Source: a virus. From it: DNA of 40,106 bases. This document shows, piece by piece, positions 1-40,106 of this stretch. The notes under the pieces were generated by a model, which was given only the letters and a program-made list of their open reading frames with translations, made no database searches and was not told the origin of the DNA. Every line of letters begins with the position of its first letter. Position 1 is the first letter of the stretch. Where the stretch lies: the IMG/VR virus record IMGVR_UViG_3300010885_064491, positions 1-40,106 of that record; one strand, given 5' to 3'. A program made the position numbers and the translations under genes.

Positions 1-350
1 ATATTATCCAGATTGTTCAGTCACACTTTGCCCTTGCGGGCAAAGTAAAAAACATTATCCGAGTTGAACAATATCACTTAGCGTTACAGCAGTTACAGAG
101 GCGGTCATCCGGTACCTCGAGCTGTGTCTTTATATGACGGCGACTTGCAAACAAACGCTAACTTGCTTGCAAATGTAGGGCTACTACCCTTCCTTGTGCC
201 TTAAAATACATGCTAAAACAACCAAACCGCGGCATTTTGCGATCCTCGTCCTGTTAAGGATAGTGGTTGAGTGCTCCTACGGCTGGAGACTTCCTTCCCT
301 GCGATCCTAGATCCAGGTATACGGGCACATGAAATTAGCTTGTGCTTGCT
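1..350. other. Gene-free region beyond the end of the minus-strand operon
   Basis: No reading frame here looks like a protein. The stretch looks richer in GC than the flanking genes and holds several short repeats: ATTATCC at 3-9 and 54-60, CTTGCAAA at 144-151 and 166-173, and TGCGATCCT at 238-246 and 300-308, plus a perfect hairpin at 25-46. It lies just downstream of the minus-strand operon, so it could be a transcript 3' end or hold a structured RNA. No tRNA cloverleaf with consistent acceptor and T arms could be built on either strand. The left edge of the window may cut the element. Confidence 0.5.
25..46. repeat. Perfect 9-bp inverted repeat (hairpin)
   Basis: ACTTTGCCC (25-33) and GGGCAAAGT (38-46) pair perfectly around the loop TTGC. 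A run of six A follows on the plus strand (47-52), so neither strand has the U-tract expected after an intrinsic terminator stem. A second, outer pair, ATTGTTC (12-18) and GAACAAT (66-72), encloses it, so a longer two-step structure is possible. The stem is seen directly; its role is unknown. Confidence 0.6.
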
Positions 351-788
351 TTAACCGTTTAATTTTTTGCCTTTGATGTGGGAGCCGTGGACACGAACTG
401 ATATCTGACCGTTGTAGTATTCGTCAGATTCCAATACCCTGCGTGTAAATTGTTCTCGTGCCTCGATGTATGACGTTTCTGCCTTGGACTTACAATAAAA
501 TAGTATTTCCCTGCGAAAGTTTTCTTGACCTAACTGCACAACATCCTTGCCTAACTCATCGCTGGAACCATAATAGTCCTGCCAATCGCTGTCAATTTTG
601 CTGCGGATTTTCTTTTTCTTCTTGGTGCCGTTTTTTAGCTTGACCATTTTGTAAGTGGTTTTTGCAAATTTGGCTAGTTTTTTGCCTATGTACATACGCC
701 CAGTGACTGTGTTTGTTATGAGATAAACAAACCCAACACAATCCTCGGGCAATTCTGTGATTAAATTATTTCCGTAGTACCAAGACAT
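351..788 (-). CDS. GIY-YIG-type endonuclease, 145 aa
   Basis: The N-terminal third carries the two hallmark strands of the GIY-YIG nuclease fold in variant form: GFVYLI at residues 19-24 and MYIGKK at 32-37. A lysine-rich stretch (about 48-61, with five Lys in a row), the motif DYYGSSDEL (71-79) and a Glu-rich helix around YIEAREQF (107-114) follow, which fits small stand-alone nucleases found in many T4-like phages. Members cut DNA using the GIY/YIG tyrosines, an Arg and a metal-binding Glu; the exact catalytic Arg and Glu cannot be fixed by eye. It could be a free-standing homing enzyme or a DNA-processing nuclease. It is the last gene of the minus-strand operon, 3 bases after its upstream neighbour, so it is probably co-expressed with the gp46/gp47 recombination genes. 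Confidence 0.7.
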   Translation of the reverse strand: MSWYYGNNLITELPEDCVGFVYLITNTVTGRMYIGKKLAKFAKTTYKMVKLKNGTKKKKKIRSKIDSDWQDYYGSSDELGKDVVQLGQENFRREILFYCKSKAETSYIEAREQFTRRVLESDEYYNGQISVRVHGSHIKGKKLNG

Positions 789-791
789 ACA

Positions 792-1070
792 CTAGTTAGT
801 GCTATCTTGATCCTCGCCCAGTGCCTTTTGATTTGCCTTGCGTTCATGTTTAGCTGTATCCAAATACACACGATACTGTTGAACATGTTCCCGTCTCTGC
901 TTTGCTATGATTCTAATCTGCGCTAACCAGTAGCGCATATTTTCGCCTGCCCTGCGTGTGCCTTTGCTTTGCCAGTCTTGATTGGCCTTAAAATATTCTC
1001 GAAAAGCTGCCATGAGTTGTTCATGGCTCTCTTCATTCTGATACGGCGACGGCTCTACATGCTTACTCAT
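792..1070 (-). CDS. Small helical protein of unknown function, 92 aa
   Basis: No family with a known function is recognised. The protein is highly charged and probably almost all helical. It starts with a short Pro/Glu-containing leader, then AAFREYFKANQDW (about residues 21-33) and an Arg/Lys/Gln-rich stretch from about 34 to 81, and ends in an acidic tail. It has no signal peptide, membrane segment or cysteine. The start overlaps the end of gp46 by 8 bases, so translation is probably coupled. The basic helical middle and the company of recombination genes would fit an accessory nucleic-acid-binding protein, but that is inference. Small proteins of this style sit beside gp46 in aquatic T4-like phages, to my recollection. 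Confidence 0.65.
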   Translation of the reverse strand: MSKHVEPSPYQNEESHEQLMAAFREYFKANQDWQSKGTRRAGENMRYWLAQIRIIAKQRREHVQQYRVYLDTAKHERKANQKALGEDQDSTN

Positions 1071-2844
1071 TTATTTCCAAGTCGTTTGCATAGCTGGTGT
1101 ATCCGTTTTCTTTTATAACCTTGAGCACATTGTTAACACGACCAATCAACTCGTCCTTATGGCTTATCAAGAAAATGTTCTTTTTGCGTTCGCGACTCAT
1201 TTTTTTGAGCACAGCCAAGGCTCCTTCAACACCCGATGCGTCTAATCCGTTATCAATCAGCTCGTCAACAAACAACAAATTGATATTTTGATACAAACTT
1301 TCCCACACATCTCTAAAACTGAAACTCATGCCCAGAATCAGTCTATTGCGTTCTCCCCTACTTAGGTTATCAAAGTCAAGATCTTGACCCAACTGTGTGA
1401 TTTCCACAGTGAGATCGTTTTGAAACACCACAGTGTGAGGCAAGCCCATCTTGTCCAAATAGTAAGTTAGTCTGTTATTCAAGTAGGCCAAGTTCTGATC
1501 TATGATCTTTTTACGGATAAAACTGTCTTTGCTTGTGAGCAGTTTGAGCAAAAACTCTTGATGTTCTTTGAGACTGTTCAAGGCGTTCACAGTGTCCCAT
1601 GACACTTCTTGCAAGGCTGTGTTGGTGAGTTCGTCAATGTTCTCTTGATATATGTCACTTTCTCCTGCCTTCACAGTGAGTTGTGTTTCCAAAGTTTTCA
1701 AATTGTTCTGATGCTTGAGAGCCTGTTCTACTGTGTCGTAATATGTGTTAGGACGAGCAGTCAACTCTCCCAGACTGGCAATTTCTGTTTGTATTTTGCC
1801 AAGATCCTTGGTTACTTTGTCAAAATATTTGCAAGCCTCTTGCAAGTGATTCTGCGCGGTAGTTGTCATTTCCTCATGCTTGTGATCATGCAACTCCTGC
1901 TCACAAGCATGACAGGTCTTGTTTGTCAACAAAGTCAGCTCGCGCTCATACTTGGTGACGCTTCGCTCTGCTTGGGCAATAGCGCTGTCCACGGTTGCTC
2001 TTTCTTTGTTTAGACTTTTGAGTTTGGCTGATTTTTCATCATGGTGTTTGAGTTCGGCATGTTTGGACAGCTCTGCCTCTATGTCCACATTTTCAAGTTC
2101 AACAATGGCACGACCTATTTTTTCAAGTTCTGTGGCATGCTGATTGCGCCAAGCTGACTGTTTCGTCAAAAAGCTGTCAATGCTTTTTTGAATTCCTTCA
2201 TTGCTTTTTTTTATGGCTTCAATATTGGCAGTTTCTTGAATGATATTTTCTTTGCTTTGCCTAACTAATTCTTTTAGTGCTTCTGCCTTTTCGCTTAACA
2301 GTGTGATACCCAGCAACTGTTCAATAATCACACGCTGATCGTTGGCTCGCATGCTGAGAAATGGCTCGGTATAGGTGTTAAGAGCAACAATATGCTTGAA
2401 CATGTCATGGCTCATGCCCAGCAGATCTTCCAAATCTCGTTGCGTTTCTCTAACATCGCCTTGGCTGTCATCCACTTCTTCAGTTTCTTGTGCCTGATCA
2501 TTTACAAAAAATTGCAAAATGTTGGGCTTGCGACCCCGTTCGATACGATAATCCACACCATTTTTTTCAAATGCCAGTGTGACCAACATGTTTCTGTTGT
2601 TGGTTTTATTGATGAGATTGTCTTTTTTGATATTGGTCAATGCATTGCCAAACAAGGCAAAGCTGAGTGCATTCACAATTGTGGTTTTACCAGTACCATT
2701 ACGACTGCCAGCATCATCTCCGCCTTGGTCCAAATTCTCACCCAGTACAAGAGTTAAATTTTCTTGTGCAAAATTCACAGCTTGGGTTTGATTTCCCACG
2801 CTCATAAAATTTTTAACTGTTAATTCTTTTAATTTTATACTCAT
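1063..2844 (-). CDS. 46: gp46-like recombination endonuclease subunit (Rad50/SbcC-type SMC ATPase)
   Basis: A Rad50-type ATPase of 593 aa. The N-terminal half-ATPase has a Walker A motif RNGTGKTT (about residues 48-55), preceded by an Asp/Gly-rich insertion after LGEN. Long coiled coils follow (about 190-300 and 320-460), separated by a zinc-hook CHAC (about 311-314). The C-terminal half has the ABC signature LSRGERNRL (about 490) and Walker B LLFVDELID (about 524-532). In T4, gp46 pairs with gp47 to resect DNA ends for recombination-dependent replication and to help degrade host DNA. Its start overlaps the end of gp47 by 4 bases (ATGA), the usual sign of translational coupling within the complex. 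T4 gp46 is of similar length (about 560 aa). All key ATPase motifs are present, so it should be active. Confidence 0.95.
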   Translation of the reverse strand: MSIKLKELTVKNFMSVGNQTQAVNFAQENLTLVLGENLDQGGDDAGSRNGTGKTTIVNALSFALFGNALTNIKKDNLINKTNNRNMLVTLAFEKNGVDYRIERGRKPNILQFFVNDQAQETEEVDDSQGDVRETQRDLEDLLGMSHDMFKHIVALNTYTEPFLSMRANDQRVIIEQLLGITLLSEKAEALKELVRQSKENIIQETANIEAIKKSNEGIQKSIDSFLTKQSAWRNQHATELEKIGRAIVELENVDIEAELSKHAELKHHDEKSAKLKSLNKERATVDSAIAQAERSVTKYERELTLLTNKTCHACEQELHDHKHEEMTTTAQNHLQEACKYFDKVTKDLGKIQTEIASLGELTARPNTYYDTVEQALKHQNNLKTLETQLTVKAGESDIYQENIDELTNTALQEVSWDTVNALNSLKEHQEFLLKLLTSKDSFIRKKIIDQNLAYLNNRLTYYLDKMGLPHTVVFQNDLTVEITQLGQDLDFDNLSRGERNRLILGMSFSFRDVWESLYQNINLLFVDELIDNGLDASGVEGALAVLKKMSRERKKNIFLISHKDELIGRVNNVLKVIKENGYTSYANDLEINE

Positions 2845-3854
2845 AGGCTGTTGTAGATGTTTAACAAAATATTTTTATCATAAGTATCGCTGTCAATGCT
2901 TATGATCTGACTGCTGACAATTTGATCCACGCTTTCAAATGCTTGAATGTCAATGTCAGTATTGATTTCTGATGCTTTCTTTTCGGCAATAAGTGTTAGT
3001 TCGCGTATGTTATAGTCCGTGATGAACTTTTCTTTTATGAAACTGGCTTCTTCGTAGCTGATATCTATGTCTAGTGTAACACGAAGATGTTGCTTGGGCA
3101 AGATTATAGAGTCCGCTTTGTCAATCAATTGGCTTAGAGTCACTGTACGGAATGTGGGTTGACCTGGCCACGAGTGGTATTTGGGTTGTCCTCCCCATTC
3201 CAACACCATCATACCACGCTCGTCATCCCATGCATCAGCATAGTTGTGCGGAAATGCATTGCCAATATAAATCATATTGCGCTGTTGCTGTCGTTTGTGA
3301 AAGTGTCCGCTGAATCCCAGCTCGTAGTTTTTGAAACTATCAAGTTGAATCTCCCCGTGATCTGGCATTTGTACCATGGCATTCATGAAAAAGCTGGGCA
3401 ACTCAAAGTGTCCAAAGATGTATTTGCCACCCTTCTTGCCTACACTTCTCCATTCTTCCCCAACAAGCCACGGGCAAAGTGTAACATTGCCAATGGTAGT
3501 AGGCTCGTGAACCACAGTGATTCCAGGAATATATTTGCCGAACTCGACAGAATGAATATCCCGCTTGTCTTTGTAATACAAATCATGATTGCCAGGAAAG
3601 AAATAAAATTGATCAAACGCCTGACCCAGCTTTTCCAAGGCCCTAAGGCTATAGTCCATAGTAGTGATATTAAGACTATTGCGATTGTGATGCCAATCGC
3701 CCATAAAAATTCCAACATCGCAACCCGCCTCCTTGGCTTTTGCAATATACCAATCCACAAAGTCTTCACAATCTTGATTATGCACACTGCTGTTTGATTT
3801 CAAACCAAAGTGTATGTCCGTGAAACAAGCAACCTTTTTAAATAAATTTGTCAT
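2841..3854 (-). CDS. 47: gp47-like recombination endonuclease subunit (Mre11/SbcD-type nuclease)
   Basis: A calcineurin-like metallophosphoesterase of 337 aa, matching the T4 gp47 size. The metal-binding motifs appear in family order: DIHFG (residues 13-17), GDWHHNR (52-58), PGNHD (87-91), GHFE (148-151) and SGHFHKR (182-188). These supply the Asp, His and Asn ligands for two Mn ions at the nuclease site. The C-terminal part (about 245-337) is the expected capping and Rad50-binding region. It is the nuclease partner of gp46 in end resection. The start overlaps the gp55 stop by 4 bases and its own stop overlaps the gp46 start by 4 bases, so gp55, gp47 and gp46 read as one coupled unit. No key residue is missing. 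Confidence 0.95.
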   Translation of the reverse strand: MTNLFKKVACFTDIHFGLKSNSSVHNQDCEDFVDWYIAKAKEAGCDVGIFMGDWHHNRNSLNITTMDYSLRALEKLGQAFDQFYFFPGNHDLYYKDKRDIHSVEFGKYIPGITVVHEPTTIGNVTLCPWLVGEEWRSVGKKGGKYIFGHFELPSFFMNAMVQMPDHGEIQLDSFKNYELGFSGHFHKRQQQRNMIYIGNAFPHNYADAWDDERGMMVLEWGGQPKYHSWPGQPTFRTVTLSQLIDKADSIILPKQHLRVTLDIDISYEEASFIKEKFITDYNIRELTLIAEKKASEINTDIDIQAFESVDQIVSSQIISIDSDTYDKNILLNIYNSL

Positions 3855-4684
3855 TCAGCTCCTTCATCAAATCGTTTTATAGCTGCTGCATGCTCTCCAG
3901 CACCAGTTCTTGAATAGCTGGGATTCATGCCATTGATTTCAAGTATGTCATCTCGTATGTTTTGATTGCGTTTTTCAGTATTGATAACTCTAACAAAACT
4001 GTTGGTCACAGCTGCAGTGAAATAGGCAAATGGATTATCGCTTTTGCTTTCGTCGAACTGCAAACCAATCTGTGTGAGCTGCAGAATGGCCATGCCTTTC
4101 ATTTCGTCATTGTAAGTGTAGCCACGCACATTACCACGAGTAGCATATCGTTCACATAGCTTGATCATCATGCGAGCCAATGTATTGGTAATTTGTCCAG
4201 CATCTTTATCAAAGTGGCCCCTTTCCAGATCACCCTTCCAGTGACTTTTGCCCACGCAAATTAGTGTTTCACCGGTTTCGTCATCAAACTTCCAATGCTG
4301 AAATGGCGGAAAGTTAACTTTGTCTCTGTGATCCGCAAGACTTTTGGGATTCTTTTTACGAACATTGTTCAGCGGAATATGATCAAACGTCATAACTCTG
4401 AATACAACGTCTGTTTTGGCCACTTTCTTGTAATCAACTTCGCAGTCCGCAATCTTGACTTTTTCGCCTGCTTCTTTGCGCCGGTCAAATTCCTGTTGAC
4501 CCAATCGCTTGGCCTTGACTCTCTTGGCTTCTGCAATGGTTCTCACATTGATTTTGTCAACGCTGGGCAAAATCAAATCATACTGATGATATTCAGGGTT
4601 GGTAAAACTGCAATAAGAAGTTTTTGATCTATGTATTTCCAACAACATGTCTTTGTTGTTCAGATAATTAACTTTTACGGTCAT
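3851..4684 (-). CDS. 55: gp55-like late-transcription sigma factor, with N-terminal extension
   Basis: The C-terminal half matches phage late sigma factors. A sigma region-2-like helical block runs from about residue 165 to 245, including LARMMIKLCERY (169-180), the YTYNDEM segment (189-195), NPFAYFT (217-223) and a basic stretch VINTEKRNQ (233-241). In T4, gp55 directs host RNA polymerase to TATAAATA late promoters and is activated by the sliding clamp. Four such sites occur in this window. The protein has 277 aa against about 185 in T4; the extra part is mainly the N-terminal 90-160 residues, which I do not recognise apart from a Lys/Arg/Glu-rich stretch (50-75). The start is backed by AAAGGA (4694-4699 on this strand) 9 bases upstream. 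It is first in the minus-strand operon behind a sigma70-type promoter, so it is probably made before late genes. Confidence 0.8.
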   Translation of the reverse strand: MTVKVNYLNNKDMLLEIHRSKTSYCSFTNPEYHQYDLILPSVDKINVRTIAEAKRVKAKRLGQQEFDRRKEAGEKVKIADCEVDYKKVAKTDVVFRVMTFDHIPLNNVRKKNPKSLADHRDKVNFPPFQHWKFDDETGETLICVGKSHWKGDLERGHFDKDAGQITNTLARMMIKLCERYATRGNVRGYTYNDEMKGMAILQLTQIGLQFDESKSDNPFAYFTAAVTNSFVRVINTEKRNQNIRDDILEINGMNPSYSRTGAGEHAAAIKRFDEGAE

Positions 4685-4707
4685 CCTTGAGAGTCCTTTA
4701 ATGTCTA

Positions 4708-4736
4708 ATTATAAACTACGCACAGAATAAAGTCAA
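4708..4736 (-). promoter_or_regulatory. Sigma70-type promoter for the gp55-gp47-gp46 operon
   Basis: Read on the minus strand, TTGACT (4736-4731) and TATAAT (4713-4708) are separated by exactly 17 bases, a near-perfect match to the housekeeping promoter consensus. The gp55 start codon lies 23 bases beyond the -10 box. The position and match suggest that the host polymerase expresses the late sigma factor and recombination genes before late transcription. The -35 box shares base 4736 with the opposed late promoter. Confidence 0.75.
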
Positions 4737-4743
4737 ATAAATA
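4736..4743 (+). promoter_or_regulatory. T4-type late promoter before the baseplate genes
   Basis: AATAAATA differs from the T4 late consensus TATAAATA in one base. It lies 22 bases before the first start codon of the plus-strand virion module, followed by an AAAGGA-like ribosome site (about 4754-4759). Three further matches in this window stand at similar distances from start codons, which supports a real late promoter. Confidence 0.7.
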
Positions 4744-4765
4744 GAGTATCAAAAGGAAAGATAAT

Positions 4766-5770
4766 ATGTCATTTACTGATAGTCTATTACAATCTGTATC
4801 CACCGTGGGCAATATTGCGGCTGGCTTTGGTGCAGTAAGTGGTCTGGCATCTGCACTCAGCACAGGATCAAATATTCCAGGAGCGTTATCCAGTGCATTA
4901 AGAAGCGTTAACCTACCACCAGCCGGACAAGCAGTTGCGGGATTGCTTGGTTCTGCCAGCGCAGTATTTGGAGGAGATACCAGCCCAAATGATTGGCGTG
5001 TTAGATTAAGTATCAGTAGTGCTCCCAGCTTTCAATCCAGTCCTGTGCTTGCTCCTTTAAAGAAAGCAGGCGGGTTGGTGTTTCCTTATACTCCGCAAAT
5101 CAATATTGCCAGTGCCGCAAAGTACAGTCCTATCAGTACTATTCATACTAATTATACCATGCAGTCATTTCAATACAGCGATCCAGGCTCCATCACTATC
5201 ACAGCTCCCATGAACGTTGAAGATGCTACCCAGGGCCTGTATTGGATTGGCGCTGTGCACTATTTGAGAAGTTTGACCAAGATGTTTACCGGCGAAGATC
5301 AATTAGCAGGCAATCCACCGCCAATTATTTTCCTAAACGGATACGGCAGTTACGTATTCAAGAATGTTCCAGTTGTTGTGACACAATTTTCTATTCAGCT
5401 GGACACTGATTGTGACTACATAGGCGTTGATACTTCAGGAGCCGGTGGCGGGCCGTTGGGTGGTTTGGGAGACGCTGCTTCAAAACTAAATGACATAGCT
5501 GGTATAGCAGGAGCATCCGTTCCCGGGCTATCCAGTGTTGCCAATTCACTAAGTAATGCAGCCGGTGTTTTGGGATCTGTAGCCAGCATCGCCAATACTG
5601 TATCCAGCCTTGCGGGCGGCAGCAGCAGCGGGGATGTAACACACGTGCCGACCAAGAGCAGTCTTAGTGTAACACTACAACCTGTGTACAGTAGAGACAG
5701 TGTGAGAAATTTCAGCCTGGATCAATTTGTTCAAGGCGGATATTTAAACAATTCATTTGGATATATCTAA
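4766..5770 (+). CDS. Baseplate tail-tube cap/initiator-like protein (gp48/gp54-type)
   Basis: A virion protein of 334 aa that opens the late module. The first 70 residues are Gly/Ala/Ser-rich with alternating hydrophobics. The core (about 75-225) has the look of a tail-tube-like domain: DWRVRLS (76-82), then GLVFPYTPQIN (103-113), SITITAPM and a helix with YWIGAVHYLRSLTKMF. A second Gly/Ser/Ala-rich stretch (about 226-297) precedes a C-terminal strand region ending SFGYI. In T4-like phages such proteins cap the hub and nucleate the tail tube. The direct neighbour gp53 and the following hub and spike genes fit this. I cannot tell gp48 from gp54 by eye, and only one such protein is visible here. 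The stop is one base before the gp53 start. Confidence 0.55.
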   Translation: MSFTDSLLQSVSTVGNIAAGFGAVSGLASALSTGSNIPGALSSALRSVNLPPAGQAVAGLLGSASAVFGGDTSPNDWRVRLSISSAPSFQSSPVLAPLKKAGGLVFPYTPQINIASAAKYSPISTIHTNYTMQSFQYSDPGSITITAPMNVEDATQGLYWIGAVHYLRSLTKMFTGEDQLAGNPPPIIFLNGYGSYVFKNVPVVVTQFSIQLDTDCDYIGVDTSGAGGGPLGGLGDAASKLNDIAGIAGASVPGLSSVANSLSNAAGVLGSVASIANTVSSLAGGSSSGDVTHVPTKSSLSVTLQPVYSRDSVRNFSLDQFVQGGYLNNSFGYI

Positions 5771-5771
5771 T

Positions 5772-6071
5772 ATGGCCAAATATTCAAGTACAAGTCCTTG
5801 GTACAAGACACCAGTTACTAATAATTATCTTAACTCGTTAACTATTCGCCCAGTTAGTGCTGAAACAGATGATTACTTGTATACCATTGAAGCACAGTAT
5901 GCTTACCGTCCAGATCTATTGGCATATGATCTGTATGGCACATCTAATCTTTGGTGGGTGTTTATACAGAGAAATTTGAATGTTCTTCAAGATCCTATAT
6001 TGGATTTTGTTCCAGGCAAAAAGATTTACATTTGTAAAAAAAGCAGCTTAATTAAAGCACTAGGACTATAA
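5772..6071 (+). CDS. 53: gp53-like baseplate wedge subunit, 99 aa
   Basis: A short protein whose middle is typical of the gp53 wedge family: YAYRPDLLAYDLYGTSNLWW (about residues 43-62), then VFIQRNLNVLQDPILDF and a short C-terminal piece that resembles a LysM-like tail (VPGKKIYI). In T4, gp53 joins wedges to each other and to the hub during baseplate assembly. I chose ATG at 5772, giving MAKYSSTSPW, because it follows the upstream stop by one base; an in-frame TTG at 5757 would lie inside the neighbour. T4 gp53 is longer (about 196 aa), so this is a compact version, as seen in aquatic T4-like phages. It ends two bases before the next gene. Confidence 0.85.
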   Translation: MAKYSSTSPWYKTPVTNNYLNSLTIRPVSAETDDYLYTIEAQYAYRPDLLAYDLYGTSNLWWVFIQRNLNVLQDPILDFVPGKKIYICKKSSLIKALGL

Positions 6072-6073
6072 CC

Positions 6074-8464
6074 ATGGGTATATTTGATAGCGTTGGAGCA
6101 ACCATAACTTCTGGTTTATCAGGGGCAATAAGTGCTGTTGAAACAGGTGTAGCATCTGGACTTTCATCTGTCACCAATGCATTATCAGGAGTAACATCTT
6201 CTGTTAACAACCTTATTAATGGCGCCAACGGAATATTATCAGGAGACGGTGGCATTGGCGCTCCTTTTCCGTCTTTAAGTAGCCCAGCAACAAGCGAATT
6301 TCCCTTGCCAAATCCGCTGTTTAAATATGCAACATACAATTGTATTTTAGGACTGGCAGCATTGCCTAAAGATTTTTTAGAAAACCCTGACAGCACATAT
6401 AGAGTGGGTGCAAGGGCGCCTTTGATTGCAAAATCTGCTAGTATAGATCCTTCTAACCGCGTAGAACTAGCTGACGGAAGTTTTGAATTTTATATTGACG
6501 ATCTTAAAATTCACAGCATGGTAGGATGGGAAGAAGGAAAAAATACCAATGCTCAGAATATGTCATTTAAAATATTTGAACCCTACAGTATGGGACAGTT
6601 TTATGAAGCATTACAAGTGTCTTCACAAAAACTAGGGCACAAAAATTGGACCGATGCTCCCTACATGATTACTATTGATTTTTATGGTAACAAAGAAACT
6701 GGAGAAATGGAACACATTCCTAAAACTGATAGACAAATTCCAATCAATATTACCAAAATTGAATGTAAAGTTTCACACGAAGGTACACGCTATGACTGTG
6801 AAGCCTTTCCTTTCAATCAGCAAGCCATAACTGACGGATTTAAAAATTTCAAATCAGACATATCTATCAAAGGTACAACTGTTCAAGAAATGTTGCAATC
6901 GGGCCCAAAAAGTTTAGAATCCGTGATTAATCAAAAACTAAGAGACATTGCAGATACAAATAGAATTGAAAGACCTGATAAAATTTTAATTTTATTCCCA
7001 AAGGAAGCTGCTTCAGAAGCAACCGGTTCTTCTTCTAACGACGGAAATACTGAATCTTCTTCTGATAACACCGCAACAACAGCCGCTGACCCTACAAATT
7101 CTTCTACTCCAGCATCTTCTGTTAATGCAAAATTGCAAGTGAGCGAAAATGAAAATAGTAATCTAGTACAGTCCAAGGCAGATGTTAATGCTATTGGCCG
7201 AGCCAAAATGGGTTTCAGTGACATTAGACGCGGCGATGCTCCTATGGGACTTGACAAAGATGTTTACAGTGACGGTGCTGTTATGAATCGCAATAAAAAT
7301 ACTATAAATGTCAATCAATCAGACATGAAGTTTAGACAAGACACTGATATTTTAAATGCTATAAACCAGGTCATATTGGCCAGTGAGTTTATTGACCAAA
7401 CCCTAGATCCTGGTGCAGTGACAGCAGAGGGTTATAAAGGATGGTGGAACATAGATGTTCAAACTTATATTATAGGTGATATGAACAAAGCTACCGGCCT
7501 TGCTCCCAAATTGTTGGTCTATAGAATATTGCCTTATAAAGCACACATGAGCTCAGGCCCTGTTGCACCCAATGTAAAATCATCAGGATTCAAAGCCCTC
7601 AAGGACCAAGTGGTTAAGGAATACAATTATATCTATACCGGAAAAAATGTAGACATATTAAAATTTGATATAGATTTCAAAACCAATTTCAGAGGGGTAT
7701 TATTAGCAGACGGAGGAACTGCAAACCAAGGTGTTCTTACACAGGCAAATACTGGTGGTGCCACTGAAGATAATGTTCCTGATAAACAAGAAATTATACC
7801 TGGTTCAGATCCTTCATCGGACCCGTCTATTCCACAAAGTGTTAGTTATTTTCAGACCTTATCCAACACAGATAAGCTGGGCGGAGGCGGCGCTGAAACA
7901 CAAGCCATGCGGGCAGCCAGAATGTTTCATGACAGTCTTACCAAAGGCACAGATATGCAAACATTGAATATGACAATTGTGGGAGATCCTTACTATATTG
8001 CCATGAGTGGAACTGGTAATTATACAGCCCAGGCTTCTTCCGAAAATCTCAACAACGACGGTACAATAAACTATCAAACGGGCGAAGTTCATATTACTGT
8101 AAATTTTAGAACACCCGTTGATATCAAACAAGAGACAGGATTGTACAATTTTGGAGAAAATCCCACAGTGCCTGTGAAAAGTTTTAGTGGCCTTTATAAA
8201 GTACAGGCAATTGACAGTACATTTAGCAAGAATCAGTTTACACAAGATTTAAATCTATTTAGATTACCAGCACAAGAACTACCAGGCGGCGGCACAGCAG
8301 CTACAGCAATGAGTGCAACAAGAACTCAGGAAAATAAAGGACCTGACAATTTGTCTATTAATAACGGGAAAGGACCAACAACCAACGAAGCCAATGTGGT
8401 ACAAAGTCAAGTTGATGACGGCGGCGGCGGCGGTTCAAATCCAGGCGACACAGAAGAAGAATAA
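6074..8464 (+). CDS. Large baseplate hub protein (gp27-type candidate), 796 aa
   Basis: A virion protein between gp53 and the gp5 spike, where a hub component is expected. The first 55 residues are Gly/Ala/Ser/Val-rich and amphipathic. A folded region follows (about 80-315) with WEEGKNTNAQNMSFKIFEP and ITKIECKVSHEGTRYDCEAF. A Ser/Thr/Asn/Asp-rich linker (about 315-365) comes next, then a second folded part containing KFDIDFKTNFRG and MTIVGDPYYIAMSG, and near the C-terminus SGLYKVQAIDSTFSKNQFTQ. The last two segments resemble hub or late-control-D-like proteins, which end in a tube-like domain that reports on binding. The tail has GGGGG from tandem GGC codons (8419-8433) and ends in EEE. T4 gp27 has only 391 aa, so this would be roughly double. 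The gp27-type role is inferred from context and the C-terminal segment. Confidence 0.55.
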   Translation: MGIFDSVGATITSGLSGAISAVETGVASGLSSVTNALSGVTSSVNNLINGANGILSGDGGIGAPFPSLSSPATSEFPLPNPLFKYATYNCILGLAALPKDFLENPDSTYRVGARAPLIAKSASIDPSNRVELADGSFEFYIDDLKIHSMVGWEEGKNTNAQNMSFKIFEPYSMGQFYEALQVSSQKLGHKNWTDAPYMITIDFYGNKETGEMEHIPKTDRQIPINITKIECKVSHEGTRYDCEAFPFNQQAITDGFKNFKSDISIKGTTVQEMLQSGPKSLESVINQKLRDIADTNRIERPDKILILFPKEAASEATGSSSNDGNTESSSDNTATTAADPTNSSTPASSVNAKLQVSENENSNLVQSKADVNAIGRAKMGFSDIRRGDAPMGLDKDVYSDGAVMNRNKNTINVNQSDMKFRQDTDILNAINQVILASEFIDQTLDPGAVTAEGYKGWWNIDVQTYIIGDMNKATGLAPKLLVYRILPYKAHMSSGPVAPNVKSSGFKALKDQVVKEYNYIYTGKNVDILKFDIDFKTNFRGVLLADGGTANQGVLTQANTGGATEDNVPDKQEIIPGSDPSSDPSIPQSVSYFQTLSNTDKLGGGGAETQAMRAARMFHDSLTKGTDMQTLNMTIVGDPYYIAMSGTGNYTAQASSENLNNDGTINYQTGEVHITVNFRTPVDIKQETGLYNFGENPTVPVKSFSGLYKVQAIDSTFSKNQFTQDLNLFRLPAQELPGGGTAATAMSATRTQENKGPDNLSINNGKGPTTNEANVVQSQVDDGGGGGSNPGDTEEE

Positions 8465-8474
8465 GGAACATAAC

Positions 8475-10184
8475 ATGCCAATTAATAATGATGCAGGTAC
8501 TAGCACAATAGCACAACCAGATCCTAAACCTGGTCCGTTTTTAGCCAAAATTGTTAGCAACATAGATCCTACCTATATGGGAATCTTGGAAGTTCAACTT
8601 TTAAGACCTACTGGTAACAGCGATAGTGATGGTCAATTGCATCAGGTCAAGTACATGAGTCCATTTTACAGTGCAACTAATGTGCTGTATAATGGCAAGG
8701 ATAATGATTATCCTAATACACAAAAATCATCGGGCATGTGGATGGCACCTCCTGATATTGGTCAATTGGTCATGGTATTTTTCATTGACGGGGATCCTAG
8801 ACAGGGATATTGGATGGGCTGTGTTCCTGACCTTAATGCTAATTTTATGACACCTGGTCTGGCCGCAACAGCAAACAATGTTGAAGGCGGCTTGGACACT
8901 CCATACGGGTATGCCAGTCGTGTTCCTGTGGCAGAATATAATAAAAATTTTCCAGGTAATAAAACCTTAACTGATGCTACTCAAATTAAAAAACCAACGC
9001 ATCCTTTTGCTCAAGTGCTAGCAGATCAAGGCTTGTTGTTGGACGATATCAGAGGAATCACTACCAGTAGCAGTCGTAGAGAAGCTCCATCAGAAGTGTT
9101 TGGAATCAGTACCCAAGGACCCATTGATAAAACCGGACAAAAAGGTGATTACGGTAAAAATGAATACATGGTGCAAAATGCTCCTATTGATCGAATGGGT
9201 GGCAGTACATTTGTCATGGACGATGGAGACGATAAATTTTTGCGTAAAAAAAGTCCCAGCGATGATGGCCCTAACTATGCAGCAGTTGAAGAAGGCGAAA
9301 CAGACGGCGATGTTCATCGTCCGCACAACGAACTGATTAGATTACGCACTAGAACAGGTCATCAGATACTGCTACACAACAGTGAAGATTTAATTTACAT
9401 TACCAACAGTCGCGGTACAGCATGGATAGAATTGACCAGTGATGGAAAAATTGACATCTATTCACAAGACAGTATCAGTATGCACACCGAACAAGATTTT
9501 AATTTTTATGCTGAACGAGATATCAATATGGAAGCAGGGCGCAATTTTAATATTAAAGTTACAGAAGAGATGCATACACATGTGCTCAAAGATCACATAT
9601 TAATTGTAGACGAAAACCAAAAAATTCATATTAAAATGGATGTAGACAAAACATACGATCAAAACTACAAGCATCATGTGAAACAACAGGTAGATACATT
9701 GTATGATACAGATCATCTGCACAAAGTGGGTGGTGATTTTGATCTCGATGTTGGTGGCCACAATTTTCAAACATCGGGAGGATCAAATGAAACAAAAGCC
9801 GGAGGTAACATAGTAGAAACAGCTCCTGCAATTCATATGAATGGACCTGGAGCATCTGCAGCCGCATCAGCAAGCACGGCAGAATTACCTAAAATATTGC
9901 AAACTAGTTCACTTCCGGGTCCACCCGACGGAGAAAGTTTTGTACAAAGTATTATGCGACGAGTTCCTACCACAGAACCGTATCCTCAGCATGAAAATTT
10001 AGATCCTAAAAAATATAAACCAGATCTAACAGATAGGGATGTTGAGACTCGATATGAAGGCAACAGTGAAAGCATGCTGACTCCGCCAGACACATGGAAG
10101 CAGTACTCCACTTCAGTTGACACTTTCCAAAGAACACAACCACTACAAGGACAACTTGAAGATCAGTATTCAGGCATAATATAA
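8475..10184 (+). CDS. 5: gp5/VgrG-type baseplate spike without lysozyme domain
   Basis: A spike protein of 569 aa. The N-terminal OB-fold domain (about residues 15-140) includes GPFLAKIVSNIDPTYMGILE and PDIGQLVMVFFIDGDPRQGYW. A linker domain follows (about 140-285). From about 290, RLRTRTGHQILLHN and AWIELTSDGKIDIYSQDSI lead into the repetitive beta-helix needle (about 305-450) with regular I/V-D/H alternation, as in gp5 and VgrG tips. T4 gp5 has a lysozyme domain between OB fold and needle; none is seen here, so another protein must open the cell wall. ATG at 8475 is chosen because AAGGAA (8463-8468) stands 6 bases upstream and the upstream hub gene stops at 8464. A longer in-frame version from 8313 would overlap the hub gene by 50 codons. 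Confidence 0.85.
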   Translation: MPINNDAGTSTIAQPDPKPGPFLAKIVSNIDPTYMGILEVQLLRPTGNSDSDGQLHQVKYMSPFYSATNVLYNGKDNDYPNTQKSSGMWMAPPDIGQLVMVFFIDGDPRQGYWMGCVPDLNANFMTPGLAATANNVEGGLDTPYGYASRVPVAEYNKNFPGNKTLTDATQIKKPTHPFAQVLADQGLLLDDIRGITTSSSRREAPSEVFGISTQGPIDKTGQKGDYGKNEYMVQNAPIDRMGGSTFVMDDGDDKFLRKKSPSDDGPNYAAVEEGETDGDVHRPHNELIRLRTRTGHQILLHNSEDLIYITNSRGTAWIELTSDGKIDIYSQDSISMHTEQDFNFYAERDINMEAGRNFNIKVTEEMHTHVLKDHILIVDENQKIHIKMDVDKTYDQNYKHHVKQQVDTLYDTDHLHKVGGDFDLDVGGHNFQTSGGSNETKAGGNIVETAPAIHMNGPGASAAASASTAELPKILQTSSLPGPPDGESFVQSIMRRVPTTEPYPQHENLDPKKYKPDLTDRDVETRYEGNSESMLTPPDTWKQYSTSVDTFQRTQPLQGQLEDQYSGII

Positions 10185-10185
10185 C

Positions 10186-10623
10186 ATGACACCAACACTA
10201 TATACCACAACTCAAGTATCTACAACTCCAAGCAACCCTGCGCCGTTAACAAGGCGATACAGAGGTTTTAGCACAGTCAGCAAAGCCACTGAAAATTATG
10301 CGTTATTTGATTTTGAATTGATTAAACAAGATCTTTTGAATCATTTTTACATACGGCAAGGTGAAAGACTTATGAATCCTGCTTACGGGACCATAATATG
10401 GGATTTATTATTTGAACCATTGACACCCGAGATACAACACATAATATTGCAAAATGTAAATGAAATTTTCAATAGCGATCCTCGAGTGCAGGCAAAAAGT
10501 ATTGTGATAACGCCCTATGATACTGGATTAGAAATTCAGTGCACGCTGACTTACCTGTTGTACAACATACAGGAACAGCTGAAAATGCGTTTTGATCAGG
10601 CCAACGGTTTATCTGCACAATAA
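10186..10623 (+). CDS. 25: gp25-like baseplate wedge subunit, 145 aa
   Basis: A clear member of the gp25/IraD-like family, part of the conserved wedge core that triggers sheath contraction. Diagnostic pieces are NHFYIRQGERLMNPAYGT (about residues 51-68), IWDLLFEPLTPEI and the C-terminal strand region with TPYDTGLEIQCTL. Length is close to T4 gp25 (132 aa). The start lies one base after the spike stop (10182-10184), so it is in the same transcript. It ends 47 bases before gp6, and that gap holds a late promoter. Confidence 0.92.
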   Translation: MTPTLYTTTQVSTTPSNPAPLTRRYRGFSTVSKATENYALFDFELIKQDLLNHFYIRQGERLMNPAYGTIIWDLLFEPLTPEIQHIILQNVNEIFNSDPRVQAKSIVITPYDTGLEIQCTLTYLLYNIQEQLKMRFDQANGLSAQ

Positions 10624-10644
10624 TATACGCATATAACGAAACCC

Positions 10645-10652
10645 AATAAATA
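10645..10652 (+). promoter_or_regulatory. T4-type late promoter before gp6
   Basis: AATAAATA lies in the 47-base gap between gp25 and gp6, 18 bases before the gp6 start, followed by an AGGA ribosome site at 10661-10664. It is the same 8-mer as at 4736-4743. It would give gp6 and the giant gene their own late transcript. Confidence 0.65.
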
Positions 10653-10670
10653 CAATTATTAGGATATATC

Positions 10671-13600
10671 ATGAGTTCAACGGATAGACAAAATAACCTG
10701 CTGATTGCTGAAAATTGGCAGAAAATTTATCAGTCATTTAAAAACGCAGATTTTCAAAGCTATGATTTTGAAAATATTCGCCGTACAATGATTGATTATA
10801 TCCGTACAAATTTTCCTGAAGATTTCAACGATTATATTGAAAGTAGTGAATACCTTGCATTAATTGATTTGATTGCTTTTATCAGTCAAAGTATTGCGTT
10901 CCGCGTTGATTTAAACGCTCGTGAAAACTTTCTTGAACTTGCAGAAAGACGGGACAGCGTGTTGAGACTCAGTAGGATGATCGGTTATAACGCTAGGCGT
11001 AACACGTCTGCTCAGGGATTGTTAAAATTTAACACTGTGAGCACTACTGAAAACATACTTGACAGCAACGGCCGCAATCTTTCAGGTCAGTCTATTCAGT
11101 GGAACGACCCTAGCAATGCCAATTGGTATGATCAATTTATTAAAATAGTAAATGCCGCACTGCCAAATAATCAGCAGTTTGGTACGCCTGTTGATAGCGC
11201 CAGCATAAACGGAGTTCCTACAGCTCAATATAGATTCAACTCATCCAGCACCAATGTGCCAATTTATAATTTTAATAAAACCGTTTCTGGCCGTAGTATG
11301 AACTTTGAGGTTACCAGTACCACTTTTAAGGGAAAAACTTACATTTATGAAGAAGCTCCAAAAGTAGGTAATAGTATTGCGTGTGTTTATAGAGATGACG
11401 GCTACGGGGCAAGTAGTGCTACTACTGGATTTTTCTTTAATTTCACTCAAGGTACTTTGCAAACAGGCTCGTTTAATATTACACACCCAGTGGGTAATCA
11501 AACAGTAGATATTGCTACGCATAACATCAACAACGATGATATATGGTTATACAATTTAAATCAAACCACTGGACTAGAATCTACTTTATGGACACAGGTT
11601 CCTGCTGCTGCAGGTAACAATGTTATCTATAATAGTTTAAATTCAAAAATAAAAAATATCTATAGTGTTGTAACGCGAGCAAGCGATGCTATCACTCTGA
11701 GTTTTAGTGACGGTATTTTTGGAAATTTACCGTTGGGCAATTTTAGAGTTTATTATAGAGTAAGTAATGCTTTAAATTACACAATTAATCCAGCAGATAT
11801 TGTTAATATTGTTGTTGCTATTCCGTATTACGGATCTTCAAGTAAGAAAGTAGAAACTTTAAGTATCAGCTTGAATCTTGTTACCAGTGTTGCAAATTCT
11901 AGTACTACAGAGACTAATAAGAGTATTAAAACTAATGCTCCGCAAACATACTATACACAAAATCGTATGATTACCGGAGAAGACTATAATATTGGACCGC
12001 TAAGTGCAAATTTATCTGTGGCAAAAGTAAAAGCAGTCAATCGTACCAGCAGCGGCATCAGTAGATATTTTGATTTAACCGATCCTACTGGGAAATATTC
12101 CTCAACAAATCTCTTTGCCGACGACGGCATAGTATATCAAGAATTTTACATTAACACTTTGAACTTTGCATATGTTACACAAACTGACATCCAGGGTGTA
12201 ATCTACAACTCCATTTATGATCTATTGAATACACCGGACTTGAGAAATTTTTATTATACCAATTACCTAGATTTTTTAAATGTCAGTTTAAATATCCAAT
12301 GGAATTCAGTGACCAATGACAGTAATAGTTCAACTGGGTACATCAGCTTGATTAACAATCTATCAGGAATTAACCTGTCTCCTTTGAAAGTAGGGTCATT
12401 TACAACAAACGATTTGAAATATCTTACCACAGGTTCGTTGGTAAAATTTTCAGCACCCGTTGGTTATTATTTTGATATTGTCAATAACAACGCTCTAGTA
12501 CCTGGATCTGCAACAAAATTAAATTCATCTAGTTACATCTGGGCAGAGGTAATAAATGTTGCTGATGATGGTACTGCCGGCGGCACTGGAATACTATCCA
12601 ACAGCCAGGGCACTATTGTTTTAAACAAATCTGTTCCAAGCAATGCCATTGCTACACAGATTATTCCACAATTCACAGTTACCATCAGCCCCACAGTTGT
12701 TACCACCATGATTGATGAAATATTTGCCAATCTTAACTTTGGTTTAAGATATGATGCCACTTCGCAAAGTTGGCAAATAATTTTTGCAAATGATTTGAAC
12801 ACAACTTCTGCATTTAATTTGGGAAATCAGGGCAACACTGATAATTTAAATTTAGACTCAAGCTGGATTCTATTGTTTACCACCGACACTGAAAAATACA
12901 CAGTCACTTCTAGAAATTTAAGGTATATCTTTGAAAGCAATAAAGAAGTCACTTTCTATTTTGATAACAACAACACAGTGTATGATACCATTTCCAGTAA
13001 CACCATTCAAGACACTATAAAAGTATTAAGCATTAACACACAGCCTGATGTTGTTGTACCTTTTACTTATGACTTAACTTGGCAAGTGACCAGTGCATAC
13101 ACCGGAAAAGATGGATATATTGATCCTAAAAAAATTGTGATTACTTTTGCCAATTCTGGAGGATCAAATGTAGTAGACAATCCTCAACTGTTTTTAGATA
13201 TTGTTAATCCAGCAGTAAATTATTTAAACAAGTATATTGTTCAAGAACGATATGTTATATCTGAAGGGCAAGAGGATTACAAATATATCAGCAACGATGC
13301 AATACGGGGCCCTGTTAGAATATTTGCCAATCAATCTCAAGCTGGTGTATTAACCCAATACCCGGACGGAGCGTATTTGTATTTTATTGACTCAGCAACT
13401 GTTTTTAAGCTGACTGCTTCTACAGGACATCTAAGCCCTACACTGGATTACAAACTGTATGTGGGTCGAGATAATTTAAAATTTCAATATGTTCACAGTG
13501 CAGATTATGATAGCAGAATAGATCCAGGTATCAGTAATATCATGGACATCTATATTTTAACCACTAGTTATGACACAGCTTTTAGAAATTGGGTGAACAA

Positions 13601-14174
13601 CGGCGCCGCCGACGATGGAACCAAACCATTGCCTCCTAGTAGTAGCGAACTAAACAGTCTACTCAGCAGCAAGTTAAATCTAATTAAATCAATCAGTGAT
13701 GAAATAATTTATCATCCGGTAAATTATACCTTGTTGTTTGGGCCCGCGGCCGCTTCGAATTTACAGGCAACATTTAATGCAATGATAAATCCCAACAGTG
13801 CAGTTTCAAATGCAGATGTACAGGCCAGAATCTTAAAGGCAATAAATGTATTTTTTAGTTTAGACAACTGGAATTTTGGTGATACATTTTACTTTACTGA
13901 ATTAAGCACCTATGTTATGAATCAATTGACACCCGATCTAATTTCATTTGTGATTGTGCCTGTTCAGCCAGATAACTTTTTTGGATCATTATTTGAAATA
14001 CAGTGCGCAACTGACAGTATATTCATAAGTTGTGCAACTGCAAATAACATTGTTATTGTGAGCGGGCTCACTAGCACCAATTTAAAAACAATAACCACTC
14101 CTCCCGTAAACAATTTAGTAAACAATCAAACAGTAACTAGCAATCCCCTTGGAGGAACTCAAAATGGCAAATAA
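10671..14174 (+). CDS. 6: gp6-like baseplate wedge protein, extended to 1167 aa
   Basis: The N-terminal 110 residues match T4 gp6 closely in style: YDFENIRRTMIDYIRTNFPE (about residues 30-49), ESSEYLALIDL (about 52-62) and LNARENFLELAERRDSVLRL (about 80-99). gp6 forms the wedge ring that links to gp25 and gp53 and holds the baseplate together. The last 200 residues also look gp6/J-like (about 960-1140, with FYFTELSTYVMNQLTPDLIS). Between them lies beta-rich, Asn/Ser/Thr-rich sequence that makes the protein almost twice as long as T4 gp6 (660 aa), probably an inserted set of beta domains. The ribosome site AGGA is at 10661-10664. Its last 11 bases overlap the giant gene, whose ribosome site lies inside gp6. 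Confidence 0.9.
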   Translation: MSSTDRQNNLLIAENWQKIYQSFKNADFQSYDFENIRRTMIDYIRTNFPEDFNDYIESSEYLALIDLIAFISQSIAFRVDLNARENFLELAERRDSVLRLSRMIGYNARRNTSAQGLLKFNTVSTTENILDSNGRNLSGQSIQWNDPSNANWYDQFIKIVNAALPNNQQFGTPVDSASINGVPTAQYRFNSSSTNVPIYNFNKTVSGRSMNFEVTSTTFKGKTYIYEEAPKVGNSIACVYRDDGYGASSATTGFFFNFTQGTLQTGSFNITHPVGNQTVDIATHNINNDDIWLYNLNQTTGLESTLWTQVPAAAGNNVIYNSLNSKIKNIYSVVTRASDAITLSFSDGIFGNLPLGNFRVYYRVSNALNYTINPADIVNIVVAIPYYGSSSKKVETLSISLNLVTSVANSSTTETNKSIKTNAPQTYYTQNRMITGEDYNIGPLSANLSVAKVKAVNRTSSGISRYFDLTDPTGKYSSTNLFADDGIVYQEFYINTLNFAYVTQTDIQGVIYNSIYDLLNTPDLRNFYYTNYLDFLNVSLNIQWNSVTNDSNSSTGYISLINNLSGINLSPLKVGSFTTNDLKYLTTGSLVKFSAPVGYYFDIVNNNALVPGSATKLNSSSYIWAEVINVADDGTAGGTGILSNSQGTIVLNKSVPSNAIATQIIPQFTVTISPTVVTTMIDEIFANLNFGLRYDATSQSWQIIFANDLNTTSAFNLGNQGNTDNLNLDSSWILLFTTDTEKYTVTSRNLRYIFESNKEVTFYFDNNNTVYDTISSNTIQDTIKVLSINTQPDVVVPFTYDLTWQVTSAYTGKDGYIDPKKIVITFANSGGSNVVDNPQLFLDIVNPAVNYLNKYIVQERYVISEGQEDYKYISNDAIRGPVRIFANQSQAGVLTQYPDGAYLYFIDSATVFKLTASTGHLSPTLDYKLYVGRDNLKFQYVHSADYDSRIDPGISNIMDIYILTTSYDTAFRNWVNNGAADDGTKPLPPSSSELNSLLSSKLNLIKSISDEIIYHPVNYTLLFGPAAASNLQATFNAMINPNSAVSNADVQARILKAINVFFSLDNWNFGDTFYFTELSTYVMNQLTPDLISFVIVPVQPDNFFGSLFEIQCATDSIFISCATANNIVIVSGLTSTNLKTITTPPVNNLVNNQTVTSNPLGGTQNGK
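14151..14156 (+). promoter_or_regulatory. Ribosome binding site GGAGGA that fixes the start of the giant gene
   Basis: GGAGGA lies inside the last codons of gp6, 7 bases before ATG at 14164. It is the strongest Shine-Dalgarno match noted in the window and rules against the in-frame TTG at 14149. Its strength and the 11-base overlap with gp6 suggest coupled, efficient translation of the very long downstream frame. Confidence 0.75.
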
Positions 14175-17100
14175 TGTCAATGGCAAACCAGGACTGAGCG
14201 CAAATTTATTACCTAGTTTTTATCAAACTCCTGCAAATAAAAAGTTTCTACAAAGCACAATTGACCAGTTATTTCAACCAGGCAGTTTGACCAAACTAAA
14301 AGGTTATGTTGGTCGAGAAAATGCCAAGGCCAGTAATGGCAATGATATCTATACAGCTAGCGCTGATCAAAATAGACAAAATTATCAATTGGAGCCCGGG
14401 CTTGTAATCAAAGATTCTTTGAATAACATAACTTTCTTCAAAGATTATATGGACTATATCAATCAAATTGATGTGTTTGGTGGCAACACAGCCAACCATG
14501 CTAGATTAAACAAACAAGAATTTTATAGTTGGGATCCGCATATCAACTGGGATATGTTTGTAAATTTTCAAAATTATTATTGGTTGCCTTACGGTCCAGA
14601 AACAATCACAATATATGGTTATCAAGATATTGCCAATACAACATATAGTGTGGAAGTTCAAAGTGAAGGACCTAACAATCAATATATATTAACTCCCGAC
14701 GGTGCCACGCCCAACCCAACTATTAAATTGTATAAAGGAAAAACATACACTTTCAAAATTAATAGTCCTGGTAATCCTTTCAGTTTTAAAACAAGCAGAA
14801 GTATTGGCACTACCAACCGATATGCATATCTAAATGCTATTGATAATTACGGGGTGGAGTCTGGAACAATTATTTTTACAGTGCCCGACACTGCTCCTAA
14901 GATATTATATTTTCAAAGTGAAACCGACATAAATCTCGGAGGCACTATTGAGATACATTCAGTTGTTGACAACACACATATTGATGTGACTAAAGAAATC
15001 CTTGGAAAGACTTCTTTAATACTAAAGGACGGTACAGCTCTTAGTAATGGAATGAAAGTGGCATTTGGAGGTAAAGTTGTACCTGAGAGTTACTCGTCCG
15101 GACAATACTATGTTGAAGGGGTAGGAACAGCAATTGTTCTTGTTCCTGTATCAGTGCTAGAAATAATAAGTCCTTGGTCAACGGCTCAATCTATACCATT
15201 TGATACCACTGCATTTGATAAACAGCCTTGGGATAATGCAGTTGGTTATGCTGGCGAAACTGATTACATAACTATTAATAGAGCCAGTAGAGATCACAAC
15301 CCTTGGAGTAGATATAATCGCTGGTTTCATAAGGATGTTATATCAAAGAGTGCCAGCTATAACAACAGTTTCATAAGTCTTGATCAAACAAATCGCGCCG
15401 TGCGTCCTATTATTGAATTCAATGCAGACATACGATTATTCAATTTTGGAACAACGGCAATCATGGATATTGATGTGTTTGACGATGCTACTGGAAACAC
15501 CCTCTTGAATCCCAATGCACCGTCCGTATTCTCCGCTATTGAAGGCAAAGCAGGCTACAACCAACCAACGCTTGATGTCAACAAAGTACTGCCATTGACG
15601 GAAGGCATGTTGGTGTTGTTTGCGGGTGATCCTGATCCGTTGGTGCAAAATAAAATTTACCGGGTTGAATATGTTGATGTGAAGCATCTAAATCCAACTA
15701 GAGACTTGCCGGCCGGAAGTAGACAACTGCATTTAGTAGAAGTAGCCACGCCGATGATTGATCAAGTTGTTTTGGTGAAACAAGGAAAATATCAAAGTCA
15801 AATGTTCTGGTACAACGGAACAAAATGGCTGCAGGCACAACAAAAAATCAAGGTAAACCAACCTCCACTTTTTGACATATTTGATGATAATGGGATTAGT
15901 CTTAGCAATCTTGGCACATACAGCGGGTCCACATTCAAAGGAACCACACTGTTTTCTTACAAGCAAGGCGCAGGTACAGCTGATGCGCAACTGGGCTTTC
16001 CATTGAGCTACCAAAATGTTAACAATATAGGAGATATTGTTTTTAACTTTGATTTGGTAACAGATACATTTGAATATAAACAAAATCTAAAACTACAAAC
16101 AAAGAATATTGATACAGGATACCTGTCATTGTTGACCTATGCAGGGTCTACTGCATATCTAAATGGTTGGCAACTTTGCACAACACCTGATGTACAAGCG
16201 GCAATTAGAATATACAAAAATTCGGGACTTACCAATTCTTTCAAATTAGATATTTTTGATGATTCTTCAAAACTGCTTGATTTGTCAGTCAAAGTTTATA
16301 TCAACGGAATTAGATTGCCTAGTTCAAAATGGAACATAGTTGATTCAAAGCCTTATAAAATTATTAAATTGATCAGTGCTATTTCTCAGACGGATGTATT
16401 AACCATACGAGCATTTTCATCTCAACCTATCAACAGTAATGGGTATTATGAAATTCCTTTAAACTTACAAAATAATCCTCTGAATAACACCATGTCTAGC
16501 TTCACACTGGGAGAAGTAATAGATCATGTGAGCAGTATAGTGGATAATATTCCTGGCTTTATAGGCATGTTTCCAGGTAACAGCGAGTTACGAGATCTAG
16601 GAAATATCACTCAATATGGCACCAAATTTGTTCAACACAGCGGGCCGTTGAGTCTTGGAATTTATCATGTGGCCAGCGAGAGTAACAACATAATCAAGGC
16701 TGTGCAACAGTCAAGAGATGACTATAACAATTTTAAACGCCTGTTCATAAGCACAGCCAGCAAGCTGGGCGTAGACGGCGATCCAGTTACATTGGTCAAT
16801 TTAATTTTACAAAAAATTAATGCAAATAAACCAAACACTGCGCCTTACTATTTCAGTGATATGGTGCCATATGGAGCCTGTATTGTAACAAATCTCACAG
16901 TGGTTGACTCAAGGATTCGCCAATATCCGCTTAGTGCTGTATTCACGCTGGACACACTTAGTAACAAGGCAGTGGGTTTATATCTGAATGGAGTTCAATT
17001 GACCCACGGCAGAGACTATAATTTTGACAATCAAGGAAATGCAATTATTGTAACAAGTGTTAATCTCAATAATGGAGATACTATCAGCACTTATGAATAT

Positions 17101-20100
17101 GACAGTACAGACGGATCGTTTGTTCCTGCTACTCCTACCAAATTGGGCATGTGGCCAGCATATATTCCTCAGATTTATCTAGATACCACATTGATAAATC
17201 CACAAACGGTAATACAAGGTCACGATGGTAGTATCATGTTGGCCTATGGCGACTACAGAGATGCATTGCTTTTGGAATTAGAAAACAGAATTTTTAACAA
17301 TATCAAAGTAAAGTATGATACTGATATTTTTGATATATCGGATATCGTGCCCAGTTACAATCGTGCAAATGATTATAGTAGAGATGAATTCAATACTGTG
17401 CTGGCTCCTAATTTTTACAAATGGACCAATCTAATAGGTAAAGACCTAACTACGCCGTTGAGCTATGATAGAACTAATAGTTTTACTTTTAATTATTCTA
17501 AAAATACTGCTCCAGATGGCACATCTCGTTTACCGGCATACTGGAGAGGAATTTATCGGTACCTTTTAGATACCGATCGTCCTAACATATGTCCTTGGGA
17601 AATGCTAGGATTTAGTGTCATGCCAAGTTGGTGGACAGAAGTGTACGGGCCCGCACCTTATACCAGTAACAATTTGCCCCTGTGGCAAGATTTGTCAGCT
17701 GGTGCACTAAGGATACCTAACCAGCCAGTTACTTACAATAAAAAATATGCCAAACCTTTCTTGCTAGATCACATTCCTGTAGATGAAAGCGGCAACCTTG
17801 TAAGCCCTCAACTATCTAGAATAGCCGGAGGCACAATACATCCCAGCATAGATAACAATTTTGTGTTTGGAGATGGTAGTCCTGTTGAAAATGCATGGAC
17901 AAGAAGTAGTTATTATCCGTTCAGTGTGTTAATTACCAACATACTATTATCTCCTGCCAAGGTATTTGGCTTATTGCTTGATAGATCCAGAGTCAAACGA
18001 AATCTAGCAGGGCAATTGATTTATACTTCTACTGGTTTACGATTAAGACCTTCGGACATTGCATTGCCTAGTGTGTATGCAAGTACCAGTAGAATACAAA
18101 CAGCCGGACTTGTTAATTATATTGCTGATTTAATTTTTAATTATATCTTCAGCAACAATCTTATTAGCTATGATGCATACGCCACCGATTTGAAAAAAAT
18201 CAATACTCAATTGAGTTATAGAATTGGCGCGTTCACGAATAAAAGTCAATTTAACTTTTTGCTAGAATCCAAAACACCAACCAGTACCGGCAATGTTTTC
18301 ATTCCAGTTGACGATTATGATATATTTTTAAACAAGTCCAGCAGCGTAAAGAAATTAACATACAGCGGGGTAATTATAACCAAGCTATCAACTGGGTTTG
18401 AAATCAAAGGCTACAGTATCACACAACCTTATTTCAATTATTACCTTCCTACTACTAGCGTAGGAACCAGTGTGAATGTGGGAGGAATATCAGAAAATTA
18501 TTCAGTTTGGACGCCAGGCAATCATTATGTATTAGGCTTAGTGGTATTACACAATGCAATCTATTACCGGACAGTTGTAACTCATTCATCCACTGACACA
18601 TTCAACAACAGTTATTTTTCACAGCTGGCTGGGTTGCCAATGACTGGAGGAGTGTCAGCAAAATTTAAAACAGCATGGAACCGTTCAAACTTCAATGTGG
18701 CTCCGTATGGCACATTGTTTTTAAAAATACAAGATGTGGTGGATTTCCTCTTAGGGTATGGAGAATATCTAAAAGATCAGGGATTTTTATTTGACGACTT
18801 CAATAAAAATTTATCGTCAGTAGCCAACTGGGAAACAAGCACTAAAGAATTTTTATTCTGGACCACTCAGAACTGGAGTACTGGTCAAGATAAATGGAAT
18901 GATTGGTCGCCCAACCAATCTTATACTTATGGTTCCATAGTAAGATACGAAGCAGACTACTACAGTGCACTGTTCAATATTTCTACCGCAACCGTGTTTG
19001 ATTATGCCAAGTGGTCACTATTACCAGGTTTGAGCAATGTGGGCAGTAGTGTGATAAGTCTTAGTCCCAGTGCAAATGGAATTAATTTTGTAACCAATCT
19101 GGCTGTGGTTGACAGTATCTCAGGCGGATTCCATCCTTATGAAATTTTTAAAGTTGACGGTACTCCTTTTGAACTGGCGCATATAGACAGCTATAGACAA
19201 GAAAACACAGTAACTTACAGTCCAAGAACTACCGACGGGATATACGGTGCCAGTTTCTATCTAGTGCAAAATGAACATGTGGTGGTAATTAATAATACCA
19301 CAGTATTCAATGACATTATATACAGTCCTACAAGTGGATATAGACAGGAACGATTGAAAATATCTGGTTATGTTACTATCAATTGGTACGGTGGTTTAGA
19401 TATTCCAGGATTTATTTTTGATGCAGCCGCTGTACAATCATGGCAAGCATATCAAGATTATCATGTGGCAGACATTGTAAATCATCAAGGTTATTATTAT
19501 AGTGCAAACAAGTTTCTTGCGGGTGCTCCTGTATTTACAGCTACCGATTGGAACTTGTTACCAAAAAAACCTACTAGTCAAATTTTGCCTAACTGGACAA
19601 ATATAGCTACGCAATTTACTGATTTTTATGGGTTAGAAGTTGATAGCTTCAACAATAAACAACAAAGCATAGCTCATCATTTGATTGGCTATCAGAAGCG
19701 TCAGTACCTTGATAACATCATTCAAGATGATGTAAGCGAATTTAAATTCTATCAAGGCATGATTCGTGAAAAAGGCACTCAGAATGTTCTTAACAAATTA
19801 TTTGATGTGCTCAGTTCGGATGCTTTAGAAAGCCTTACTTTTTATGAGGAATGGGCATTACGGGTGGCTCAGTACGGCGCCTCAAACGCATTTGAAAATA
19901 TTGAATTCGTCTTGGATCAAGCCAAGTATTCTAGAAACAAATCGCAATCTACATTATTGATAAACAAAACTGATGCCACAGTGAGTCCTTTTGTTATTCA
20001 ACAAATTCCCAATGATATCTATCTAAAACCCTTGGGCTATAAGTCTGACCCGTTTCCTTTGCAGGATAATTTGATGCCTGTGTTAAGAAGTGCAGGCTAT

Positions 20101-23100
20101 GTTAGTTTATTAGATGTAAAAATAGCAATAAAAGATTTGAGTTTCTTGTTGAATCAACCCGCTACTTTGATTGAAACTGGTATTAGCTACAAAATCTTGA
20201 CCACTGATAGTACTGATTACACACAACTGGGCGCCACATCCAATACGCCTGGCCAAACATTTACCGCAAGTAGTCCTGGGTATGGTAACGGAACGGTGGC
20301 AATTGATGCGCAACAATTTGAAGAAGGTGATTACATCTGGTGTTCCTTTGATGATAAGGTGGCTTCAAACAGTTGGAATGTGTATAGATTTACAGATATC
20401 AAAATCCGAGCTACTGATGTTATCTATAACAACAACATATTGACTATAACATGTAAAAATTTAATAAAAAATATTTTTGTAGGAGACTATGTAGGTATAG
20501 TGTTGGATTACCCTAGCATAAAAGGGTTGACTAATTTTTACAAGGTAACAAGTATTAAACTAAATTCGTTTACAGTAAATGCTACCATAACAGGATTTAT
20601 AACTCCATTCCAGTACAGCGAAGAACTAATTGTGTTTGCATTGCTTACCAGTCGTGCCACGAGTATTGATGACATTGACAGGATTTTGTTAGCCAATCCA
20701 AAAACTCAAAACGTCATCTGGACAGATGACAGGGGCGACGGAAACTGGGCTAGCTGGGTTTACGATCCTGTCTATATGCAATCAACTGCCTCGGTGCGCG
20801 ATCCTAGCCTCAACTACCAATATGGAAAAACCATAGCACTAAATCGTATTGGTACAAGAGCAGCTGTGGGGTCCGCCACCGGGCAAGTGGTAATTTATAA
20901 TAAAATTGGCAAAACATCAGCTTGGCCATATAGACAAACTATTCCAGCTCCATACATTGCATCGGCTGATGTGAACAACTTGAACACTATTGCAACTGTA
21001 TTGGCATTTTCTTCCGATAGTAAATGGCTGGCAATTGGATCGCCTTATGCAGGTCATGCAGCCACTAGATATTTGGGGGAATTTAATGACGGGATCTCTT
21101 ACAACGAAGGAGACATTGTTTCTTATCTAGAAACATATTATCAAGCGTTATTGAATGTGTCACTGAATAAAATTCCCAACGCGGCAACACCATATTGGAA
21201 GATTATTTTCTATATTCCTGTTGATTCTTTAGCTGTCAATTCTGGATTGAATGCGCAGGGTGTGGTGTCGCTGTATGTACAAGATGCAAATAGCAATTAC
21301 AACCTGGTAGACACCATTATAAGCCCTTATCCTGCAGCCAATGAAAATTTTGGTTCATCTTTGGCATTTGATAGTACTAATTTGTATATTGGTGCCACGG
21401 GAGCAAACAATGCGGCTGGTCGTGTATATAAACTAAATTATATTGAAATTACACAAGCATCTACATTTTACGACGATGTTGGCAGCGCAGACACCACAGT
21501 GCATGTTACTAGCACAGCCGGAATCTTGTCTGGACAATCTATTCAAGGAACAGGATTTACATCCGGACAAACAGTCAAATATGTGCTGACTAGATTGTCG
21601 TTTGCAGCAGTGCCTGGAAATCCTAATTACATTAAAGATGTTGCAAATAATCTAGTAAATTTATCGTTTATAACACCAGGAACAATAGTTTCAGGCAATA
21701 ATATTCCTATTGATACTGTGGTAATAAAATCTGGAAGAGATATCTCAGGAAAAACATATGTACTTGTAGGCGCAGAAAAAGATCTCACTCAATCAATATC
21801 AACGATTCAATTTGCAAACACCGTGGTTACAGCTTCATTTGTGGTAGCTAACTTAACAAGTGATGCAACACTTGTTCTATCTGCCGGTCCTGAATCGCAA
21901 CCAAACGGACTATTGACATTTGTCGACACATCTTGGGCATATAACTTATTGAGTACACTGTCCGGTGAAGATGGTCATAATTATTTTGGTAGCACCCTAT
22001 CCTTGAGCAACGATGGCAAAACCTTGCTGGTATCTGCCACCGGAGGAGAAATAGGAGCTGTCTATATCTATAAAGATCTAGGACATGGTTTTTATCTAAA
22101 CAACAAACTCTTAGGTTCATATAATCAATTTGGAAAAAGTACTACGGTATCAGATAATGGTAAATTTATTGCTACCACTGATATTTTATCCTATGACGAA
22201 ACAGATATTGCACGACACGGAACAGTCAGTGTCTATTCTCTAACTACTGACAACGACTACATCAAGTTTCAAGACATAGTAGATCATTTTGCAGATACTG
22301 GCAGTAATTTTGGAGACACTATTTCTTTCATGAATGACAGCGATACCTTGGTCATTTACAGTGAAAATGCAGCAGGCCCGCAAACAACGTCTTTTGATAA
22401 AACTACAACAACATTTGATAAATCATCAACGAATTTTATAACATCTGTAATAGGCAGCGGCCGCATAGATGTATATGACAGATATAATACAAAATGGGTG
22501 TTCAGTGAAACAATATCCAACCCTGACGAAAATTTTGACGGATTTGGATCTGGTTTTGCAGTTGGAACTAACAGTATTTTTGCGGGCGCTCCCTTGGCCA
22601 CTGTTAAGGATCAATCAGATGCAGGAATAGTTTATATTTTTAACAAACCCTCTGATGTGTTTAGTTGGAAACAAACCAGAACACAATCGCCTGTAGCTGA
22701 TATTAGTAAACTTAAGAAATCATTTTTATACAACAAAAAAACAAATCAACTGATAACTTATCTTGATGTAATTGATCCCATTCAAGGTAAAATTGCAGGA
22801 CCTGCCAATGAAGAATTATCATATAAAACTTTTTATGATCCTGCAAGTTATTCTTATAGCGACGGCACATATGCTGTCAATACAAATAAACAAACATTTT
22901 GGTCAAAAAATCAACTGGGAAAATTATGGTGGGATCTGAGAACAGCAAAATTTTATACACCGTACTTCTCTAATGTGCTTTACAAATCTAACAACTGGAA
23001 TAAATTGGCTCCAGGTGCCAGTATTGATATTTACGAGTGGGTTACTTCTTCATTATTACCGGACGTTTGGGATACACAAGCTGATACAGCAGCTGGAACT

Positions 23101-26100
23101 GCGTTGGGCATAAGCGGTAAGAGTTTGTATGGCAACAAAGCATATTCTGTTAGACAAAGATACAACAGCGTAACAAAGAAATTTGTAAATGTTTACTATT
23201 TCTGGGTAAAAAACAAACGAATAACACCAAATGTTTCAAGCAGGAAAATAGCTGCTCTTAGTGTATCTAAGTTAATTGCAAGCCCATTGACTGAAGGCTA
23301 TACATACCTGTCCTTGCTGGGAACAAACAGTTTTAATCTCAACAATGCTTATGAATACATGGTTAATGCTGATGTTGTTCTATCCATTGAATACTGGACC
23401 ACAGATACTATACATAGAAATATTCACAGTCAGTGGAAATTGATAAGCACAGACACAATAGTAGATTTGCCACACACAATAGAACAAAAATGGATTGATA
23501 GTTTATGCGGTGCGGACGCGGCTGGCCGTGTGGTTCCAGATCCAAAATTACCACCTAAATTGAAATACGGCGTAGAAAATAGACCGCGTCAAGGCATGTT
23601 TATAAATCGTGTTGAAGCTTTGAAAGAATTTGTAGAAATTGCCAACGTGTCACTGTTACAGCATCAAATTGCCAAAAACTATAATATAAGTCAATTGGAG
23701 TCATACGACAAACCTCCAACCAAAATTTCTGGATTGTATGACAGTGTGTTGGATACAGATGCCGAGCTTGTGTATGCCAATGTAAATTTATTTCAAAGAC
23801 CCTTGGTGGCTCCAATAATAACTAATGGCAAAATTACTGCTATCAAAATTACAAATCCTGGCAAGGGATATTTAACGGCACCGTATATACAGATTGTAGG
23901 TTCAGGTGAAGGCGCCCATGTGAGAGCAGTTATTGACACATTAGGAAAAATCGTATCTGCAGAAATCATAAACGCTGGACAAGGATATAATGACGACACC
24001 GTTTGTATCATACGAGACTACTGTGTTCTGTTAAACAGTGATACACAAGCTAATGGCAGTTGGAGTATATACTCATACGATCCTACATATGTCAATTCTG
24101 TTTCAAAAGAAATTACCGGCATATGGTCAAGAATATTAACACAGACTTTTGATGTTAGGAATTATTGGAACTTTGTTGATTGGTACGGATCATATACCGA
24201 TGCTACTGGCAAGGTAAGTTTCACAGCAACACAATTCACGGCCGCTGATTTTAGTATACAAACTTATGCAGATCTAAATCTTATTAATGTTAGTGTAGGG
24301 CAAGTTGTCAAGGTACTTACAGTAAATTCGGGAGGGTGGGAGTTGCTGTACAAGTATGCAGATGTTATCAGTGTTGATTGGACTCAAAGTTACAGTGTGG
24401 TAGGCATACAGAACGGAACAATTCAACTGAGTACCAATCTTTATGAAACAAGTTCTACTGCTATTGGTTATGATGCTAGCATCTATGATAATAGCTCCTT
24501 TGACATCAAGGCCACTGGAGAATTGAGAAAAATACTTAATGCATTGAAGAATGATATTTTTATCAATGATTTGAAGCAAACTTATTTGAATTTATTTTTC
24601 AGTAGTGTTCGCTATGCCCACAGTGAACAATTGTATCTTGATTGGATTTTTAAAACCAGCTTTATTAGAGCCACTCACAATGTTGGTTCATTGGGTCAGC
24701 CAGTGTTTTATCCGGTGGATAATCTTAGCAATTTTAAAGATTATATAGCAGAAGTAAAACCCTATAAGACAAAAATTAGAGAATACATCAGCAACTATAC
24801 ATCTTTAGATACATCCAAATCTGCTGTAACAGATTTTGATTTGTCGCCAATAATTAGTAAAAATGTACTGGCCATCATAGATACACAAGTAGTGAACGGG
24901 AAAATAAGTGCAAACAATTCACTCATTAGATCATATCCTTGGAAATTCTGGATTGATAACGCAGGATACTCAATAACTGAAATAAAAATAATCAACGGCG
25001 GCAGTGGCTATGTAACCCAGCCGCAGGTGGTATTTACAAGCACGTCTGGCTCTGGTGCAACAGCTCAGGCATTTTTTACCAATGGAGTAATCAATCGACT
25101 GATACTGTTGACGCCAGGCAGTGGCTATCTATCTGCACCTTCGATACGCATTGTTGGTGGGCTAGCCGAAAATGGAACAGCAGCCAAAGCTGTAGCTATC
25201 ATAGGTGATACTAAGGCTAGAACAAATCTGATTGGTTTAAAATTTGACAGATTGACGTATACCAACTATATCGATTCTCTCGACGTTAATGAGAATTTTA
25301 CGGGAACTGGTTCTCGATTGCAGTTTCCGCTAGCATGGGCTCCGGATATTTTGATTGGAAAGTCATCGGTATACATAAACAACACAGTGGTGTTACGAGA
25401 ACTTTACACACTGCATATGATTTCTTCAGTAGTTGACGGATATACACATTACTCTGGTACAATCACATTTGCTACAGCGCCAGACAAGTCCGCTACCATT
25501 ACTGTGAAATACAAAAAAGATATATCTTTATTGAATTCAGCAGACAGAATTGCATTTTTCTACAATCCTGCCGCGGGAGAATTGGGTAAAAATCTCAATC
25601 AACTTATGACTGGTCTTGATTATGGGGGTACGGTGGTTGGCAATCTTGGATTCAACACCAACAGAGGTTGGAACGATGTGCCGTATTCTACCAATGCATG
25701 GGATGTATTTGATCCTGCGTTTAATGATTATATAGTAACGGTGGCATCTAACAGCTCATACAGTTTTAGATTACCTTATACTCCTGCCGTTGGCACTGAA
25801 CTTAATATATATTACCAGCCGTTGGCAGTGACATCTGTACCTGCAGATGGTGCCTCTTTGATATATCCTTTTAATCTCTACATTGGCTTGGTAACAGTTT
25901 CTGTAACCACTTTGGTACACTCGGTGAGTGCAGACAATCTTACTGCCACCGCACGAGGTTACGATAATGTGACTAACTATTCAATCTCAACCAAGTTGCA
26001 ATCTGTACTAACAGCTATAGCCGGTGCTGCAGGTCAGAGCATAATTTTATTCAGTCAAGTTGACAATTTGGTAGTAGGACAGTTTGTGTCTGGCCGTGGT

Positions 26101-29100
26101 GTGCAATTAAATAGCAAGATAATATCCATATCAGGAAATTTTGTTACTTTATCTACTAATCTTACCCAAGATGTTTTTGGAAATTACAATTTCTTCACAC
26201 TGGGTAAAACACTTGTATTGAATAGCACAGCTGGTATATTGGTAGGAATGAGTATTATTGGTGCAGGATTTACTAAACAATCAGTTGAGAAAGTGGTAAA
26301 TGCAACAGAATTAATTTTATCAGCTCCGCCATCTTTAATTCCAACAACCGGAGAATTGTTTCATTTCACTGACAACAGTGCAGGTTCTACAATATTGAAG
26401 GTTTCATCAGTTGCCAACTTGAGAGTTGGGGATGTGGTAACTTGTAATCAAACTGGACTATTTGGATATAATACCAAAATTGTTTCCATAGATTCTGCAA
26501 ATTCAACAGTGACTCTTGCTCAAATTATATTTGAAAATATCAGTAACAACATACAGTTGACATTTACAAGAATATTGAGTCAAGCAGTTGATTATATTTC
26601 TTATGCCAACGGCACTGTATTATTGTCCAACCCAGTTCCAACCGGCAGTACAGTCAACACATACGGCAAACTAGACCCTATAAGAATTGATGCTGCTGAT
26701 TTTGATACTGTGGCCAATTCTTCTGCTAGCAATCCATATGCTGTGATGGCTCCCATTATAATAGGCACTACCCAGCCGCCAAATCTAGTTACGATTCCTC
26801 TAGTCAATAACTCAAACAATTATATTATCAATATACCGCAGGTATTTACAGCAAGCGCCGGCGATACATTCATAATTCGTCAAAGCACAAGTGATGGATC
26901 AGTAACTCCGTTTGATTATGATTCAGATATCACCGGCGGCGATTTGGCTTATGCTACTGCCAGGGGAATTGCTGCTGATGATATAGCCATTGATGGAGAT
27001 GGGTTTGTCACAACTTCTACAAGCCCAGCACCTGAAGAAGTTGTACCGGGGCAAGTGGTAGACACCGTGGCGATCAAAGTGTTTGATAGACCAACAGCAG
27101 GAAATGCAGAAATACATGTGGACAATTACACAACAGATGGTGTTACATCCTCATTCAAATTTAAACAAATTCCCAGCAGTGCTAGATCCATAATTGTAAA
27201 ATTAGGCAACACTGTAAAAACTTTTAGTGATGATTATGCCATTGATTACGCCAATCAAACCATTACTTTCAATACACCGCCTGTAACTAATCAAATTGCA
27301 ACTATTTTTACAGTTGGTTATTCCGGTGAGAATATACTGGACATTGAATATTTTGTAGGCAACGGATCCACTAAGGAATTTATCACCAGTGCTCGTTGGT
27401 TAGTGAATGTAACTGCTTTGGTTCATGTTAACGGAGTGACTAGTGAATTCACATTGTTTAAAACAGACAATACATATACTCTAAGTAATGTAGTTGGGAT
27501 AAGATTTTCTAATGCTCCTGCTAGTGGAGATTTGATAAACTATATAATTGTTAGTGGTAATGATTCATCTTTCTCTGTAACCAATACAGAGCGTATTGCA
27601 ACTGATGGCAACTATACATACGCTCTTAACAATATGGTTGGCAAATCACTACCAAATGAATCTAGTATGATCGTGAGAGTAGACCAAACAATTTTACCAG
27701 CTCCTATCTCTATGTATTTTAAAGTTAGTGCCAATAGATTAAACTATGCAATTGATACAGATAGGGTGGCATCAAGATCAGTTAATGAGGCGCAAATTTT
27801 AGTATTGGTTGAGAATGATATTTTACTCAACGGGCGAGATTACACTGTAGACTTGACTGGCATTGTTGTTAAAATTACTCGTCAAACATATAAAAAATAT
27901 TCTGGCAAAGATCTGATTATCAGTGTAACAGCAAACAACGGCTATGTTTATGATGCAATAAATGGAAAAATAACTTTTGCATATGCCTATGATAATTCTC
28001 GTGTAGTTGAAGTTATATCCTCTTACCAACACGATTATCTTAATATTCAAAGAACAGCATTCACTGCCCAGTCTTTAGTCAATATAACTCCTGATCTTAC
28101 AGTGTCTTACCAATATCAAAATACCATAGGTGGTTTTATCAGTCTGGACAGGACTGTACTTAATGAAAATTATGTATGGGTGCTGAAAAATTCAGTGTTG
28201 TTGACACCAGGCGTGGACTTTGTATTGGCTGATAACAGAACAAGTATACAACTGACCAGCGATCTAGTTGCCAGTGATACTGTGGACTTGATTACATTTG
28301 GCAGTAACATTCTTAAATCTGGTATTGCATATATGCAATTTAAAGACATGCTGAATAGAAAAGTATATATTAGATTGGGAAAAAACAAACAAACCACGCT
28401 GGCACAAGATTTGCACTGGAATTCTACAGAAATTGTGTTGACTGATGCTACAAATTTTACCGGAAGCAGCGCAAAACAAGATCGACCAGGCGTTATTGAA
28501 ATACGAGGAGAACGAATTGAATATTTCAGCAAAATTGGAAATATCTTGAGATTGTTACAAAGAGGGACCCACGGCACCGGTATTAATAATTTCAACAAGG
28601 CAGGAACCTTTGTGCAAGATATTGGACCGAGTGAAATAATTCCCTACAAGGATTCTGCCAGTACTACAACTGTGATTTCTAATGGTAGTGACACAGTGCC
28701 CTTGGCATTTGCTCCAGCAAGTGCAAACGAAATTGAGGTATTCGTTGGAGGATATGACACAACTGCGGTTTGGTCTCCAAATACCATATATGAAAAGGAT
28801 GTGATAGTAAATGTTGGATCTTACACCTACAAAGCAAAAATTCGTCATACCAGCGCCAATGCGTTTAGCACAGATACTGATAAGTGGATATTTTTTGTAG
28901 GCAATATTAGACTTAAAAAAGAAACCTACAGTATTTTTAACGTGAACAAAGCTCCTTACGGTCCTGCAGGTGACATCACAATGAATCCTGCACAAGATGG
29001 TACTGGCAAGCCAGATTTTACTGTGGACGGCTACAGCAATCAACTGAAGTTATCCAATGTATTATCGATAGGAACTCGTATCACGGTTGTGAAAAATAGC

Positions 29101-29202
29101 GGTATTGAATGGGATAGTCAAATGAATATTTTAGATGATACTGGACCTATAGCTCAGTTTATCAAAGCACAACCGGGAATTTGGTATTCTGAATACAAAT
29201 AA
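14164..29202 (+). CDS. Giant mosaic virion structural protein, 5012 aa
   Basis: One uninterrupted frame of about 15 kb. The N-terminus (LLPSFYQTPANKKFLQSTID, about residues 17-36; then ENAKASNGNDIY, and FYSWDPHINWDMFVNF at about 120-135) and conserved internal blocks (FYQGMIREKGTQNVLNKLF near 1865, RPRQGMFINRVEALKEF near 3142, LYLDWIFKTSFIRA near 3485) match very large structural proteins of aquatic T4-like phages, from recollection. Added modules are five carbohydrate-binding-like units (near 1449, 1581, 1760, 2307, 4870), an FG-GAP-type propeller region (about 2218-2840), two GxGY beta blocks (3223-3285, 3603-3681), three tandem VGxxVxGxG repeats (about 3958-4138), fibre-like beta units and a RGTHGTG block (near 4800). 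No signal peptide or membrane helix is seen. It follows gp6 where T4 has genes 7-10, so a baseplate-periphery or side-fibre role is likely, but inferred. Part of the wedge function of gp7 or gp8 may be hidden in it. Confidence 0.85.
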   Translation: MANNVNGKPGLSANLLPSFYQTPANKKFLQSTIDQLFQPGSLTKLKGYVGRENAKASNGNDIYTASADQNRQNYQLEPGLVIKDSLNNITFFKDYMDYINQIDVFGGNTANHARLNKQEFYSWDPHINWDMFVNFQNYYWLPYGPETITIYGYQDIANTTYSVEVQSEGPNNQYILTPDGATPNPTIKLYKGKTYTFKINSPGNPFSFKTSRSIGTTNRYAYLNAIDNYGVESGTIIFTVPDTAPKILYFQSETDINLGGTIEIHSVVDNTHIDVTKEILGKTSLILKDGTALSNGMKVAFGGKVVPESYSSGQYYVEGVGTAIVLVPVSVLEIISPWSTAQSIPFDTTAFDKQPWDNAVGYAGETDYITINRASRDHNPWSRYNRWFHKDVISKSASYNNSFISLDQTNRAVRPIIEFNADIRLFNFGTTAIMDIDVFDDATGNTLLNPNAPSVFSAIEGKAGYNQPTLDVNKVLPLTEGMLVLFAGDPDPLVQNKIYRVEYVDVKHLNPTRDLPAGSRQLHLVEVATPMIDQVVLVKQGKYQSQMFWYNGTKWLQAQQKIKVNQPPLFDIFDDNGISLSNLGTYSGSTFKGTTLFSYKQGAGTADAQLGFPLSYQNVNNIGDIVFNFDLVTDTFEYKQNLKLQTKNIDTGYLSLLTYAGSTAYLNGWQLCTTPDVQAAIRIYKNSGLTNSFKLDIFDDSSKLLDLSVKVYINGIRLPSSKWNIVDSKPYKIIKLISAISQTDVLTIRAFSSQPINSNGYYEIPLNLQNNPLNNTMSSFTLGEVIDHVSSIVDNIPGFIGMFPGNSELRDLGNITQYGTKFVQHSGPLSLGIYHVASESNNIIKAVQQSRDDYNNFKRLFISTASKLGVDGDPVTLVNLILQKINANKPNTAPYYFSDMVPYGACIVTNLTVVDSRIRQYPLSAVFTLDTLSNKAVGLYLNGVQLTHGRDYNFDNQGNAIIVTSVNLNNGDTISTYEYDSTDGSFVPATPTKLGMWPAYIPQIYLDTTLINPQTVIQGHDGSIMLAYGDYRDALLLELENRIFNNIKVKYDTDIFDISDIVPSYNRANDYSRDEFNTVLAPNFYKWTNLIGKDLTTPLSYDRTNSFTFNYSKNTAPDGTSRLPAYWRGIYRYLLDTDRPNICPWEMLGFSVMPSWWTEVYGPAPYTSNNLPLWQDLSAGALRIPNQPVTYNKKYAKPFLLDHIPVDESGNLVSPQLSRIAGGTIHPSIDNNFVFGDGSPVENAWTRSSYYPFSVLITNILLSPAKVFGLLLDRSRVKRNLAGQLIYTSTGLRLRPSDIALPSVYASTSRIQTAGLVNYIADLIFNYIFSNNLISYDAYATDLKKINTQLSYRIGAFTNKSQFNFLLESKTPTSTGNVFIPVDDYDIFLNKSSSVKKLTYSGVIITKLSTGFEIKGYSITQPYFNYYLPTTSVGTSVNVGGISENYSVWTPGNHYVLGLVVLHNAIYYRTVVTHSSTDTFNNSYFSQLAGLPMTGGVSAKFKTAWNRSNFNVAPYGTLFLKIQDVVDFLLGYGEYLKDQGFLFDDFNKNLSSVANWETSTKEFLFWTTQNWSTGQDKWNDWSPNQSYTYGSIVRYEADYYSALFNISTATVFDYAKWSLLPGLSNVGSSVISLSPSANGINFVTNLAVVDSISGGFHPYEIFKVDGTPFELAHIDSYRQENTVTYSPRTTDGIYGASFYLVQNEHVVVINNTTVFNDIIYSPTSGYRQERLKISGYVTINWYGGLDIPGFIFDAAAVQSWQAYQDYHVADIVNHQGYYYSANKFLAGAPVFTATDWNLLPKKPTSQILPNWTNIATQFTDFYGLEVDSFNNKQQSIAHHLIGYQKRQYLDNIIQDDVSEFKFYQGMIREKGTQNVLNKLFDVLSSDALESLTFYEEWALRVAQYGASNAFENIEFVLDQAKYSRNKSQSTLLINKTDATVSPFVIQQIPNDIYLKPLGYKSDPFPLQDNLMPVLRSAGYVSLLDVKIAIKDLSFLLNQPATLIETGISYKILTTDSTDYTQLGATSNTPGQTFTASSPGYGNGTVAIDAQQFEEGDYIWCSFDDKVASNSWNVYRFTDIKIRATDVIYNNNILTITCKNLIKNIFVGDYVGIVLDYPSIKGLTNFYKVTSIKLNSFTVNATITGFITPFQYSEELIVFALLTSRATSIDDIDRILLANPKTQNVIWTDDRGDGNWASWVYDPVYMQSTASVRDPSLNYQYGKTIALNRIGTRAAVGSATGQVVIYNKIGKTSAWPYRQTIPAPYIASADVNNLNTIATVLAFSSDSKWLAIGSPYAGHAATRYLGEFNDGISYNEGDIVSYLETYYQALLNVSLNKIPNAATPYWKIIFYIPVDSLAVNSGLNAQGVVSLYVQDANSNYNLVDTIISPYPAANENFGSSLAFDSTNLYIGATGANNAAGRVYKLNYIEITQASTFYDDVGSADTTVHVTSTAGILSGQSIQGTGFTSGQTVKYVLTRLSFAAVPGNPNYIKDVANNLVNLSFITPGTIVSGNNIPIDTVVIKSGRDISGKTYVLVGAEKDLTQSISTIQFANTVVTASFVVANLTSDATLVLSAGPESQPNGLLTFVDTSWAYNLLSTLSGEDGHNYFGSTLSLSNDGKTLLVSATGGEIGAVYIYKDLGHGFYLNNKLLGSYNQFGKSTTVSDNGKFIATTDILSYDETDIARHGTVSVYSLTTDNDYIKFQDIVDHFADTGSNFGDTISFMNDSDTLVIYSENAAGPQTTSFDKTTTTFDKSSTNFITSVIGSGRIDVYDRYNTKWVFSETISNPDENFDGFGSGFAVGTNSIFAGAPLATVKDQSDAGIVYIFNKPSDVFSWKQTRTQSPVADISKLKKSFLYNKKTNQLITYLDVIDPIQGKIAGPANEELSYKTFYDPASYSYSDGTYAVNTNKQTFWSKNQLGKLWWDLRTAKFYTPYFSNVLYKSNNWNKLAPGASIDIYEWVTSSLLPDVWDTQADTAAGTALGISGKSLYGNKAYSVRQRYNSVTKKFVNVYYFWVKNKRITPNVSSRKIAALSVSKLIASPLTEGYTYLSLLGTNSFNLNNAYEYMVNADVVLSIEYWTTDTIHRNIHSQWKLISTDTIVDLPHTIEQKWIDSLCGADAAGRVVPDPKLPPKLKYGVENRPRQGMFINRVEALKEFVEIANVSLLQHQIAKNYNISQLESYDKPPTKISGLYDSVLDTDAELVYANVNLFQRPLVAPIITNGKITAIKITNPGKGYLTAPYIQIVGSGEGAHVRAVIDTLGKIVSAEIINAGQGYNDDTVCIIRDYCVLLNSDTQANGSWSIYSYDPTYVNSVSKEITGIWSRILTQTFDVRNYWNFVDWYGSYTDATGKVSFTATQFTAADFSIQTYADLNLINVSVGQVVKVLTVNSGGWELLYKYADVISVDWTQSYSVVGIQNGTIQLSTNLYETSSTAIGYDASIYDNSSFDIKATGELRKILNALKNDIFINDLKQTYLNLFFSSVRYAHSEQLYLDWIFKTSFIRATHNVGSLGQPVFYPVDNLSNFKDYIAEVKPYKTKIREYISNYTSLDTSKSAVTDFDLSPIISKNVLAIIDTQVVNGKISANNSLIRSYPWKFWIDNAGYSITEIKIINGGSGYVTQPQVVFTSTSGSGATAQAFFTNGVINRLILLTPGSGYLSAPSIRIVGGLAENGTAAKAVAIIGDTKARTNLIGLKFDRLTYTNYIDSLDVNENFTGTGSRLQFPLAWAPDILIGKSSVYINNTVVLRELYTLHMISSVVDGYTHYSGTITFATAPDKSATITVKYKKDISLLNSADRIAFFYNPAAGELGKNLNQLMTGLDYGGTVVGNLGFNTNRGWNDVPYSTNAWDVFDPAFNDYIVTVASNSSYSFRLPYTPAVGTELNIYYQPLAVTSVPADGASLIYPFNLYIGLVTVSVTTLVHSVSADNLTATARGYDNVTNYSISTKLQSVLTAIAGAAGQSIILFSQVDNLVVGQFVSGRGVQLNSKIISISGNFVTLSTNLTQDVFGNYNFFTLGKTLVLNSTAGILVGMSIIGAGFTKQSVEKVVNATELILSAPPSLIPTTGELFHFTDNSAGSTILKVSSVANLRVGDVVTCNQTGLFGYNTKIVSIDSANSTVTLAQIIFENISNNIQLTFTRILSQAVDYISYANGTVLLSNPVPTGSTVNTYGKLDPIRIDAADFDTVANSSASNPYAVMAPIIIGTTQPPNLVTIPLVNNSNNYIINIPQVFTASAGDTFIIRQSTSDGSVTPFDYDSDITGGDLAYATARGIAADDIAIDGDGFVTTSTSPAPEEVVPGQVVDTVAIKVFDRPTAGNAEIHVDNYTTDGVTSSFKFKQIPSSARSIIVKLGNTVKTFSDDYAIDYANQTITFNTPPVTNQIATIFTVGYSGENILDIEYFVGNGSTKEFITSARWLVNVTALVHVNGVTSEFTLFKTDNTYTLSNVVGIRFSNAPASGDLINYIIVSGNDSSFSVTNTERIATDGNYTYALNNMVGKSLPNESSMIVRVDQTILPAPISMYFKVSANRLNYAIDTDRVASRSVNEAQILVLVENDILLNGRDYTVDLTGIVVKITRQTYKKYSGKDLIISVTANNGYVYDAINGKITFAYAYDNSRVVEVISSYQHDYLNIQRTAFTAQSLVNITPDLTVSYQYQNTIGGFISLDRTVLNENYVWVLKNSVLLTPGVDFVLADNRTSIQLTSDLVASDTVDLITFGSNILKSGIAYMQFKDMLNRKVYIRLGKNKQTTLAQDLHWNSTEIVLTDATNFTGSSAKQDRPGVIEIRGERIEYFSKIGNILRLLQRGTHGTGINNFNKAGTFVQDIGPSEIIPYKDSASTTTVISNGSDTVPLAFAPASANEIEVFVGGYDTTAVWSPNTIYEKDVIVNVGSYTYKAKIRHTSANAFSTDTDKWIFFVGNIRLKKETYSIFNVNKAPYGPAGDITMNPAQDGTGKPDFTVDGYSNQLKLSNVLSIGTRITVVKNSGIEWDSQMNILDDTGPIAQFIKAQPGIWYSEYK
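18502..19569 (+). repeat. Three carbohydrate-binding-like (CBM5/12-type) modules within the giant gene
   Basis: Residues about 1447-1495, 1579-1625 and 1759-1802 share the pattern W-x5-Y-x2-(G/A)-x-(I/V)V-x5-YY, ending in a hydrophobic W/F-x-L-P/A turn. Examples are WSPNQSYTYGSIVRYEADYY and WQAYQDYHVADIVNHQGYYY. This is how chitin/cellulose-binding modules of families 5 and 12 look. Two further copies lie at about 21067-21210 and 28765-28910. Assignment is by motif only. Confidence 0.55.
20815..22683 (+). repeat. FG-GAP-like beta-propeller repeats within the giant gene
   Basis: About seven blade-like units repeat the pattern FG-x-(S/T)-x6-(D/N)-x5-(I/V)(G/S/A)-x7-G-x-V-x-(V/I)Y. Examples are ENFGSSLAFDSTNLYIGATG, NYFGSTLSLSNDGKTLLVSA and DGFGSGFAVGTNSIFAGAP. 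They start near 20815, 20986, 21343, 21976, 22123, 22303 and 22537. A carbohydrate-binding-like module and a VGxxVxGxG-type unit are inserted between blades, which explains the larger gaps. Such repeats form integrin-type propellers used in adhesion. Confidence 0.6.
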
Positions 29203-29230
29203 ATTATAAAATACCTAGATTATAATAGCA

Positions 29231-29238
29231 GATAAATA
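29231..29238 (+). promoter_or_regulatory. T4-type late promoter after the giant gene
   Basis: GATAAATA differs from the late consensus in its first base and lies in the 56-base gap after the giant gene, 20 bases before the next start, with a purine-rich AAAGAGAG ribosome site between. It would start the fibre transcript afresh downstream of the 15-kb gene. A short AT-only inverted repeat (29203-29209 with 29220-29226) precedes it. Confidence 0.65.
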
Positions 29239-29258
29239 ATTCACAAAGAGAGATCACT

Positions 29259-29870
29259 ATGCAGACTAAAGACGCAACGGGAATTCATGTAGAAGGGCAC
29301 ATAAAGATTTTTGACCCTGTTTCAAATGAAATTTATATCAATAAACGCAATGCAATTCATTATGAAAACATGAGTATTGCTCTAGCACAATCGTTGGCCA
29401 ACAGCACCACCGGCGGATTCATTTATCAAATGGACTTTGGCAACGGCGGCACTGCAATTGATCCCACTGGCATCATCACATACCTTACACCAAATTCAAA
29501 TGGATCAAATGCCAGTTTGTATAATAAAACATATTCTAAAGTTGTAAATCCTTCCAGTAGTACCAATATTGACCCCACTAGAAATTTTACAGAAGTAAGA
29601 CATGCAACTGGAACCAATTACACAGATATCTTTGTTACTTGCCTATTGGATTACGGAGAACCCGACGGTCAAACAGCATTTGACACCACAAACGCAACAA
29701 ACAGCACATTCACATTTGATGAATTGGGTTTAAAAAGCTACAGCTCTACCAATGAAAGTTTACTTCTTACGCATGTGATTTTTCATCCTGTATTAAAAAG
29801 TCTAAACAGATTGATACAGATTGACTATACTGTTAGGATACAAAGTCTAACTGGCCTTGTGTCTGTATAA
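29259..29870 (+). CDS. Probable virion structural protein, 203 aa
   Basis: I recognise the general style of a small conserved structural protein of aquatic T4-like phages but cannot name a function. It begins with IHVEGHIKIFDPVSNE (about residues 9-24), a beta-rich opening that continues with EIYINKRNAIHYENM. A middle part rich in Asn, Ser and Thr follows, with FGNGGTAIDPTGIITYLTP (about 60-78), and the C-terminus is a beta-rich region ending in YTVRIQSLTGLVSV. There are no membrane segments, and only one cysteine. It is first in the transcript from the late promoter at 29231 and directly precedes the fibre genes, so a fibre-attachment or baseplate-edge role is plausible. Its stop forms part of TAAGGAG, the ribosome site of the next gene, so the two are tightly linked. 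Confidence 0.7.
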   Translation: MQTKDATGIHVEGHIKIFDPVSNEIYINKRNAIHYENMSIALAQSLANSTTGGFIYQMDFGNGGTAIDPTGIITYLTPNSNGSNASLYNKTYSKVVNPSSSTNIDPTRNFTEVRHATGTNYTDIFVTCLLDYGEPDGQTAFDTTNATNSTFTFDELGLKSYSSTNESLLLTHVIFHPVLKSLNRLIQIDYTVRIQSLTGLVSV

Positions 29871-29880
29871 GGAGCGCCAA

Positions 29881-32088
29881 ATGACATATCAAGTTCAGTT
29901 TACAGATTCCGCAAATCCTAATAAGCCGCCATTCACTGTGTCAGACGGCACTGTAAATACCAGTGCAACCAGTTTGGGTTTTGTGGGTCAATCATACCCA
30001 GGTTATGCTCCTATTATTGCTGATAATCTTTTGCACTTATTAGAAAATTTTGCCGCTCCCAACAGTCCTCCTAACCCCGTTCAAGGCCAGTTGTGGTATG
30101 ATACCAATACTAATATTTTAAAAGTTTATGATAGTACCAATTGGGTTACAGCGGGAAATTTAAAGAAAGGTACCGGTGCGCCTGCTGTAGCAAACAGTCT
30201 AGCGGGAGATTTGTGGGCAAACACTGCAACAAATCAACTGTATCTATTCACTGGCAGCAGTTGGGTGCTGGTTGGACCGCAGTATAGTATTGGCACACAA
30301 ACTGGACCAAGTGTAGAAACTATTATAGATTCAAACAATTTCAGTCATTATGTGGTTGCATTATATGCCAATAACAGTATTATTGCAATCATCAGTAAAG
30401 AAAAATTTATTCCCAAATCTATCATAAATGGCTTCAGTATCATAAACGAGGGAATAAATCTTAGCTCAGTAGATGCTACTAGTACCGTAAATCCAACTAG
30501 ATTCTGGGGCATAGCTCAGCAGGCCGATGCCTTGCTGTACAATGGAACCACTGTGGTCGCCCAGAATTTCTTAAGAAGCGATATCATCAGCACAACCAGT
30601 AATCAATTTAATATTCAATCCGATTCTGGTCTAGCAATAGGTGCCAATTTAGGACTAATTGTTGATATCGAAGCTGGTTCTCCAACAATAAAATCCACAG
30701 TCAGTGGAACAAATTTCAATTTGAAATTGACCAATGTGGTCGGGTCAACCAATGTGATTGTGCATGTTGACTCCTCGGGCAAGGTTGGAATCAACAAGCT
30801 AGCTCCAACAGCTGAATTGGATGTGGTTGGCCGTATTGCCACAAATAACGGGTTGACTGTTACAGGCACTGATGATAGTTCTTTTACTCCAGGAACTGCA
30901 TTTACCAATGCAACTGGCAGTATTTTAACACAGGGCGGAATGGTAGTAGCTAAGAAAAGTATATTGGGTGATGATGTAACAAGTTACGGGCAATATTTTA
31001 TAAATTACCTAGATGCCGGCAACAATCCAATTGCAGCCAGTGTTATTCTACCAGGGTATTCAACCAGTTCAGTTGAAGCTGCCAGTTTAAACATTCCTAA
31101 TGTTACACGGCCAGTATACGATATTGGATCAAGTACAAGAAGTTTCAGGAACATATATGCTTTGAATTTTTCAGGAAATTTCACAGGAACATTTACTGGA
31201 ACTCTAGAAGGCAGCGCCAACGGCTCCGCAGCAGCGTTGTCCAGTCCAACAGTGTTTAGTCTAATTGGCGATGTTACCAGTAACAGTGTTAGCTTTAATG
31301 GTCAAACTGAAACCGGTACCGCTGTATTCAACACAGCAATCAGTTCAAATTTTATTTCTAGCAAGCAAGTGGCAACTGAATCATTGCTAACTGACACCAT
31401 ATTGGCATACAGATCTGGTGCAGGGCTGTTGCAAATGCCTAAATCTGTATTGATCAAAAATCTAGCCACAGTACCAGTTGGCTCGCTATTGCCATTTGCA
31501 GGAACAACTGTACCAACTGGCTACTTGTTATGTGACGGTTCTGAAGTTTTAATTGCAACTTATCCAGATTTATATTCTGTAATTGGTTATTCTTACAAAG
31601 CACCCGTACTACTAGATGGTCTTGGATCATTCGGATTGCCAGATCTAAGAGGCAGATTTCCGTTAGGTGCAGATAACATGAACAATAATATCACTGTGCC
31701 TAGCAAGGACGGATCGGGCAATTTAGTAAATACAACTCTGGACCTTAATGGAAATCCTAGTAATGTGGCTCATAGGGTAAACGATGTAACTGCAACGGTT
31801 ATTGGCGAGGGAAATGTTACCGCAACTGGAACTGTTCAGTTGGCTGCTTCTAACTTGCCAGATCATACTCATAGTCTCAATGATGGAACCAGCCAATTTT
31901 ATGCTGTAAACACTCCTTCAGAAGCTCAGGACAGAAATGCTGTGTCAAACAAGGGTACTACAGGGTTGCCAGGCACGGGTGCAGCCATATTGAATACTGG
32001 CAGTGTGAACGGAACCATCGGCGCTTCAATAAACATAATGAATCCGTATCAAACGATTAATTACATAATTTTTACTGGTATAATTTAA
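29881..32088 (+). CDS. Tail fibre with phage tail collar domain, 735 aa
   Basis: The N-terminal domain (about residues 1-140) carries LLENFAAPNSPPNPVQGQLW and GDLWANTATNQLY, shared with the next two genes, probably for attachment. A long beta-rich shaft follows. The C-terminal part has a tail collar domain: VPVGSLLPFAG (531-541), PTGYLLCDG and FGLPDLRGRFPLGAD (about 582-596). A tip region with DHTHSL (661-666) follows; this H-x-H motif resembles the metal-binding tips of T4 gp12 and gp37. It therefore probably is a receptor-binding fibre. ATG at 29881 is chosen because TAAGGAG (29868-29874) stands just upstream; an earlier in-frame GTG at 29857 would overlap the neighbour. It ends one base before the next fibre gene. 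Confidence 0.85.
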   Translation: MTYQVQFTDSANPNKPPFTVSDGTVNTSATSLGFVGQSYPGYAPIIADNLLHLLENFAAPNSPPNPVQGQLWYDTNTNILKVYDSTNWVTAGNLKKGTGAPAVANSLAGDLWANTATNQLYLFTGSSWVLVGPQYSIGTQTGPSVETIIDSNNFSHYVVALYANNSIIAIISKEKFIPKSIINGFSIINEGINLSSVDATSTVNPTRFWGIAQQADALLYNGTTVVAQNFLRSDIISTTSNQFNIQSDSGLAIGANLGLIVDIEAGSPTIKSTVSGTNFNLKLTNVVGSTNVIVHVDSSGKVGINKLAPTAELDVVGRIATNNGLTVTGTDDSSFTPGTAFTNATGSILTQGGMVVAKKSILGDDVTSYGQYFINYLDAGNNPIAASVILPGYSTSSVEAASLNIPNVTRPVYDIGSSTRSFRNIYALNFSGNFTGTFTGTLEGSANGSAAALSSPTVFSLIGDVTSNSVSFNGQTETGTAVFNTAISSNFISSKQVATESLLTDTILAYRSGAGLLQMPKSVLIKNLATVPVGSLLPFAGTTVPTGYLLCDGSEVLIATYPDLYSVIGYSYKAPVLLDGLGSFGLPDLRGRFPLGADNMNNNITVPSKDGSGNLVNTTLDLNGNPSNVAHRVNDVTATVIGEGNVTATGTVQLAASNLPDHTHSLNDGTSQFYAVNTPSEAQDRNAVSNKGTTGLPGTGAAILNTGSVNGTIGASINIMNPYQTINYIIFTGII

Positions 32089-32089
32089 C

Positions 32090-34027
32090 ATGAGCTACAA
32101 TATCACTCTTACTAATGGCACAAGTTTAGCAGTTGTTGCAGACGGCCAAATTGACCAGTTGCATACAGATATAACTTTGATTGGCAAAAATTCTACCAGT
32201 TACGGATTATTTTTTAATACTAATTTTGTGCATTTGCTGGAAAATTTTGCCAGTGTCAGTGCTCCTAACTACCCGCTGAATGGTCAACTGTGGTATGATT
32301 CTGGGGAACGAAGATTAAAAGTTTATGATTCTGTTTCCAAATCTTTCAAAGGCACTAGCGGAACATTGGTTTCAGCATCTGTGCCCAGCACCATCACAAC
32401 AGGCGATCTCTGGGTAGACACTGCAAATGGCCAATTGTGGTTCAATGATGGTATTGCTAACCGTTTGGCAGGCCCTGCTTATTCGATATCTCAACAAATC
32501 AGTGGCTTCAATGTGGAAACGGTGCTGGATATCAACGGTGGATCGCATACCATTGTGGTCCTGTATGTGGCAAAAACTATTTTAGGTATCTTTAGCAAAG
32601 ATACTTTTGTACCATCCACTCCTATAAGCGGATTTACCACAGCGGCACAATTTTCTGGTTATCAAGTTGGTAATGTTTTAACAGTGACTGCCGTTGCCAG
32701 CGGAACATTGAGTGTTGGTCAAAATGTTTTTGGTAGCACTGTGCTGACAAATACCCAAATAACTGATCAATTAACAGGAAATACCGGCAAGATAGGGACC
32801 TATACAGTAAGCAACAGTCAAACTGTTGCCAGTGCATCTTCACCGGCATCGCTAACATCAACCAATGATATCATCAATATTGGATTCAATGCAAGTTCCT
32901 ATCCTGGCATAACCTTTGATGTATTGACCAGCAAGGCAAATTCATTGTTGGCAACGGATGGCAGTCTAAAAACAGCAGAAAGTTTTTTATCCACACAATC
33001 TAATAGCTCAACCATAGGCACAATTGTGATACAAAACAATAATGCACTAGTGATTGGTGCAAATTCAGATGTTAATTTAGGAATTAATTCTGCTATCAAT
33101 ACATTTACCTTAAGATCTGCTGCTGTAAACCAAAATTTGCAGTTTATTGTGTCCAGTAACGGTACACCTAAAACTCCAATCTTTGTAAATGCTGCAACTC
33201 AGCAGGTGGGTATTTTTACAACGTCTCCAACAGCAACATTGGATGTGGCTGGAGATGTTGTGGTTGAAGGCAATTTAACTGTAAAAGGTACTACTGAAAT
33301 TATAAGCAGTACAACGGTAACTATAGCAGATAAAAATATTGTTCTAGCACAAACTCAAACACCAACGGATATCACAGCCAGCGGCGGCGGAATCACAGTG
33401 GCAGGGCAAACGGCAAAGATCATAAGTTGGTCAGACACTGCCACAACCGCAAGTGCATCTTCAAATTTGGGATACTGGAATTTTTCAGATTCTGTCAATG
33501 TTGGAACATCGGGCACTAGTTCAGGTTATTATCTAAACGGGCAACCAGTTGTTAGTAGGAATATCGGTAACACTCAATTCAGTTTAGGAACCAATGTTAC
33601 ATCAGCACCCGGTTTGACCAGTGTTGGCATACTGAGCAGTTTACAAGTTGGAAACTTGGCAATATATGGAAATTATCTAGCCTATACAGGTATACAAACC
33701 AACGGGAATATTCTATTGCAACCAAAGGGCACCGGATCGGTTGATGTGGATTCCAGCACTATTATAAATGTGGCTTCTCCGATAAATTTTTCCGATGCAG
33801 CAAACAAAAACTATGTGGATTTTACCACCCAGCAGATTCCGCTTGGAATCAGTTTGAACACAACTGGATTGAACAACACAACCATCGCTACAACACTGTT
33901 ATCCAAGATTTTTCCTGTAGTAGAGCATGCACCTCTTACAGTGTGCAGAATTCAATGTAGCGATCTCATACTTAAACAGTACCAAATAGTTGGTGGTGCC
34001 TGGACTTATCAGTTTGATATCGTTTAA
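32090..34027 (+). CDS. Tail fibre-like protein, second paralogue, 645 aa
   Basis: It shares the N-terminal domain of its neighbours: ADGQIDQL, then LLENFASVSAPNYPLNGQLW (about residues 48-67) and GDLWVDTANGQLWF. A unit of about 55 residues (about 190-250) contains TLSVGQNVFGSTVLTN and GTYTVSNSQTV, a beta module met again at the start of the last gene of the window. The shaft contains DVAGDVVVEGNLTVKGTTE, a common sequence in phage fibres that may precede trimerising beta structure. The C-terminus (about 560-645) lacks a collar domain and is not recognised; it ends in a short region with two cysteines. The start lies one base after the upstream stop, so it is in the same transcript. The last codons form the left arm of an inverted repeat. 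Confidence 0.8.
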   Translation: MSYNITLTNGTSLAVVADGQIDQLHTDITLIGKNSTSYGLFFNTNFVHLLENFASVSAPNYPLNGQLWYDSGERRLKVYDSVSKSFKGTSGTLVSASVPSTITTGDLWVDTANGQLWFNDGIANRLAGPAYSISQQISGFNVETVLDINGGSHTIVVLYVAKTILGIFSKDTFVPSTPISGFTTAAQFSGYQVGNVLTVTAVASGTLSVGQNVFGSTVLTNTQITDQLTGNTGKIGTYTVSNSQTVASASSPASLTSTNDIINIGFNASSYPGITFDVLTSKANSLLATDGSLKTAESFLSTQSNSSTIGTIVIQNNNALVIGANSDVNLGINSAINTFTLRSAAVNQNLQFIVSSNGTPKTPIFVNAATQQVGIFTTSPTATLDVAGDVVVEGNLTVKGTTEIISSTTVTIADKNIVLAQTQTPTDITASGGGITVAGQTAKIISWSDTATTASASSNLGYWNFSDSVNVGTSGTSSGYYLNGQPVVSRNIGNTQFSLGTNVTSAPGLTSVGILSSLQVGNLAIYGNYLAYTGIQTNGNILLQPKGTGSVDVDSSTIINVASPINFSDAANKNYVDFTTQQIPLGISLNTTGLNNTTIATTLLSKIFPVVEHAPLTVCRIQCSDLILKQYQIVGGAWTYQFDIV

Positions 34028-34047
34028 ATCTAATCGCCAAACGATAT
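34017..34047. repeat. Inverted repeat across the stop codon and late promoter
   Basis: ATATCGTTT (34017-34025) and AAACGATAT (34039-34047) form a perfect 9-bp stem with a 13-base loop. The left arm reaches the first base of the stop codon of the second fibre gene. The right arm covers the first three bases of TATAAATA (34045-34052). There is no U-tract, so an ordinary terminator is unlikely. Confidence 0.55.
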
Positions 34048-34052
34048 AAATA
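34045..34052 (+). promoter_or_regulatory. T4-type late promoter before the third fibre gene (perfect consensus)
   Basis: TATAAATA is the exact T4 late promoter core, 21 bases before the start codon of the next fibre gene, with a GGGGA-type purine-rich stretch (34061-34065) in between. It is the best of the four sites and so the anchor for accepting the others. Confidence 0.8.
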
Positions 34053-34073
34053 TAAGAACAGGGGACGGGCGAG

Positions 34074-35600
34074 ATGTCATACAGAATAAATCATTATAAC
34101 GGTACATTATTAACCACAGTAGCAGATGGAACTGTGGATTCAAGCACAGACCTTACACTAATTGGCAAAAATTATGCAGGTTATGGCACTGCTCAAAATG
34201 ACAATTTTGTGTGGTTGCTGGAAAATTTTGCCAATATCACCCAACCTCCACTGCCCTTGTTTGGTCAAATATGGTTTGACAGTGGCAATAACAAGTTAAA
34301 GTTTTATGACATAAACGGATTTTGGCGCACTGCCGGCGGCACCGAAGTCAGCGCTCTGCCTCCAACGGGACTTACCATTGGTGATCTTTGGTTTGATACC
34401 ACAACTGATCAGCTGTTTGCATACAATGGAAATCCTGCAGATCCTTATACCTTGATTGGCCCTCAGGCAGTGGCAGGTGAACAGGGGTTAACAGAGATGC
34501 AGAGCGTTTCTGTCAAAGACGCCGCCAACCAATCCCACGCCATAATTCAAGCCATTATCAACGGCGTTGTGGTGTTTATCGTAAGTGCTGATGCAGCATT
34601 CACTTTGAATGCCATCAATCCTATCTTGGGATTTGATAGAATTCATCAAGGACTTACCCTTGCCTACACCAGACAGGCTGATAATGGCGTTACCAACACC
34701 AGCGCAACTCATCGTTGGTGGGGAACAGCAACTAACTCTGATAGACTTAACGGCCTTTTGGCCAGTAGCTATTTGCAAAGCGACAATCCTGTTTTCACTG
34801 GTATAGCTAATTTTCCCGACAATGGATACACTGTGGGTGGCGCAGCTGGAGTATCCAACCCCAAATTAAAAGTAAGTATCACTAACAGCGGGCAAACTCC
34901 CACTATTGAAAATGTTATCAATGATACTATTACCTTTCAAACCCGCAGTCAAGCAACAATACTTTATCCCTTAACAATCAAAGGCAGCGATATACTGCCC
35001 GGCGGCCCATTAAATATCAATAATTTTTCGTCTGATAATGTAAACAATCTTGGAAGTGCATCTGCAAGATGGGCCAATGTGTATGCAATCAATTTCAATG
35101 GCACAGCAACCAATGCCAATTATCTAATACTTGGTAGCAGTCCTGTTAGTGCCACAACAGCCAGTGTGGCCACTACAATTGTGGCTAGAGATGCAGCTCA
35201 AGACATTTTTGCCAATGTGTTTCACGGCACAGCTACCAGTGCCAATTATGCTGACTTGGCAGAAAAGTATCTAGCAGATGCTGAGTATGAAGTGGGCACA
35301 GTGGTAAGCGTGGGCGGCTCTGCCGAAATTACTGCATCAAAAAAAGGTGATCTGCCGATTGGTGTGATAAGTGAAAATCCTGCATTTAGAATGAATCAAA
35401 CACTGGTGGGCGGAGTATATGTTGCACTTAAAGGACGGGTGCCAGTAAAAGTACTGGGCTCTGTAATCAAGGGACAACGGCTAATTGCAAGTGATTTTGG
35501 ACATGCTCAAGTGGCCGGTGATAGAATAGACACTTTTGCCATAGCGTTGGAAACTAACGCAACACCAACAGTTAAACTAGTAGAATGCGTCATACTGTAA
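34074..35600 (+). CDS. Tail fibre-like protein, third paralogue, 508 aa
   Basis: The N-terminal domain is shared with the two upstream fibres: VADGTVDSSTDLTLIGKN (about residues 16-33), LLENFANITQPPLPLFGQIW and GDLWFDTTTDQLFAYNG. The middle has RWWGTATNSDRLNGLLASSY (about 213-232), common in phage fibres. The C-terminal 115 residues begin with YADLAEKYLADAEYEVGTVV (from about 390) and contain GVISENPAFRMN and VALKGRVPVKVLGSVIKG; this ending recurs in aquatic phage fibres and may be a compact tip or assembly domain. No collar domain is present. It has its own perfect late promoter. The three fibres thus share a base but end in three different tips. Confidence 0.8.
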   Translation: MSYRINHYNGTLLTTVADGTVDSSTDLTLIGKNYAGYGTAQNDNFVWLLENFANITQPPLPLFGQIWFDSGNNKLKFYDINGFWRTAGGTEVSALPPTGLTIGDLWFDTTTDQLFAYNGNPADPYTLIGPQAVAGEQGLTEMQSVSVKDAANQSHAIIQAIINGVVVFIVSADAAFTLNAINPILGFDRIHQGLTLAYTRQADNGVTNTSATHRWWGTATNSDRLNGLLASSYLQSDNPVFTGIANFPDNGYTVGGAAGVSNPKLKVSITNSGQTPTIENVINDTITFQTRSQATILYPLTIKGSDILPGGPLNINNFSSDNVNNLGSASARWANVYAINFNGTATNANYLILGSSPVSATTASVATTIVARDAAQDIFANVFHGTATSANYADLAEKYLADAEYEVGTVVSVGGSAEITASKKGDLPIGVISENPAFRMNQTLVGGVYVALKGRVPVKVLGSVIKGQRLIASDFGHAQVAGDRIDTFAIALETNATPTVKLVECVIL

Positions 35601-35631
35601 AAATACTAAATTGTCAAATACAAGGTAAAAT

Positions 35632-38600
35632 ATGACTGTTTCTACAGCTTTATTCACAGGATATATTAATAATGGTACCAACGGATCTACGGGTACCCGG
35701 CTCACGGTAACCAATGTATCATCTGGCACAATCTATTTGGGCATGATGCTCGGTGATACAACTGGCGCAGTCTTGGCCACCACAAAAATTTTGGTTCAGT
35801 TGACTGGTGTGACTAATGGAGTTGGCACATACACTGTGAGTCTTGGACAAACAGCGGGTACCAGCAGTGCCCAATTAACAATAACTGGTACCACAGCCGG
35901 CAAAATATTAAAAAGTGATTACAACATTTTGCAATCAAAAATAGCATTGATCATGGGCAACGGATCTGGTGCTTACGGCTACGGGCAAAGCAGCCCACAA
36001 TTTAAAAGCAGTCAATTGAGCGGCACGGGCATAACCATTAGACCGGCGGAGTGGTCCAATTTGCGAAACGACATTGTGAATGCCTACTATCATCAAGGAT
36101 CCCAGGGCAGTTTGCCTGTGCCTGCTGTGCCCGCACAGGGATCTGCTATACTGGCTACGGACTACGGGAATTATTCCAATTTGATACAGTCAGTTTATAC
36201 CAATGCCACAGTGACTCCGCCATCTGGCCAAGCAAGCCGTATCAGCTTTCCTGCAGGAACACGCACCAGTGCATGGAATGGCACAGTGTACCATACCGTG
36301 ACGTTGACCTTTGATACTGCAAATGCCGCTAGGTATTATTTTAATTCAGGCAGTAATTTTCAATTTTCTGCCAGTTTGATTAATTATCCAGGCTCTCCGG
36401 GTTACGGAGTTGCCAGCACCAGTTATGCCAAGGACACAGACTGGAACCTGTTGTTGACCAACATGGGTACCATTACTTTTGATGTTAGGGGAACCAGTAC
36501 AACTGGTTCTTATACCACAATTGGTGCCAGCACGGGTTTTTATCAGCTGACTACCAGCTCTCAGAATATATTTCAAAAGAAAACTACCAGTCCAACATAT
36601 ACCAACAATCAGTATGATATTTTGGCCAGTGTAGATGCTACTGGAAGGATCATTACTTTTAGCATACAGTTTCAAGATCTAGATACTGGCTCACCCATAG
36701 ATGTAAATGTTGAAGGCACATTGACCAGCACAGTTCAGGCCTATTATGCAGACGGCAACAATGTCAAGGTAAGTTTGCCCAGCTACACTGCAACAATGAC
36801 GGGCGGTGCTATAGTGGTTCCAACACCAGCTCCTACGCCAGCGCCAACGCCAGCTCCTACACCAGCACCACCTGGCCCTACACCAGCACCAACACCTGCT
36901 CCTACACCAGCACCAACCCCTGCGCCAAACCCAAGTATCAGCTCAATCACAGCCAGTCCAAATCCAGCCACTAACGGCCAAACAATAACTTTCAGTATCA
37001 CCGTGATTAATATGCGTGCTGAGCTGGGGGCACCTCCAGGCAATGGCTTTGGCATATTATACATAGGAGTTTATGATAACACTGGCTCTGCCGTTGGCCT
37101 TAGTGGATATTATTATCCTCCCGCGCAGAACGGAACTGTGGTAATTACCCACGCAATAACATTCCTGTCGATTCTGGCTCCTTACACAAGTAGCGCTGTG
37201 CTGACTAATTACCCGGGAACACAAATCTCAGGACCAACTATCACTCTAGCACCTGCTCCAACGCCAGCACCTGGCCCTTATTATGGTACCATTGCGTTTG
37301 TTCCGGCTGGTCCTGTGGTGTCTGGTACCAGTGTATCATTCACTGCCACAGCGTACAACGCCGTTGGTCAAGGTTGGGCTATAAACGTGGTAGACGGTAA
37401 TGGTGTTTATCAAGCAAGTACCTCTGGCATTGTTTCAAGCAATCCGCAAACTTTCACAACCAGTTTCGTGACTAATTTTGCTAGCGGAACACCTACTAAT
37501 GGTTACTTTGATATTGGTGGTTTACCAGTTGAGGTCAGAAGCTTGTCAGTGACTCCAGTGACTCCAGTGCCCTATTTCAGCAGTTATGGTTGGAGTCCAG
37601 CTGGACCCATCGTGGCAGGCACATCAGCAGAATTTCATGCCACTGTAGTAAATGGTGTGGGCTTGCAGTACTCAATTGGTATAACTGGGGAAGCGCCATT
37701 CACTGGCACAATTGCAACCAATCCGCAGTATCTCAATGTATTCAAGTCATTGCAGAGCAGTACTGCGGCCTCTGCCACAGTGAGCGGGGGGCTGGGCACA
37801 GTCACTGATACTATTGTGGTAAATGCAGCGCCAACGCCAGCACCAACACCACCATATACACCACCACCAACACCAGCACCTACGCCAGCACCAACACCTA
37901 CGCCAGCTCTATGCCAACCGTACGGCACATTCATAGTTTATTTCTGCAGCGGTGGAAACAGATATGCCAACTACTATGACGGAACTGTGTCAGCAAATGG
38001 AACTTGTGGATATTATTATGCATTGGTAACTGCCAATGACAGTGTAAATTGCGGGTATGTGCCGCCAACACCAACACCTTATTTTAGTAGTCACGGTTGG
38101 AATATTGGTCCTACAGTGACTGTAGGAACAGTTGGCGCTTATTCAGTTACTGTTGTAAATGCTGTGGGTTCGAGCTATACAATAACAATTGTTGGATACC
38201 CTTCTAGTTCAGGGATAATTTCAAGTAGTCCGCAAACACTAACGGCAGTTGCTCAATTAAATACGGCAACAGCAATACAAGATGGTTATGCAATTGTTAC
38301 CGGAGCTGGATCTGTAAGTGATAGTATTATTGTGCTTGCATCAACACCAGCACCAACACCTGGACCAACACCAGCACCAACACCAGCACCAACACCAGCT
38401 CCTACTGCTTATAATTGCTCTTTGGTAACAGGTCAGTTGGCTATAACTTATTGCGCCAATGGTTTTGGCGCGGGACCTATTAGATATAATGCAACATACA
38501 CTGGCGCGAATGCAAGTGGTGCTGGCGCTAATACTGGAAATCCTTATTATGACTGTGTGGTTACTGTTACTGTTGTTGCTGAAAACGATCCCACATGCCC

Positions 38601-40106
38601 TGGATATGTGGCACCCACACCTGCGCCGACACCAGCTCCAACGCCAGCACAAATCAACTGCTATTCATACACACTTCAAGATGCGTTCTCAATATGTGAC
38701 GGTGTTACTGGCAATAGAAACTACTATAATTATACTGGCGGTCAAACTGGGGCTCACACCACAACCCTTGCGGGTGATTGTGCAACACAGTTGTATAGAA
38801 CTGCATTGAATGTTCCAGGTTGTCCTGGATATGTGCCGCCAGGACCAACACCAGCACCAACACCTGGACCAACACCAGCACCAACACCAGCACCAACACC
38901 AGCACCCACAACAGGAACAATAGCTTGTAGTGCAGTAGCCGGATTATACGGAATACCTGCTGATTATACTGTGGGAACCGCAAGTTACACCGCAAATTAT
39001 GATAGCTTTGGAAATCCAACATATACATATAATGGTGGTTGTTCTCAAGCTCCAACGCCAGCTCCAACGCCAGCTCCAACGCCAGCACCCACACCCGCAC
39101 CAACGCCAACACCACGCGGCACATTGATTTCCTCAGTTTGTCTTGGAGTCAACTTGTTCTCAGTTATTGCAGACGGTTCAGGCGGTACTTATACAACAGT
39201 AGAGTTTAATCAAGTTTGTTACGATACACTGTACCCACCCACACCTGCTCCAACGCCAGCACCAGTAAGTTGCCCAGCCGGTGGCACTCCAGCAGGACCT
39301 GCCTATTGCGATGGTACTACTCTCTATCAGCAAGTTTATACTGGTTATGCAGATGCACAAGGCAACTGTGTTACTGGAGCCAGTGTGATTAGACAAAATG
39401 ATTCAAGTTGCGCTCCATATGTGCCGCCAACACCTGGACCAACGCCAGCTCCAACGCCAGCACCAACGCCAGCACCCACACCAGCGGCTTATTCTTGCTC
39501 TTCACTAGAAGGTGTTAGTGCATACAACGTGTGTGTTGGTTATGATTTGTACTACTATTCCTATACCGGGGCATCTATTGATTTTACTGGCAATCCAGGT
39601 CAAGACTGCGCAGTAACACTGGATAATATTCAGCATAATGCTGCTCAATGTTTTGTAGGTCCTCCAGCTCCAACGCCGGCACCAACACCAGCACCTACGC
39701 CAGCACCAAACCCAACGCCGGCACCAACACCAGCACCTACGCCAGCACCAAACCCAACGCCGGCACCAACGCCCACACCACCGGACTGGCCTCCATACGG
39801 TACATATACTGGATTATATTGTTATGGCGTTGATCAATATGCTCAGTATTCCAATGGAGTTGACGGATATTACTATGCAATAAACGAATATAACAGTCCA
39901 TCTTGCGGCGGAGGAGCACCAGCACCAACACCAGCACCACAACCAACACCTGCGCCAACACCTGCGCCAACACCTGCCCCAACACCAGCACCGCCCAGTT
40001 GCTCTGTAGGAGCCTTGTGTGCTCAATATCAATATGGCTGTTACCTTGTCACATACTTGTATGACGCCGACTGCAACTGTCAATATGCATATTACGAAGA
40101 TGCTTG
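35632..40106 (+). CDS. Modular Pro-rich and Cys-rich adhesin-like virion protein (partial, no stop in window)
   Basis: The frame is open from ATG at 35632 to the right edge (1,491 complete codons). Residues 1-75 form a beta unit like one in the second fibre (LTVTNVSSGTIYLGM). Residues about 115-390 resemble a recurrent phage structural domain: RPAEWSNLRNDIV, then AARYYFNSGSNFQFSASL and DWNLLLTNMGTITFDVRGTS. From residue 397, Pro-Thr-Pro-Ala arrays alternate with compact modules. First come four Ig-like modules without cysteine (about 435-541, 549-645, 647-733 and 818-903), the last two closely alike (both start PYFSS). From residue 761, nine modules carry cysteines, while none occurs earlier. 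Four have the spacing C-x11-C-x(19-33)-C-x13-C. The design is that of a long extended adhesin. The start follows CAAGGTAAAAT. I do not recognise the cysteine module. Confidence 0.85.
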   Translation, partial: MTVSTALFTGYINNGTNGSTGTRLTVTNVSSGTIYLGMMLGDTTGAVLATTKILVQLTGVTNGVGTYTVSLGQTAGTSSAQLTITGTTAGKILKSDYNILQSKIALIMGNGSGAYGYGQSSPQFKSSQLSGTGITIRPAEWSNLRNDIVNAYYHQGSQGSLPVPAVPAQGSAILATDYGNYSNLIQSVYTNATVTPPSGQASRISFPAGTRTSAWNGTVYHTVTLTFDTANAARYYFNSGSNFQFSASLINYPGSPGYGVASTSYAKDTDWNLLLTNMGTITFDVRGTSTTGSYTTIGASTGFYQLTTSSQNIFQKKTTSPTYTNNQYDILASVDATGRIITFSIQFQDLDTGSPIDVNVEGTLTSTVQAYYADGNNVKVSLPSYTATMTGGAIVVPTPAPTPAPTPAPTPAPPGPTPAPTPAPTPAPTPAPNPSISSITASPNPATNGQTITFSITVINMRAELGAPPGNGFGILYIGVYDNTGSAVGLSGYYYPPAQNGTVVITHAITFLSILAPYTSSAVLTNYPGTQISGPTITLAPAPTPAPGPYYGTIAFVPAGPVVSGTSVSFTATAYNAVGQGWAINVVDGNGVYQASTSGIVSSNPQTFTTSFVTNFASGTPTNGYFDIGGLPVEVRSLSVTPVTPVPYFSSYGWSPAGPIVAGTSAEFHATVVNGVGLQYSIGITGEAPFTGTIATNPQYLNVFKSLQSSTAASATVSGGLGTVTDTIVVNAAPTPAPTPPYTPPPTPAPTPAPTPTPALCQPYGTFIVYFCSGGNRYANYYDGTVSANGTCGYYYALVTANDSVNCGYVPPTPTPYFSSHGWNIGPTVTVGTVGAYSVTVVNAVGSSYTITIVGYPSSSGIISSSPQTLTAVAQLNTATAIQDGYAIVTGAGSVSDSIIVLASTPAPTPGPTPAPTPAPTPAPTAYNCSLVTGQLAITYCANGFGAGPIRYNATYTGANASGAGANTGNPYYDCVVTVTVVAENDPTCPGYVAPTPAPTPAPTPAQINCYSYTLQDAFSICDGVTGNRNYYNYTGGQTGAHTTTLAGDCATQLYRTALNVPGCPGYVPPGPTPAPTPGPTPAPTPAPTPAPTTGTIACSAVAGLYGIPADYTVGTASYTANYDSFGNPTYTYNGGCSQAPTPAPTPAPTPAPTPAPTPTPRGTLISSVCLGVNLFSVIADGSGGTYTTVEFNQVCYDTLYPPTPAPTPAPVSCPAGGTPAGPAYCDGTTLYQQVYTGYADAQGNCVTGASVIRQNDSSCAPYVPPTPGPTPAPTPAPTPAPTPAAYSCSSLEGVSAYNVCVGYDLYYYSYTGASIDFTGNPGQDCAVTLDNIQHNAAQCFVGPPAPTPAPTPAPTPAPNPTPAPTPAPTPAPNPTPAPTPTPPDWPPYGTYTGLYCYGVDQYAQYSNGVDGYYYAINEYNSPSCGGGAPAPTPAPQPTPAPTPAPTPAPTPAPPSCSVGALCAQYQYGCYLVTYLYDADCNCQYAYYEDA
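36820..39996 (+). repeat. Twelve Pro-Thr-Pro-Ala coding arrays separating modules
   Basis: In-frame arrays of (PTPA)n occur at 36820-36933, 37249-37278, 37831-37908, 38062-38079, 38344-38406, 38614-38649, 38836-38907, 39049-39114, 39235-39264, 39424-39486, 39661-39783 and 39916-39996. Third codon positions vary (CCA, CCT, CCG; ACA, ACG; GCA, GCT, GCG), so the protein repeat is under selection and not merely a copied DNA repeat. They should form stiff, extended spacers. Confidence 0.85.
39679..39762 (+). repeat. Exact 42-bp tandem duplication in a Pro-rich array
   Basis: The 14-codon unit at 39679-39720 is repeated without a change at 39721-39762. It encodes APTPAPTPAPNPTP. Perfect identity at third positions contrasts with the variation in the other arrays and indicates a recent slippage or unequal-exchange event. 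Confidence 0.9.

Follow-up and report, generated by a model that had tools for sequence, protein, structure and literature searches.

The window analysed here is the whole of virus record IMGVR_UViG_3300010885_064491, 40,106 bases in length, and it ends inside an open reading frame (ORF) on the plus strand (35632–40104) for a tail-fibre-like virion protein. Of this ORF 1491 codons are seen; it is open at the window end, and both the ORF and its last cysteine-bearing stretch are therefore incomplete. It lies downstream of a baseplate and tail-fibre gene block that holds a baseplate hub/lysozyme-like gene, gp25-like and gp6-like wedge genes and several tail-fibre/collar ORFs. The gp6-like protein is closest to those of Agrobacterium phage Atu_ph07, Sinorhizobium phage Phosso, Salicola phage SCTP-2 and Serratia phage BF (33–36% identity), a relationship that places the source phage, which is uncultured and of a freshwater type, among the T4-like myoviruses, in a group with jumbo members. 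The tail gene block also contains a single ORF of 5017 codons (14149–29202, plus strand), and phage PA5oct has a giant virion protein, detected by mass spectrometry, in the equivalent position. Near the other end of the window, a Polynucleobacter-1 RNA (Rfam RF01718) was found at 216–350 on the minus strand (114 bits); of 16 related viral records searched, 11 carry it, one of these 345 kb long, and 14 control genomes all lack it. It looks like a conserved phage RNA, and it hints weakly at freshwater Burkholderiales such as Polynucleobacter as hosts. An ARAGORN call of a tRNA-Ser at 5944–6029 (plus strand) falls entirely within the baseplate wedge ORF 5757–6071 and is probably spurious; ARAGORN called no tRNA in four sister loci, which had been fetched around other genes.

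The N-terminal part of the ORF provides the link to the particle. Residues 89–395 (35896–36816) form a cysteine-free domain that is also present on 89 ORFs of sister loci, where it is followed by other C-termini. A profile of this region, built from 90 sister-locus sequences, matched PA5oct gp360 (E 8.5e-38) within a syntenic block, the gene order being the same in both phages: after the giant ORF come a 606-base ORF and two fibre/structural ORFs. The record of gp360 is annotated ESI-MS/MS, which we read, from the record alone, as virion proteomics. This homology supports the assignment to the virion that had been made in an earlier, sequence-only reading of the window. The domain is followed by the first of the PTPAP-type proline-rich linkers (36820–36933) and by middle beta-type domains, again without cysteine (36934–37836), which include an internal repeat: the part at 37534–37830 recurs at 38041–38343 (plus strand, E 2.8e-9), where the second copy sits between the first and second of the cysteine modules described below.

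No cysteine occurs in residues 1–760, as had been noted, and the remaining 731 residues contain 31 (4.2%). Cysteine makes up 5.8% of the eight complete modules, against 0.2–1% in the window's remaining tail and virion ORFs. Module 1 (37909–38070) has the spacing C-x10-C-x19-C-x14-C and ends in CGYVPP. Modules 2 (38407–38616), 3 (38650–38841), 6 (39262–39432) and 7 (39487–39666) share C-x11-C and C-x13-C around variable middles of 33, 27, 19 and 24 residues, respectively; every codon position that the sequence-only reading had named for these five modules was exact, as were the middle lengths and the C-x-x-Y-V-[PA]-P endings of three of them (CPGYVAP, CPGYVPP and CAPYVPP). The three two-cysteine modules, 4 (38917–39051), 5 (39112–39243) and 8 (39781–39921), were located as claimed, except that the first cysteine codon of the last one is at 39820 rather than 39817. 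A cysteine-rich stretch cut by the window end (39991–40104) has five cysteines spaced x5/x6/x10/x1 (codons at 40000, 40018, 40039, 40072 and 40078) and gave no family match. The shared spacing is far from chance: in 20,000 shuffles of the residues inside the five four-cysteine modules, four or even three modules with an identical first and last gap were never obtained.

A whole-ORF tblastn and a pattern search from the window's own modules returned nothing, because the modules have diverged too far and low-complexity filtering masks the linkers. A first DNA pattern, G-Y-V-[PA]-P-x-P-x-P, yielded a few true relatives together with many loci (such as L002, L004 and L007) that were discarded as unrelated proline-rich or chance matches, while a second, N-S-x-x-C-G-Y-V-P-P, yielded 66 viral stretches with a 44-residue unit in nearly all of them. 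With an iterated profile from which the window was excluded, 146 copies were assembled on 70 other viral contigs or loci, with the consensus P-x-x-G-T-L-L-x-x-Y-C-x-G-x-x-L-Y-x-x-Y-A-D-G-x-[GC]-G-T-Y-x-x-x-I-E-x-N-S-x-x-C-G-Y-V-P-P. This window-free profile matched Modules 1, 8, 5 and 6 (E 5.5e-10, 1.8e-8, 6.2e-7 and 1.3e-4) and, weakly, Module 7 (E 0.06); the best of 100 shuffled decoys reached 4.9 bits. Modules 2 and 3 fell below significance singly, and the membership of Module 4 is not significant. When the four x11/x13 modules (2, 3, 6 and 7) were themselves made into a profile, it matched that of the family with a probability of 94.5% (E 7.6e-8), with the extra length falling in the middle. 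The C2-x-G, the C4 after N-S/N-D-x-x and the G-Y-V-P-P-like end are clear in Modules 1, 6 and 8; Modules 2 and 3 carry the end signature as CPGYV[PA]P, and Module 7 deviates at its end.

The judgement that no family could be recognised thus holds for the curated libraries and fails beyond them, where this large unnamed family exists. The window ORF matched no family in Pfam or PHROGs, its relatives matched none consistently in Pfam, PHROGs or NCBIfam, and none of these libraries has a model for the modules. A sequence search of the PDB found no relative and nothing significant; phmmer matches there, for example to internalin K and UBE2O, were set aside as apparent low-complexity hits on the proline linkers. 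A tblastn search of 50,697 named phage genomes gave nothing convincing, though remote copies may escape tblastn, and literature searches with motif strings and for cysteine-rich phage fibre repeats found no description of the domain. Sequence comparison thus assigns the modules to an unnamed family of phage domains that follows a simple cysteine-pair rule; the family is widespread in uncultured phages and was not found in the cultured ones among those named genomes.

Structure prediction for single modules indicated a three-stranded beta meander. AlphaFold2 placed strands at 11–17, 20–30 and 36–44 in Module 1 (63 sequences, mean pLDDT 87), and at 12–19, 25–35 and 51–60 in Module 2 from the four window sequences (best model, pLDDT 78; the other four, lower-ranked runs had means of 54–63). 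In both models C1 precedes strand 1 and C2 is close to that strand's end; C3 stands where strand 3 begins, and C4 follows that strand. On these models, C-x11-C and C-x13-C would correspond to strand 1 and to strand 3 plus the N-S turn, and the variable middle to the strand 2–3 loop. No structure in the PDB or BFVD reached E ≤ 0.001 with Foldseek, and VIA-align scores did not exceed Z 2.4, although a missing match does not prove a new fold.

The models also bear on how the cysteines may pair. In a meander, strands 1 and 3 begin at the same end of the sheet and finish at the opposite one, which makes C1–C3 and C2–C4 disulfides plausible, and the family points the same way. Without being demanded by the search pattern, C2 occurs in 144 of the 146 copies; C4 occurs in all 146, which is partly an effect of gathering copies with a pattern that contained N-S-x-x-C-G-Y-V. 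As would be expected of such bonds, C1 and C3 are gained and lost jointly: among 121 unique copies both are present in 33, C1 only in four, C3 only in two and neither in 82 (p = 7e-23), and with one copy from each of 59 clusters the counts are 13, three, two and 41 (p = 1.3e-8). In two or more of the copies counted as 'C1 only', inspection by eye suggests that the cysteine is C4 of the module before. The two-cysteine form is the commonest in the family; Modules 5 and 8 retain only C2 and C4, and Module 4, by eye, apparently C1 and C3. Disulfide-bonded mini-domains, as the sequence-only reading had proposed, are thus supported by a matching profile from unrelated phages and by two co-varying cysteine pairs, the bonds themselves being deduced. 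A match to a zinc- or metal-binding fold had been named as evidence against this proposal, and no such family was found above cut-off.

Disulfides in a phage particle had also been called unusual, which stands, but with a precedent: the sheath and baseplate of Agrobacterium phage Milano contain an extensive network of disulfides, showing that myovirus particles can hold many such bonds (PMC10811340). The Milano bonds, as described there, lock sheath and baseplate subunits of the mature particle, whereas here bonds are suggested by a sequence pattern and would lie inside small, repeated domains of a fibre-like protein.

In a close relative (L149) the N-terminal domain and the middle domains are present, the latter in a form free of cysteine modules, and the array of modules is missing; no credible module was found in any of 102 sister loci fetched via neighbouring genes, and in sister phages other beta-rich repeats occupy its place. 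On this comparative evidence, the array is an accessory cassette. The virion domain is joined to modules in four further loci (L072, L047, L052 and L064), in a different order, and modules also occur in other kinds of protein: nine of them follow a virion-structural/tail-fibre domain (phrog_2163, E 6e-43) in a phiKZ-like virion protein (L041), and seven stand in tandem in L053. An ordinary bacterial origin was set aside, because the N-S-x-x-C-G-Y-V-P-P pattern led to confirmed relatives in only 5 of 14 stretches in cellular genomes, compared with 48 of 66 in viral contigs. As a separate observation, several cysteine-module or cysteine-rich proteins (L041, 6506–9934 on the minus strand; L008, L012 and L077) seem, from a reading of their sequences, to end in a Hint/intein-like domain.

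Among known systems, tail fibres with Ig-like or Calx-beta-like accessory repeats show the same plan of a conserved N-terminal virion domain, variable C-terminal repeats and exchange between relatives, whereas the repeats here are cysteine-clamped units of 45–70 residues from no curated family. One branch of the family (L065, L076, L079, L094 and others) has S-Y-D-x-G-x-T-W at the strand 2–3 turn, like the Asp-box (BNR) repeat PF02012, where the main branch has D-G-x-G-G-T-Y. PF02012 itself matched one relative only, at E 0.0037 and 17.5 bits against a cut-off of 27, and did not hit the window ORF; moreover, the motif here marks a single hairpin turn in a cysteine-clamped unit rather than a propeller, and the window modules are without it. 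The defensin-like laterosporulin fold is a small, disulfide-rich, three-stranded sheet, resembling what is predicted for the module, but it is defined by three disulfides, whereas the module has two cysteine pairs. Laterosporulin3 aligned with the module model over 33 residues at 1.8 Å (Z 2.2, 6% identity), tied with unrelated folds, and we treat this likeness as a lead, not as evidence. Six-cysteine relatives in archaeal and WOR-3 metagenome bins (L144 and L146) share a C-x-G-x-x-K-Y ... L-I-E-x-N-S-x-D-C-G-Y core, clear in L144 and weaker in L146, and differ in having further cysteines and cellular bins as their source.

The ORF is probably best understood as a fibre-like virion protein bearing a swappable array of disulfide-stapled mini-domains that is oxidised after lysis and binds a ligand on the host surface. 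From the virion domain near the N-terminus the protein would continue through the beta-type domains into some ten mini-domains of 45–70 residues, joined by stiff PTPAP linkers. Each mini-domain, a predicted three-stranded meander with too few residues to build a proper hydrophobic core, would be held by a near-invariant C2–C4 staple, tying the end of strand 1 to the segment behind strand 3, with an optional C1–C3 staple from ahead of strand 1 to the beginning of strand 3, leaving the strand 2–3 loop free to vary. The bonds would form in the oxidising outside after lysis, giving a stable, extended array that most likely binds its ligand by avidity and is exchanged as a cassette between phages. 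The family, the cysteine pairing pattern, the predicted fold, the virion homology and the accessory distribution are the supported parts of this reading, to which it adds an oxidation state, its timing, a position on the particle and binding that we infer. In phage fibres the virion domain is usually conserved and the C-terminal repeats behind it are exchangeable; by analogy with that plan a role in host attachment is most likely. It is quite unlikely, in our estimate, that the modules make up a redox-gated, phage-specific adhesin, loose or unfolded in the reducing cytoplasm and folding by oxidation only after lysis; if that were true, the fibre would be competent to bind only outside the cell.

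Several other roles for the array were weighed against post-lysis stapling and attachment. The stapled beads and proline-rich linkers could instead bind nothing and serve as a stalk or surface brush that is long, stiff and resistant to proteases. The bead-on-string layout, the many similar tandem copies in L041 and L053, and the concentration of conservation in turns and cysteines, with no evident binding motif, are all compatible with such a spacer; yet the modules of one protein diverge strongly, their loops of 19–33 residues vary more than a uniform stalk needs, and relative to sister phages the array replaces other C-terminal domains, so that we hold this somewhat unlikely. That the cysteines link one copy of the fibre protein to the next, and do not fold each module, has its parallel in the inter-subunit disulfides of the Milano sheath and baseplate (PMC10811340), but C1 and C3 of a module appear or vanish as a pair and cysteine numbers per module are even, both of which fit intramolecular bonds, and the same domain turns up in proteins built quite differently; we consider this very unlikely. 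Still less probable is metal binding of the zinc type, which the four cysteines in each of five window modules might suggest. The modules have no C-x2-C knuckles and only two histidines in the 449 residues of all eight, no zinc family matched above its curated cut-off, and a four-ligand site does not explain why most family members retain two cysteines; zinc binding was rejected on this two-cysteine majority and the near-absence of histidine.

The curated libraries and the searched genomes of cultured phages are without this family. What the window brings into view is a small, recognisable domain family that is common to phage proteins of very different architecture, in T4-like, phiKZ-like and other phages, and its consensus and cysteine rule could be used to annotate metagenomes and to flag fibre or adhesin genes.

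Follow-up and report, generated by a model that had tools for sequence, protein, structure and literature searches.

The window (the whole stretch of DNA that was analysed, 40,106 bp) is identical to its viral record, G000, and ends inside the gene for a large modular protein. This gene is preceded on the same strand by genes for a gp5-like spike protein, gp25, a protein of 1,167 aa located where the baseplate wedge would be expected, a 5,017-aa protein, a protein of family phrog_11259 and three fibre-type proteins. The 5,017-aa protein is encoded by a single open reading frame (14149-29202) where the gene for a giant virion protein lies in RaK2 (length 9,981 bp) and in Phosso (length 13,668 bp), and a tRNA-Ser gene (TGA; 5944-6029) lies amid the structural genes, overlapping a short open reading frame. 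Among the 60 phage records that match phrog_11259, Phosso, Atu_ph07, and RaK2-type and Munch-type jumbo phages lead; the homologues of RaK2, Phosso and Atu_ph07 (42-54% identity) also lie in the structural region, and the order of wedge, giant virion protein and phrog_11259 is exact in Phosso and rearranged in RaK2. The synteny with Phosso and the phrog_11259 matches place the window in the RaK2-like jumbo myophage lineage; the window itself is a 40-kb contig, and its relative L013 lies within a record of 345,369 bp. Judged from homology and gene order, the window comes from an uncultured RaK2-like jumbo myophage whose baseplate/tail-fibre cluster ends, as far as the contig shows, with the modular gene; the position of that gene suggests that its product is a component of the virion. 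In Phosso (19260-31785 of L112), four radical SAM genes follow the phrog_11259 gene. The features of the window that are discussed below are as follows.

29259..29870, +, phrog_11259 protein, synteny anchor common to RaK2, Phosso and Atu_ph07
29857..35600, +, three fibre-type genes: 29857-32088 (Collar domain), 32090-34027 and 34074-35600
35632..40104, +, modular protein, a frame of 1,491 codons still open at the contig end
35632..35880, +, N-terminal segment before the head (aa 1-83), poorly predicted; the related position in L087 matches tail-fibre family phrog_38233
35881..36819, +, head domain (aa 84-396), helices then beta-sandwich; family without a Pfam or PHROG entry, a stand-alone gene in relatives
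36820..36936, +, proline linkers 1-2 (aa 397-435)
36940..37251, +, Ig-like module 1 (by profile), similar to a module of L117 (aa 766-862)
37252..37278, +, proline linker 3
37279..37557, +, Ig-like module 2 (by profile)
37564..37833, +, Ig-like module 3 (by profile), seven strands, AlphaFold2 pLDDT 96
37831..37908, +, proline linkers 4-5
37912..38064, +, cysteine module 1 (4 Cys)
38080..38346, +, Ig-like module 4 (by profile)
38347..38406, +, proline linker 6
38410..38613, +, cysteine module 2 (4 Cys)
38614..38649, +, proline linker 7
38653..38838, +, cysteine module 3 (4 Cys)
38839..38910, +, proline linker 8
38914..39051, +, cysteine module 4 (2 Cys, divergent)
39052..39114, +, proline linker 9
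39115..39237, +, cysteine module 5 (2 Cys, divergent)
39238..39267, +, proline linker 10
39271..39426, +, cysteine module 6 (4 Cys)
39427..39486, +, proline linker 11
39490..39663, +, cysteine module 7 (4 Cys)
39664..39780, +, proline linker 12, the longest (39 residues), with a perfect 42-bp tandem repeat
39784..39918, +, cysteine module 8 (2 Cys)
39919..39993, +, proline linker 13
39997..40104, +, cysteine module 9, truncated at the contig end (5 Cys in the visible part)

The frame of the modular protein opens with an ATG at 35632 and continues without a stop codon to 40104, its 3' end being open at the contig end; an exact scan with 30 bases from the right end of the contig gave zero matches, so the gene could not be extended. 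An earlier sequence-only reading of this DNA had described a very large frame running off the window with a modular, beads-on-a-string layout, and both descriptions hold: behind a head domain, the protein has four modules of Ig-like type and nine with cysteines, along with 13 PTPA-type linkers. That reading had also placed the linkers and Ig-like modules first and the cysteine modules after them; all of these parts are present, but the order is not strict, as cysteine module 1 (aa 761-811) lies between Ig-like modules 3 and 4. Its description of a conserved fibre-type N-terminus stands as to conservation but not as to type: the protein matches no fibre family, nor any other family, of PHROGs or Pfam (0 families), and so gives no match to a known trimeric tail fibre, and the fibre-typical N-terminus LLENFA...GQLWYD, found in the three upstream genes, is absent from it. 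In the last of those three genes (34074-35600), the C-terminal region weakly resembles the Peptidase_G2 autoproteolytic domain (19.3 bits, cut-off 25).

The head part (aa 1-396) contains no cysteine and no proline tract, and all 31 cysteines of the protein are restricted to the nine short modules from aa 761 onward. The 13 linkers total 240 residues, of which 123 are proline and 56 threonine, and the PTPA-coding pattern PTPAPTPAPTPAP has 21 matches with at most one mismatch, versus none in 100 dinucleotide shuffles. Proline in the linkers is encoded by CCA (88), CCT (23), CCC (7) and CCG (5), and the codons for threonine and alanine likewise vary at the third base; this variation under a constant peptide indicates selection on the peptide rather than maintenance of a DNA microsatellite. 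A phmmer search of the PDB with the whole protein returned matches that were judged to be of low complexity and discarded. The protein that the window encodes is real, is built of modules on proline linkers and belongs to a jumbo phage; in itself it is a strong if not startling variant of known fibre architecture, and its role as an adhesin, with modules that bind glycans or proteins, is putative.

Relatives were gathered through neighbouring genes, and the head was then found in them with a profile. The head family is present in 64 of 80 phrog_11259 loci, mostly as a stand-alone gene of about 300 aa and sometimes in two copies, and has no Pfam or PHROG entry. It was not detected in a search of a phage collection, a second search yielded only partial matches in three marine records, and none was found in the bacterial genomes searched. 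The AlphaFold2 model of the head (as a monomer) is confident for residues 90-396 and consists of helices followed by a beta-sandwich. Foldseek found nothing in the PDB at E<=0.001; in the VIA comparison, Csp proteases came first, with a Z of 6.5 across 113 residues in the C-terminal half, followed by galectin-like sandwiches at about 4, which was read as a common sandwich only. Four phage proteins in the BFVD match the model at E<=0.001, none of them with an assigned function.

By profile, the four Ig-like modules belong to one family, common to L009, L033, L115, L116 and L117. The predicted model of module 3 (pLDDT 96) has seven strands and aligns across 80-89 of its 90 residues with solved structures, many of which are Ig or Ig-like domains, at Z values between 8.2 and 10.0 (the highest over 88 residues), and this predicted fold supports the earlier assignment of Ig-like modules. 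The Pfam Ig family did not match the four modules, and scans with single modules gave one hit that was read as chance; among the modules of relatives, those of L069 match He_PIG above the cut-off and those of L013 match Calx-beta below it. The cysteine modules appear particular to the window in the searches made: a pattern search gave 0 hits, tblastn no match, and a profile found the window only.

The extensions that follow assessable heads range from 0 to 765 residues, and that of the window has at least 1,095. The expectation that module number varies among related phages is thus borne out, most directly by L013 and L015, which are 98.4% identical over 12.8 kb to a point just past the head, where 1,509 bp are then missing from L015. 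At the edges of the gap, L015 still has the opening bases of the extension, preceded by a stop codon absent from L013, and the closing bases of the next gene, and because both edge remnants are kept, the difference is best read as a deletion in L015. This single deletion of about 1.5 kb took both the modules and the gene that follows them.

That next gene, which the sequence-only reading overlooked, encodes a prolyl 4-hydroxylase (P4H) and follows most of the proline-rich relatives. In L013 and L033 its start overlaps the adhesin stop, and its product is a 2OG-Fe(II) oxygenase (PF13640). Compared by sequence with the PDB, the enzyme has nine matches (best E 1.8e-33), eight of them named prolyl 4-hydroxylase or procollagen-proline dioxygenase and the ninth, 3gze, titled 'Predicted protein', which we take to be the P4H of Chlamydomonas. 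The HxD motif, the distal histidine and the 2OG-binding lysine of the 2OG-Fe(II) domain are invariant in 7 of 7 sequences. By homology the next gene is a P4H gene, and hydroxylation of peptidyl proline is its putative activity. Two scans for P4H loci, one using this enzyme as query and one of wider reach, gave 11 and 80 loci, respectively. In the window's family, 11 contigs have the gene upstream of P4H visible: the P4H start overlaps the adhesin stop in ten, and a gap of about 250 bp separates the two genes in L116. The upstream proteins all have proline tracts except the short fragments of L118 and L163; the fragment of L164 has PPP/PPPP tracts that a strict proline regular expression missed. 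A second oxygenase follows in L033, L113, L115, L117, L118 and L123. A Pfam scan of nine upstream open reading frames of the window found no P4H, and the contig ends before the next gene; that the window's phage also possesses the enzyme is a prediction from its relatives. Further downstream, L013 (14720-18609) and its equivalents have a conserved run of genes that by eye resemble glycosyltransferases and that, when scanned in L013, gave no Pfam match; a tie between these genes and the linkers was rejected, as they occur with and without P4H and also without proline tracts.

We propose that the head would fix a long modular surface protein to the particle, and that Ig-like modules followed mostly by cysteine modules would be carried on linkers that, from their PTPA sequence, are probably stiff and extended. 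Comparison of related phages shows that modules are gained, lost and swapped. The linkers would be the likely substrate of the phage-encoded P4H, whose gene normally follows such adhesins; hydroxylation may stiffen them and supply hydroxyl groups for sugars, producing a protease-resistant hydroxyproline-rich stalk. The whole explanation, a modular surface protein of a RaK2-like phage with linkers that are hydroxylated, and perhaps glycosylated, by way of a phage P4H, is offered tentatively, as one whose chance of being correct approaches an even one without reaching it.

The alternative that survives best, which has a substantial chance of being right but one clearly below even, is that this modular fibre or adhesin has plain, unmodified proline spacers, for which the architecture alone suffices, and that the P4H serves another purpose and sits in a hypervariable cargo spot. 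The linkage of P4H to proline linkers was tabulated over 77 head-gene loci, of which 63 were assessable (ten of the 14 dropped, including the window, were open at the 3' end, and four, L034, L039, L100 and L105, had less than 700 bp after the gene). After clustering at 95% head identity, P4H followed four clusters with proline-rich extensions and was absent from two (L009 and L078), and it followed none of the 48 clusters without proline-rich linkers (p 4.7e-5). The corresponding counts were 2, 2, 0 and 42 with clustering at 70% (p 0.0058), and 2, 2, 0 and 9 at 70% when only extended adhesins were considered (p 0.077). Some of the P4H-positive rows (L113-L117) had been fetched by means of P4H; loci collected independently of P4H give 2, 2, 0 and 48 (p 0.0045). 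Where a head gene is present but a proline tract is not, a search of the entire record for P4H was also negative (0 of 40 records). Plain spacers would not predict that P4H never follows head genes without proline tracts, nor that its start overlaps the adhesin stop; they accord well with L009 and L078, which have proline-rich extensions and no P4H anywhere in their records. They also accord with the reverse comparison, in which most phage P4Hs do not adjoin proline-rich genes: only five of 29 phage P4H clusters adjoin a gene with at least 9 Pro in 20 aa (random mean 1.22, reached in 0 of 1000 trials), with no excess at a threshold of at least 7 Pro in 20 aa (5 versus 4.09 at random), and no PTPA or polyproline neighbour was seen in 12 regions taken from records of named phages, comprising isolates, phages from single cells and one faecal scaffold. 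The weakness of this reverse test suggests that the majority of phage P4Hs have another function or act on a substrate encoded far away. Collagen-like neighbours as a general rule were rejected, there being none in the 80-locus set; in L253, a single-cell marine phage (3380-5582), the gene immediately after that of a collagen-like, GPP-rich fibre encodes a P4H-like oxygenase.

PTPA proteins of unrelated phages have the same neighbour, which is the third point against plain spacers. The pattern PTPAPTPAxxxC was found at 36 loci, at 20 of which it lies in a gene-level open reading frame, and P4H is nearby at 15 of these 20 (within three genes at 14, and beyond the stored end at the fifteenth, L136); these 15 loci collapse to two kinds of P4H, or three if the L124 fragment is counted apart, and so their number overstates their independence. 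The five loci without a nearby P4H (L127, L157, L142, L135 and L130) are all linear, possibly partial records, and the 245-kb record of L130 has P4H matches far from the PTPA gene. In a background of 94 head/fibre loci, three hold P4H, two of them proline-rich. In L220 (6911-9912), the P4H gene comes immediately after a pair of adjacent genes for PTPA proteins, the first with 23 Cys and the second with 9.

Sugar transferases are encoded beside some of these P4H and PTPA genes: PF11397 transferases in L124 (E 4e-36) and L129 (E 4e-52), a DXD sugar transferase in L133 and a GT1-methyltransferase protein in L220. Gnt1, the enzyme that attaches GlcNAc to hydroxyproline in Skp1, presumably belongs to PF11397. 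This family occurs in 6 of the 26 proline-rich records and in 1 of 33 other P4H records; in the window's family it was found in 0 of 22 records, where control genomes were also blank, though the same query matched elsewhere. A PDB look-up for the PF11397 transferase returned nothing. Sets of PTPA protein, PF11397 transferase and P4H are located at 7097-10546 of L184 (in the order PTPA protein, small Cys protein, PF11397, a GT2-like protein recognized by eye, P4H), 2-4099 of L124 (with a radical SAM gene between P4H and the transferase) and 1550-5511 of L129. Some large phages may hydroxylate the PTPA or polyproline stalks of an adhesin by means of a P4H encoded next to it, and in lineages other than the window's, PF11397 proteins may add GlcNAc to the hydroxyproline, mirroring the chemistry of protist Skp1 and plant hydroxyproline-rich glycoproteins; this broader idea is credible, with the balance somewhat against it.

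Bacterial P4H-like enzymes have been reported to act on elongation factor Tu or in regulation, and the closest PDB relatives of the phage enzyme (5iax, 3itq and 5hv0) are bacterial P4Hs. That the phage enzyme hydroxylates elongation factor Tu or another host protein, or has a regulatory role, and that its gene owes its position to chance, is nonetheless improbable in view of the tight overlap of the two genes, the joint loss of enzyme and modules in L015 and the repeated pairing with PTPA proteins. Least probable of all is that the protein is secreted or non-structural, or that its gene is a remnant decaying within a hypervariable island, as the variable module content and the loss of modules in L015 might suggest, for the gene continues a same-strand run after baseplate and fibre genes, keeps 1,491 codons open with third-base variation, and has a head that is conserved in 64 of 80 related loci. 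Through the gene that comes after its proline-rich relatives, the window's protein becomes a testable case of hydroxyproline made by a phage, which for the window itself is a prediction.

Compared with known systems, the window resembles RaK2, Phosso and Atu_ph07 in having the phrog_11259 protein in a baseplate/structural region, in Phosso directly after the wedge and giant virion protein, and differs in its head family, which was not detected in the regions of RaK2 and Phosso. The relatives' enzyme aligns with P4Hs of bacterial, algal and chlorovirus origin (5hv0/3itq, 2jig/3gze and 5c5t, which we take to be from Bacillus anthracis, Chlamydomonas and PBCV-1, respectively) at E values of 2e-33 to 2e-20, but differs from them in that its gene is coupled to that of a phage fibre-type protein. 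The PBCV-1 enzyme was reportedly found by Eriksson in 1999 to act on proline-rich viral peptides. Phages of aquatic habitats often carry 2OG-Fe(II) oxygenases and P4H, and the tight coupling of a P4H to proline-linker adhesins names a candidate substrate. According to PMC9301287, the use of P4H by viruses is cryptic, and PMC3037559 gives 2OG-Fe(II) oxygenases in 14 of 16 cyanophage genomes, for which it proposes roles in DNA repair and the metabolism of 2-oxoglutarate. In PMC5259590, the Ig-like domains that phage particles carry are proposed to assist contact with the host surface; the window shares such modules and differs in its PTPA linkers and cysteine modules. In the Skp1 pathway, PhyA acts before Gnt1, which works on the hydroxylated product (PMC11570480), and some PTPA phage loci similarly pair P4H with a PF11397 transferase, which was absent from the 22 records of the window's own family that were searched. 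No paper on a phage P4H paired with a proline-rich fibre was found in the literature searched; if the proposal is correct, phages carry a post-translational modification of host-binding parts that is undescribed in that literature. The alternating X-Pro repeats of the linkers in this phage protein also resemble, in pattern, the glycomodules of plant and algal hydroxyproline-rich glycoproteins (AGP-type Ala-Pro/Thr-Pro). If hydroxylation does occur, these phages could be making hydroxyproline-rich surface proteins, a class more familiar in plants and algae.
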